From Rhytidiadelphus loreus (lineage: Eukaryota; Streptophyta; Bryopsida; Hypnales; Hylocomiaceae): DNA of 64,000 nt. The position numbers and the translations under genes were made by a program. Below the pieces are notes generated by a model. The model did no database searches and was not told the origin of the DNA. It worked only from the letters and a program-made list of their open reading frames with translations. Shown in pieces: positions 1-64,000 of this stretch. The first letter of the stretch is position 1. Every line of letters begins with the position of its first letter. The stretch spans positions 37,212,863 to 37,276,862 of the forward strand of contig OX344761.1 in assembly GCA_947034895.1 (NCBI GenBank), written 5' to 3'.

Positions 1-120
1 TGAAATTTCTGTCATTTTGGACGCGTTGTTTTGGACAAAATCTAACAGAAATCTGTTGTTTTGGACAGATTTCTGTTAGATTTTGTTCAAAACAACGCGT
101 CCAAAATGACAGAAATTTCA
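1..120. repeat. Near-perfect 120-bp palindrome (foldback)
   Basis: Bases 1-55 are the reverse complement of 66-120 with one mismatch (position 34 against 87), around a 10-base loop at 56-65. Transcribed, this would form a 55-bp hairpin. The window starts at the left arm, so the true outer boundary and any target duplication cannot be seen. It is most likely a foldback or MITE-type element, or the core of one. No coding potential is seen. Confidence 0.85.
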
Positions 121-239
121 AATTTTCTACTAGTGTCAATAGGTAGTCTGCTTTTCTTTTTGACAATTAAGGTACATTGGAAAACAAGAATTCTACTTAG
201 CTATTTACTCCAACCAAGCACCCCTTGCCCTTGTCCATT

Positions 240-455
240 CACTATAAGAAATCCGCGTTTTAAATGGCGTTTTGTAATTTTTTCAGACGGATTTTAGGTG
301 ACGTCGGAAAAAACAACTTGTGTTTTTTCACGTCCAATATAACATACATATGTTATATTGGACGTGAAAAAACACAAGTTGTTTTTTCTGACGTCACCTA
401 AAATCCGTTTGAAAAAATTACAAAACACCAACTAAAATGTGAATTTCTTATAGTG
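240..455. mobile_element. 216-bp palindromic CACTA-type MITE with ATT target duplication
   Basis: The element starts CACTATAAGAAAT and ends in the inverse, ATTTCTTATAGTG, the terminus of En/Spm (CACTA) transposons. It is flanked on both sides by ATT (237-239 and 456-458), the 3-bp duplication that superfamily makes. The arms (about 240-346 and 349-455) pair over almost their whole length with a 2-base centre, so the element is one long hairpin. It encodes no protein and must depend on a transposase supplied elsewhere. Confidence 0.9.
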
Positions 456-569
456 ATTGGTACTACGGATCTATGAAATATTTTTTCTAGTAATGACCAT
501 TCATTGGCAAAGTCTCTCTTCCAAAAAAAATGTAGTGAGCATTCTTTGAAAGTTTTTGAGTTTAACACA

Positions 570-795
570 AAAACATTGACACAAACATTTGGTGTTTGAT
601 GGATGATACATAATCCTTCTAGTAGGATAGAAGTAGTGCAACTATTCATCCTTGGAATTTTGTTGTAAAAAGGGGAAGTCTTCAACAAGAGTTTGATTTC
701 CAATGAGTGTTTTTGCTATTTGTTAAGCCTATGATTCACATGGTAATGAAAAGGGATGATTTCCAAAGTTATCCATTTGTCCTTTAAGGGTTAAA
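570..795 (-). repeat. Dispersed repeat, family R1, copy 1
   Basis: This stretch, read in reverse complement, resembles 36565-36775 and 57845-58066. Shared blocks include the segment around TCCTACTAGAAGGATT, the block around GGATGAATAGTTGCACTTC, and an outer edge of TTAACCCTTAAAGGACAAA type. Copies are clearly diverged and carry no open frame. It could be a decayed transposon end or MITE; the ends are not resolved. Confidence 0.6.
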
Positions 796-1228
796 AAAAT
801 CACCCAAAGTAGTGCTTTTGTTCCAATCAAGAGATTCTTTGACTCATTCACTACATTAAAGTAAAACAACCCTTTGTGGTCACATGACCCATAGTGGACA
901 CCTAGAAAATGATTCCATTATGGGTTTGTTTTTTCAATACGTGAGATTTGGACCACAATGCATGTCTTACATGACAATAATGGAGTGATTAGGAACCTCA
1001 TTAGGAACTTCTAACTTTTCAGTGTGAATTCATTGTAAGAATTGACTTTTTAGGCCTTCCAAGTTAGAAAATATTATAACTGCTTTAGGTGAGCAAGATG
1101 AGCATCATGGATTCAAATTTTGTTGGTTTTGGAGTAGTCTACAGCCTCTTTTGGGCCATGATGCATTAAACACTTCAAAAATTCATAGCAAATTCACACT
1201 TTGTCAAAAAATATATAATTTCAATTGT

Positions 1229-1300
1229 TCTCACACTTTCTCACACTTTCTCACACTTTCTCACACTCTTTCTCACTCTTTCTCACACTTTTCACACTTC
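1229..1300. repeat. CTTTCTCACA simple tandem repeat
   Basis: A run of about six imperfect copies of a 10-11 base unit (TTTCTCACAC). This is ordinary low-complexity sequence. The surrounding stretch from 800 to 2280 holds no gene that I can support. Confidence 0.85.
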
Positions 1301-2286
1301 TCTTTATGTGGGGAAAAAAATTGAAAAATTTCAGCAACGGCATGAAGCCAAACTCCTAATTCTGAGTTGCCTAATTTTAGCAATGGGTTGTTTTACCATT
1401 AGTTGCCTTGCCATTGTTCATTGTCCCATAAGCATGGACACAGTCCCATCAAGTCTCTTTCAAGGAACTCATTGACAAAAAGGTGGGGAATTGCTAATCC
1501 TTGCATTTCCAGCCATCAAAAGTTCTTCACTGATTTGTGAGTCAGTGTGTCCATGTTTCAACGGCTCAAATTGGGGGGCTTTCGAAATGGGGTGAAACTG
1601 AAATTTCTTGCAAGTTGAAGATTTGGTTTTGAAAACAGATAAAAACAATCATCCAGAAGTGACGAACAATTGCATCGAGTGACGGAGAATCCCATCGCAG
1701 CCAGCTTCTTCTTGGCTGATCCGTTTGTCACACGTTAACACGAGTCGAAGCTACCTCTCACACAACTGGCTCGATCTACGTACCTAACCTTCAGCAGTTC
1801 ACTTCATACCTTGTGCCTGGGTTACCACCAGCCCACCGACCATTATCACGTTTTCTGCACGATCAGAAATGGAATAATGTTCATACAGGCAATTCCGTCT
1901 GTACCGACTAGTTGGCACTCAACTAACATGCATACAAAATATCATTTCAACAGTATCATATATATATGCTGCGGCTGTGGGACCGCTAGCTGGGTCCCGA
2001 ACAGGCAGCTTTGAGCCATAACTCCTGCGAGGAAAATCAACAGTATACGTAGGTACACTTATCATACGCACTAACTTAGCTGACTGTGTGGACTGATGAA
2101 ACTATAATATTGTAAAATTTGAGATGGATGCTTCAGCCATGCACAGAAGGAAATATCATCGGTAGGTTGCTGCCCAATTAGATACAGTCACGGATCACGA
2201 TTTGGCTGAAGGCCGAGGAGGTTCACACAGAGATAAGCACGACACTACGGCAAACCCTGACAAAAGTTACCCCAAACCATCAAGCA

Positions 2287-2704
2287 CCATCAAAAGCTAT
2301 GGCAAATTGACAACCACACAGGCTATAAGAGTACTATAGACTTGGACGTTGTCAAGAAGGTGTAGTTGTTAGCAAACACCCCAAATTTGATAAACCATCA
2401 AAAGCTATCAACCACGTATGCTAATTAAGAGGAGAGCCACGCTTGGACTTTGTCAAGAGGGTGTAGTTATTAGCAAAGACACCAAATCCAGTAAACCATC
2501 AAAAGTTATCAACCACACAAGCTATAAGAGGATAGCCACATTTGGACTTTGTCCAAGAGGCCGGTGTAGTTTTAGCAAAAAACCCAAATTCAATAAACCA
2601 TCAAAAGCTATCAACCACATGTATATGCTAATTATTAAGAGTATAGCCAAATTTGGACTTTGTCAAGAAGGTGTAGTTTTAGCAAATATCTCAAATCCAA
2701 TAAT
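2287..2704. repeat. Four-copy tandem repeat, unit 101-108 bp
   Basis: Units begin with CCATCAAAAG at 2287, 2395, 2496 and 2598, giving periods of 108, 101 and 102. Each unit carries the same landmarks in order: CCATCAAAAGCTAT, a TATAAGAG or TAATTAAGAG block, TTGGACTTTGTCAAGA, GTGTAGTT and TTAGCAAA. The third unit has a short insertion (GGCC). A frame stays open across part of the array, but its product is only the repeat and matches no family I know, so I treat it as non-coding minisatellite DNA. Confidence 0.85.
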
Positions 2705-3202
2705 GAATAGGTATCTTTTACACCGCACATTCATCGAAGCCTATTCCTTTGGTAATGAGAGATATTTTTGCAGAAGTTGTTCACACTAGGGGGAGGGTTT
2801 CTCAAATTCCATCTTTAGAGTCTCCAATTTGACTATTATTTTATTTTGTTGTATTTTAGGTTCACACCTATAGAGATGGGGTGGTAGGATAAGAGTGGCA
2901 TTAGTATTCACCATACCATTAGTTTGTTGTTCAGTAGAATGACGGGATAATGCACTTAGAATTGTTGCTTGTAAAGAAGGATTTTTTTTTCAAACTCTGT
3001 AGACATAGGTTTTTGTGATATGGAGAACATACACAATTCATAAAGTGGCTATAAGTGAAGAATGACATTCTTGATTAGCTCCACTGTTCAATTCTACACA
3101 CTACCACCTCACATTCTAGTAAGGCTTGGCAATTAGTAAGCAAAGCATGTGGGAATGCAAGGGTAAAGGTATATCACCTATTTTTGACAATGTTAAACAT
3201 TT

Positions 3203-3352
3203 TAGCATGTATTTGATCGAGTAATGGTGGGTGGGTGGGGAATAATTTTTCTAGTCAGGAAATAAAAATAATGGAGATTGCACTATTTTTTGCTAATTTT
3301 TCATCTAGTTTGGAATTAGTAAAGTAGATTACAATCCAACTTGTTCTCGATG
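3203..3352 (+). repeat. Dispersed repeat, family R2, copy 1
   Basis: This segment matches 63847-64000 in the same orientation. Common blocks are GGAATAATTTTTCTAGTCAG, ATTGCACTATTTTTT and CCAACTTGTTCTC. Both copies are diverged and neither encodes protein. The second copy runs off the right edge of the window. Confidence 0.65.
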
Positions 3353-3662
3353 TATAGGCAAACCTATTTCCAACAAGTGCAAAACTTTAATGTGTTATTA
3401 AAAGGTGTCAATGTGTTATTTGTCACACAACAATGAAGTTGTTGTTAAACCACACCATATTCCCCTCATTCACGAAAATAAGTCACCCTATATTGAACAA
3501 TTGGGCCTATTGTCAAAAATAGGTGATATACCTTATGATCAACAATACTAATGTGTGAGCGTGGAAATGCAAGCATGTGAGCCTTAAACACATGTGTATA
3601 AGTAGATATCCTACAACCATTGAAGGTGCTTATACTATAAACACCTATAATATAGGTATCTA

Positions 3663-4637
3663 CACTAGAAGAAAATGAGGGTTTTTGCAACTACAATATG
3701 CAACTCATTTTGTAGTTGCATAGGACGTTTGCAACTAGGTGACAATGTAGAGTCCGTAGTTGCAGTGGATAAGTCGCATTAGTTGCAGTCTAGTTGCAAG
3801 GTTTTTTTGTCATCCGACACCATACAAAGAACTTCATCCTTGTGTGCAACTTGTTTGCAACTTGCTTGCAACTTGTAGATTTGTAAATTTTAAAATATAA
3901 ATCTCAATGATTTGTAGATTTCAAATTTTCAGATCTACCTCCTTTTTAGATTTTAGAATTTCAGAACTACCTTTTTCTTAGATTTTAGAATTTCAAATCT
4001 ACCTTTTTCGAGATTTCAAAATTTCAAATCTACCCTCTTCCTAGATTTAAAAATTCCAGATCTACCTTCTTTCTAGATTTCAAAATTCAATTTCCTAGAT
4101 TATAAAATTTCTTGAATTTTAATTATTTTTTAAATTCTTATATACAAAATCTACAAATTGTAGAAACCCACAAATTATAGAAATCTTAGAATTCTATCAA
4201 AAGAATTCATTACATAAGACTATAACAACTTACAAGTCTTATATGTTCAATCTAATGGTACTCTTTACAATTGATATGGGTCAATTGATATAACACGAAT
4301 GGGAATGAACTTTGAAAGCAATTAGGAAACAATTAGAGTGCAACTAAGAAACAATTAGAGTGCAACTAAGAAACAACTAGCGTACAACTAGGAAACAACT
4401 ATGGTCATTTTACAGTTGCATAATAGTTGCATAGGACACTAGTTGTTTCCTAGTCTTTTTTTGCAACTACGGAATGACTACTTTGCAACTAAAACAATGA
4501 ATGAATGTTGTAAAACAATGACACAAAACAACTACATTAGATTTGGTGCAAATAGAGAGGAAACTAGTTGCATGACAGTTGCATAGGGCACTAGTTGCAT
4601 AGTAGTTGGTTGTGCCGGATGTGTTTTTCTTCTAGTG
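3663..4637. mobile_element. 975-bp non-autonomous CACTA transposon with CTA target duplication
   Basis: The ends are CACTAGAAGAAAA and its inverse, identical over 13 bases. The element is flanked by CTA at 3660-3662 and 4638-4640, the 3-bp duplication typical of CACTA elements. Both subterminal regions are packed with the motif TTGCAACT / AGTTGCA in both orientations, as expected for transposase-binding repeats. Near the right side lie about 3.5 copies of a 22-bp unit (4321-4396). The interior is AT-rich and has no transposase frame, so the element is a deletion derivative or MITE-like passenger. Confidence 0.9.
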
Positions 4638-4731
4638 CTATAACATAGTACACTATAATCATGAAAGACCTTTATAATATAGACACCTATAACACATGTG
4701 TATATTGTATAGTCTTCTAGATTCACGGTAA

Positions 4732-5146
4732 TAAGGTAGTGTGCTCATAAACCGCCCCTCTTCTTCAAATCGTCCCGTAGATAGTTGTAGAATGGATGCA
4801 AGGTGATCCTCGAATGGACCTCTTTGCTTTGTTAACAAATTCAAGAAGAATTGTTTTTTTAATTGTAAGAGCCAATCATTGGCTGTGATTTCAGCACATT
4901 TCTTTATAAGTCACAAGGGGACGTATTTTTGGACACCTATGGTCACAAATAGGTGCCTATGACCTAGATCTTTGTAAATTTATAAGTAATTCAAAAATGC
5001 TTGGAAAAATATGAAACTGCTTGTGTTGGGTTCTGCATCTATTTTTCTTTCTCTGAAAAATGATCTAAAAATCATTTTGTCCCTGGAAACCTGTGAAAAA
5101 AGGCGTGTCAGCCCTTAAAGTGACGGTTTGTGAGCACACTACCTTA
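4732..5146. mobile_element. Small inverted-repeat element (415 bp), family R3, copy 1
   Basis: The left end AAGGTAGTGTGCTCATAAAC and the right end GTTTGTGAGCACACTACCTT are inverted copies over about 22 bases with one mismatch. The interior is non-coding and partly resembles 37990-38200 in reverse complement. Flanking bases (TAA left, and the TTA overlapping the right end) do not give a decisive target duplication. I call it a probable MITE. Confidence 0.6.
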
Positions 5147-8109
5147 CCACTCGTAAGTTCAAGTGTGGTCATACCCTAAGTTCGTGAGTATGATAAATCA
5201 TAAATAGAGCTCCAGTTTCTGATGAGCTGTATCGCAACTGTCCGAACGAAATTCAAGGACGGGCCTTCGTAAGTGATGACTTGAGACTGACTTCACAACT
5301 ACCGAGCATCTTCAAGGCCAATGAATGATGTTGCCCACATGTTTCTTCAGATTCTGTGGAGATTTTAAAGATGTCTTCACACAATCTTACAAAACGGAAT
5401 GTTGACTACCAAAGACACCAACTGGGGAGCATTGCCACAGGTAAGGTAGTGGAATTGGCAATGGAGTGTTTTGCATTGTGCAATTCAAGCATCGGAATAA
5501 GCTCAGAAGGTTCAAAAGAACCAGGATGGCAGTATTTACTGTGGGCTACACCTACTAGCACAACTTTATCCCCAAATGAACTGTAGATAGAGGACAAGAT
5601 TGATCAAATGAAATTTCCACCGGTATCAGCTTCACAGGAGCTCTAAAGTTGACACTGCAAGGATTGAGGGATACTATGAGAACAACCGTTCTGCTCAACA
5701 GTGAGAAGAGGCAGTCTACTCGACACTATACTATCTAGCCCATGAAAGAGAATAGGATCCTTGAGACAAGGACACCTTACTGCGTGAAAACGCAGAAGAA
5801 TCTAGCCCATAACCTAAACCCTAAAGTTTGAAAAGTAGAAGTCACGATTTACAAAACACCACACAGAGTAAGGATTAAATTATGCAAACGCACCAGCTTT
5901 TAAAACCCTGGCTAGAAAGCCATTCGGGCAGCCCCAGAAAGACTAAAAATCAGATTCCAACACTACTGCAATCGCCAAAGATTTCAGCAACAGAACCTGT
6001 AGAACCGAAGACATAAATTCACAAGCCACACATCATTCTTTCAGCTGTCCAACATTGCCCAAACCCGAAACTGGCAGTCTACAAACCTTCAGCCTGCTTG
6101 GATTCCTGGCATACGCTCATCGCAAGCATGGAAGTGATCCCGCGCATCCTTCAACACGAGCGCCATCCTTCGCCTCGGAGCAGAGCGATCGCCAATCAAT
6201 TGGCAACAAACTGAATTTCATCCCCTCCGAAACGAAAGGAGTCCCTGTCCACGTCACGGTCTTAGCCTACGACCGCCACTGTAAGAAGATTCTCCACTCG
6301 GTCATCGCCAACTTTTCACTGACGGCGACAATAATTGCGCCATTAGTCTCAAGCAGTCTCAGTCAAGGCCGTTTAGCGGTATTGTTTGAGTATTTATTCG
6401 AATCATTCTCTTGTGGTGGGCATCTCCAGTCCTCTTGACCCGGTGTTCGAGAACATCTGGATGCCTGGATCCCACCACTAAGCCCACTTTCTCTGCTCTG
6501 TTGTACATTGTACATGACATTCGCAATTAATTAAGGTGCGACGAGGATGATCCTTACGATCTGCTTAGGATGCTGTCTTATCGGGTCGAAATTGCAACAC
6601 GGCGGGCTCCCTTTTGGGGAGGTCACAAACAGATATAAAATTGTACATACCGCTTGGCGCTCGTTCAATTCGCTCAGACGCTCAGTGGAGCCCAAGCGCC
6701 CGTTGTATTTTATTGGCTCTTTGGGCACAGACACGACCTTTCTACACTTCTACTGTAATCTGACAACGCAGAGATAGAACCTACATCTACAGAGAAGCTA
6801 TATTGTCTGTAGCGTACAAACTGCTTGTTTTGCTGCAGTGCTGGCGCCTGCAGGGTCCCTTGACTTGATCAATCCGTGCAGGGAGCAGTGGAGCACTTGT
6901 TACGTGTGCAGTTGCGTGGAAACCTAAAGAATTTCCTCGCCCCGATACGGGCGGTCAGAATATTGTACACTGGTGAGTGACGAGGCCGCCAGTTTGCTGC
7001 CTACCACTGTTCCCCTTGCGTTGCTCTGTGCCGTATCTGAGAGGGAAACTGTCCAAGTTTGTGGGCAGTGACTCAGGGAGCATCTACACATTCATCTGTA
7101 TTCGATATCTCTGCAAGCTGCCGTTGCTTGGCAACTTGTTTCATTGATCGATTGATCCATTTCTGGACGCACGCATCGTTGGGAGACTTCTCAATCTACT
7201 GGAGCATTGCTCTAGGTACTCAAGCGCCATACCCGCTCACAAAGATTTGCAAGAAGTGAGGGATCCACTTTCTTGTAAAAGAAATTGACAGGGATCAGAA
7301 GCTGTGGTGATTCGTGCTAGCTTTTGTCAGAGATAGAAAGAGTGTCACTGTCGGACTTAGATCGTAGCTTTCTTGGTTTTCTGTTTTTGCACTGTGCGCA
7401 GTTTTGATTGCTGGTGCAACTCTGTTCTCTTTCGTGGTGGTTTGCTGGTGATGAAATTGTCACTTTAATGAGAGATTTTGTGGTGTAGAACGGAATTTCA
7501 CCATAGCGCAGCAAGGGGAGTTGTGGGATCCAGAGCCGGGACGCCATGGCTGTGCCAGGATTCGAGATTCGAGGTCGCTTCAGGGTATGGGAGACGGTGT
7601 GCTGTGTGCTGAATGGTGGTTGAGTGTCGGTGCCCACCGCCTTCGTGTGACGAGTTCAACCACAGGTAGAGATCTAAGCAAACCTCCCTGTTTCACTGCT
7701 TCTGTACTCCCGTTTCGTGCAGAAGAGTGATGGCAGCAATTGCAAGACGCACAAGCTGACATTGAGAGACGAATGATCTTAGCTTTCTTGTTCTATCAGC
7801 AGGGATCATTGTCCGAGAGTAGACTTTAGCACACAATGAGGTGCACATTGAGTGTCAGACCATGTATAGTGTTGCAATTGCTGAGATGTACATTCAGGAG
7901 AGCTGAAATTAGAACTAGAATCTATTGCTCGGTTTGATATGAGAAGATCGCGTTGTTTATTCTGCTGGAGGATGCTTGATTGAAGACTTTTCTCAGGAAT
8001 TTCAACATCTTATGCAGCGAACTATTAGGACTTGACAGAGTCTGCTAGGTCGAATCAAAGCAGAGTTTCAACACATTTTGGGCGACGAGCTTTGAGTTTT
8101 GTCGATACG
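5147..8109. other. Non-coding upstream region of the chimeric kinase gene
   Basis: No coding gene is supported here. The stretch from about 5900 is less AT-rich than the DNA to its left and probably contains the promoter and 5' leader of the gene starting at 8110. A telobox (AAACCCTAAA type) lies at 5816-5825 and a TATAAAA-like run near 6635. Short open frames, for example one opened by the ATG at 7546 in a GCCATGG context, match nothing known and may be upstream frames in a leader. A leader intron is possible, but I cannot place the transcription start. Confidence 0.4.
5816..5825 (+). promoter_or_regulatory. Telobox AAACCCTAAA
   Basis: This decamer is the plant telo-box found in many 5' regions of growth and translation genes. 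It is about 2.3 kb upstream of the 8110 start codon, so its link to that gene is uncertain. Confidence 0.4.
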
Positions 8110-11100
8110 ATGGCTGAATCGGAGGATACTAGACGCGCCATTGGCATCGATTTGGGGACTACAAACAGTCGTGTTGGGATCTGGTTAGATGAGGAGAATC
8201 GTTTCAAGCTCGTCCTTAACGACCATGGGAATCAAAGTACGCCCAGCTATGTCGCCTTTACAGAAACGGAGCGTCTCATTGGCGACGCAGCCAAGGATCA
8301 AGTGTCGAGGAACCCTGCCAACACAATTTTCGGTGCGTTTCTCGTCACGCTAGGTGCTTTCTTGAGACTATGGAGAAGGAAAGAAAGCCAACAGTTTACC
8401 AATAATTGAGCATGTTTTGGTGTCGTGTTTTTTGACCTTGAAGGGACCAAGGGTTCATGGTTTGGAAATGATTAATTCAATCGATCCTGTTGTGAACACC
8501 ATAATTAAGATGGGGCAAAATTTTGTATCGCCTATACCAGTAAAAACCATTCCATGTGTTGGTTAAGAAATAGTTAAAATTGGAGAAAAGAAAGTCCCCC
8601 ACAGGACCTGCTCAACTCTGCCAACCATCACTCGGTCCTGCAAGGTTAAAAAGTCGTAGGCAATAGATTGATACTTCGGAGCACGTTTTGCTTCTCTAGT
8701 CAAAATCCATTCGTATTCAAGGCATCAGACTGCAACCTCAAATCTATACTAGTTCTACTTGTGGAGCTTTGTGCACTTGAATGTCTTAATTTCTGGCGCT
8801 TTGATACACGCCACTTTTTCCAAATGGGATCATCATGGTACTTGTTTGTATTGCAGATGCGAAGAGGTTGATCGGGAGAAAATTCAGTGCCTTGGGAACC
8901 GATTCTGACAAAGTGCGCATCCAATGGCCATTTCGAGTGACTTGTGGGAAGGATGACAAGCCCGTGATCCATGTCGAATACAAGGGGAAGGAAAAAGTCT
9001 TTCCTGCGGAAGAAGTGTACGCTATGATCCTGGGGCAGATGAAAGATCTCGCTGAGGTTTCCTCCGGGTCCGTTGTCAATGGAGCTTCTGTCAGTGTTCC
9101 TCATTGCTTCAACTCAGCACAAAGACAAGCTACTCGAAACGCCTGCACCATGGCTGGTTTGGAGACCGTGATCCTTGTTAATGAGCCCGTTTGTGCTGCC
9201 CTCGCGTATACAGTAGCCAACACTACCCGTCCATCCCTTGGCGAGAAAAAAATCATGATTTTCGACCTTGGAGGTGGTTCACTGGACGTGACTTTGTTCA
9301 GCATTGAGGAGGGGGTTATTGAAGTCAAGGCAACCAGCGGCGACAGTCAATTGGGAGGGGAGGATTTTGACCTAAGGTTGCTCCATCATTTCATTCAAGA
9401 AATCTCGCAGAAACACGAGAGGGACGTCACCAGTCATCCACGTGTGGTAAGGAGATTGAAGAAGCAAGTGGAGAGGGTCAAGGTAGCCCTTTCCTCGGAG
9501 ATGGAAACTGCCATTGAGATTGATGCCTTGCTCGAAGATTTCGATTTCCACTCTAGCATCTCCCGAGCCTGCTTCGAGGAGATGAACGCTGACCTTTTTG
9601 GGAAATGCGTCCAGTGTGTGGAAGAGTGTCTGCAACGTGCACAGATGGAGAAAGCCGACGTCTACGAAGTGGTGATGATTGGGGGCTCTACTCGTATCCC
9701 CAAGGTGCAGCAACTTTTGGCGGAGTTTTTCAAAGGCGAAGAAAAATTGAAGAAAGCCATCGACGATGCTGTTGTTTGTGGCGCTGCTATTCGATCGGGA
9801 ATCTCTCGTGGGTACAAAGCTTTTGCAGATTATCTTGTAGTGGACGTGGCGCCCATGTCCTTAGGTTTGGAGACAGTTGGAGGGGCAATGCATGTGATGC
9901 ACGCACGAAACTCTAGCATTCCCAAGAGCTGTGAGCAGCTGTTCACTACTTGTTATGACAACCAGACGGGTATTTTTATCCAAATCTACGAAGGCGAAAA
10001 TCCTCAAGCATGCGGGAATATGTTGATTGCCACCATGGAACTCTCTGGGATTCCTCCTGCTCCATGTGGTGTGCCTCAGATCCTTGTGCGTTTTGACATC
10101 GATGCTGATGGTATCTTGACGGCTTTAGCTAAAGATAAGACAACCGGGAAGAAGGTGGAGGTTAACATGGTAAAGTATTCAAAGCTCTATAACCATACTA
10201 GCTTTTGGATCTTTTTTGAACTTTATTCTTGTCTTTTTGTGTTAAAATTGTTTTCAAGAAGACAGTGCTTGTCAAGGACAGCGTTTTTTTTCCTTTAAAT
10301 ACTTTCGAATTAGAAGTAAGCAGTAACAATGAAAAGCAAGGCTGCACTGACTCGAAATTTCATCTGCAGGAGGATATTGACGTTGCCACTAGTAGAGTGA
10401 ATGACGATGACGAGCGCCGCCAAAGGTTTCCCATGCAGGTTCGAAATTCCAAAATCAGAGTACATTTCTTGCAAGTCTTCACTACATCAATCTGGGATGA
10501 AGAATTTGAGTGATTCAAAGTGGGGTTGCTGGCCTTGTTTGCAGAGAAATTAGGGGTGAATCTAATGACGAATGCTATGAATTGGTGTTGGCAAGCCTTT
10601 GTTATGTGATTCAATCACGAAACCGAAGTAATGTTGAATTTAAGGACAAATCTGTTGCCTTCTAAATTCCACTTCTTGTTTGTAGGTGTATCATCCCTCT
10701 GAGAATCCACATGATCCCATCAGCCCGTCAGGACCACATGAATCAAGCAATTTCAATGCGAGCAGTCCACATGAACCGAGCAAGACTGTTGAGACTAGGT
10801 CGCCAGAGCTGAGTTACGTGCCACCACAAGCAGTTGAATCCAACATCACCGTAGTGAAAAGTTCTCAACCTCCATTGGCATTTGAATTCAATAACAACGT
10901 GAAGAGCGCGTCTTCTGAACCACATGAGTCAAGCAATACATTTGAGATGACTTTACAGGAGTTTCCTCAACCACCACCAGCAAGTGAATCAAACAAGAAT
11001 GTGGAGAGCAGGTCGCTGAGAATTGTAGAACCACCACTGGCATTTGAGCCATTGGAGTTTTCTGAACGACCACAAGAAAATGTTCAACCAAGTAATGCTG

Positions 11101-14100
11101 TCGATGTCGGATCACAGGAAAATACACAGTTTTACAGCTTTAGCAACATCGTGGAGAATGAAGCAGGTGAATTTTCTGCATCATCACCACCACAGGTACA
11201 TGGATTAAATACCTATGAGATTATGCCGCGTGAGTTACCTGAACCATCTCCAGAGTTAATCTCAAGATGGACCGAGGAGGGTAGGTCAGAAAAATTTGCA
11301 GAGCCTACTGAGGTTCAGGTGCTGAAGTCGACTCCAGAGCCAAGTCACAGAGGAGATTTACCTGCACCACCACGAGCACATGAATCAAGTGTTGTTGTGG
11401 AGGGCAAGCCGCAGGAGTTTTCTGAACAACGACAAGCATATGGCTCGAGCAAGCCACAGGAGTTTTCTGAACAACTACAGGCATATGGCTCGAGCAACAC
11501 TTTGGAAAGTGGACCAGCTATATTTCCTGCTATATCACCAGCATCCAAGGAATTGGACAGACCATATGAACACCCTGAACCACTACAGGTGCATGGGGTT
11601 ATCTCCTATGAGAGCAAACAGCTTGAGTTACCTGTACCGTCTCCAGGAAGCGGCACTCAGGTGATTAGGTCTGACGAGTTTTCTGTACCACCGCCAGCGT
11701 TTGGATCAAGCAACGGTGCAGAGGTTAGGTCGCAGGAATTTTCTTCAGCAAATGGATCAAGCAACTCCGTGGATAGCAGCTCACATATCGCTTTAGTGCA
11801 CAAGATAATTGAGACTGTCAACGTGATTGGGTCCATTGCAGATTTTCAGGCGCATAAAAAGGAGTGTTCCACCTTCATAAGGCGTGCGAACATGCTTGTC
11901 CCACTATTTGTGGAATTCCGGGATTCAGGTTTATCTTTCTCGGAAGCAATCGTCATATGTCTCAATGCCTTTGAAGCAGTCCTCAACACTGCCAAAGCCT
12001 TGCTTCTCTTGTGCAATGAAGGAAGTAAACTTTACCTGGTGAGATTTCGCCTGTTAAAATTTTTTCATCATGAGAACGGCTAATATATGTGCTTGCAAAT
12101 AATGGACGGCCCTAACCCGTATTTATCATTCGTTTACTTCTCTATGTGGTTTGTGGTCTTCTTATTGTTTTGAAACTTGTTGGAGGAAGTGATTTTCCTT
12201 CACCGTGTTATTAGCTGCAAGGTTTTTCTTTTGTCTGAGCTAGTCTCTCGTTCAGCTTCATTGTTAGGATTCTTTTTTGATGGTAATGAGTCTGACGAGC
12301 ATTTTCTGTTCCAGATCTTGGAACAACGAAAAGTGGCGGAACAGTTCTCCTTAGTGAACACAGGGTTGATTCAAGCCTTGGACAAGATACCGAGCTCGCT
12401 TGAAATTTCAGAAGAAGTACGGGAGCAGGTAAATTCTAACGGCTTCTCAATCCACAGTGACCTTGCTTTAAAATTCTGGTTGCGAGATTTTGCTGATGAG
12501 ATCCTTGATGTTAATCCTATCTTTCTTATTGCTCCAGGTTGATCTCGTCCACAGTCAGCTCAAAAGATCAAAAGGGCTGGAAGATGCTGTCGATTCGCAG
12601 CTCTACGCGGAGTTAATATCTGTACTGGATGAGACAAACGGACGCTCACGCTCACCGTTTCAACTTACACGACTGGCTGAGTCGTTTAAGTTAGACACGG
12701 CAACATCTCTAAGGAAGGAGTTCCAAGCTCTACGAGGGATGATGACGGCAAAGGAGCCATCTTTAGATGCTCTCGTGAACCAGGGAGAATTTGATCAAGT
12801 TTATGGACTTCTTAATGAGTTGAGGGATCTATATCCACTAGCAGAAGACCTACCTCCGCAAGGACATGGCTTAAGCAAGGTTGTGGAGAGCAGTTCACAA
12901 GAATTTTCTGCATCACCACCACCACGCATGTCAGGCTCGGAATCACCCCGCATTTTAAAGGAAGTGTCTGCACCACCACCAGGGAGTTGCGTAGAGGGCA
13001 GACCTCGTACTGAACCACTACAAGTGTACAGACCAACGGAGAGCAGGCCGCAGGAGTCTCCCCCACCCCCATCCCCACAAGTATACAAGTCAAGCCACAG
13101 CTTCGAGGACAGATCGTACTCTGAAGCACCACCAGTATACAGACCAAGTAAGACCTTTGGGAGCAGGCCTTACGAACCATTTATGTCACCTCGATCAAGC
13201 AACGCCTCTGAGAGTCGGTTACAGGAGTTTCCTGGTACTCAGTATGAAAGGGTGACAAGCATCTCGTCTTCTGAATTATCTCCAGTGCATAAATCAGGCA
13301 CTGGTCAGGAGGGCAGACCACAGGAATACTCTTCCGAACCACTACAAGCATACGGAACGAGCAAAACTTCAGAGAGCAGTCGACTTGAATCTCCTGAATC
13401 ATCTCCTGTGCATAAGTCCGGCAATGGCCAGGAGAGCACACCACAGGAATACTCTTCTGAACCATTGCAAGCATACGCAACAAGCAGCACTTCAGAGAGC
13501 AGGCGACTTGAACCTTCTGAATCATCTCCAGTGCGTAAGTCCGGCAATGGCCAGGAGAGCAGACCACAGGAATACTCTTCTGAACCATTACAAGCATACG
13601 CAACAAGCAGCACTTCAGAGAGTAGGCGGGATGAAGCATCAGCAATGCAGAGATTGAGTAGCAAGCAACATGAACCGGCTGCACTGTCTCCTGTGTACAA
13701 ATCGAGCAATGCCTCGGAGAGCAGCCGTCCAGTCTCTTCTGAACATACATACAAATCAAGCTCTACCTCTGATATGAGCTCGGAGGAGTTCTCGAATTCT
13801 GGTCCACTCAGAGCGCGTGTAGAATTGGACAAAGTGCCCGAGCTGCAGAGATCAGGAACCCGCGCAACTGAGCCATGGAATCCTGGGACTCCGAAACCAG
13901 CGACTGCTCGCAGTGCCTCCTGTCCGCAAATAATGACAACTGATTCCATTATTGAAGACGTTGTCAAGAAGTATAACTGGGACCAAGTTCTAGAGATGAC
14001 GGATAATCTGACTTCCAGACAGCTTGGAAAGGGTGGTTTTGGGGCTGTTTACTTGGCCAAGTTGGAGAATGGAAAAGAGGTGGCGGTGAAAATCCTTGAT

Positions 14101-16776
14101 GCGTCTTCTCAGCAAGGCATATCTGAGTTTCTTAACGAGGTACGACGGACGGTGCTCTGTCAAATTTGGATGTGCACTTTTCGATGAGGGGTTGTGTTTC
14201 ATATTGTGCAAGTCTTTGTTGGTTGGATGACAGTACTTCTTACACGTCAGTGCAAGATTTTGGAATATTTCTGGGTCACATCACACAAATGAAAGTCATT
14301 AGTATACACTGATTTGTCCTATTACTGCGTGTGACACTAATGTGTACCAAAATCACACTGTTTGTAAAATATTTAAATTAGTGGTCACAGTATTACTGTA
14401 TTATCACTAATAGGACAAAACAGTTTAGTTGACAGGTATCTAGGGAAGTGTAGACGATAATTCTTAGTCTGCATGATGTACCCATTCACTATTTTATTTT
14501 GAGGCCCGCTGCTGTGTGTCGTCGTTCATGGAATCACAATTATTACTACCAGAGTTTTGCTTAACTTTGTACGATTTCTTCTGGATTTTATGAATCGTAT
14601 TGAACGTATTGATTCGGTCATGTTGTGACAGGTGAACCTTCTCAAAAGAGTGAACCATGTGAATTTGATTAGACTCTTGGGTTACTGCCAAGATGAGAGA
14701 CAGGTTCTTATATATGAATTCGCAGAAGAAGGGAGTATATGGGACCATCTTCAAGGTCAGAATCACGTCTGCAAAGAAATATACGTATACTGTTTGCATT
14801 CAGCATTAGAGAGAAAGCTTTTTTTTTTGTGCCAGTGTGGGTATCTTTGCAGTTGAGTTTTGCTCTTGAATTAATTCGTTTCATGCAATGAACTGCAGCA
14901 GGGGGGAAATCCCTAGACTGGAAGCAGCGTCTCAACATAGCATTACAGTCCGCATGTGGTATGATCATTGCTCCTACATTTGTTTGATTGTTACAAGCAT
15001 GACGAATCTCTTTTTATCTTAAACGACTCTGGCGTGGTTTCTATGGCGCAATTCAGAATCGCTTTCAGTTGGTTTACCCTGCCTATGAGTGCATTAAAAC
15101 TTTTCATGGTGTACTTCGCTCTGGGTCTGGAGAATCCTTAATGGTCTCTCAATTTTTGAAAGACGATTTCCGTAGTGATTTATGACCGAGCTGGTAAAAC
15201 TCAAGACTTGCTAACTTGCGTGAGACTTTTTTGTGCCAGGGCTCGAGTACTTGCACACCGGGTGCAGTCCTAGAATTATTCACAGAGACATCAAGAGTCA
15301 AAATATTCTTCTTACAAAAAGTATGGTTGCCAAGGTTGCTGATTTTGGCCTATCGAAGTTGGGTGCTGATCAAGAAAATTTGAACAAGACGCATGTAACA
15401 ACCATGGTGAAAGGAACCCTTGGGTATCTAGACCCAGAGTATGTCTCGAATCCACTTTCACTTTCTCAATGCGATGATTTTATTGTTACATCAGTCATTA
15501 ACAGAGACTTAAGTTCTTCGATTTCATTGATCCTCCGATATTTTGCATGCTACAACGGTGTTAGCATCAGGTCGTAAAACTTAGTTTGTGTTATAATGTG
15601 ATGCAACCATCATTGAAGGGCTGCACTACTCGACACAAACAGCAAGTTAGAAATTGCAACTCTACCAACTAGTGCGGGTATCTCACTTTCAGGATCTGTT
15701 TGTGCAGGTATCTCAAAACCGGCCAGCTGACAGAGAAGAGTGATGTGTACAGTTTTGGAGTCATTCTAATGGAAATCATTACAGGCCGGAAACCAATCCA
15801 AAATTCTGAGAAAAAATGCTTCATCGGTGACTGGGTAAGTCACTCGCGGTCTCTCATTACTTTTAACAATGTAGTCTAGTGACCTCTTTGGAGTCTCTTG
15901 CTGGAAGCATACCATTATGGAATAAGTCAAAACGTTCCATACGTTCCATTCACTGAATGGTTAGGGGTAGCAAAATCTCCAATTATCAGACTCTTAACCT
16001 TACGCAACCAAAACGAGCGAACTTCACGTGTCTCCACTACATTGTTCACGAAAGACACCCTATGGGTTAATAATGCTATGAGAGATGTTCAATCTGTTTA
16101 GAATACCCGTCAAAACAAAACAAAATTATTTCTTGATAGGACAATTCACATTGAATCTTTTCATATCTTTGACATAAGACCATGAAAGGTTTTACATATC
16201 TCTTACTACCCATAGTGGTTTGGTTTTTAGTGTGAGTGGTTGGGATTGATAGATATAGATGGTTGAGATATTGAAGTGGTTTGAACCCTTACATAAATTG
16301 AGGCCTTAAACTCATTTACATATTCAGCTAACACTTGGTGGGAACGTCCTATGAGGATGGATTGTAAGTCTATTTATTCCGTACATCTTCTCAAAATGCG
16401 CATCAATATTTTCACATGAGCAGTACTGGATTTTTTTCTGAAGTGTAGAAGTGAGGCTCCTCAACTGAAGAGTGTTGCACAAACTCGTATGAGATGACTG
16501 ACTTAGTGACTGGAAACTGCTCTTGAATTTCAGGTGGACGAACACTACAATCCCAATTCTAGTTCCAGGGCACTGAAAACCGTCACAGATCCCAGTTTAG
16601 GTGGCCATTACAACCCCAAGGCCTTGAAACGGGTGATTGAAGTTGCGAGGCAATGCATACAACCATTCGGGGCAGACCGCCCAGAAATGACGGAAGTGGT
16701 CCGTGCATTGAGAAAGGCCCAGTCGACAGAACACGATGAGAAAAAATCCTCCAAGTGGTTACCAAGTTTTCGATGA
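8110..16776 (+). CDS. Chimeric Hsp70 - U-box N-terminal domain - Ser/Thr kinase protein (about 1,807 aa)
   Basis: Exons: 8110-8332, 8857-10169, 10370-10438, 10686-12038, 12315-12428, 12538-14139, 14632-14755, 14902-14958, 15240-15438, 15708-15834, 16534-16776. All junctions are GT-AG and keep frame. Residues about 10-400 form an Hsp70 ATPase: [28 protein letters not shown] and [10 protein letters not shown]. The linker [10 protein letters not shown] and a beta substrate-binding domain follow to about 505; the helical lid stops after some 20 residues. A Ser/Pro-rich linker leads to a plant U-box N-terminal (UND) helical domain (about 900-1100, with [19 protein letters not shown]). A second linker contains three 41-residue repeats. 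The kinase (about 1500-1790) has [24 protein letters not shown] and SDVYSFG, so it should be active, of the receptor-like cytoplasmic type. No signal peptide or membrane segment is seen. The start is the first ATG and gives the usual short Hsp70 N-terminus. Two genes with read-through remain possible. Confidence 0.83.
13267..13635 (+). repeat. Three in-frame 123-bp coding repeats in the kinase gene
   Basis: Units start at 13267, 13390 and 13513 and are highly similar, so the array expanded recently. Each encodes 41 residues with the order [26 protein letters not shown] and TSSTSESRR. The repeat lies in the disordered linker between the UND and kinase modules, and its length is a multiple of three, so copy-number change would not break the frame. 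Confidence 0.85.
14308..14424. repeat. Hairpin-forming inverted repeat in intron 6
   Basis: Arms 14308-14324 and 14408-14424 (ACTGATTTGTCCTATTA and its inverse) pair with one mismatch, and further partial pairing lies inside. It sits in the intron between kinase exons 14139 and 14632. It may be a small MITE remnant. Confidence 0.45.
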
Positions 16777-18850
16777 TGAATTAAAGGAGGTTGGCATGAG
16801 CCGTGTACCGTAGAATATATCTCTATGCAATAATGAAACTTTTTTTCTTCTCTCCGTTTTCTGCATTCCTCGAGAGGCTCTTGAGTAACCCAAAACGAGA
16901 TGCTTTACTGTTGATGTGGTCTGACAATCTACATGTTGTCCCTACATGTCTTCAGGCATTTCGTATTGGATGCATTCTTGTGGTATGGCCTTCTGTTTGC
17001 CTGGACAATTTTAATCTTCACTCGTTGACGTGTAAGTTATGGGCTGTTCAAACTAGGTATTTGCAAAGAGAATGTGCAAAGAGAATGTGCCTACACATAA
17101 GATTGTCCAAGGTTTTAGGGAACTAAAGTTTTTTAGAGAGTTCATGGAATTGATAGGAAATTTTGGGCAAGTGTGCATGAAAAAAGTTTGCTATGTAGTT
17201 GGGTATTGAATGTTCGTTGAAAATAGACTGTTATTAAATCTGATCCTGCCACCTCTTCTAACGTGATCCGTAAATAGGATACTATTTGACTCACGTTCTT
17301 ATTTCAACTAATCCTCAGGACTCCAGGAGTGATTTTGGGAGATCTCTGCGGAGAAATCACTGTAGGTGCAAGAGCCAAATCTCTCTATCAAATTTCTGTA
17401 GGTGCAAGAGTTAATCATAAACTGAACCCCACTTGTAAAAGGGGTGTCAGAAGGTTGAATTAAGAATAGTACAAAAGAAACATAACACCAAACTCCATCA
17501 GACCAGGTTTTGGTGCTTCAAGGATTTCGTCCAGTGTTTTTCTCAAAACTCCAGCTCCTGGTCCTCATTGCACACACTTTCCGATTAACTCTAATGTAGG
17601 AAATATTTTATGCAATCATTCAAAAGGGGGGGAGGTGACAGCCATTGAGGTAACCATACACAACTCCATTTCCATTCCAGACAGACGTATAGTTGCCAAT
17701 AAACATTTACAAACCCAACTTGTTAATTGAAGTGTATTGCAATAGACAAGTTGTCGCTGGTAACAGGCATCAGCCAATAGGCATCAAAAGCATCTTGTTG
17801 TTTGCAGTGATGATTCGATTGCAGAATCAAGTACCATAAGGAAACATTGGCATCAGCAAGAGCTAGCTAATATTGACTGCCAAAACCAACAATATCCTAG
17901 TTAAGCATATCTTCATCCAAGTCATGGACACATTCTTCACAAAATCAATAGAACAATCAAACCGTGCTTCAAAGTCACTACCACGCCCAGCCACCAAATT
18001 ATCAAATTCTGATGCACGGTTAAAGGCTGATGTGTATAGTTTTGCACAGCAATGGACAACCCCCTCCCTCATGAGCCATCCAGCCATGCAAGACTATCCA
18101 GATCAGCCTCCAACGGAGCAACAAAGGAGGCCACTGCAGTATAATTCCAAACTACTCAAGTGAATTCAATCTCAGATGACCCATAAAAGGCTGATGTGTA
18201 TAGCTTTGCGGAAATCAATACCACCCCGGCCATTCTATTCATCTCTGCTAAGCTATACACACCAGCTTCCCAAGAGTCTTCCAAACTGAAGTTAAGAACA
18301 ACTGCGGAGCCTTCCAAACTGAAGAAACAACTCCAGCAGTTGTTCAGAAGACTTGACTTGACGACAGGGTTAACTTGCATCAAGATCTACATGACGGACA
18401 ATGGAAGGATTACAAGAAACATAGGTCCAAATTCTTCTACAAGACTCAGAAAACAGCATGAGAATTGAAGAGGCTCGATTTGTGAAGGGGCTCTGAGGAG
18501 GAGGCAGGGTTATAGAAGGGAGGACGACGAGTCACGAAGCTTCGTGGCTGCTGTGGTCTCCGTGTGGACTAAATGCACGAGGGTGATTGGGGTTATCTCA
18601 GACGTTAGATGGAAGTGGATCCGACGGACTGGATCTTTTTCTTTTTGCTTGTCGGAGAATTTTGTCGGGGTCCACTGTCAGTTGATCGGGGCCGTTGGGC
18701 GGAATGGATGGTGAGATGGAATGCAGAATTATTGGGCTGTCTGTCCAATCAGTGGGCTCCATGCACGACTTTCATGTCGTGCACTCGTGCTTGAGCTCCA
18801 AGTCAGCTTTTAATTTTACTGGAGAAATTTCGGCTGTAGGCAATATTTAC
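16777..18850. other. Intergenic stretch with kinase-like scraps
   Basis: No gene is supported. Two short segments (18018-18046 and about 18186-18214) read KADVYSFA, close to the kinase subdomain IX motif SDVYSFG used in the upstream gene. A third, inverted scrap follows at about 18245-18270. These may be decayed copies of a kinase exon or chance. A GC-richer patch at 18480-18800 may be a regulatory or old promoter region, but no frame there is convincing. Confidence 0.35.
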
Positions 18851-21225
18851 GGAGGGAATTTTTAAGAAATATTCATCGTTTCTTTTTTGCTGAATGATGG
18901 ATAATAGTCTTGAAAATATGGATGAAATTATCAAAACAGAATAAATGAAGTACACTTTTTGTAGATGAAAAATGATTTCTATCCAAAAAAAATGATTACT
19001 GTTGGATTTTGCTAAAGTTGCTCAAGAGAAATTCTACAATATTGGAAGAGAATATTGTTTACTACCTCATGTATTACTTGAAATCACTAATTTCACATGG
19101 AATTTTACGTGGAATTTAATGTAGAGTTTTCTACTAATTACAATCTCTGAACACAATTTGTTTCAAGAGTTTTGATATTCTCCTTGTATGATGGAGTTCA
19201 TGTTCATTAATGAATATCTTGATTATTTAGTAGATTTCTCCATTTCAAGTATAATATTGTAATCAATGAAGTTTGATTTATTACTCTTCATTGGGCAAAT
19301 TTCAATTAAATTGAATTGCATCCAAACAATGGTGTTTGATTGTTGTCTACAAATGTTATAAGAGTTAAAAGTTAAAAGTTCAATTGAAAGATTTTTCAAA
19401 TCCACGTCTTTATTTCAAGAAAATTAATATTGAACATCTTGCAAGTCGTGTTTACTTATTCTCTACATTTATGAGGGTTCAACTTTGGATAAATGCTCAC
19501 TTCTAGTTCCTCCTTAATAAATGTTCTTTTACTCAATCTACATTTAATTCATCTTTATTTCTCCTTCTACATATCATTTTACTTTATTTCATAATTACTT
19601 AATCTTTTGACTTTGTTTGATAAATGATTGGGCTACAATAAATTAGAATACATTTATGGCATTATTTAAAAGAGTTATGTTAGTAGGTCATTGCAAGAAA
19701 CACTTGTAGATGTCATGTCCAAATTGAGGATAGTTCTAACTAAAGAACAACATATGCTTGTAAAGAAAAATAAATAAACAAATAAATGAATAATTGTATT
19801 AAATATCACAAATAATTATTTTTTAATAATTCAAATGTAAAAGGAAAAAATTCCATATTTGATGTATAAAAAGTGGTTTATAAAGTATTTCAAGAAAATA
19901 GATGCTTTTATATTGGTTTAATTAGAAAATAATAGACCAATTTTTTTTTTTAAATTGATCATTTTCTATACTAGTTCTTAATATTGTTATGCAATGTTGG
20001 TTTTCATTTAGGGGGAGACTATTCCATAATTGAGAAGTCAAATTTAGTTATAATTGTTAAAATGAAGATGAAATAATATGTTTAATCTCTCAATGATTAT
20101 TAGGTTCCTATCCCTCGAAAATTATCTCTAAATTGTTTTATTTGAAATCAATGTATAATTGTTTTTAGTGATTTGATTCCTAAAAGATTGAAGGATCTTC
20201 TTCACTAATACCAAATCAATCCACTCTAAAGTTTTCATAGTCGTTGATCATTCATATTTTTCATATTTTTTCAATCAAAGTTTAATTTTTATCCTCAACC
20301 CAATTATTTGGGAGATAAGATTTTAAGATTTTCACAAAAGAACAGTTTTTATTAAAAAAATTGTACTAAATTGCAATCATGAATAGTTGAGAATATCCAT
20401 GCCAATTTTTATAAGGATTCATTGGAGTAATGAAAGATTATTTTCAAAACCTTGAAATCAATTGAGGTATACCAAGAAAACAAAAATCCCATTGTGCACA
20501 ACTATTTCTTCCACCAATCAAGTTCTTGCTCACTTACACTACCCATAGAATATTTATTCATAGGATGGCTACTAATTGGCTTAGTGCCTCTCCCTATCTC
20601 CCTAGATACACTAAATTGAACAATTATTGAAGTGTTTGAGTTTGAAAATGACTCGAGGCAAAGTTTTCATCTAAATCAAGAGTTGTTTCTAACTATAAAG
20701 AGATCCTCAATGAACTACATGAAAAAAAACATCCTTTAAAAGAAGATTTCTTTACCTTCATTGTCTATCAAAGAGGGTCTACAACTAGAAAATGATTATT
20801 TTGACATTTGTAGGTAAAAACAAAAATCAAAGAAATGAGTTCAAAAACATCATTGCTTTTGAAGTGCTATAAATTTAAATGTCACTAAGGTATAGAAATC
20901 CCAACCATACAATCTTGTAGTGAACATGTTGGAGATGACATAGATAAAATTTGGAGTCATTTGACCATATAGATTGAAAGATTATAATGTTTTAGTGGTG
21001 AAAAAAGATGCTGAAATTTTCCTAAAAACACATTTGGAGGTGAAATTCGATTTCTAAACTTACTCAAATGAAAAAAATTAAAACTATAAAGTGATTTAGA
21101 ATCATCATAAAACCACATTGGTCAAAAAAGTTTTTATTGAATTGACTCAATGTGTTTGCAAAATAGCTTTGAAATGTCAAAAAATAACAAGAAAAGTTGC
21201 AGAAAACACCATGTAATACTGAACC
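18851..21225. other. AT-rich gene-free intergenic DNA
   Basis: This stretch has very high AT content and many short poly-A and poly-T runs, and no frame with a recognisable product. I see no tRNA-like or rRNA-like sequence and no clear transposon ends. It is best read as decayed repeat DNA. Confidence 0.6.
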
Positions 21226-21790
21226 TCCTTCTACTAAAATGCGTCTCAGTCACTCATAACTACTTGGATTCATATGAAAATTTAGCCACATAAACTAGAC
21301 TAGTATGTGCAACTTTTCCAACAAATTTTATTGGAAACGAACACTGTATGGAGAAGAAAAAAGCCGCCAAAGTTCACTGTAATCCAAAAATGTCTGGATT
21401 TTAAATTTCGAATTGCTCCCAAACATTCAAAGAAGATTGGATTGACATGAAAATTTTACCACAATAACAAGGCTGAAAGGGAAACATAACCCAACAAATT
21501 TTATTGAAAAAAAACATTTGACAAAGTAGATACAAGCCCCCAAAGTTTCAGCCATCAAATGCAGTTTGGTGTACTCAAATTGAACATGTAAACTTTGATT
21601 GGCTTCGAGAATCTTGATTCATCTTTTATTGATCTGAAAATTTTACCATACAAACTATCACTCGGGAGTCGATGGAAAGCGGACAAGTACTTACAGTTTG
21701 TGGCCCTCTTCGCATTTAGAAGACAAAGCACAACTTTACCAACAAGTTTTATTGAATTCAGACATGAGATGCAAAAATTACAGTTGTTTC
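21226..21790 (-). repeat. Dispersed repeat, family R4, copy 1
   Basis: This segment is the reverse-complement counterpart of 38390-38880. Shared landmarks are AACAAATTTTATTG, TGAAAATTTTACCAC and the GCCGCCAAAGTTCACTG block. Within each copy the core recurs; here CAACAAATTTTATT-type cores lie at about 21320, 21492 and 21740. The family is therefore itself built of diverged 170-250 bp units. It is non-coding, perhaps a decayed satellite or retrotransposon piece. Confidence 0.65.
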
Positions 21791-23940
21791 AATTCAACTA
21801 AAAACTATGTGAGGACACATTTCGTCCCCTCCGGTAGTGAGGGGTTAAACCCGAAAGGATCAAAGAGACCAATTTGGTTATTTTGAAAACTTGGGAAAAC
21901 TTTGTTAATTTCATAATTTGAAACTTTTACATTAATTTTTTAAGATGGATGCTAATCATCCCTACTAAAGCTTTGTTTCATAAATATTGCAAAAGTTAGA
22001 AAGTCCTTTTTTATTTCAATGTCAAACTAGGAAGATAAAAATAGATTTCAAAAAGGATTATTAATTTTATTGGATTGTATGGATTGATACCTACTCAAAA
22101 ATATTTAAACCACTTAAATCCAAATAATGAAGTGAAAGTTATGAAGATTTTTATTTTGTAGGCAATAAAGGTAGAAAAACATATAAAGTGGTTTCTTCAA
22201 CTCAATTTTGAAGATTTTCAAATTAAAAAAAATTAAAGCCTAGTAAAAATTGTTTAATACAAGAACATTGTCACCATTGGAATTAACAATTCTCAATTTC
22301 TTACAAAAGTTATTTGCAGTTTAGTTTTTTCTTTTGAACATTCTATACTAGCTTCCTCTTTCATTGTAATTTTCTTAAAAGTGAATATGAAAGTTTTTTT
22401 GGTTAAATTCTTAACATATATTTTCAACTCAATTCCAAACCATTGACTAAAATGCACAGGTTATGGGACACATAATTATATATATTTATAAAATGTTGAA
22501 AGACAAATCTAATCATCTTTTGAAAGGGCAAGAAAAGCCTACATTTTAAAGTTTAATTAGGCACCTTGAACTTGCATCGGCGGGATAATTCAATTAAAAA
22601 TTTTGAGAGGATATGCTTGATTAGGTTAACGAAAAGATTATGTAGATGGATTTGTTAAAAAGTATATATAGATGAACTCAAGATTTTAGCCTTGCTTTGG
22701 AAGATGAATATTTTGAAGTAGTTTTGGGCCTTTGAACATGAAAGAACTTCAGGAGTTAACTCTTAAATGATAGGCTAAGCCCCTCAAACTTGGTTTTGAG
22801 AGAATTGTTGACAAAAAATATATTCAGAAATCACTAGGATTTTTTTTTTGCATTTTCCTATCTCACTTTTCCATGTATATGTGGCAATCCTATGACTTTC
22901 ACCTTTATCACACATGGCAAAAGTCACAAGATTGCAACATACACAGGTGAAAGTGAGACAGGGAAATGCAAAAAAGCTCCTAGTGAATGTTTCAACCTAG
23001 CTACTAGATCTACTTCAATAGTGAATGTGGCTTGCCGAGTACCACATTTAGGCTACAAAGTCAAAGCACTATTCATTGTTTACTTTGGCATGCCTTGACA
23101 GCACAAACTTTGAGAAAACAACAAGACCTAGCATAACTTGTTTCAAGGATATTTTTGGTCCCCCTTTGGACTATCTTCTAGACAAGTGAATATTGTTTAG
23201 GGGTTAAAAAAGACCCACTGTTTAAAGACATATTTATTAGAAAAAATAACACTAGTTTTCAACAAAGAATAAATTAACTAAAACTTTCACCTTGTTTTCT
23301 TTGAGAATTTTACCTGAGAAAAAGGTTGGAAGGTGGTGTACTTGATTCACGCGAAGTTCATTGCTCTAATTCCATGTGCTTGTGATTCAACGCACTGTGG
23401 ACATGTCTTGACTATCGGCAACACTTGAAAAGAAAAAACTGGTGACAGAACAGTAGTGACCAGACTATTAGACCGCACTTGTGATATGTTTGCAACCAAG
23501 TCTAGCCACTCTTCTGTCTGGAAGTCTGGCTGTGCATCTACACGCTTTTAGCATGAATGAATTATGCATCGAGAACTTTGAAAAAAATACATTCTTCAAC
23601 CAAAATGAGATTTATTGATAAAATCGATCAAATGACAATTTCATGTATGATATGAAATGGTGCAGTGAGAGAGAACTGAGAGTCAGTACCTCTACTGAAA
23701 ATCTGCATGTGAGATAAAATTTGATCCGTTTTCAAGCGACTGCGACTGCAACATTGTCGGCTACTTATAATAACTTGCAATAGCTAATAAAAAAAGTTCG
23801 ACACAACTACTCCAACCTGCAAACTTGTGTTTCATTGTTCATTGCTCGAACTTGAAAGTTATGTCACGCCACGTTTGAGATCGATTCTACACGAATATAC
23901 AAAAAGAACTAACATGGCGGCTCACCATGTGGCAGCCGAT
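21791..23940. other. AT-rich intergenic DNA downstream of the lipoxygenase gene
   Basis: No gene is supported. The segment covers the 3' flank of the minus-strand lipoxygenase gene (stop codon at 23941-23943), so its right-most few hundred bases probably hold that gene's 3' untranslated region and polyadenylation site. The remainder is low-complexity AT-rich DNA. Confidence 0.5.
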
Positions 23941-26900
23941 CTAGATGGATACACTATTGGGGATACCCTTGTTTGTGAGCCCACTTCCGGACATGGGTCG
24001 GAGGAGTTCATACGGTACTTTCGTGGGACCATTTCGGTTCTTCAATGAAGGATCTGCATTCCTTGATTTGATGAGAGCATCAATCTCCTCAATCTTCTTT
24101 GAGAATTTTTCAAACGCAGCCTCCACCTGAATCAATCAAATCACACACACACACACAAAAATTCTATGAGTCAGGCTGCTCCTGTCACGTCACTGATAAA
24201 AATCCAGCACCATACATCATGATCCACGGCAGCTTGATGTAAGATTTTTGTTTGTTGTTGCATTGCACCGGATTCCATTCCATCCTAGTAGTTTATATCC
24301 ATGGAATAAGGAAAAGGAAAAACAGGGAGTGAGCATATAATTATACCTTGGAATTCGAAGTCCAACCAGCCGGCCTGTGCCCGAGATACTCCTCATTCGT
24401 CGCATGCGTGGACAGAATCTCTACAGCAGTCATGTTAATCCTCGCCTGAATTGGATTCGCCAGCATGGACAACAAAAAGTGCTCCGGCTTCTGTTGCAAC
24501 TGCTCCCACTCAGCCGTGTCTTGCTCCGGGATGAGTTTCCGAGTCAAGGAAGGGTGGTTGGGCATGAAGCCCGCGTACAAGTACTGTCCGAAGTTCACAG
24601 CTGCATGGTGGCACGAGGCGATCCAGGCGATGGTGGTGATGATCTGCACCAAATTGTCTTTGGAGTCCGCCAGGATCCAGCCCTCGGTGATGTCGCTGTG
24701 GCCTTTGAGTCGTGCTTCCGTCCACCAATTCTGCAACTCGACGTCGGATTGCACGGCGGCATCGGTGGCATAGAAGAGGTCGATGTGGTCCTTCACCCAG
24801 GCGCGAATGGCGGCCCAGAGTTCAAGACCGTCCTTGGCGTAGGGGTAGTCCTCAATCACTAGTTTCAGGCCGTGGGGGGCAGATGGGTCTGGGATAGCTA
24901 GACCCCTGGTAAATATACATCACACAATTGTCACACTAATCAAAATCATATGTTGGCAAGTTTCAGTGTTCCAAAATGGAACCTTCCAGTGCTGATGCAT
25001 TTTAGGGTTTCCGAATGCATCACTTTTGTAATATTACGCCAATATAACGAATTCATTTTAGGGTTGAAATCCATTGTTGTAAGACCGATGAACGACTGTG
25101 AGAACAGTGAGGCGCAGCTAGAGTCACATACCTCTTGACCAAGTCATTCGGCAGGGCCTGGTCGACGAAGCGCCATCCTTTGTACACAACGGCAGAGATT
25201 TCCATGGCGTACTTCTGTGGAGTGAAGGTTTGTTCCACAATCCCGCCTCCATTGATGAGTGTGGTGCGAGCCTGCTGGTTGATGTCCATGGTGTTCTTGT
25301 AATGTGGGACAAGAGCTTTGTGCACGGGATGCAAGATACTCAATTGTCTATTGGTGGCGATCACCAAGGGCTCAATCACGGCGTGCGTCCGCAACCTGCA
25401 TCACAACCCATCAACATGATCACGTAAGCACAATGTAGTGTGCGTGTCAGTTTTCGTACTGATCATCCTATTTAGTGTTTGATACAATATATTGCAAGCC
25501 TATGATACATCATGAACACCATGTATCATTGTATCTATTGACGAATACCATTTACTAAGCTTTGGATCCCATGGATGCTCGAGTAACTATTCACTCAAAA
25601 GCTACTTGAAGGTGGTTCCAAAGTACAGAATGAACAAAAATTTTGTTATTTTATGACAAGCTGTTTCTGTATCACATATATCATGAATGATACTATATAG
25701 AATGAACTTACCAGTGGCTGATGACTTGGTGCCAGGAAGCGTCGTTGCTCTGGACATGCGCTTTGGCAAGCTCCCACGCCCAGTTGGTAGTTGCGCCTTG
25801 CTCAGCAGGGCGGAACACTCGGAATATGGGTCTGTCTCCCTCCGACTTCGCTGGAAGAGCGAGCTCGATACAAATGGGCTTCAACATGCCGGCCTTGGTG
25901 AGGAAGAAGAGTGTCCACGAGGCATACGCTTGACTGGTTTTCTGCTCGTTGATGCGCTGGATGTAGCCCATGAACCGGTCATGGTAGTCCAACACAAACA
26001 GCCTCTTCTTCTTCAAGGCCTGGGATGGTACCATGAGCAACATTGGGGTCAACTCACATCAATCTAACAAACGGGACATCGCTCAAGCGAAATTCAGGCA
26101 GCAGAATTCTGCACATGCCCCTCGAGTTGGCTGTAGAGTATATGCGTTTATGATTCGAGTACGAGATGCTGCCGTGGTTCAGCCAAAAACCTCATCTACG
26201 TCATGGGGCAAAAAAATTACCTCGGAAATGCTGAGACCTTCAAGTTGAGGCTCAACGATTTTTGCAGTTACAGCAGACGCTCTCTTCAGTGGAAATTCCT
26301 GTTGCAACAGAGTGCACCATCAGTATTTTGATCTTGAAGAAGACGATCGAAACAAACCCGAATGCGTAATCACTCACAATTGAATCTTCATAAATCAAGA
26401 TAAGTAGGATGACAGTAGTACCTTAAGAGTTTCAATGAGCAAGGGATTCATGCCGGCTAGCGCTTGACGAGCGAACTCCACGTCTTTGGACCAAGCGTTC
26501 TTATCAGCTGCACCAAATTATGATCAAAACCCATCATGTTAAGTACTAATTATTCCACAGCACTGGAGTAAGCTACAATCCAGTGCTCTCCAAACCCTTC
26601 ATTACCTGCGATGATTCTGGGTGTGGGGTACTTGAACGTGTTCTTGTTCTCCCCAGAGGCGAAAGCGAAGTTGCGAAGGAGCTCGAAAGGCTTGGCCTGG
26701 TGACCGGCCACAGTCTCCAGATTGGATTCCTCCCCAACCGGAGCATACATGCACCTAATCTCGTCAAAGTCTCGGAACTCTGACTTATCCAGGTCGAAGA
26801 GGTCAGCCACAGCTTTGTGTTTCTGACCCTTGATGAAGTTGCCCAGGAAACCAGATCTCTTCACCTCGTCGAACACTTCATCTCTAGGAACGTAATTGCT

Positions 26901-28992
26901 CGCCAGAGCGCCGCCGGTGGGTCGTGTCTCTGTTTTCCCATCTGTTCATAAGCACACAGAAAAACTTTATACATAGAGGACTAAAACATTCATAGCATTG
27001 GGCTCATAATGAACGGGAAGCAGAAGACAAATCCAAAGACGCTGCCGCTTCATTGAACTCTTTCTATGTACAGCAAGGTACTACATTCACATCATGTAAA
27101 TCTTTCAACGAATCTTTGAATAACTTATACGGTGCCACCAGTGGAGTACACTCATACCTCTTTAATCTTGCCCCTGGGGTCCCAGTTTGAATGTGTGACA
27201 AATATGTCAAGGTCAATGATACCGTGAATGTGTGGCAAGGGTACAAGATGTCATTTTAGAGGAGGTCATAGTAAAGGCGCTTAAACATACCTTTGTTCAG
27301 TTTTCTGCCCGTGCGGCATCGACGCGGGTATGGGTACTCAGCCGATCCTCCAAGAGTGGGTCTGACGTTCTCTGAGGTTCCCAAATCGTTGTACACATCG
27401 TAGTCATAGATTCGATCCCCTTCCTGCCTCTCCCCTGTTCCATCTCCTTGAAGATCCTTCAGCTCGTTTTCCCTCAGTTGCACCAAACCAGCAGGAGTGT
27501 CAGCAGGCGTATACTCCTGCAATATCACATCAAATTGATTATGTCAAGACCGGTTATAAGAGATCGGTTGATTGCGATTCAAACTTGGCAAACCGAGGAC
27601 CGAGGATAATGGCACAAAGTTACCTTGTTGACAAAGAACACCCTTCCTTTCTTCTTCATTTCCGACGCGTAAATCCAGGAATTGCACGCGAATGTAACCA
27701 CACTCTTGTCCGGCATGGTGACATACGCTCCGGTGAGCTTAAACTCCGTCGAGATGGTGATCTTGCTGATGACCAGTACGAGGTTTTTATGTCCATTGTT
27801 CACAACGATCGCCCCCGGCACGCCAAAGTCTTTGGCCACATAGAAGTCGAGGTTGTACTCAAACGGCGTCGGTATCAACAAGTCTCTGGGTTTGCCCCAG
27901 TGCTCCACTGTCACCGTACCACTCAATTTTCCCGACTTCGTCGCTGTCACAACACAACACAACACACACAAAAAGAACAACTAAGTCGGTAGATTCAAAA
28001 TCAATAGAACCTGCTCCGATCGGAGCGTCGAATTTGTGACATTCAAGTGCACAAAAGCACTAAATACTTGGACTGGTGTAGATACGACAACGTCAATGTC
28101 GTTAAATTGGTGATACTCGCACAGCCAAAAATTGTGACATATATCTTCGGAAAGCTATAATTTCACACTACAAACGAGGACAGCCTGTATAGATTTTGGG
28201 TTTATGCCGCCCGCCCTGAACCGCGCCAAAATATTGGAATATCGCCAATTCAACGAAATTGACGTTAGAGGTTCACACGGGCGACTGGAAAAGTGTCTAT
28301 CATTTGAAATTTCACCATTTTAACTCTTAAACGCAAATCCGGGGATCCAGACACAACAACCATAGTATATGCCTATTGTAAAGCTTACCAGGAACAACTT
28401 CGTTGCTGATAAACGCATATCCACGTGCAGAGTCACAAATATTCCGTCATTGTATCTAACCTATTTTAAAGTTAACCAGGATCCACTTCGTTACTAATAA
28501 ATGCAAATCCAGGCATAGAGACACCATAATCATAGTATCTAGGTTGTTGAGAAAATTACCAGGATCCACTTCGTTGCTGACGAGCTGAAAGGTGATGTGA
28601 TTGTTGATGACCTCCTGTCCCAGTCCCACGAGATCCGAAATGGGGTTGCCGACGTCAATGCCGGCCACATTGGCCCTCAAAATGGTGACTTTTGCTTTAT
28701 AGAGCGCCAGGTTGGGATCTTTGGAAGGGTCGTGGGAGGCACCTCTGAAGAGGAAGAAGCTCCCTCCCAAGGGATTCAGCTTCTCCAGCAAGGAAGGTTG
28801 GTTGGTGACCACAGTACTCGCTTGAGACGAAGACTTCACGGCCAGGGGGACCGTCTCCTTGGGAATCTCGGGAACAGGATCGGGCTTGGGCTTGGAGGTC
28901 GTCACTTCTCCGCCTGCAAAGAGCAAGAAAAGCTCCCGAGGGGATTTCAGGAAGAAGGACTCATCCTTGTGATCGCCGCCAGAGAGAACCAT
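23941..28992 (-). CDS. LOX: Lipoxygenase (linoleate-type, about 931 aa)
   Basis: Adds oxygen to polyunsaturated fatty acids, the first step of oxylipin synthesis. Exons from 5' to 3' (minus strand): 28992-28560, 27943-27624, 27516-27291, 26941-26606, 26507-26422, 26298-26221, 26019-25712, 25395-25132, 24905-24347, 24126-23941. All are GT-AG and in phase. A PLAT domain spans roughly residues 85-210. The catalytic domain holds all five iron ligands: His595 and His600 ([12 protein letters not shown]), the His and Asn of [10 protein letters not shown], and the terminal Ile of GIPNSVSI. By alignment to soybean LOX-1, Ala638 fills the Coffa site (S-stereochemistry) and Thr652-Phe653 match the 13-LOX pair. 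Those two assignments are inference. No clear transit peptide is seen, although the first 80 residues are variable and charged. The length is normal for plant lipoxygenases. The gene looks intact. Confidence 0.95.
24143..24158. repeat. CA microsatellite in the last lipoxygenase intron
   Basis: Eight CA units lie in the intron between the exons ending at 24347 and starting at 24126 (minus strand). It is an ordinary simple repeat, close to the 3' splice site of that intron. Confidence 0.8.
28089..28266. mobile_element. MITE with imperfect terminal inverted repeats in lipoxygenase intron 1 (family R5)
   Basis: The left end (AACGTCAATGTCGTTAAATT) and the right end (AATTCAACGAAATTGACGTT) form inverted repeats of about 28 bases with a few mismatches. 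They resemble the ends of 32439-32684 and 61095-61388. It is 178 bp long, non-coding, and lies inside the first intron of the lipoxygenase gene. I see no clear target duplication. Confidence 0.6.
28328..28590 (-). repeat. Tandem duplication copying the exon-1 splice donor of the lipoxygenase gene
   Basis: Units of about 84-86 bp lie head to tail. On the minus strand each ends an exon-like tail (AACGAAGTGGATCCTG or a variant) followed by GT. The true donor is GT at 28559-28558. Downstream copies give GTTAAC near 28475 and GTAAGC near 28388. The last is closer to the consensus than the authentic GTAATT. The array therefore offers two decoy 5' splice sites inside intron 1. A frame read through the first copy stays open, so use of a decoy would add residues before the frame changes. 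Confidence 0.8.
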
Positions 28993-30828
28993 CTTGACTT
29001 AATCTGCACAACATGAACACAAAATTAAATCAACATCAACATCAACATCAAAAATCCGATTCAATAGAGTTTTTCCAATACTACTAGATGTGGTCCTCTG
29101 CCTGTACTGATATATGAATCTATGATACACGCGAGAAACAATGCTGAAAAATCTGGAGGTGATGCATGAGCTTGCCAACCTTCAGATAGGATTGAAAGGT
29201 CCTTGATCGTCCTATGTCGCAGTAATTTGATGTTTGGTTGCCACACGACGGAGGCCTCTTTATATGAAGCTTCCACATCCCAATTCAACGACGATCCAAT
29301 CGTTTCCGTGTCCAAGACTTCGTTCTAGATGTCTAGCCTGGCAGACAGTCATCCTTGTCAAAACATTCGGAGCGTGAGCAAGCCATAGAGAATCTGAGTG
29401 CACTGCAGACAAGTAGAGACCTACAAAATCAGTAGATATCGAGGGTGAAATGTACGTAATCCATATAAAGGGAGTGTTTCAACGTATCTGCAGAGGAGAA
29501 GCCGTACACGGTAACAAAATTGCTGATGCAGCGTTGATAGCGAGAAAACCGGCAAACAGTCTTACCCAGAAATACTGGCGGTAATTTGAGTACAAGAATA
29601 GAAGTTCATAAGTAGAGACCTGTACTGTATTGAACGTAGACAGCTAATCCAAGTCTGCAACGTTCATGAATCCGGCAGTTTCCTAGAAGGAGTGACACAA
29701 CACTGACTTACAGCCACGCCCTCTGTCGCCGGTCTGTACGGGTTGAATATTCTACAAGTTGCACACTCAGATTTGAAGGTGCACGACTAATAATAAGAGG
29801 CCGTTTCCATTGACTGGTCGGAGCTCTCCAAACTGTGGAGGCATCCGACCAGTTTCCATTGCGCGTAGTGGATCCGAGACGTGACAGTCTTCTGGCAATC
29901 TGGCATGGCAGGTGCTCCCCTTATCCGGTTATCCCCTAACCCATGAAAAACTTGCTTTCAGTTGTTGCATTAGAACTAGAGTATTTATAATGCCATTAAA
30001 TTATACTACATGCAGCAGGGCTACTGGTCAGCGTTCATCATATTAACCTACAAAAGGTTTTATTAGCAGCTGTGCCTCACATTACCTTTGTGAAGTGCCA
30101 TGTTGTAGCGCATCTAGCAAGTTTCTTTTCTGGGGATCGCACAAAATCCAGCAAGTAAAACACGCTCAAATCCATGCTCTTGAGGAGAAGTCAACAAGTA
30201 CCTGAAGTGACCTACCGGCACTCCGGCAGCACGAGCTATTAGCATCATACTGCCGCACGTTTTTCTCATTGGAGACTCAATAGTCCAAGAGTGAGGTACT
30301 TCAGTTGATATCAATAATAGACGGTAACTATTGCCAGTTTTGTCTCAACAATGGCAGATATGCTTGAGTAGATTCACAAATTTTCTACGAAAGCACTGGC
30401 AATGAAGTTATGCCATGATTCCCCAGTGATTCGTGTGATAACTTTTTGCCTGATGGCAGATGCTGCTGTGACACACAAGGTACGAGCACCAGCAGGATTA
30501 GATACTAGCATTCTAAGTTATGCTATCAGAGACTTTAGACCAAAAATAGGGGTGATTTAGAGTAAAATCACCAAATTACTCTAAACCCTCGAGAAGATCT
30601 AAGGTGAAGGCACCCAAAAGCGTCCTTGTACCTATCTATTCCTGTACCCTAGAGTGCCTCTTAATGTGTTCCTAGAGTTTAGTTAATGCTTCCACCTTAG
30701 ACGAAAAAATCCATGTTTGAATTAAAACAAAAATAAATGGCTTCATTTGTCAAGACTCCTCCAAAACACCGACTTCATGACGTACTCCCATATATAAGGT
30801 ATTCGACCTCTTTCCGACCACTAATTAA
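28993..30828. other. Upstream region of the lipoxygenase gene
   Basis: This is the 5' flank of the minus-strand lipoxygenase gene and should contain its promoter and leader. No further gene is supported. A short inverted pair (ACTGGTCGGA and TCCGACCAGT, about 29814-29852) and several AT-rich stretches are present. I could not identify a certain TATA box. Confidence 0.4.
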
Positions 30829-31245
30829 CCTATTTTCACTAGTTAGATTGCTTTGTTTTCGATCACTTGTGATAGCTCACGTGGCCAGGTGACAGCTCAC
30901 GGAGCACAAAATCACAAATGTTGGCGAGGTGTACATTGAATGCATACAATGATCACAAGATGTACATTTGAAGCCGCAATTATCACCTACTTTGAAGCAT
31001 GGTTGATTTTGTAAGCAACCTATGGTTGGAAATGTAGTACCCTACATAACAAAAATGGATTGAAAGGAATCTCTATGAAAAAAATTCATAATTATTTTGT
31101 TTTTGAGGAAAAAAAAGGAAAAAAAAAAATTAGAACCTTCTTGGCCTCTCCAAATCTATTTCTCTACATGGGAGATTTTTCTCCTCACCAAATGCATACT
31201 AGAAGTACATTAAATTTCTTAAATGGTCAGAATGAGGTCAACTAC
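30829..31245 (+). repeat. Dispersed repeat, family R6, copy 1 (about 415 bp)
   Basis: This region matches 33388-33790 in direct orientation along its whole length. It carries landmarks such as AGATGTACATTTGAAG, TTGAAGCATGGTTGATTTTG, CACCAAATGCATACTAGAA and a closing AATGAGGTC. Copies differ by small insertions and substitutions. A diverged partial copy follows at 31468-31700. No coding frame survives. Confidence 0.75.
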
Positions 31246-31467
31246 CTTATCCAGATTAAATAATTGGGTAGTGTTGTTTTTTCTTTCAATAGTATGGGAG
31301 CCAACCCATATCTGATCACCTTCTATACCCAACCTATAGGTTGTTGTATTATCAACCATAGACTGTTGTAGTTCTGTAAAGTTGTCGCATAGTTCGAGGA
31401 GCAATTCTGGCATATTATACTTGGTTGTAAGGCTGTCAATATTGCAACTAGCCCTTGGTCGATTTTG

Positions 31468-31700
31468 TAGTGAACCTATGGTTAGAAAATACAAAGGTTT
31501 ATATCACCATTATATTGTAGGTTGAAGAGAATCTTTCACTAAAAAGTGCATAGTAATTACATTTCATGTAATAAAATTCTGAAAAAATATGCAATCCTTC
31601 CAAATTCTATTTCTGTACATGGAGAAAATTTGGCACTCACAAAACCTGCACTCCAAATCTGCGTAATTGCTTACGTGATCAGGTATGGGTCGGCTCCTAT
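31468..31700 (+). repeat. Dispersed repeat, family R6, partial copy
   Basis: This shares the order of landmarks of the right half of 30829-31245: GAACCTATGGTTAGAAAAT, the CCAAATTCTATTTCTGTACA block and a GATCAGGTATGGGTCGG end. It is more diverged than the other two copies. The stretch between it and 32438 shows nothing else I can name. Confidence 0.5.
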
Positions 31701-32438
31701 AAACTGACAGAAGCAGAAGCACAGGCACAATTCTAGAGGGCAGGAGATTGACTGATTGACAGGCTCCAACTTGTCAGTGGCAAAAATTCGCCACAAGGAA
31801 AACGCCATCCTGCCAACCATTCAGTCATTGATGCCTTGAATGACTAAACTGCCCATTGCCTGCGTACTATTCAGTGTCTGATGTGGATGCTAACTTATCA
31901 TAAGCTTAGAGGCTGCTAGTCTACTTGTGTGAAGATAAGCATCGCGAAGTGAAAGGTACAGCAGGCCTGACTGACACTGTGATAAGAGCCACATGATGGT
32001 GGTCTGAAATGAAACCTGGCTAGTCAGCACTAGCAAAATGCCAAAATGTATGCAAGCATTTTAAAACTAGCTAAGGTAGAAGGCTCCGTAATGGTGCATG
32101 TAAGGAAAGATAGGCCTGTTTGGAGAAGCCAGTGAAACTGAAAGTATGTAATTTTTTTGTTCATGGCTAGAGAAAGAAGAGGAGCTGTTATTCCAATTTT
32201 TTTCAAATTTTTTGCAATGAAAATGAAATTTTGGCGATTTTTATAAGGCAAAAGTGCATCAGTCGCTCATTACACACGTAGACTGTAGCTGTAAAGAATA
32301 TAAAAACAACAGTGAATGGATCAAATGACAACTTAAAGTGTTCATGGCGCTCTCTAAATCATGCAAAACACATCTTAATTCAGCTTAAGGTGGAAACACC
32401 CAATACCGCACCTGCACCTAATCTTTGTTCCTAGATGG

Positions 32439-32684
32439 ATGGTCAATTTCGTTAAAATGGCGGTATTCCATTCAAATGGCACAAAATGAAACCACTAAAA
32501 GAATGAAAACAATGGAAAGATTGTCTGAGGGGAGTGGAAATGCGTGAACTAGGAGTGATTTGAATGTGCTAGGCATAAAATTGATACATGTATGACCCTA
32601 TCGTGACACACTTATTCTCCATTTGTAGAAGATATTCTATAAAAATGGCATGCAGAATACCGCCATTTTAACGAAATTGACCAT
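32439..32684. mobile_element. 246-bp MITE with 30-bp perfect terminal inverted repeats (family R5)
   Basis: The left end ATGGTCAATTTCGTTAAAAT and the right end ATTTTAACGAAATTGACCAT belong to a 30-bp perfect inverted repeat. It is flanked by ATGG on both sides (32435-32438 and 32685-32688), a likely short target duplication. The interior is AT-rich and non-coding. The ends resemble 28089-28266 and 61095-61388, defining one family in this window. Confidence 0.8.
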
Positions 32685-33387
32685 ATGGACAATAAACCGT
32701 CCCTAGACTTTTATTGAATGGTCCTTGACATGTGTCATAAAGTTTTCTCCTCTCTTCACTGTGATTGGGTAAGTGCTGAGTTTGTCAAAATTCAAATTTG
32801 GGTCCACCTACAGGACGGTTCTAGTGGTCTAGTAGATTGCAACTTTGAAAATTTATAGAAAATACATGCCAAGTCTGAATTTATTTATTTATTTTAAATT
32901 CATGATTTTCTCTTGCTGACACTACAAAAATATTAATTTCTTGAAATGGTGCTTCCAAGTATGCTGAATTCCTTAAACTGATGTTTTTGGGTGCTTCCAC
33001 CTTATTAATTCCAACTTACAATTAAAAATTATTGCATCTCATTAACTACACTTCACTTCCAGTGTGAGGTACATCATCATTCATTCATTACTAAATACTA
33101 TACACTACAGTCACCTTTTCCACCCTGAAATTATTCTAGAATGAACCACTTGGGATAGGTGGTTCTCAACATAAAAAGTCTACATCACACAAAACTGCTT
33201 CTGCACGAATTTCACAGCATTTGTAGGGGTGACTGTAAATGACTGAGCAATTCTACAGCCCCCTCCTATAGAGGCAAGAAACTTGAATGACGTCAAAATG
33301 ATGAATGGTTAACGCTACATTGGGCATTGAAGTTGATATCAATGCAATCATTCTAACCTTACTGTAGCCAACATCTTTCCAATCACA

Positions 33388-33790
33388 ACCTATTTTTGTT
33401 AATTAGACTGCTTTGTTTCTAATCAATTGTGTCAACTAACATGGTTAGGTGGCAACCCACGTAGTACAAATGTTAGGGAGATGTACATTGAATGCATACA
33501 ATGATGGCAAGATGTACATTTGAAGTCACAATTATCACCTATTTTGAAGCATGGTTGATTTTGTAATCAACCTATGGTTGAAAATGCAGTGTCCTATGTA
33601 ACAAGAATGGATTGAATGAAATCTTTAAGAAATTTTTTCATAATTATTTCATTTTCGAGGGAAAAAAAAGGAACAATTTTTGGAACCTTCCTCAAATCTA
33701 TTTCCTCTATAAGGGGGGAATTTTCCTACTCACCAAATGCATACTAGAAATATGGTAAATTGCTTACATGGTCGGAATGAGGTCAGTTCC
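33388..33790 (+). repeat. Dispersed repeat, family R6, copy 2
   Basis: This is a direct counterpart of 30829-31245 about 2.55 kb away, similar throughout. The pair may be two transposon insertions, or a segmental duplication of a fragment. Neither copy encodes protein. Confidence 0.75.
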
Positions 33791-34367
33791 TATACATGAC
33801 ACACCATCAGTTTGAATGTATTCTTGTGTTGAAATGATTTACGTGTAAGTAGTGATGAGGGAAATTCATTATAATAAAGGCACCGATAACTAATCAAATA
33901 AGAAATTCTAGACATGATCAAGAGTAGTGCAAGGCATAGCAAATATTCTCAGAGGTGCAATGATAGAAATGACGGGGATTGCAAAAACTTTGGTAATTTC
34001 ATTACTTGAATTGAAATTACTATGAATTTTGAAAGGCAAAAGTTGATCTAGACCAATGTCCAATGCCTAGAGTCATCCTATTTTGATCACTCAAGAACTA
34101 CTTTCTTGCTCACTACTTTGGGACATGTGCCACGACCATACTAGTTCCAACCTTGAAAAGGAGAAAAAAACACATTCTAAGTTTCTGTTGGAAGTTTGTT
34201 CCAACCTTGGTTGGAAATAATTAAGGTAGTATACTCTAAAAGCAATCATGATATAGACAGCTACATTTTGCTTTTTTCAATGTACCAACAATAATTATGC
34301 ATTGCAAGAGGTGGTCACTTTTAGTGACCATTGCATTTCAACTTCAAAGATGTGTAACTAATTCCTC

Positions 34368-34548
34368 AAAGGTCCAAAAAATATGAAATGATTTGGATTA
34401 GATGCCAATTCCTTTTTTCTTCCTATGAAAATTTACTGAAAATTGTGCCAAGGAGTTTAGCTTCCCTGAAAAGACAATCAACTCTTAAATGGTCACCTTT
34501 AGGAGCACAGACTACGCACATGGCCACGAAAAGGTCTATTGAGGGCAT
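34368..34548 (+). repeat. Dispersed repeat, family R7, copy 1
   Basis: This resembles 58378-58560 in the same orientation: CCAAAAAATATGAAA, TTAGATGCCAATTCC (TTAGATGTCAATTCC in the other) and GAAAATTTACTGAAAA. A short part (AAAAATATGAAAC) also recurs in family R3 copies, so R3 and R7 may be related. Confidence 0.5.
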
Positions 34549-34559
34549 CAACCCCTTGA

Positions 34560-35990
34560 AAGGGAAAATTTCCAGCATGTCATAGCATAACTATAAACAT
34601 CCGATTTCTTGAGCTTCTTGTCTGTAAGGTGGCCTCCCTTGAGAATCTGAGGTGCTCGCCACAGACCTGTCCCTGCACATCCAGCGACATTGGGTTCCCA
34701 ATGCGATGAGACATACCGAATTGAAATCGGCAATTTTGACATAAAATTACTCTTCATGATCATGCACCAACATCCGCTGCTTTGATGTCTCTGTGAACAG
34801 TCTGTTTTGAGTGCAGAAAATTCATTCCCAGAGCTATTTGGTAGCAGAGTTGTAGAACCTCACCGTGTTACCGAAAGGAGCTGATGATGTCCATGCAGAT
34901 AGACCTCTTCTTCTTTCTTATGCGAGAATCGATAAGTTTTCGTAGATCCATATCCATGCGCTCCATCAGGATCCACCCCCCGTTGTCGTCCAGAGAAAGA
35001 TTATCAGTCGTGCAATGTGGGAATGATGGAGCTTTACGAGAAAGTCCAATTATACTTTTGAACCCACAGACGACGCCTTGAACCTTTTCACCGCGAACGT
35101 GCACCCGAGCCAGTTCATTTGGTATACTTAATTTGTTGCATCCCCCTGTTCCAATGAGCCGCCTTCACTCCACATCAGCGGGGTTTACTGACAGATACTT
35201 CGGCAAGGATTCAAATATTGTTGCCATTTCCACGCAACATGTCTCCTCGTCACCTTCCGTATGGGAGGTCCATCGAAAACCATGATCTTCTGTAACAGAA
35301 TTGCTCACAACGTTGCATTTCAGCGAGTTGCATATTTCCACAAAATCAGGCCTATTTTCTGGATTCTTATCCAAACATTTACAAATGAGCTCTTCCAAGC
35401 CGGTAGGAGGAAGTTCTGGCTTGATAAAAGATTGGCGACCTGACAGTATTTCCTGGCAAATTCTCCCGAAAAGATACACATCCACAGCATTTCTCAATCT
35501 CTGCTCCTGGTGACCAAGTTTGAACTCAAAACGATCATATGATGGTTTGTCCGTATAATGAGAGAAAGCGAAGGCACCAATCTTAACATCAAACTTGCTC
35601 TGAGGATGCACATTCATCAATATAAATCCAAGAACTCAGACATCCATCCGTGTGTGATCCCTCGGGTGTGCAAGAACTTCATACCCAAATCAATCTTCGA
35701 CACGATGTCAAACTCTTCACAGGAAGCGAAGGGTCGAAAGGAGATCAATTTCCGATGAGCAATGACTTCAGATAACGAGGTTTCCATGTATTCCATCACT
35801 ATATATACCATTCTCGGATGATACCCAAGAGCTGCACAACATGCGGGTCTGGAAGCCTCATCAAATCTCAAGCTCCAGTGTATTCCGGGGACTTGAATGT
35901 CCTGAATTGAAAGTCTCGATGCAAATGAGCCTGCTTCACTGCAACCTCGCAACCGAGTCAGGAAGCTCTATAGACTTCACTCGAGCTTCC
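34560..35990 (-). pseudogene. Broken tandem protein-kinase gene
   Basis: Two kinase-like units follow each other on the minus strand, spread over different frames. In the first, EVAVKQ (about 35947-35931) is out of frame with the following IVMEYMETSLSEV segment. A frameshift breaks the catalytic loop (HGWMS) from the next stretch, NVHPQSKFDVKIGAF. The segment with VDVYLFG and CLDKNPENRPDF ends at a TGA (35165-35167) just before RRLIGTGG of the second unit. The second unit continues with GFKSIIG and ILMERMDMDL, and then out of frame with VHRDIKAAD, FYVKIADFN and SDVYSYA. DFG is degenerate in the first unit. The many shifts and stops cannot all be bridged by introns that I can see, so I call it a pseudogene. 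The parent would be a plant tandem kinase. Confidence 0.72.
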
Positions 35991-35999
35991 TCTTCCAAT

Positions 36000-36564
36000 G
36001 AGGCACCCTACATGTAAGTCGGATGCTGAGGGAAATAAGCATACCGTGGCAAGCGCAACTCCAAGTTGGCAAACTGATAATGTTGAAATTTTGCCTGTAA
36101 ACTTAAACACTGCAAGTCCGCTCATATCGAATTACACACCCACCCATCATCTCCATGGCCAGAATCTGCAAGCTCCAAAGACATTAGGTCGATCTTGGGC
36201 AAGATACCACAGAGCACAGGAGTTGATACAGATTCATGGCGAATTCATCAAGTTCAAGGTAGGATTGCTCGAAAAAATTCTAACAACTGTGATTGAGTGC
36301 TGATAAATTCTAAACAAAATAATGACTGTCAAAGTTATGTGCAATCTAAGAATGACACCTGAATATTGTTTTCCAAAAGTTATCAATGGTCAAAATTTGA
36401 TTAATAGTTTTTAAACTGAAACTATCCCCTCATTTGAATGTTTATGTGTGTTGAATATTGTGGGATGAACATCTGCTTATTATCTACATTTATTGTTGAG
36501 CATTGAACGATGAATGTCTACTTATTATCTAGATGTAATGAGGACTTGCTTAGTGTTGAATGAT
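36000..36564. other. Flank of the kinase pseudogene
   Basis: This holds no supported gene. The first 300 bases may be an unrecognisable N-terminal part of the pseudogene to its left on the minus strand. The rest is AT-rich DNA. Confidence 0.35.
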
Positions 36565-36775
36565 CCTTAACCTGTAAAGGACGGATGGGTGACTGTGGAA
36601 ATCATTCCTTTAGTTACTTTGTGCATAAGTATTCATTGGAAGTCAAACTACTATAGAAGTCCTCTCTTTTTCACAACAAATTCTGAGGATGAATAGTTGC
36701 ACTTCATCCTACTAGAAGGATTCTCTTTCATCCATTGAACACCAAATGTCTTCTTCAACATTTAAGGGTTAGTCT
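36565..36775 (+). repeat. Dispersed repeat, family R1, copy 2
   Basis: This resembles 57845-58066 in direct orientation and 570-795 in reverse. Landmarks are GGATGAATAGTTGCACTTC, TCCTACTAGAAGGATTC, AATGTCTTCTTCAACATTTA and a closing AGGGTTA. Confidence 0.6.
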
Positions 36776-37989
36776 CTAGAGTCCCTAGTAGGAAGGTAGA
36801 ATAATGTAGATTTTAAGCAAAATAAATTATGGCATATTAAGTAGAATTTATATCATTTTTGCAAATTTTTCTTCTCTTCCCATCCCTACATGAACTCATT
36901 TAAAACCTTGCACAATAATCATGAAGCATCAAGTAACCATGACAATTGTATAGAAGAAGAATAGACAAAATTTGCTTTTTCAACATACTTGGATGCATTG
37001 CATCCATTTCTTGTAGCTCCCATAATAAACTCTTAAAAACATTCATAATTCACCTAAGAGGGATTGTCTCTCTAAGGCATAAAGCTTGAAAGTTGCAAAT
37101 AGGCTCAAAGGTTTTTAAATAGGGCCCAATTTCAAGCCTTAAAGTAGCTCAATTTGCCCATCAACGATGGAAATGTCTATGTAGCAAGAAAATTGCTCCA
37201 AATTGCACCAATTCAAGATATTGAATGGACTAGGTAATACAAAAGTAGAGTCTCATTATAAGAAATAATGCGATGAGCCTCAAGAGAAGTAAGGGATTTT
37301 ATTTCTCATAATGAAGCTCTATTTTTTGCATTACTAGATATAACCTCAATGTTGGATGATTAGATTTGGGTCAACCTACTCATTTGAAGGCCTACAAAGA
37401 AAGGACATCATGATGGTAAAGCACTCCTGTTATGCAATGAGAAGCTCCCAATTGTTTAGAAATGGCTATTTTGAGGTTATGGTATCAGAGCATCCCCACC
37501 AAGGAGTTCTCTTTTCCTAAACTCGGGACCTCAATCCAATCAACTTTGACTTTATAGAGATGAGACCTTGCGTGTTCTCTATATGAGCTTGAATATAGAG
37601 AATTGGACTCAACTTTTACCGAGTTCTTTGTAAATTTGGGGTAGAGATCTTATTTCGAGACTGGTGCGCGCAAGCCTCTATATCCCCATCCCCATCTAAG
37701 GTCCTGTCCCTAAATTTTAGTGATACAGAACAAATTGGTGGGGATGCTTTCATAATGCCAATTTTTGGTTCCAACTTTCTCAATTCCTTCCCAACTTCTA
37801 CGTGGTCACTAAGATAGGAAACCCATAAACTATTAAGGCTCTAAATACATCCCCTATCTAAGAATGAGTGACATGTTCCTAGTGCCATTGAGCTAGGTAG
37901 GCTTAAAGGGACGGTTTATTGACCTCCTACCGCCTTAAGTTTCTGCTTCAAACACTGCCCTTCATGCTTCCACATACATGCACACGTCT
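36776..37989. other. Gene-free AT-rich DNA
   Basis: No coding region, RNA gene or clear transposon end is seen. Short blocks such as GGGACGGTTTATTGACCTCC (about 37909) echo motifs near other repeat ends in the window (for example ATAAACCGTCC at about 32692). This suggests fragments of further repeat families. Confidence 0.45.
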
Positions 37990-38200
37990 AAGGTAGGTGG
38001 CTCAAAAAGCAACACTTTAAGGGCTGTTAGGACTTTTTGATGTGTTTCAGAGGCACAAAAATATTTTCCCTTATTTTTCACTTGAAGAAGAATTGATGCG
38101 GAATCTAACACAAGTGGTTTCATATTTTTCGGAGCATTTATGAATTACTTATGAATTTTCAAAGAATTCTGCCATAGGCACCTATTTGTGATCCTAGGCC
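37990..38200 (-). repeat. Dispersed repeat, family R3, copy 2 (truncated)
   Basis: The left end (AAGGTAGGTGGCTCAAAAAG, then CACTTTAAGGGCTG) matches the reverse complement of the right end of 4732-5146. Similarity runs to the CACCTATTTGTGATC block near 38187. The other terminus is missing. Confidence 0.55.
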
Positions 38201-38389
38201 TTGCAAAACTTACACACGCGCGGTCTGAAAAAGATATGGCGTGACCAAAAACAAGCAGTGAAGCATTGAAAAAGTAATACTCAAGGTTCTTAAATGTGAC
38301 CTTTACTAAATTGAAGCCCTAAACGCCCCAAGAAATCAATAGTCTTCACATACTTTCAAGTCCAATTCAAAGTGCTGTAACTTTTGCAT

Positions 38390-38880
38390 CCAATTTCAAA
38401 ATTCAATAAAACTTGTTGTAAAATTTGCGCTCTCTCTTCTAGTTTTTGTGATAAAATTTTCAGATCAATCCAAGTTATATTGATTTTTTGGGAGCCAATC
38501 GAAGTTCACAAGTTTAATTTGAGTTCACCAAACTGCATTTGCTGGCTGCAGCTTTGGGGGCTTCTATCTCCTTCATTCTAAGTTTGTTTTCAGTAAAATT
38601 TGTTGGGTTATGTTCCCCTTGAAGTCTAGTTATTGTGGTAAAATTTTCATGTCAATTCAAGTTGTTTTGAATGTTTGGGAGGAATTCGAAGTTCTAATTC
38701 CCGACATTCTTCAATCACAGTGAACTTCGGCGGCTTATAACTTCTTCATACAAGGTCCGTTTTCAATATTTTTTGTTGGAAAAGTTGCGCCTACTAGTCT
38801 AGTTTATGTGGGTAAAATTTCATATCAATCCAAGAATTAATGAGTGACTGAGAATCATTTTAGTGAAAGTATGTTCAACC
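38390..38880 (+). repeat. Dispersed repeat, family R4, copy 2
   Basis: This is an inverted counterpart of 21226-21790. The core CAATAAAACTTGTTG / GTAAAATTTGTTGGG / ATATTTTTTGTTGG recurs at about 38403, 38594 and 38767, so the copy consists of three diverged units of 170-190 bp. No protein is encoded. Confidence 0.65.
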
Positions 38881-39543
38881 GTAAATGTGTTTCCTTGCAA
38901 AAATGAACTCTTAGTTTGAAATCGACCCACCCTTGGCTCTTATTACACCATATGTGAAGTAAAAACTAACATCTAACAAACCCTATTAAGCTCTCACATT
39001 ATCAAATGTCCATTTCCAAACCGCTTAGTGTCCATTTCAGAGCCTCTTGTAGGGACGATTCCAAGAAGCGGGTCGCAATTCGAGCCACCTACCTTATACC
39101 AGTAAAATGCTCTCATGTAGACGATCCCTCAGAATAGAAATGAGACTTTAGTCTTACAGACTACTCCCAAATGCTACGAAGGTTTTGTCGAAAAACTCTC
39201 TACAATATTGTATCCTACCGGAAGTCACTCAATCAGTAACTTACACCCGAGAGCATCATAGTAAACTAAGCAGATCGCTCAAGAGGAGGATTATTGAGAT
39301 CAGAAATGAAACGAATCCCACGATCAAGAGCCAAATAATTACTACTCAGAAGCGTTCTCAAATTCCACTAATTCCATTTCAATAGAGGAACATGCATATG
39401 CCAACGGAGCAGGATAGCTGCTACCAATCCCTTGACTGAAAATCTGAAACTAGAGAATGCTACGCAGCCACAGAAGGTACAATCCTTAACCCTTCCTAAT
39501 TCCCAGTTCACTAACCACTAGACAATAACCCCACACGGCTATC
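38881..39543. other. 3' flank of the PHD-finger gene
   Basis: No gene is supported. The right part probably includes the 3' untranslated region of the minus-strand PHD gene, whose stop codon is at 39544-39546. No certain polyadenylation signal is picked out. Confidence 0.4.
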
Positions 39544-42500
39544 TCATGCCCCATTCTCCATCCTTACGGGAGAAGAGGGAGCGTAATCTGCAAAATCATA
39601 CACTGATAGTGGAGCTTCGGAGCTCGGACCCAATATCAACCTTTTATTCTTCTTGAACACCAGCAATGCAGGACCAGGACCAGGAGACGCGGGAACAGGC
39701 AAATTGCCATCATTGATTTCGTCCCGCTTAAGAGCTTCCAATCCATTAATGACAGGCCCCGAAGCTCTCACATCTGCACTCTCTACTGCTATCCCCTCAG
39801 ATGGGATGTCAGCAGAAATCGTCAGCTCTTGGTTGATATCTGTGTTTGAACGCCGTAGTATTTTCATTCTTCGAAGTGTTGTTTCAAAGCTAGAGTGTTC
39901 CATCTGGCCATCGATGATACTCAAGAGCGTGCTCAAACCAGCCTCAAGGGGGCTGGTCTTACTCTGATTGTTCGCTCCGTTCCCAGAACCACGTCTAGCA
40001 GGACCAGGCCGTGCGCTGTCACTTACTGTCCAACGATTTCCTTTACCACGTCCTATACCCAGTCCCTTACTCCGAACTTCATTTACATCCACAATCTTGT
40101 TCGCTGAAGCGACCACCCCACCTTCAGCTCGTCTAAATGGTGCAGAATCGGGGTAGTCAAACTCTTGAAAACCCCACCCTTTACCACGTCCTTTACCTAT
40201 TCCCTGCCTTCTACCCCCACCTGTAGGATCACTCGTAAGCAATGATGTGATAAACATCCCATCATTAGGTTCACTCGGAATCACTTGGTTGCTAACCAAC
40301 CCAGCATTCGCAATTTCCTTCGGACCTGGTTCCAAATTATTAGACAAGTCTACTACTTTACACAAGAGCTCTCGGCAATATTTACAGCTGTACCCGGGGT
40401 GTTTCATCGCAGCCATCCACCCTTTCACTCCAAATCCCTTTCGATTCTTGAAACAGTTGAAGCAAAAGCTGCGCGGACAAGTTCCACACTTCAACAGTGT
40501 CTTGGTTGAAGGACACCAAACACAACGCCGCTCCTCTGATGTACTTTCAATCCTGTTCAGCTCCGCAGAGGCTATTGTCATTAGCACAAGCTGATGATTG
40601 TATTTAAGTTTCTCTCGTCGTACCACCATTTGAGCCAAGGACCGCGCACGATCCAGCTGCACCCGAAGTTCCTTTGCTTTTTCCAACATCTGCCACACAT
40701 AAAAGGACAACACTAGAAACAATCAACCATACAACCCATGACGATCAAAGGGACAGACGTAGAATTGTTCATTTAAGCGGCAAGATGACCCTAGTAGAAA
40801 CATCTAGGGGTGCCAGTGTATACTGCATGGGGGGCAGCGGGGGGCATTCTACATTCTAACCCGAAACATTAACCTTCACTACTTGCAGAAGATGAAAACT
40901 ACATACTGATTCGCTAATAGCATGCCAAAACTGCCACTGTAAAAACTCCAACATGTACTTTTAAGCGAACCGTAGCAGCTCATGTGCAAGATCCTTCCCT
41001 ATCACTGACACTCGAGCATGGATTCGGAAATTAACCCTACGATCCTCAGGTCCCTCTACAGCATTCAACAAGCATTAGTCTCTTCAAAGGAAAATCATCG
41101 AACTCTCAAGTTAAAAGACGTGATGCACGTGTCCAACTGCCATAAACAAGAAGATTTCCAGGTATGGTGACCTCGCAGATGTTCCCACAACGTCGGTGCT
41201 TCACGCCGGTGCTTCACGCTATAATGTCAAGTCCTACTGGTTGATTAACAGAAGGAAAACATCCTAAACGAGCTCAGTGAGCATCAAAACATTCAGTCAC
41301 GAAGTGTACGATGTAGCCTTATCAAAGGAGATATACCTTCTCAGTAGATTCGGAGGACAGCTGCTGTGCCAGTGGAACACGCATTGGTGAAGCCATCTTT
41401 CCAGTAGCAAGGTTTCCCACATCCCCGGGGACATTGAAGATGCCGTGGGATTTCGACCATTGCTTCTGCATCACGAATGATGTCAATGACTCTTCAAATT
41501 TTACTGATTTGATGCGAGATAGGACATTCAGACATAATAAGTCTGCCAATCCTACCGACATTCCCAAAATGTCAAGTTTCCATCATCGCAAGGCATACAC
41601 TTTTACCCTCAAATTTTAGATGTCATTCGTCAAAACACTAATTAGCCAACATCAAGCAACTGCAAGCATGTAATCATTCACTAGCAAACTTACATGCTTT
41701 AGGTCGCAAAGTAGTGAACCCTTGTGCTCAGCTCGCTTAGCACGCCAATACACAAATGCTTCCCGCATGATATGTACCGGCGCAACATCCGACTTCATCG
41801 CCTGTTCTAAGATGGTGAGTTCTTTCACTTCTTTCGCGAACCGGTCTTCTGAGAAACCATTGAAAAACGCAATGTCCCTGCCATTTCCAGTGGCATCACC
41901 AGAGGCTTCACCGACTACAGGCATGACCTCCTTAATCTTCTCTGCCTCAGGGTCCTCGCTACCAATCCTCCCCTGCTGGGCAAGAGTGGGAGAGGACTCT
42001 GGATCCTCATTCTGAGCAAGCCTTCCCAATTTGAATTTGCTCTTCTTCAGCTTTTGCCCAAGCTCCACCACATGCCACGTAGATTTACATCCTGGAGATT
42101 TGATCTTGTCTCCAGTAACTTCTCTTCCGTTACCAAATTTCTTCTGTGGGTCACTGGAGACTCCATCTTCGGATACTTGCGTGCAAGACTCGGCCCATCT
42201 ACGTTTTAAAGTGAAACGCAAACCATTGGGTCTCCCTCTACCCGCATCCTCAAAACCCTTCCCAGTCATGCTCGTAACATTATCCGTCAAATTACCAACG
42301 TGTGTAGCCACAATCGTAGCTTGCCTAGCCGGTTCTACGAAACTTCCGTTCATACATGAGGTGTTTTGTCGTGAACGCCATTCCTCCCTGTAATCAATGG
42401 ACGAAGCTGTTGAAATGCTGCTGCTGGCTGTCGCGGAAACTGTGGCCCCGCTCATGGTACTGCTCAACAGGTGCCCTTCATTCAATCCAGTTGAGGGGGT

Positions 42501-45500
42501 TGAGGTTGGAGTCGTATGCGCATGGCGAGGGCACAAGGAACGGACACTTACCATTTTTTGCTTAGATTGCCGCAACTGAACACAATGGGAGACAAGAACA
42601 TACCCCAGATTTCAGACATGAGAACAAAATCCTACTGAACAATACTCAATCCCCATTTAACAACGAGCTCACTTATCATTTAAAATTCGGAAACTACAAG
42701 AAACAGGAATAAAGAAAGCTTGTAAAGATCTAACTTGAGTGTAAATCACAAAGAATCCGGGAAGTTAGTAAACTTGCCTCGAATGAAGCTCCATGGCTTA
42801 CACCACAAGAGATGTGGAATGGAGCTCTGCAGTCCTTTATTGAACAGAGAGAACATACACCCCTCTTCACTCCACATAACCCACAACGATCCTGTCGATC
42901 CTGTCGATCCTGGGCCCTTGCCGCCACTGCTGCAATACCATCGATTGGTTCCATCGCATCAGGGTCAACAAAAAAGGTTTCCTTGGTATAGAGAGCACAA
43001 GCGACATGGGCCCACTTTCGAGCATCTACCGTTGGTTTCAAAGCACCTCCTCTTTCTCGACAAAGGGCACAGCTGCACCATAATATCCAATCCAAACTCT
43101 CAGTAGCAGATGTGAGCAAAACCAGCTTCAAGATGCTAAAATGCTAATCGAAAGCAATATGTACCGACAGGCTGTCTAGCTGACCCAAAATTATAAACAA
43201 GTTAAACGAAAAACGACAAAGAAGATGCACAAATCATGAACCTCTTTCTTTTCTTACTTACAAGTTTGCAATTCGAAACTATAGTTTCCTACAGTATGAA
43301 CAACCAGTTAATTGGCATAATTCGAGGAAAATAATGTCAACCCACGCTCAGGTAAAGATACTCCCAGGTAAATTGAATGAATTCCCACAAAACTGAGTTC
43401 AAAACATGGACTCACAACACCACTTCACAACAAAGCGCATACCTGACTTTAGGCTGTGCCCTGCCAACAGCCACCGCCTCACACTTGCGACAACACCAGC
43501 TTGAAGGCCCAACAACGTGACCTAGAGCATCACAGAACTTTTCACGAATTCCATAGCACGATTGATGCACGTGTATCAAGCATTGTTTGCAAGTGTACAC
43601 CTGCAAAGCACATCATATGCATCAGGACCAGTTATCATTCTTGAAGAGTAATGCACCTTATTATTCTGTAGGAATGTTACAAAGTCAAGTTAGGCATAAA
43701 TCACAGGGCGAAAAAACCTTTAATAGAATCTAATGCAAATAGAGACGAAGAACACTGCTTGCACGACTTGGAGATCGCTGCACCTAGAGGATCCTTCAAG
43801 CATTACTGGATATAGAAGCACACTGAATATAGAAGCACACTTACTGGGTTATCATCATCATCTTCGCCTCCATTACATATGCAACAACCGTCAGAGGGTT
43901 TTTGTTGTGTTGGAGCCCTGAAGGATTTCAGTAATGAACCTTCGCTTGTTTTTTCAGTCACAGTATCAATCATAGATTTGCAGATGTTTCTTTCATTTTC
44001 CGAGGTCTCCCCACCAACAATCTTAACCCGGATTGCTGAGGATGCTAGAACCTTTTTTCCCGAGATCGGCACATCTTTCAAACCACCAGTCCAATGAGGA
44101 CGTCGAGATCTAATTCTAGAGGGATTTGACGCAGGCACATTTTCCGGAACTGGAACACCTGTACCGGTTGGACTGATACTTAAACAGCCCGGACCTGATG
44201 GGGAGGTGCTTGGTAAAGAACTACCAGGTACAGGATGTGCCGAAGACTGTTGACAGACCGGGAATCCTGGAAAATCCTCAGCTGGAGCAACTTCCATCTG
44301 AGCATGCAATCTCTCAAAATATTCAATGATCTCTTCAAACTTGTCTTCAGATATGGGCTGCTTTAAGACTCCTCGTGCGAGCCGCTTATTCCAAGCGTGC
44401 AGCCATCTCTCATCTTCATCGTCCATATCATAGTCTGGCATTGTCCTCGAACTCATTAAGGTTTGCATCTACGACCATGAACAACGATTCCAGAGTAAGA
44501 AGGGTGATAAACAAAGATACTGGACGCACTCTCAGGAAGGACAAACCAACGGGATGACAAGCTCCGAAAACTCCAGACTTTCCATACAAAGCAGCTGAAA
44601 AACTCCAAGTTTAACGAAATTACCTCGCAAGTACCACGATGCTGCTCCATCACAACCTTCCTCCTCTTCTCAACATTTTGCTGTGTATCTTCATAGTCGG
44701 GCACAACCCGGAATGATGGAGTTGCTATTCTGGATTTGACCATTTCTTGGTCATGCTTGCGAACTCTTTTCCTAACAGTTGGGGATGGTGCAGCATACCC
44801 TTTATCTTGATGTGTCAGCCATCGGCAAAATGGACCGCAATCCGCGTCCTCAAAATCCTAGTAAATTAAAATCAAAAGAATTAAGCAGGATTCTACGACA
44901 ATCAGAGTACTATCACAACAGTGCAATCTTACTTCATTTAAACATTACAACGATTTGCAACAAAAACGTACAGGGCATACAACAGACTACATACCAGATT
45001 ACCAGATTACCTCATTACCTAATTTCTACTGCTTTCACAACATATTCAATATCCGAACTTGTGAGGATAAATAGTCCACATGAAGCTGTTGATTCCCTTG
45101 TTGATACCTCATCGCGACCTTCAACAAGGACGAGGACTGGCTGGTCTGGATTAATGTGTTGATTTCGCCTGGATCGATTACTGGTGTTTTGTAATTGGCT
45201 TCTTCTTTTAGATCCAAAAGGATGAGGATGGGGCCTCCCTGTTTCATGTGGAGCTTTGTCGTGACAGTAGGCGCGCGGCCTGCCCCTCTTTTTGAGAGGA
45301 CGAACCTGAAGTACAGTCGATTGACGTAAAGAGTATGAGTTCTCATATAATACTGACAGAAAAATCAAGCACTAAATATAAGCCAGGAAACCACAGCAGA
45401 TAAACATTTATAAGAATTACCACAGCGCTCACCAACTGATCATCAACGGTCACATTTAATGGTGAAACGTATGGCTGATCTCCATTCTCCTCGAGCTCGC

Positions 45501-48500
45501 CAAGATGTCTGGTACGTTGAACTGTGAGATCATCAGTATGCCTGTCTTCAAAATCGTCAACATGTTGACTGTGCCCATCTTTGGCCTTCGTTCCAAGGGG
45601 TGACTGTACCTGTTTTCCTGCCTCTTGAGCAACACCAATTTCTGCTCCAGAAACCTGCACAGATTCCAGTGACTCTGATACCGCGGCATCACTATTCCGT
45701 AGAATCACTTGCCTTAACCTCTCGGATATTGCGTCAGGATCTGCACTCAAGGCCTGGTCGACTGGAATACCAGAAATACCAGAATCTGTCGCAACATTGA
45801 CAATCTCTTCAATATGACCTTCGGGCACTCTTTCCTCTTCATTTCGTACATCTTGCTCGATTACAACTAAAACTGGTGGAGAGACTAGCTCCGACTCACA
45901 TCCCGTTTCACTAGCAACGAAACCTGCTCGGCTTTCTGAATAAGATAAAATCGCACTCTTCACCCCGGACGCCACATCTGCAAAATCATAAAATTTGTGG
46001 TGCTCTCCCTCCAGCGGCGAAACAACCTCATTTGAATCCTCAAGGCATTCCAACATGCGTGCCTCTCCTACTTTCTCCTCCGCAAGAATCACCATCTGGT
46101 CACTTCCATCTGTATAAGTAGGTTTTGCAACTAGAAGATTTCCGTTCCCATGTGGGGATGCAGTGGTTGATGTCATTCCCACGGATCCACCACGATTCTT
46201 CTCTTGATCACTTCCACAATCACTTCCAATCAAGTGCTCCGCCATAGCTCCAGCGTTCTGAACCAACAGATTTTCTCGCATTTCAATAGGACAATTGCTA
46301 TCCTTTTGACCCCATCCAATGATACCATTTCTGACTTCAATATACTTAGGACCTGCTTGCCAGGAAGATCTCACAATTACCCCTTCATCAACAGGTTCAG
46401 AGATACCCTCAGCACATAGTGATACACTTCCCTCATGGGCTCCAGTTAGTTCTTCCAAAAGTTGAACATCCAACATCTGCTCATCGGTAGACACAGAATC
46501 AGCTACCAGAACACTTACGGGATCCACCAAAACCTTTGCCAGTGACACATCCTCTCCTATACGTGTGGGTACATGTGATGCTCGGACTGTAGTCATTTCT
46601 CGAGAATCCATGGCAAACCTTTCTGAAAGAATGTCTGCAGACCTTAGTTCATCTACAGGCAAGGCCCCATCGTCTTCTTCTGGAAGCTGAGCATCCAACG
46701 CCTCTTCGAGGGCACACGTCGAGTCAGCCACCAGAGAACTTCTTCGTTCCACCACAGCATCTGCCCGTGGAACATTCTGTTCAGCTCTTTCGAACACTTC
46801 AGGATGTACAGAATCTACAGGTCCACTTTTAGATATATCTAACTCCTTTTGCAGCACAAATTTCAACAAATCGATATCTGCCTTTGATGTCACTGGAACT
46901 TTTTCTGTTGAAGAAGGCATCTGAGCATCGCACATCTCATCCTTGCGCTCCTTCTTCTGATTTTCTATTCGTTCAGGAACTGCATGATGGGGACGTCCAA
47001 CTGCTGTTGCAGCTACAATGTCGGCTCTACACCCACAAGGGCATGTTTCGTTAGCTTCGCAGATACAATCCTGTACAACATTTCGCTGAACCTCGCATGA
47101 GGTCTCCTCTCGTAGACCTACAACATCTCTGTCGACGTCCTCCATTTCCTTCAAGCTAGCATTGCAGGACCATTCCAAGATCGTCTCTGCATCCACAGAA
47201 TCAGCGTCTGCGTCGCCCATTTGTTTCAAACCCGCCTCACAGGATGACGCCAAGGTAGTCCCACCATCTATAAGACCCTCACAGCCGTCAGCACAACATT
47301 TATCCGTCTCCAGACGTTGTGACGGAGACTGTATCCTCCCGTCTGACAATTCTTCATCAGAACGATTGAATGACAGAAGGCGCTCTTTGCTCTGTTCAGA
47401 GTGCTCCACTGCATCTTCACAAAGCCCTAGCTCTATTTCGACTAAAGCCTCTGACAGAGGAACATCCTCTCTTGTTCGTGTGTCCAAAAGTGGCTCTGGC
47501 TCCGCAGCAGCTCCTGGCAACTTAGCAGGATCCTCCCCTATCACAATGCCTCTGTTTCGTAATCCATCCAAAGCAAGGGCTTGTGATAGTTCATCCCAAA
47601 CGAATAAGTCAGACATCTCCTCGTCCATACCCATCGAACCAGCCACCACAACCTCGACCCGTGGAGCACCCTCTTCCCTTCTTACAAGCTCAGGCGATGC
47701 TAGTACTGTTGCAGATCCTAACGAGTCAATGGGATCTCTCTCTGAAACAAACTCAGCACGCCGAGATTCATCCAAAACAAGGCCCTGTGGGACTTCTTCC
47801 GGAAGCTGAACATCAGAAACATTCTCCTCATCAGATACCATATCAGCCACCAAACAACTTGCTCGTTCGATCCCTGTAGGAAGACCAGCCTCTTCTAGTC
47901 TTGTCAAAACAGGAACTTCTGGAACAGCATTCGAGGAGTCTGTGCCAACTCTCTTTGAGACATTGCAGGCAAACCATGATTCATCTACACCTAGGGGACC
48001 AGAGGGTTCCTCAGAAAGTTCAACATCCAATGCCTTCTCGTTGGAAGACACAGAATCGGCCACCGCAACGGTTGATCGTTCCACCACGACTTCTTCCCGT
48101 GGAACACTCTGTTGAATTCTTGTAGGCACAGCCGATGTCAAGGCCGCAGCAGCTTCTGGCGAGTTTACAACACTCATATTCGATGCATTCTCTGCAAACC
48201 TTGAATCCTGTACAGCAAGACCTCGCTCTAACTCTTCGAAAATCTGAGCATCCGACATCTCGTCCTCAATTGACGCAGCATCAGACACCACAGCATCTGC
48301 CCGTAATACATCCTCTCCTCTTCTTGTGAGGACTGGTGATGCTGGGACCATAGCCGTATCAGAGAAGTCAAAGGCAAGCCTATCTGAGAGAATTTCTGCG
48401 GACCGTGATTCATTTACAGCTAAGGGGCCGCCGCGATCTTCCGGATGCGGAGTACCCGACGCATCCTCATCAGAACACATCGAATCAGCCAGTTTTGAAC

Positions 48501-49506
48501 TTCTTCGTTCCACCACAGCCTTCACATGTGGAACATCACCTTCGGATCTTGCCAGCGCAGCTGATGTAGGGACCGCAGTAGCTCTCAGGGCGACGCTACC
48601 ATCCCTCTCGGACACAATGTCTGCAGACCCTGATGCATCTTGAGCCACAGCTTGCAAGAGCTTATCAGAAAAGTGACCACCCGTATCAGCCCGTGGTGAA
48701 CCTGACCATTGAGCAACAGGAGCAAGCGATCGAGTGGTCTGGTTCAGTAGAGCCAAAAACCCGCCCTCTACTTCAGCAGACCGTAACTGAAACTTAATAG
48801 GTGGAGAATGAGCCTCCACATTCAAATGCAAGGTTCCCGCTGTCTTGCAAGAAGGAGCTGCTCTTACTTCGACAGGATCATCACCCAGTTGAGCTTGCAA
48901 AAGCGAATAGTATGACACAGGCGGTACTCTGCCACCAACAGTGTCTCCACGTAACGATAGCTCAGCTCGCGTGCCTGACTCTGCAATCTTGTGTACAGAA
49001 GTTCGAGGTTGAACTCCAGAAGCATTAATGGCACCTTCTAACAGACTGCTGAACGACAACATCGGCGATCGAGCACCACTACGAGATTTGGTGATCCCTC
49101 TGGATTTTAAGAGCGATCGAGGAAATCCAGCGATCTTCAAATCCTCGACCCGCGAAGCTCTTCCTCGCATGAGACCTGCGCCAGCACTCTTAGGTGTAAG
49201 AACAGATTGAGGCCCATGTTTATCTAACTCCATAACTGAGGCGGAAGTGTATTCTGCAAGGGATTCATCAGTAGCTCCGGAGGTATTTGGCCGAGAGACG
49301 CTCATGGAATTCTTCGCGAACCGCGTCTCTGCTTTTCCCTGAAGCGTAGAACTCGACTTTGAATTGCCACCTTGTGAAACACCATTCGGAACGCATTTCG
49401 AGTGCAAATCCTGGTAACCGGGAGTACCCATACTCTCCAACGGTTGCTTTAATAACTCCAGTATGATTTCCACGGGCTGTGGAGGGATGGAAACTGTGGG
49501 AGGCAT
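39544..49506 (-). CDS. Large PHD / extended-PHD chromatin reader with EPL1-like segment (about 2,579 aa)
   Basis: A nuclear histone-reading protein of the BRPF/JADE-like plant type. Exons 5' to 3' (minus strand): 49506-45433, 45305-45108, 44857-44624, 44468-43845, 43600-43443, 43072-42778, 42575-41694, 41465-41337, 40689-39544, all joining in frame. Intron 6 starts GC (AG|GCAAGT); the others start GT. Exon 1 encodes about 1,358 residues, mostly acidic diverged repeats. Then come an AT-hook (KKRGRPR, about 1363) and an EPL1-like acidic motif (PDYDMDDEDERWL, about 1513). A PHD finger (CCICNGG to CCRKCE, about 1697-1745) and an extended PHD (SCALCRERGG to CPRH, about 1764-1877) follow. The last exon adds a Cys-rich finger (RCVWC to CKYC, about 2255-2305) and a Gly/Arg-rich tail (GKGRGKG). 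The PHD-ePHD pair is the module that reads the histone H3 tail and DNA. The start is the first ATG of the long frame. Exact exon 2 and exon 8 borders are inferred from phase. Confidence 0.9.
46380..48660 (-). repeat. Diverged 65-70-residue repeats within the PHD gene exon 1
   Basis: The encoded protein repeats a pattern with VVVERRSS..VADS, then a Ser/Asp/Glu stretch, DxQLPEE, LxVDESRxAE, SERxxxDS and xASPxxTRxxED. I count about eight units, spread over 48660-47400 and 46850-46380, with less regular sequence between them. Units are diverged, so the expansion is old. The repeat is acidic and probably disordered. Confidence 0.7.
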
Positions 49507-50994
49507 CCCTCCTCCTGTATCACTAAACTAAACCATGGGTCCTTGCGCTCACAGTTCAGCAGCCACGACGATCAGCAAAGTATGATCGTTTGCCATTCCT
49601 GCCCTACTCAGGCTTCACCACCAGATGGGTCTCGTTGTTGCCTTAAAGTTCTTTACCATCACTAAATTCACATTCACCAATGTTATACCTGTCACAATCG
49701 AGAGCAACCGTGCGTTAGTATCCTTGTAAATACCATAAACCCGTGCCGAAAATCTAGAGCACAAGTAAAATTCATCTCGCGAAACACTAAGACTTGATTC
49801 ACCATCCTCCTGAAAAAAAAAATCGCTCACAAAAGGGCAGCAGAGGCTACAGTTCAAGGAAGCGAATTTCAAAGTCGTTACTGCTCCCAGTAGCCAAGCC
49901 AGCAAGATCGACAGACAGCACCACGCATTCCACGTCGAGCGTTGTACCAAGCGATTTTCGTAGCCATTCTGTATTCCCTGTCTTGCTAAAGGCTCGACTT
50001 GTATGGCAGCGTGTGCAATCTTTCTCTCTTATATAGTTTACCCCGTGGTTCTACGGCTACTGAAGACGGCAGCTATTGATCCTCGAGGACGAGAACCGAA
50101 CGAGACGAAATCAAATTCTCGTTCCCGTCTGCACGATTTCCACGACATGCAGACGTTTTCGGCTTCTAAAACACTCCCATCGAAAACTCCTCAGACTTCT
50201 TCCCACTGTCGTTCCTCTGCATGTAATGTGCACTAAGCTACCAGCATTGTTTCCTTCTCGCGCAACGAGCTGCCGATTGCGGTCTTCTGATAAAAAAAAA
50301 GTAACACCGCTCCACGAGTGCAATTAGATAATCCTAACCGCCACCAGAATTCATCAAACACACAAAGACGGCAGCAAAACTTCAATTGCCTCCGCCAAGC
50401 AGATACTTCACAACATACCTGACACAGATAATTTCTCTCAAGGTCATCGTCCCAGAATACTTCAGACGACCGCGTGATCCGTCATCTCCGAACCAATTCC
50501 TGCGCCGTCCCCTGTTTTCACAATCACAGCGCCGACTAACAAACCGTCGACACCACAAGCCACACCTGGCCTGCCGATTTTTCCTTCAAAGCGCATCATC
50601 CTCACTAAGAGAATCAATCGCTACAGTGCCGCACCTTGGAGTCGCCACCATCGGAAAAGCAAACCAGAAGACCTAAATTACGATTCGGCGAGGTTGGAAG
50701 TCGGCACTCATGATTTCTTCACCACCCGCCCACCAAAGCGGAGGAGAACTCGCTCGGGAACAGCAGACGATGTTACTAGAACGTCTGGGAACGTTTTGGG
50801 GAACGCCGAATGCTTGTCCAAAGCACGATTTCAAATGCGAATCCATTTTCGGATTTTGGGTTTTCAATAATGTTTTGAGTTTTTAAGCAACTTTGAATTC
50901 GTAAGGCGGAGTCAGTCTGGGATTTGGGATTTGCGGCGTGGATGGTTTAATACTGTTTTTCGGGCACTGCGTGTTCCCCTAATGCCGCCTCTCT
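49507..50994. promoter_or_regulatory. Divergent intergenic region between the PHD and nuclease genes
   Basis: The PHD gene starts leftward at 49506 and the YqaJ-type nuclease rightward at 50995, leaving about 1.5 kb that must contain both promoters and leaders. The sequence is richer in GC than the repeat regions. Frames within it match nothing known. I cannot separate the two promoters by eye. Confidence 0.55.
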
Positions 50995-53205
50995 ATGGCC
51001 AGCTCTCGAGACCGCCGTCTGCTCTCACCAGTGAGTCTCTTTCACCATTTCATTGCCGAGTCGAAGCTTGTGGTTGTGTTTCCCGGAAATTGGCGAATAT
51101 TGAACCAAATTCTGCATTCGCATCCTGGTGGCGTCGTTTCGAAAAGACTCGACGTTGCTGGCGAACCTTTTTTCAAGTGCAAGAGCTTGCTGTGTTGAGC
51201 TAGTGGCACGTGATGCATCCGGTAGGGAAATTAGGGTTGTGAGTTCTGCTAATGGTCCCGTGGGAGCATGCGCAGGAAGCCTGGTACGAAGGGATGCGGC
51301 GTTTGCAGCTGTTTCGCACCCCAGGCATTTCTCTTTGTTTTCTAAAGGTACCTAGCCTTTGCAGCTGAGTATACTTTCGTGATTGTAGGTACTATGTTGA
51401 GGTTATGGTGTTGATTTTATTTGTACGGGAATTAGATTTTTGAAGTGCCTGAGATTCGAAGCTCATTGTTTCATGGCTCCCCTGTACGTGGATCTTCATA
51501 CAGGATGTTTTTCGAAGGGGCTGTGGAGGAAGGGAAGATCCATGAAAAGGCATTGCAGTACTCTTGTGGTCACTCAGTGTTCCGGTGTTGTTTCGAGTCT
51601 ACCAAGTGGTTTGGGGTATATGCTCGAATGTTCTTTTTGACATGATGGCAATTTCTGTTTTTACTCATTTTGTTGGAATCAACAGCCGAGGGTAAAGGAC
51701 GAAAAAGTGTCCTTACATATGGCATCTTCATGCTTGAGCAGTGATGTGACAGGCTTTGCTGCGGACGCTGTCAAAGCTGGGCTGGAGCTTCAGTCTGTTG
51801 GAGGTGAATCTGCGCTTGCTCTTCCAGTAAGTGTTATTGACGACCAATGTACAGTGGCACGTTTGTTAAATGAATGTTTGATCCTTACATTCTTGAAGAG
51901 TCTTGGGAGGGTCCTTTGCATTAGGGCTTTGAGAACTCTGGCCCCCACTTTCATCATTCATAAGCTTTGAGTTCGAGGTGGTCCCTGAAATCCCTCAGGC
52001 ACATTCTTTCTTCATTATGTGGCAGAAATCAAATGGTCTGAGATGAACAGAAGCCAAGGGACAGAACATGGGTCTACAAGAATGTCAAGGTAGGGGCACC
52101 TGTAATTGCCACCCTAAAATCTTAGACAAATAGTATATATTGACAAGGAGGAAACATTTGTTCCAGTGTTGGTTTTAGGTCATCTACTTTGATCCTTCAT
52201 AACTTTTGCCTATGATGTCCAAAAAGCGCTTGTTCTTTGGTGCATTCGAACCGTCTTCCATTTGCTAATTTGAACATCAATAATAATTTGACCAACCTAA
52301 TTCTCTGTAGTAAGAACTCTGCTCGGTGACGATTTCTGGTGTCCCTACCTTAAGTCCCATGAGATTCACTGAGAAGGGTAGGTCACAGTCGTCACAAGAT
52401 CGTTGTTTTCCAGGAAGACCTGCAACAGAGGACTGAGCACTGGCACAGCCTGCGCAAAGGACGCATCACTGCGAGCGCGTTTGGCAACGCCCTCGGGTTC
52501 TGGAAAACGGGCAGGGCGGAGCTGTGGGAGGAGAAGCTGGGCCTTCGAACACCCTTTGCAGGGAACCAGGCCACAGTCTGGGGTACAAACCAGGAAGCCG
52601 GCGCCATTGAACGATACAAGCAACTAACAGGCAACCTTGTGGATCACATGGCCTTCAAGATTTACAAGGAGGGGGATGACTTGCACGGGTGGCTGGGCGC
52701 ATCTCCGGACGGCCTCATTGATGCCAACCTCTCCAGAGCATACAGCCAAGGGGGGATCCTAGAAGTCAAGTGCCCACATAACAAGGGCAGACCAGAAACC
52801 GGAGCTCCCTGGACATCTGTACCATATTACTACATGCCGCAAGCGCAAGGGCTGCTGGAGATTTTTGACAGAGAGTGGATGGATTTCTACGTGTGGTGCG
52901 TGAACGGGAGCTCCATCTACCGAATCTACAGAGATGAGAGATACTGGGGACTCATTTTTAGAGTGATGAGTGAGTACTGGTGGGGCAACGTCGTCCCTGC
53001 CAAGCATTATTTGATGAAGGGCAGCGAGGTGGACCGCGTGCAAGTGTATCGCCCTCAGGCCAAGCACCCGCTTACTGAGGAGATTGTGTCCATGAGTCGG
53101 TTGCTGGCTGTGCGCGCTCCTCTCATCTGGAAAGATTTGAAATCGCCGCATTTGGGGTCCGACGAACACCTCCAGGAGACGTTGGAGTTGTTTTATTCTC
53201 TGTAG
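50995..53205 (+). CDS. YqaJ/lambda-exonuclease-type nuclease, probably organellar (about 335 aa)
   Basis: A PD-(D/E)xK nuclease of the YqaJ viral-recombinase family, which plants keep as a nuclear gene. The last exon, 52414-53205, holds nearly the whole domain: WHSLRKGRITAS near its start, NQEAGAIERY, the catalytic LGASPDGLID and ILEVKCP (Asp, then Glu-x-Lys), and a C-terminal YYYMPQAQGLLEI. An upstream exon 51686-51826 joins in phase 0 through CCA|GTAAGT. Two short exons, 50995-51030 and 51309-51347, also join in phase and would give an N-terminus (MASSRDRRLLSP...) that is basic, Ser-rich and like a transit peptide. That 5' part is less certain; the ATG at 51719 is the alternative start and gives about 299 residues. 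Known relatives resect double-stranded DNA; a role in organelle DNA repair is inference. Confidence 0.83.
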
Positions 53206-54771
53206 GAGGTTTTAAGATTCTTCACTCTGTAAGCAAATCATTTACTGCCACGTTCAAGTTCTGCTGCAACTGTGTTCATCTCTCATCGGCTTGTCTGAAG
53301 AAGGGTATTACTGATAACCCATTTGCTCAATGTGAGCCCTGCATTCAACCAAATAGTGCAGATCCGGATTTAGGGTGCCATGAAAGGACTTGTCATGATG
53401 TCCGATAACATTGGGAAGCCTCCTGGCTATAACTTAGAAGGTTATCTGGTCCATTTTTCCACGAGTATTTTTGAAGTTATTACAGAAGACGCCTTTCTGT
53501 TTGAGTAGTTGCAACCTGGTTCATGAGACAGATGAGGCACAATTAGCGGTGAGGTGCATAGTCCCTTTTCCGTATCTCAATGAATAGGGGACATGAGTCC
53601 TTTTGTACGATCCAATGCGTGGAGCATTGCAGATGAAGAGCAGAAGAACGAAAGGAGAAATTTACATGGAGAGTCCATTTTCATACTTGGCAATGCAACA
53701 GAGGGATTCCTGCTTTCTATTGCAACATTGAAGACCCACATCATCATCCAAAAGGATGAGGATAGTCCCCCAACACTTTTGTCCACAATGGAAAGCTATT
53801 TGTTTTTTACCACCTACAAAATATCTTTTATTTTACACGAGCTAACCAAAATGTTTTTGGGCTATTTTTGTTCTTGATTTGCTATTTTTTTGCAAAAGAA
53901 AATAATGAATCTAACAAGTCAAAAGGAATACACCAAGACCTCAAGAAGGGTCAATTTTAATTGACCATTTAAATGTGTTGTACTTGAGTTAAGTTTACAC
54001 CTCATACTTTTCTCCAAACAAATATAGTTTTCAAAGATTATTATGAATACTTTTAGGTACTAAGGAGTATCAAATATGACAATAGAAAATGGTGAAAAAA
54101 TACTTTCAACTCAAAATTGGAAAATGCATCACCTTCTAGCAACATATATGTGACATTCAACACAAACTTTGCCAAGATCACTCCACATCAGCATGTGGAA
54201 AAAGTGCCTCATGTTGATTTTAATGTGAAGTACATTTACAAGGCCGTATTACCTAGTCCGTACTAAGCATCTGGCCTTCGTGGACTGTACGCTTACTGGG
54301 GAAGGAACAAAGGACAAGCAGAAACCGAAGCGAAGCAACCATTCTGCCCAAAAATAATTCAACTTTTCCGCACAAGTGCAGTCTTGCTCTTGTTCTTCTT
54401 CTCATTGTGAAGCAATACTGGTCAAGACACTGGTCAAGACACGAGTTTGGTCTTCAGGCACGAGGCTGCGGCCGCTAATTGTGGTTTCAACATTCGCCGG
54501 CAGCTTGGACAAATTAATGGAAATGTTCCATAAAGCGATTGACGCCGCTTTGGGGATACAATGGTCCCGAACTGTGCACGAGTCTTCACTTGCGATTGAA
54601 TGGGCTCATGCCTGCTGTTATGTGCTTCCATCAATTCTCTGCCTGCTCGTTTTATTTCACTGACGTTTTATTGAACATTGACGCTGGCATGGAGTGCGCT
54701 TGAGGTAGTTGAGTCTTGTCACGAGTTTTCCATTGCCCGTTTCCTCAGCTAAGCGGTTAATCAATCTCACG
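53206..54771. other. Intergenic region between nuclease and glutathione transferase genes
   Basis: No gene is supported. The left part should contain the 3' end of the nuclease transcript. From about 53870 to 54250 the DNA is AT-rich and repeat-like. A GC-richer block at 54300-54770 probably holds the promoter and leader of the next gene. Confidence 0.45.
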
Positions 54772-57521
54772 ATGGCGGATCATGAAGCTGGTAGCCAGTT
54801 GAAGCTGTATGTGCACCTGGGATCGCAGCCGGCTCGAGCAGTGGTCATTTTCTGCAGGCAAGCTTCGAATCTTACTTGTTCGTTCTAACATCGTACCGCC
54901 ATGGTTATAGAGAGCTTGGCTGCAGCGGCATGAATTTCAGGATTGACCTGAAGTTGATACCCTAGTAGATTATTGTTGAGATTGAACAGCGTTGTTTTGC
55001 CTCAGTTTAATAAGACGTTACTTAGGGTTGGTCTTGTGGTACGTTTTGCAGGGCGAATAACATAGAAGCCCAGGAGATCCAAGTCGATCTCTTGGGACAA
55101 GAGACCAGGAAGCCGGAGTTTAAGAGTACGCATAATTAGCCTCGACTCAGCAATTCGTTCTCCTGTTTGATTGAAAGAATCTGCCTTGTCATGGTGCAGG
55201 CTTGAGGAGCATGAAACATTCTTGCTTCATTTCTGACAACACTGAAAAAGTAGTTCATGAAGTAAATCAGCTCATGGCTTCAGTGTGACAGCGATTTGAT
55301 AAGATTCGGTTGAATGCAGAAATCAACCCCATGGGCACGGTGCCCTGCATTGACGACGACGGATTCCAGCTCTACGAGAGGTAGTTGATCCTTAATCGTC
55401 AATCATGCATTTTCTTCTCAATTGTGAGGTGAATTTCACGTCTTTGGTCCAGTTCTTACAAATTTTCATGTTGGTCATTAATATGCTTGAATCCTTACCA
55501 AATCAAACCAAAGTCCTACAACTGTCCTCAATCGAGTTGAATGATACGATTTGTCATTAATTGAGAGTAGGTCATCAAAGAATGTCTCTCCTGTTTTGAA
55601 CGAGGAGGTAGTTCTAAATTAGATTGTTTTGAATCACATACATAGATATGACCATGCATTTGCAAAACCTGAATTGACAACCCATCATTATTAACGAGGA
55701 AACATCATACCACTCTCTGGTCATCACGGTATTCCCTTCCATTACAACTGCCAGAATTTCATAATCTCCGTGGTGGTTGTGCAGCCACGCAATTTTGCGC
55801 TACTTGGCCACGACACGCAATGTGGCGGATCATTGGTGAGCACGACTGATCCTGGGTGACCAACTATGTTTTACAGATTCTTTGCATCTACCTGTTTGAA
55901 GTTCACGGTGGACTCATTCAACAAAACGTAAATTCTTCTGACTCGAGAAGTCCGTTTTCAGGTACCCCAAAGATGCGAAGAAACGTGCTCTTGTGGATGC
56001 TGCCCTTGACTGGCACCATCTGAACCTGCGCAAATACGCATGTGCGTAATCCCTAACATTTAATATCTTTATGATTTCGTAATTTCATGGTTTGATTCAT
56101 CCTCTTCTTAACGTACATCCTTGAACGGCACTCCGCCCACCTCGGGCCCATCTCCTAATGCAAGGAAGAATCAGGGTATTCCAAATATTTTAATCCTCTC
56201 ACATCGCCTTTCTCTGACACTCATTCAATTTGCATCTGGAGTTGAAGAATTTCGAAGAAGGAAGGACCTGACATCAGTGACATCAATAGCTCCCTAGCCT
56301 TCGCTTTCAGTTTTGCAGTTGAGCAAGCAAAAGTGGCATGCTGTATTAATCCAGCAAAGTGATCGAATCCCTTTCATCTCCCGTCTGCTGTATGTGTTAT
56401 TAGATGAACATTAAGATGGGTACCCTAAACCCTAAACCCTAAATAATTTAAGAATGTTGTGCTCTTGGATCGTGCAGGTCAACTATTCCAGAACCGTACA
56501 TTGGTGAAGGTGCCTCAACACGCTGGTTTTTTCCCAGTTGGGGATTATGACGCCCTTGCCGCAGATGCTGAAAAGAGGCTACCCCGGGTTTTTGATGAGC
56601 TCGAGTTCATGTTACAAGATGGCAAATTTCTGCAGAGTGCAGATGAAGTGTCGATAGCTGATTTGAGCCTTGTCGGTGAGGTGCTGCAGCTACAGGTATG
56701 TATTCCCCATTCCGTATCACAAATCTCAGAGTCCGCACGCATCTCTTAGCGGAGACTGAGGATATTCTTTCCGTCACTTTGAGCATTTTGACCACCATGT
56801 AGGAGTGTGCTTTCATCGGGAGACCACTATAGAGCTGCTGTGGGGAGATTACTTTGGGTACAACTCCCAAACTTTCTTGCGACCAAATGATGCGAACACT
56901 GGCGATCTGCTTTAATTTCATATGCAATCATTCGAAGTGGGTGGTTGTAGACTACGTACTACGGAATGGATACCAAAGACAAACCCATTAGGTTCCTTCT
57001 AAAAGAGCAGTGATCATGGACATTTAGCCAAGTCGTTCTTACAATAGCACTTGCTAATAATCAATATAGTCCAACCAATTGTATGAATAGATGAATTGCT
57101 GTTATATAGTCCAACCAAGTGTATGAAGTGTATGAATAGATGAGTTGCTGTTGGTAACAGAGAACCAGAATCAGATCCTAAACGGTTTTTGTGTCCTCCA
57201 CCTTTACGCACTGTGACACTGAGCTAGTGACAACCTTTTACGAGCCCTGAGGGTCCCTCTATTACGCATTATGATCCTGTGAATTTGGACCTGTATCTGC
57301 ACTGAAAGCATGCTCAATTGATAGCTAGGAATCAACTGTGCTTGCAGGTGCTTTCTAGTGTCGAGGATCAGAAGAAGCAGCTTGGATCTCGTGATAGGAT
57401 TCGGAAATGGATGACGGATGTTGAGGAGGCTTTGAACCCCTATTTCGATGATGTTCACCAGGAGATTCGTGCTTATGGCAAGCATATTGACGAGCTCCGT
57501 GCAAACGGAGCTGATCTCTAA
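54772..57521 (+). CDS. GSTT: Theta-class glutathione S-transferase (247 aa)
   Basis: Conjugates or reduces substrates with glutathione in the cytosol or peroxisome. Exons 54772-54857, 55052-55125, 55320-55380, 55785-55835, 55962-56041, 56478-56695 and 57348-57521 join in frame. Intron 1 begins GC (AG|GCAAGC); the others begin GT. The N-terminal thioredoxin-like domain has LYVHLGSQPARAVVIFC, with the theta catalytic Ser at residue 18. It is followed by PEFKKINPMGTVPCIDDDG (cis-Pro) and LYESHAILRYL (Glu-Ser that binds the gamma-glutamyl group). The C-terminal helical domain includes SADEVSIADLSLVGEVLQL, containing the conserved N-capping Ser/Asp. The sequence ends NGADL, with no clear peroxisome signal. 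The start is the first ATG (MADHEAG) and the length is normal. The C at the exon 5-6 junction follows from phase. Confidence 0.93.
56423..56443 (+). repeat. Interstitial telomeric repeat, three CCCTAAA units
   Basis: Three perfect plant telomere units lie in intron 5 of the glutathione transferase gene, 34 bases before the 3' splice site at 56477. Short interstitial tracts like this are common in plants. Telobox motifs can also act in transcription. Confidence 0.85.
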
Positions 57522-57637
57522 CCTAGTCAAGGTTAGCTGGGGCACCAGTTCTACATAAAGGCCTGCAGGATCATCAAACCAAACCATCTTGACGACGGTT
57601 ACGTACTTCCAGCTTGATGTCAGTATACTGGCCCGGA

Positions 57638-57643
57638 AATAAA
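57638..57643 (+). terminator. Likely polyadenylation signal AATAAA
   Basis: AATAAA lies 117 bases after the stop codon of the glutathione transferase gene, a normal spacing for a plant near-upstream element. No cleavage site can be assigned. Confidence 0.45.
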
Positions 57644-57844
57644 TCATTCGAATACATGGTTGAGAAATATATGTGAGTGTGATATTAAGGAGTTAGATAG
57701 TTGTGAAATGGATTCTAGGCCTTGTGATCCCATGGCATTTCTCTGATGGATTGCCACTTTCATAGGGACTCATATAATCAATCACATGCATTTGGGGCTC
57801 CTAAGATGTGAAAAATTACAGGAGTTGTATTGGCATTACAGATC

Positions 57845-58066
57845 CTGGTTTAACCCTTAAAAGGACAAAGGGGTGACCTTGAAAATCATCTCTTTCCATT
57901 ACCGTGTGAATCATGGGTGTTAGAAATAGCAAAAGCACTACTATAGAAGACCTTCCATTTTCATAACAAAATTTCAAGGATGAATAGTTGTACTTCTGTC
58001 CTACTCCAAGGATTCCTTGTCATCTATCAAATGCCAAACGTCTTCTTCAACGTTTAAGGGTTAAAT
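57845..58066 (+). repeat. Dispersed repeat, family R1, copy 3
   Basis: This begins TTTAACCCTTAAAAGGACAA and contains the GGATGAATAGTTGTACTTC and CGTCTTCTTCAACG blocks shared with 36565-36775 (direct) and 570-795 (inverted). It ends near another AGGGTTAAA, so the outer edges are inverted copies of AACCCTTAA. That suggests a MITE with terminal inverted repeats. Confidence 0.6.
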
Positions 58067-58377
58067 TGAACTTTCCTTAAAATCCATGCTTTTTCACTAC
58101 CCTCCATGCTTTTTCACTACCCTCCGAGAATCCTTGATAGAGCTTTCTTTTACAAATTTATAGATTCCCTTCAGTTGGTCTTCACTTAGTTTCTGATGGT
58201 TTGACTATAAGGTAGGAGGTCCTAAAATGGAGTGGGCTCTAAAATGGACCACCTCCCTAAATGTACACTATTTGTAAATGTTTATTTTTCGTAGCCTTCA
58301 ACAATGTGTAAACTATGTACAAACTACTTTAGGAAGTAAACTATTTTAGGAGGTGAGCCATTTTAGAGCTCTATGCC

Positions 58378-58560
58378 ATTTAAACTTCAAAATTTTATAT
58401 CTAATTTTAAAAACCTCCAAAAAATATGAAACAACTTGGGTTAGATGTCAATTCCACTTGTCTTTCAAGGAAAATTTATTGAAAAACATTTCAAGATGTT
58501 TCACCTTCCCAAAATTCAGTTCCAACCCTTACATGGTCCATTTATGGACCTCCTAGTACC
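58378..58560 (+). repeat. Dispersed repeat, family R7, copy 2
   Basis: This is a direct counterpart of 34368-34548. Just to its left (58210-58376), related short inverted blocks (AGGAGGTCCTAAAATGGA and CCATTTTAGAGCTC) suggest that the full element is longer. Confidence 0.5.
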
Positions 58561-61094
58561 TTATAATCCTAAACATATCAAAGCGTCAAGCCACTCTCAA
58601 GAAATAGAGTTTGACCAACTAGATAAATTTTTGTGGTATAATACAATTGTAAAATCAAAGTGCCCAAGGAATGTAGCATGAACACTAGGAAAGCAATGAA
58701 GAGCATTGGGATTATATGAATTGTTTTGGTACATGGATTTGACTATGGTATCTCCTAAAAAAACTAGCTAGACCTATGTTTAGGTTTATTTTGATATAAA
58801 AAATTACATGATAAAATTGTTGAATGTATTTAGAAACCATATGCTCTAATTGTTTGAAAGCTAGTCAACCACCCCAAAAGACCTACTAATCAAGATGGAT
58901 GAAGAATTGTTCAAATGATTGAAAACTTATTTCAAATGAATGAAAACTAGCTTAAATGGATGGAAAGTCATTTAAGTGGATCCAAAAATTGAACTATGGA
59001 AACTAGATTTAGGATAGTAGCTTCATTCCTAGATTTAAATAATCTTTAGTATTGAGTGCAAATCTCTTTAGGGTCCCATATTTGAGTATTCTTGGCTACA
59101 TGAACATTCAAATGAATCCACTATTTATCCCATATGTGTTGCTACCACAATTGTAGACTATCTAAATTACTTTCTCAATAACCTCTATCTTATTTTTAAG
59201 CTCAAACAATTGAATGCATATAATAAACTATTTTTTTTGCCTATTGCTAAAAAATAAATCTCTCACACAACTCTCATCTATACAAATTTGTAGCTATCCT
59301 AGTAAGTTTGAGTGCGTCCTAATTGACATTTGAGGGGATTTGAGGGCCAAAGAAGGCTATTTGAGGCCTATTCCCTTCATTGTTTCCCCTACAACGAAGG
59401 AATGGCTGGCTATTAGAATTTTTTTTCAAAAAATGAAAATGAAAATTCTTAAAATGAAAAAATAAAGTTGAAAAAAAAAATTAATTAACTTTTTTTTTGA
59501 GAAATTACATGGTAGCATCATGGCTACATAGGATTGTTGTAGTGTTGCTGCAGTAGTCAAGTTCACTTGTTCTCACTACATGATAACTCACAATCTTTTT
59601 GACTCCTCAAATTTCATCTAATGCTACTTTGAAAAAATTGATGGGATTTGCAATTCTAATTAAATCGAATGAGTGCCTTGAACTTACTAGCAAAAACATA
59701 AAGGAATGATTTCATTGTACTAATTTCTTCCTATATTAGATAGACTTGTCTTTGTAGACTTCTTTCTGAACTTTGTAGACTAGCCAAATAACCATATAAA
59801 CGACCCAACAATGGTCTTAAACCTAGGTCTTTAAGTTTGGTCAAGTTCATCACTTGTCAAAACTAATTATAAAGTTCAATTTTTTTAACTTGGTCTCATT
59901 TTTTTCAAACATGAAGCAACATCACATTTTGAAGCTAGAAAGATGAATCTAATTTGTTGGTGCATATAGGCACATAACCTCATGTGACATGCATATAAAT
60001 AGAAGACCCATCCCTAAATATGAAGGTTTGGGTGCACCACAAGGGATTGAAATTACACAACTTACAAAATAATCACATTTGGAAAATGCCACCTAAGGCA
60101 TTGAGAAACTTAAGTCTTTACTAAATATTCCTACATGTACATGACCATCAAAAAATTATATTACTATAAGCTTGGTGTTGCAAAGAATTTTTTCCAAATG
60201 TTAGAAGTTTGATTGCCATGAATGCCAATAGTTATTGTTGAGATATAGAGTTTCATCTAATCTCAATTAAATAACGCTTATTTTTTGAGCATGTAGTAAA
60301 GTAGCTTATAATGTTGTTATAATTAATATTTAGTTTCATGTACATCAATTAGTAAAATTGTTTGATAAGACTAAAGATACCACATATTTTATCCAACTAA
60401 TATTGTTTAGGGAGGCTATCAAAGAATCTCTTTGTAATCCATTGATGAACTATAATACCAATCAATGTTTTAGGTAAACATTCTCTCAAATATTCTTCGA
60501 GGAGTCAAGGCTTACACGGTAGTCACATCTCCCCATCCATTCGAATGGATTGATCAAACTATGTCCAATGTGGTCAACATCATGTTGACCAAAGGTATGG
60601 TAAATCATGAGTATGTAGACTTACCTTTTGTATCACATGGTTTACTACTTGGTTTAGAATTTGAACCACATAAGATTAGGGTGATGATGCAATCCAAATA
60701 AGGTGTTAGGCTGTGTACTCAAGGAGTCAAGGGATTAGGGCATGAATTCAAGGTGAAGGTGTGAACAAAAGTAAATGGGTGGATACTTAATGGATAGATT
60801 CCTATGGAAGGCACTTAAACCCTAAAGTCCATTTTCCCTTAGGGAATGCACAAAATAGATTTTGGATAGATTCCTATGGTCTCAATATTTGTTGTGATCT
60901 CGTAATATTTCTTTTAAGGAAAGGAAAATGCATCAACTTATTAGGAATATCATTTTTATTTCAATTGGTGCATGGGAGCAAAAGTTATGCCACCGTAAGT
61001 CCAAAACAAGATTTGTTGGGTAGTACAAAAAAAATCACAAAATGTAAGAATAAAAATTTGAAATTTTTATTTTTATATAGAAATTTTGTCTATA
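58561..61094. other. AT-rich gene-free DNA
   Basis: I see no coding region, RNA gene or clear transposon terminus here. Long A and T runs are frequent (for example 59420-59500). The stretch is probably degenerate repeat sequence. Confidence 0.55.
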
Positions 61095-61388
61095 TGGGTA
61101 ATTTCATTAAAATAGCACCATTCCACTACGTTGGTAGTTTTTATAGTTCAGATTCGGTGGTCTAAAATGTACAATCATCTTAGATGTTTGAAATCTATAC
61201 TTTTCCTAGATGTCACTTCTATAATTCAGACCATGTGGTTTGAAATCTAAACATGTCCTAGATTTATGAAATCAATATAAATTGAAGATATCTAAAATCT
61301 ATACCTGTTCTAGATGTCACTTTTACAGTTCAGACTGGACGGTTTGAAAATGGCACATGGAATACCACCATTTTAACAGAATTACCCA
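61095..61388. mobile_element. 294-bp MITE with inverted ends and TCTATA direct duplication (family R5)
   Basis: The ends TGGGTAATTTCATTAAAAT and TTTTAACAGAATTACCCA are imperfect inverted repeats over about 30 bases. TCTATA is directly repeated at 61089-61094 and 61389-61394. Inside, a block with TAGATGTCACTT(C/T)TA and CAGTTCAGAC / AATTCAGACC recurs about three times. The ends resemble 32439-32684 and 28089-28266. Confidence 0.72.
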
Positions 61389-63760
61389 TCTATATAGAAA
61401 GATTTGATTCATTCTATTTGGACTAGTGATGAGAAAGTTATGGACAATCTTGTTTTTTGAGCAATCTAAGCATCTTCTTGAAAAATAACTTATAGGATTC
61501 TTTTTTTAATGCAATTTTCACAATTTAAAAAAGAAAGATTTGACAAGGTTTAGTTTGCTTGCTAAATCAATCTCACCATTAGAATTATTATATTTTAGTT
61601 CCATCTTAGAGCTATCAACAATTTATTTTTTCCTTCAGTCTCATATCTACTTCCATTTAACAATTTTTAAAGAGTAAAAATCATGACAAGTGTTTTTTTG
61701 TTTTTTCTAATTTCTAGACTTTAAAATGAATTCTTCAATATAAATTTTTCTTAATTCAATATCGGTAGTGCAAAAAATTTAAGCTTAAAAGATTCAAAGC
61801 CTTAAAATCTAGGTAGGCATGCAATTTGCAAAACCTTCAGTTTTCTTCACTTCAACCGCAAATGTCTTGCAATCTATGAGGTTAAAGTTTCTGAAATTTC
61901 TTGCACACATTCTTATACAAGTCTATTGCAAGATCCTATGATTAAATATGCTAGCAAGACAATTTCTAAATTTTTTTGCACTTTGTAATGGAAATGGTAG
62001 TTGTGAGTGAAATTTGATGAAAAAGACCTTTGGACTGTAGGAGTTAAGGCACAACAAGTGCATGCAATGTTCTAGGGCATGTATGTAAGGATTTAGGGGA
62101 GATATTCAAGGATACATAAAACCTCGAGTTAAGGAAAACCACCCCATCCCTTGAGTTTTTGCTTGTTTTCTTGATGTGTTGCCTAACTGGTTGGCATGAG
62201 TCACCGCTCCACTTTCTTGAGTTGCCGTTCATTGCCTAATTCATTGGCATGAGTCACTTGCCTTATTGCCAAGAGTTGTTGCCTTGTTTTCGCACAACCC
62301 CTTACTATCCCACCTAAATTCCTTGAGTAGAAGCCCAATTCATGCCTATCTACTGTATTTACTAAGTTACCATCCTTCCTCATGCATTACTATCCATTGT
62401 GTTGGTGCCTAAAGTTCTAGTATAGTGGTCCATATCATAGACTGAGATGGAGACCTTTGCCATGTTACATTGTAAAGGTGAAATACTTGCGAGCAATAAA
62501 TATTTTCTACCCAAAATGTATACCCAAATCTTAAAAAATTACGTTAGTCCATTTGAATTTGCTCAAAAAGTCTATCAGTCTTCGTTCAACAAACATGTAT
62601 ATGACCCTAAAATCACCCGATGTGACAACCCTGAGAGAACAATCTCTATATTATAGAAAAAAAATGGAACTAGAGTTTCTATTTGTAGCAACTAGGCGAA
62701 AAAAAAAAACCCACTTAAAAGTAGAAAATCATCGTAAAATACCAATAACAAATTGCTAGTCTTGTGAGTTGACTTGAGTGAATTTTGTAGTCTTTTGGTC
62801 TTACTAGTCTTAGTGGACATACTTCCTACTAGTACTATCTGTGGCAAAAAATATGCAAATCAAATTTTATATATCAATTTTTTTTAGACAATAAATACAA
62901 GACATATTTTTTAGAATTTGGGATCTGTTCCAATTAACCTCCAAGATCCCACACATTAGATAATGAAAGCTTTTCACTATGCAACCTTAATGTATTCTAA
63001 ACATACACAAACACTAGACTTGTGGCAAATAATCTTCAAAGTTTTTGGGTGAAGTGACAAGTTCACATTGTGATCAAAGTCAAGTTTAAGTTTTAGATAA
63101 AGTTTATAAGTGCATACAAATTCAAATAAGTAACATTTAACCCCTAAATGCCCAAGGAACCAAATTTTGGTGTCGGAAATACTTTTAAGTTAAATAAAAC
63201 CTTACCAAGTTGCTATTTTTAATAGTTTGTATTTTGAAACATTTTTTTTGAAGCCTAGTTTTAGCATTACGAATCTGATTTTGAAAATGATTGATTATGA
63301 TTTTTCTATTCAAGATTTTGTTGAGTTATGATGAAGTTTGGCCAATTTACAAAGCATTATATGAAGAATTGAGAGGTCATGGTTTTCACCTAGAAAAAGT
63401 AGAGAAATTAGATTCCCATTTTCACAACACAATTAAGTATTGAACCTCAATCAATGATCCTAATCTATTAACAAAATTGACAAAAAGTATTATTTGTCTA
63501 AAGCAAGCACAAATATTGGTCTTAGATATCTATACTATTAAAACACATAGTTACTTTGTTTTATTTTGTTTGGGATATATGTTGGATTTCCTAAACCAAT
63601 GGGCCAATTGGGGTGCACTTGGTGCCAATGGAAAGTCCTTAGGGAATGTGTGTGCATAAACAAGTTTTGACATGTTTCAACCAATGGGTCGAGAAATATT
63701 GAATTTCAAAGTTTTTATTGTGCCAAAAATTAGAGAATTGGGAGTGGAGAACCATTGACA
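61389..63760. other. AT-rich gene-free DNA
   Basis: No gene is supported. Several short frames exist but have no recognisable product and low-complexity composition. I see no RNA gene. Confidence 0.5.
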
Positions 63761-63846
63761 ACCATATTAAAAGTTTGGGAGGTACCTTAGCTTGTCATAT
63801 ACCTTAGCTAAGGTATATGACATGTTGTTAACCATATTAAAAGTTT
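63761..63846. repeat. 30-bp perfect palindrome between 16-bp direct repeats
   Basis: ACCATATTAAAAGTTT occurs at 63761-63776 and 63831-63846. Between them, 63793-63822 is a perfect palindrome centred on TTAGCTAA. The arrangement resembles a small insertion with a long target duplication, or a replication-slippage product. Confidence 0.6.
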
Positions 63847-64000
63847 TAGCATATGTCCGATTGAACGATGGTGGAGGAATAATTTTCTCTAGTCAGGGAA
63901 TAGAAATAATAAAAATTGCACTATTTTTTCCTAATTTTTCATTAAGTTTGGAATTCGTAGAAATTAGGGAAGTGCATATGATAGTCCAACTTGTTCTCAA
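63847..64000 (+). repeat. Dispersed repeat, family R2, copy 2 (cut by window edge)
   Basis: This is a direct counterpart of 3203-3352, with GGAATAATTTTCTCTAGTCA, ATTGCACTATTTTTTCCTAA and a closing CCAACTTGTTCTC. It continues beyond the window. Confidence 0.65.

Follow-up and report, generated by a model that had tools for sequence, protein, structure and literature searches.

A predicted moss gene joining a lidless Hsp70, a U-box ligase N-terminal domain and a protein kinase

The gene and its relatives

The window analysed in this work, a 64-kb stretch of DNA from the moss Rhytidiadelphus loreus, contains a gene of eleven in-frame exons (5,427 nt), which code for 1,808 amino acids followed by TGA (Table 1). 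A preliminary description had joined these exons from an Hsp70 start codon to a kinase; our independently built exon model reproduced the join, recovered all three junctions singled out there (10438/10686, 12038/12315 and 12428/12538), and every intron is of the GT-AG type. The Pfam domains follow each other in the order HSP70 (aa 10-517, E 4.4e-160, profile positions 1-501 of 599), PUB10_N (PF25368, the U-box N-terminal domain or UND; aa 926-1036, E 9.3e-24) and kinase (aa 1517-1787, E 2.1e-51), and the scan of the fusion protein detected neither a U-box nor an ARM repeat. The kinase has the glycine loop, the catalytic Lys, the alpha-C Glu, HRD and DFG, and no transmembrane span was found in the hydropathy profile (no 19-aa window above 1.6), which agrees with the earlier view of a full, cytoplasmic kinase. 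UND and kinase are separated by a linker of about 365 aa. In the exons that bear the linkers, 451 and 534 codons long, a single one of the six frames is open; none of 1000 simulated sequences per exon was open throughout, the longest open runs being 206 and 256 codons.

Table 1. Exons of the fusion gene, with positions in the window
Feature	Position	Strand	Content
Exon 1	8110..8332	+	Start codon, Hsp70 phosphate-1 loop (GIDLGTT); same start in Ceratodon (MAExED)
Exon 2	8857..10169	+	Rest of the Hsp70 nucleotide-binding domain and SBD beta; no lid
Exon 3	10370..10438	+	23 aa connecting Hsp70 to linker; identical to Ceratodon at 11 of 22 aligned residues
Exon 4, first part	10686..11774	+	Linker 1, Ser/Pro/Glu-rich; QE(F/Y)S and PP.A(F/Y)-type motifs recur
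Exon 4, last part	11775..12038	+	UND; starts where PUB13-like protein starts
Exon 5	12315..12428	+	UND; splice junctions identical to those of PUB genes L012 and L013
Exon 6, first part	12538..12837	+	UND end; U-box follows in L012 and L013, absent here
Exon 6, middle	12838..13935	+	Linker 2, motif type resembling linker 1; 123-bp tandem repeat at 13267-13628
Exon 6, end	13936..14139	+	Kinase N-lobe: Gly-loop, VAVK lysine, alpha-C Glu
Exon 7	14632..14755	+	Kinase
Exon 8	14899..14958	+	Kinase; CAGCAG acceptor choice adds one codon, present also in Ceratodon
Exon 9	15240..15438	+	HRD and DFG motifs
Exon 10	15708..15834	+	Kinase C-lobe
Exon 11	16534..16776	+	Kinase end, stop TGA

A protein search with the fusion as query found a predicted protein of Ceratodon purpureus (P0001, hypothetical protein M758_1G176500; 1,890 aa), to which 100% of the query could be aligned with 57% identity. 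It is a predicted full-length orthologue, in which Hsp70, UND and kinase follow each other as in the query and both linkers are present. The identity between the two species is 80% in the Hsp70, 71% in the UND and 82% in the kinase, versus 38-45% in the linkers, which is the pattern that purifying selection on all three domains of one protein would give. As a second moss is predicted to have this arrangement too, the Hsp70-UND-kinase gene looks like a real, previously undescribed fusion. Among the matches listed from the open-licence literature we found no description of this domain order, in keeping with the earlier statement that no such family was known; that literature contained no paper naming M758_1G176500, and the available portions of PMC5039405 and PMC3310802 hold nothing on an Hsp70-UND-kinase fusion.

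The gene models could have united two adjoining genes, one coding for a truncated Hsp70, the other for a UND-kinase. Such an arrangement would be consistent with P0144, a relative whose 520-aa lidless Hsp70 frame ends just beyond the exon-2 donor, and with the two Physcomitrella Hsp70s, cHsp70-5 and cHsp70-9, which lack the C-terminal domain and EEVD and are termed pseudogenes in the portion of PMC5028893 available. However, the Ceratodon protein has recognisable counterparts of exon 3 and of the beginning of exon 4 at the junction, introns 2 and 3 have stops in the incoming frame, and exon 4 is preceded in its frame by TAG and has its first Met only at codon 88. In addition, the seven relatives that carry the Hsp70 part start to diverge within a few codons past the exon-2 splice donor, as an intron would; P0140 and P0149 have five read-through residues in common with the window there. 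We consider two separate genes extremely unlikely. The predicted orthologue, the conserved splice boundaries and the conserved Hsp70 clade bear out the earlier proposal of a single fused gene: this is almost certainly a single conserved moss gene whose product is a soluble kinase of several domains, composed of Hsp70 (NBD and SBD-beta, the lid being lost), a disordered linker, a PUB13-type UND, a second disordered linker and an RD kinase.

Origin of the three domains

The Hsp70 parts of the fusion type form one clade (9 rows, support 100/100). The Hsp70 encoded in the window is 53.5% identical to a canonical cytosolic Hsp70 (Physcomitrium P0161), with which it shares the NBD, SBD-beta and almost every catalytic residue; it has no lid and no EEVD, its Arg272 is replaced, and it belongs to a separate clade. 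In the nucleotide site K71, E175, D199, G202, G203 and D206 are kept in every clade row that covers them, as are D10 and T13 in the three rows covering these, and T204 is Ser in all nine. The SBD-beta pocket (F426, Q433, I438) is kept in 9/9 rows; of the canonical invariants, 59 of 92 in SBD-beta are retained by the protein of the window, and in the lid 2 of 58 are kept. The preliminary description had not mentioned that the lid is missing. Arg272, an adenine-stacking residue, is V, L, I or M in all nine clade rows, and in the interdomain linker, a segment with a role in Hsp70 allostery, the first Leu is changed to Tyr (9/9) and the third to Val or Ile, thus nucleotide handling and coupling may differ from those of canonical Hsp70s. 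Among the relatives, P0144 also alters E268 and R342, and P0147 alters D366; a structure model of P0144, of moderate confidence (pLDDT 66.7, pTM 0.72), shows the Hsp70 fold and adds little.

The UND is 52-62% identical to those of moss-type PUBs, and both introns inside it occupy exactly the positions that they have in two PUB13-like ligase genes which the moss also carries (L012 and L013), which indicates that the UND was derived from a PUB13-like ligase gene. In the PUB12/13 ligases (P0121-P0126; L012 and L013) the UND sequence and the intron positions are alike, but the U-box and the ARM repeats of these enzymes are replaced in the fusion by linker and kinase. In the tree the fusion UNDs fall outside the eight moss-type PUB rows (support 97/97). 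The nearest of the kinases compared were RLK/Pelle enzymes, malectin-like/LRR receptor kinases of Sphagnum (P0049, P0052, P0056), which are likewise RD kinases and 47-49% identical; the fusion differs from them by having no membrane span, and Hsp70 and UND in place of the ectodomain. The fusion almost certainly arose when an RLK/Pelle-type kinase was joined to an Hsp70 of the cytosol type and to the first exons of a PUB13-like ligase gene, the capture taking the introns along and leaving the U-box and ARM repeats behind. It is an example of domain capture, introns included, out of a ubiquitin ligase gene, and the fusion probably predates the Physcomitrium/Ceratodon split.

A second fused copy was not found in the Rhytidiadelphus genome. 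Among its 63 HSP70 matches exon 2 alone has the profile match 62-501, and one of the seven PUB10_N places is the fusion gene. Among the other kinase matches the best-scoring one has 45% identity across 288 positions, with short exon-sized matches reaching 59%; the kinase search, in which 125 of 1,502 candidates were scored, does not by itself settle the question of a second copy. No UND-kinase protein without Hsp70 was among the 15 matches of the UND search. In the best 120 listed Hsp70 matches, from which a length filter drops models shorter than 443 aa, P. patens is represented only by the canonical P0161; cHsp70-5 and cHsp70-9 may be relatives of the fusion Hsp70.

A possible chaperone-gated kinase

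In the systems known, protein damage is sensed largely through chaperones that are titrated off separate signalling proteins, for example BiP and IRE1. The fusion may let the cell read protein damage directly through a kinase, the Hsp70 being a sensor and not a folding machine. A lidless, ATP-driven Hsp70 would bind and release exposed peptide segments quickly. In the resting state it would be bound in cis, to the flexible linkers or to the kinase itself, and this putative contact within the protein would block self-activation of the kinase; unfolded clients would displace the Hsp70 by competition, allowing autophosphorylation and signalling. The UND would set the partner or the place to which the protein goes. 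Client binding may in this way be coupled to phosphorylation, as the preliminary description had suggested. The logic would be that of BiP restraining IRE1, but within one polypeptide and in the cytosol. The missing lid favours such a fast sensor over a folding chaperone. As an alternative, the Hsp70 might be a cis folding aid for a long kinase protein, with no role in signalling; its conserved residues would suit this function, and kinases are common chaperone clients. According to the available excerpts of the published work, DnaK without its lid shows higher on- and off-rates for peptides and was unable to stimulate luciferase refolding; both observations support the fast sensor by analogy, and the latter speaks against a folding aid. 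Such an aid would also leave the capture of the UND unexplained, and of the 128 kinase matches in the genome (fusion exons included) no other is known to be fused to Hsp70. We regard this alternative as improbable.

As to the cis-restraint itself, excerpts of the IRE1 literature state that BiP represses IRE1 via flexible regions. It must be noted that this likeness, in which flexible regions let an Hsp70 hold back a sensor, is an analogy of working only, with no membership claimed, and that IRE1 and BiP are two proteins, of the endoplasmic reticulum. The linkers of the fusion are acidic (E 11-12%) and not obvious Hsp70 sites, which counts against the mechanism, and we put it forward tentatively, with the odds somewhat against it. 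For identity and mechanism taken as a whole, we estimate a probability of about 0.5. Against this explanation it counts that the whole fusion protein occurs in only one other species, Ceratodon, as a prediction; that Arg272 and the interdomain linker are altered throughout the Hsp70 clade; that no heat-shock element of three units lies upstream of the gene; that, in the portion of PMC5028893 available, there is no expression evidence for the Physcomitrella Hsp70s without C-terminal domain; and that the available excerpt on PUB13 calls the function of its UND unknown and reports no binding of BAK1.

The UND profile also matches solved structures, and it is conceivable that a four-helix bundle formed by the UND, together with the kinase, oligomerises at membranes and kills the cell in the manner of MLKL, released by the kinase or the Hsp70. 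Seven of the 11 matches were N-terminal bundles of MLKL, though remote ones (E 0.0012-0.016, against 0.65-0.86 for the remaining four), and Pfam MLKL_N matched with E 0.0012, below its cut-off. However, most of the sequences behind the profile are UNDs of ordinary PUBs, thus the similarity is not specific to the fusion. Furthermore, MLKL is a pseudokinase, unlike the fusion kinase with its complete set of catalytic motifs, and the distance between UND and kinase is long. An MLKL-like executor is therefore very improbable.

The preliminary description had also considered a stress-activated kinase, for which we found no support. Three-unit heat-shock elements (at most one mismatch) are absent from the 2.1 kb upstream of the gene (6001-8110), whereas the whole window has 28, and of two-unit matches the upstream region has just a pair, at 6284 and 6445. 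A heat-shock promoter was rejected on this basis, and we make no claim of heat induction because the three-unit element is lacking upstream.

As chaperone and kinase lie in one conserved protein, their coupling could be examined on a single purified protein and in a single moss knock-out, gene targeting being possible in mosses.

Other Hsp70 fusions

It is useful to compare the moss protein with other proteins in which a lid-truncated Hsp70 is joined to a signalling module. In Lotus and Trifolium it is fused to NB-ARC and TIR (P0033, P0041, P0048 and P0050 were domain-scanned; P0009 is among the matches listed), and Lotus P0033 and Trifolium P0041 are 75% identical over 1,060 columns. The legume proteins resemble the moss fusion in their N-terminal Hsp70, but differ in the partner and the lineage, and retain more of the lid (profile to 537-564 of 599). 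In P0028 a lid-truncated Hsp70 follows a malectin-like receptor kinase; a shared fusion ancestor with the moss gene was rejected, as its Hsp70 lies outside the fusion clade (on a long branch), the order is reversed, and T204 and D206 are Asn.

In plant NLR receptors integrated domains act as pathogen baits, and the lidless Hsp70 and the UND might likewise be decoys of chaperone and PUB13 targets, an attack on which would trigger defence via the kinase. The occurrence of lid-truncated Hsp70 on NB-ARC-TIR proteins and in P0028 would fit this explanation, as would the attenuation of FLS2 immune signalling by PUB13, reported in the excerpt available. On the other hand, a bait would not need the ATPase residues, which are retained; an arms race would be expected to bring fast evolution, yet the moss domains are 71-82% conserved; and the three kinds of fusion are unlike in order and partner. 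We find a bait unlikely.

Together with the legume and P0028 cases, the moss gene points to repeated recruitment of lidless Hsp70 onto signalling proteins. The comparison suggests, as outputs of such a module, the moss kinase (with the ligase UND), the legume NB-ARC-TIR and the malectin-like receptor kinase of P0028. That plants recruited a lid-stripped Hsp70 several times independently as a plug-in sensor, the moss protein being the first case of a cytosolic kinase gated, within a single polypeptide, by chaperone occupancy, is a speculative and rather doubtful reading.

Hsp70-kinase joins were rejected as a common occurrence: Hsp70 and kinase were found together in four proteins (P0001, P0028, P0031, P0034) among the best 120 of 413 matches, and in two of these, P0031 and P0034 of Anopheles, a complete canonical Hsp70 (P0031, profile 1-599) follows the kinase, so that they look like joined neighbouring genes.

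Gene model and the Ceratodon orthologue

The preliminary description of 8110-16776 as one eleven-exon gene, joined in frame from Hsp70 through a U-box N-terminal domain (UND) to a full kinase, was borne out by our exon-by-exon reading, which gave 11 exons with GT-AG introns, the junctions named earlier, a coding sequence of 5,427 nt and a predicted protein of 1,808 amino acids carrying the three Pfam matches in that order. The catalytic motifs of the kinase were also found in the sequence (the Gly-loop and VAVK lysine, the alpha-C Glu, the HRD and DFG motifs and the DPEY region). The Pfam scan of the protein detected neither U-box nor ARM, and no hydrophobic span exceeded 1.6. Both long exons have one open frame out of six, and their open length was reproduced in 0 of 1000 simulations for each exon. 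The window lies at 37.2 Mb on contig C1 of a 407-Mb genome. At exon 8 the doubled acceptor might allow two isoforms that differ in length by one residue.

The whole-protein search admitted proteins of about 995-3164 aa, between 0.55 and 1.75 times the query length, and scored the 7,975 candidates with the most words in common with it; 413 had E <= 0.001, and the best 120 of these 413 were listed. Among the matches listed one, P0001 from Ceratodon purpureus, spans the entire query, and its scanned domains (HSP70 10-521, PUB10_N 930-1040, kinase 1600-1867) follow the order that the earlier reader had proposed to look for in plant proteomes. Comparison of the two proteins, both of them predicted, reveals drift in the linkers and conservation in the domains (the linker 1 segment takes in the first residues of the UND, which starts at aa 899). 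Because an in-frame TAG stands just before exon 4 and the first Met is codon 88, a separate downstream gene would need a start within the linker. The view that no family with this domain order has been described agrees with the open-licence literature searched on this protein or on Hsp70-kinase combinations: among the papers listed, no description of an Hsp70-UND-kinase protein was apparent.

Features of the window and of the predicted protein, with residues identical between the window protein and P0001
Feature	Position	Strand	Match or identity
HSP70	aa 10-517		Pfam match
PUB10_N (UND)	aa 926-1036		Pfam match
Kinase	aa 1517-1787		Pfam match
Hsp70 segment			413/515 aligned (80.2%)
Exon 3			11/22
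Linker 1	aa 536-921		139/365 (38.1%)
UND			82/115 (71.3%)
UND second part			52/89 (58.4%)
Linker 2			148/330 (44.8%)
Kinase segment			255/311 (82.0%)
123-bp tandem repeat	13267-13628		2.9 copies, 89% match
CAGCAG double acceptor	14893-14901
Lipoxygenase exon	24341-24916	-	PF00305, E 6.8e-79
Enhancer-of-polycomb-like match	43803-44468	-	EPL1, E 1.1e-8
1,394-aa open frame adjoining EPL1 match	45343-49527	-
YqaJ-like domain	52363-53202	+	PF09588, E 3.7e-20

The Hsp70 half

With residues 1-536 as the basis of scoring (7,995 candidates scored, best 120 listed), a search gave, among the matches listed, seven relatives of the Hsp70 half (P0140, P0141, P0144, P0147-P0150), 74-88% identical. Six of the seven start just ahead of DAKRL or DVKRL, where the window has its intron-1 acceptor, and all part from the window within a few codons once exon 2 has ended: P0140 and P0149 have VKYSK in common with the window's read-through before diverging, and in P0144 exons 1 and 2 are joined and the reading continues a few codons beyond the donor. 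What the relatives show is that the splice site with which the Hsp70 ends is conserved; they are not evidence of the fusion itself.

In a midpoint-rooted tree of 23 rows the window, P0001 and the seven relatives formed one clade (support 100/100, stem 0.69 changes per column), separate from canonical cytosolic Hsp70 and BiP. These nine rows were compared with ten canonical Hsp70s; sites are named after bovine Hsc70 or E. coli DnaK numbering and were located through their motifs. D10 and T13 are kept in all three rows covering them, and K71, P143, R155, E175, D199, G202, G203, D206, K271, S275, G338 and G339 in every covering row. Y15 is Asn in all three covering rows; T204 is Ser, R272 hydrophobic and the first Leu of the interdomain linker Tyr in all nine; E268, R342 and D366 are each altered in one. 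Canonical invariants are retained in the window at 181 of 283 NBD positions, 59 of 92 SBD-beta positions and 2 of 58 lid positions. In the PDB, the structure model of P0144 (pLDDT 66.7, pTM 0.72) finds matches to Hsp70 structures, lid-truncated BiP among them. Removal of the lid reportedly raises both the on- and the off-rate of DnaK for peptide. Lidless DnaK was reported not to stimulate luciferase refolding (PMC3696110).

A study of the 21-gene Physcomitrella Hsp70 family describes the P. patens duplicates cHsp70-5 and cHsp70-9 as missing both the C-terminal domain and the EEVD and, since expression data for them are lacking, as probable pseudogenes (PMC5028893); the word 'kinase' is absent from its main text. 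As a lead, these two may be the Hsp70 half of the fusion gene in Physcomitrella. Five Hsp70 loci lie within about 150 kb of the R. loreus genome (G000:C1:14219071-14367249); four of them score equally and the fifth comes close, and every locus consists of a main piece and a piece from the first exon.

Origin of the UND, the kinase and the linkers

The UND-scored search matched 15 proteins. As we read the Pfam identifiers, each of them carries ARM and UND and 14 also carry the U-box; none of the 15 had a kinase domain. UND identity was 57-61% for P0121-P0125, 52% for the Physcomitrium PUB13-like P0126 and 33-39% for the rest. In the moss's own genome a profile search found seven PUB10_N places, six above the cut-off, the window included. 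In two PUB13-like ligase genes of this genome, L012 and L013, U-box-like sequence continues after the UND, which is split at the same residues and in the same phase as in the window (KLYL/(I/V)LEQ and REQ/VDLVH), and the window's UND begins where the PUB protein begins. In a 17-row UND tree eight moss-type PUB rows, P0124, P0126, L012 and L013 among them, clustered without the two fusion rows (support 97/97), therefore the capture of the UND seems to predate the Physcomitrium-Ceratodon split, although faster evolution of the fusion could mimic early branching; a supported pairing of the two fusion rows was not recovered in this tree. The UND of PUB18 has been described as determining substrate specificity (PMC8875423), whereas that of PUB13 is said to be of unknown function and not to bind BAK1 (PMC4449551).

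Among 244 proteins compared, the kinase is nearest to P0001 (82%) and to the Sphagnum receptor kinases P0049, P0052 and P0056 (47-49%); the best-scoring other match in its own genome is 45% identical, with short matches up to 59%. In the window's linkers Ser makes up 17-23%, Pro 12% and Glu 11-12% of the residues. Short recurring motifs, picked after the sequences had been inspected, are common to the linkers on either side of the UND in both species, and exceed the shuffled expectation in most, not all, rows. The tandem repeat lies within coding linker 2, where the repeat stretch varies in length between species.

A possible mechanism and other Hsp70 fusions

What the sequence establishes for the predicted fusion protein is its anatomy and conservation. 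It is possible that a fast-exchange Hsp70 would restrain the kinase in cis, or sense on its behalf. A worked example of an Hsp70 in control of a kinase-bearing sensor is BiP and IRE1, the latter being repressed by BiP via flexible regions of its luminal domain (PMC6996924).

An Hsp70 with truncated lid, NB-ARC and TIR are combined in at least five predicted legume proteins (P0009, P0033, P0041, P0048, P0050). The four scanned (P0033, P0041, P0048, P0050) have the order Hsp70-NB-ARC-TIR, with the TIR C-terminal, and their HSP70 match ends between profile positions 537 and 564 of 599. Over 1,060 columns the identity between Lotus P0033 and Trifolium P0041 is 75%, and the predicted legume proteins are apparently a conserved immune-type receptor with an Hsp70. 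In the predicted P0028, on a contig of 4,086 bases, a malectin-like receptor kinase is followed by an Hsp70 whose profile match ends at 499 of 599 and which has Asn at T204 and D206; P0028 is a separate predicted kinase-Hsp70 fusion with a lid-less Hsp70.
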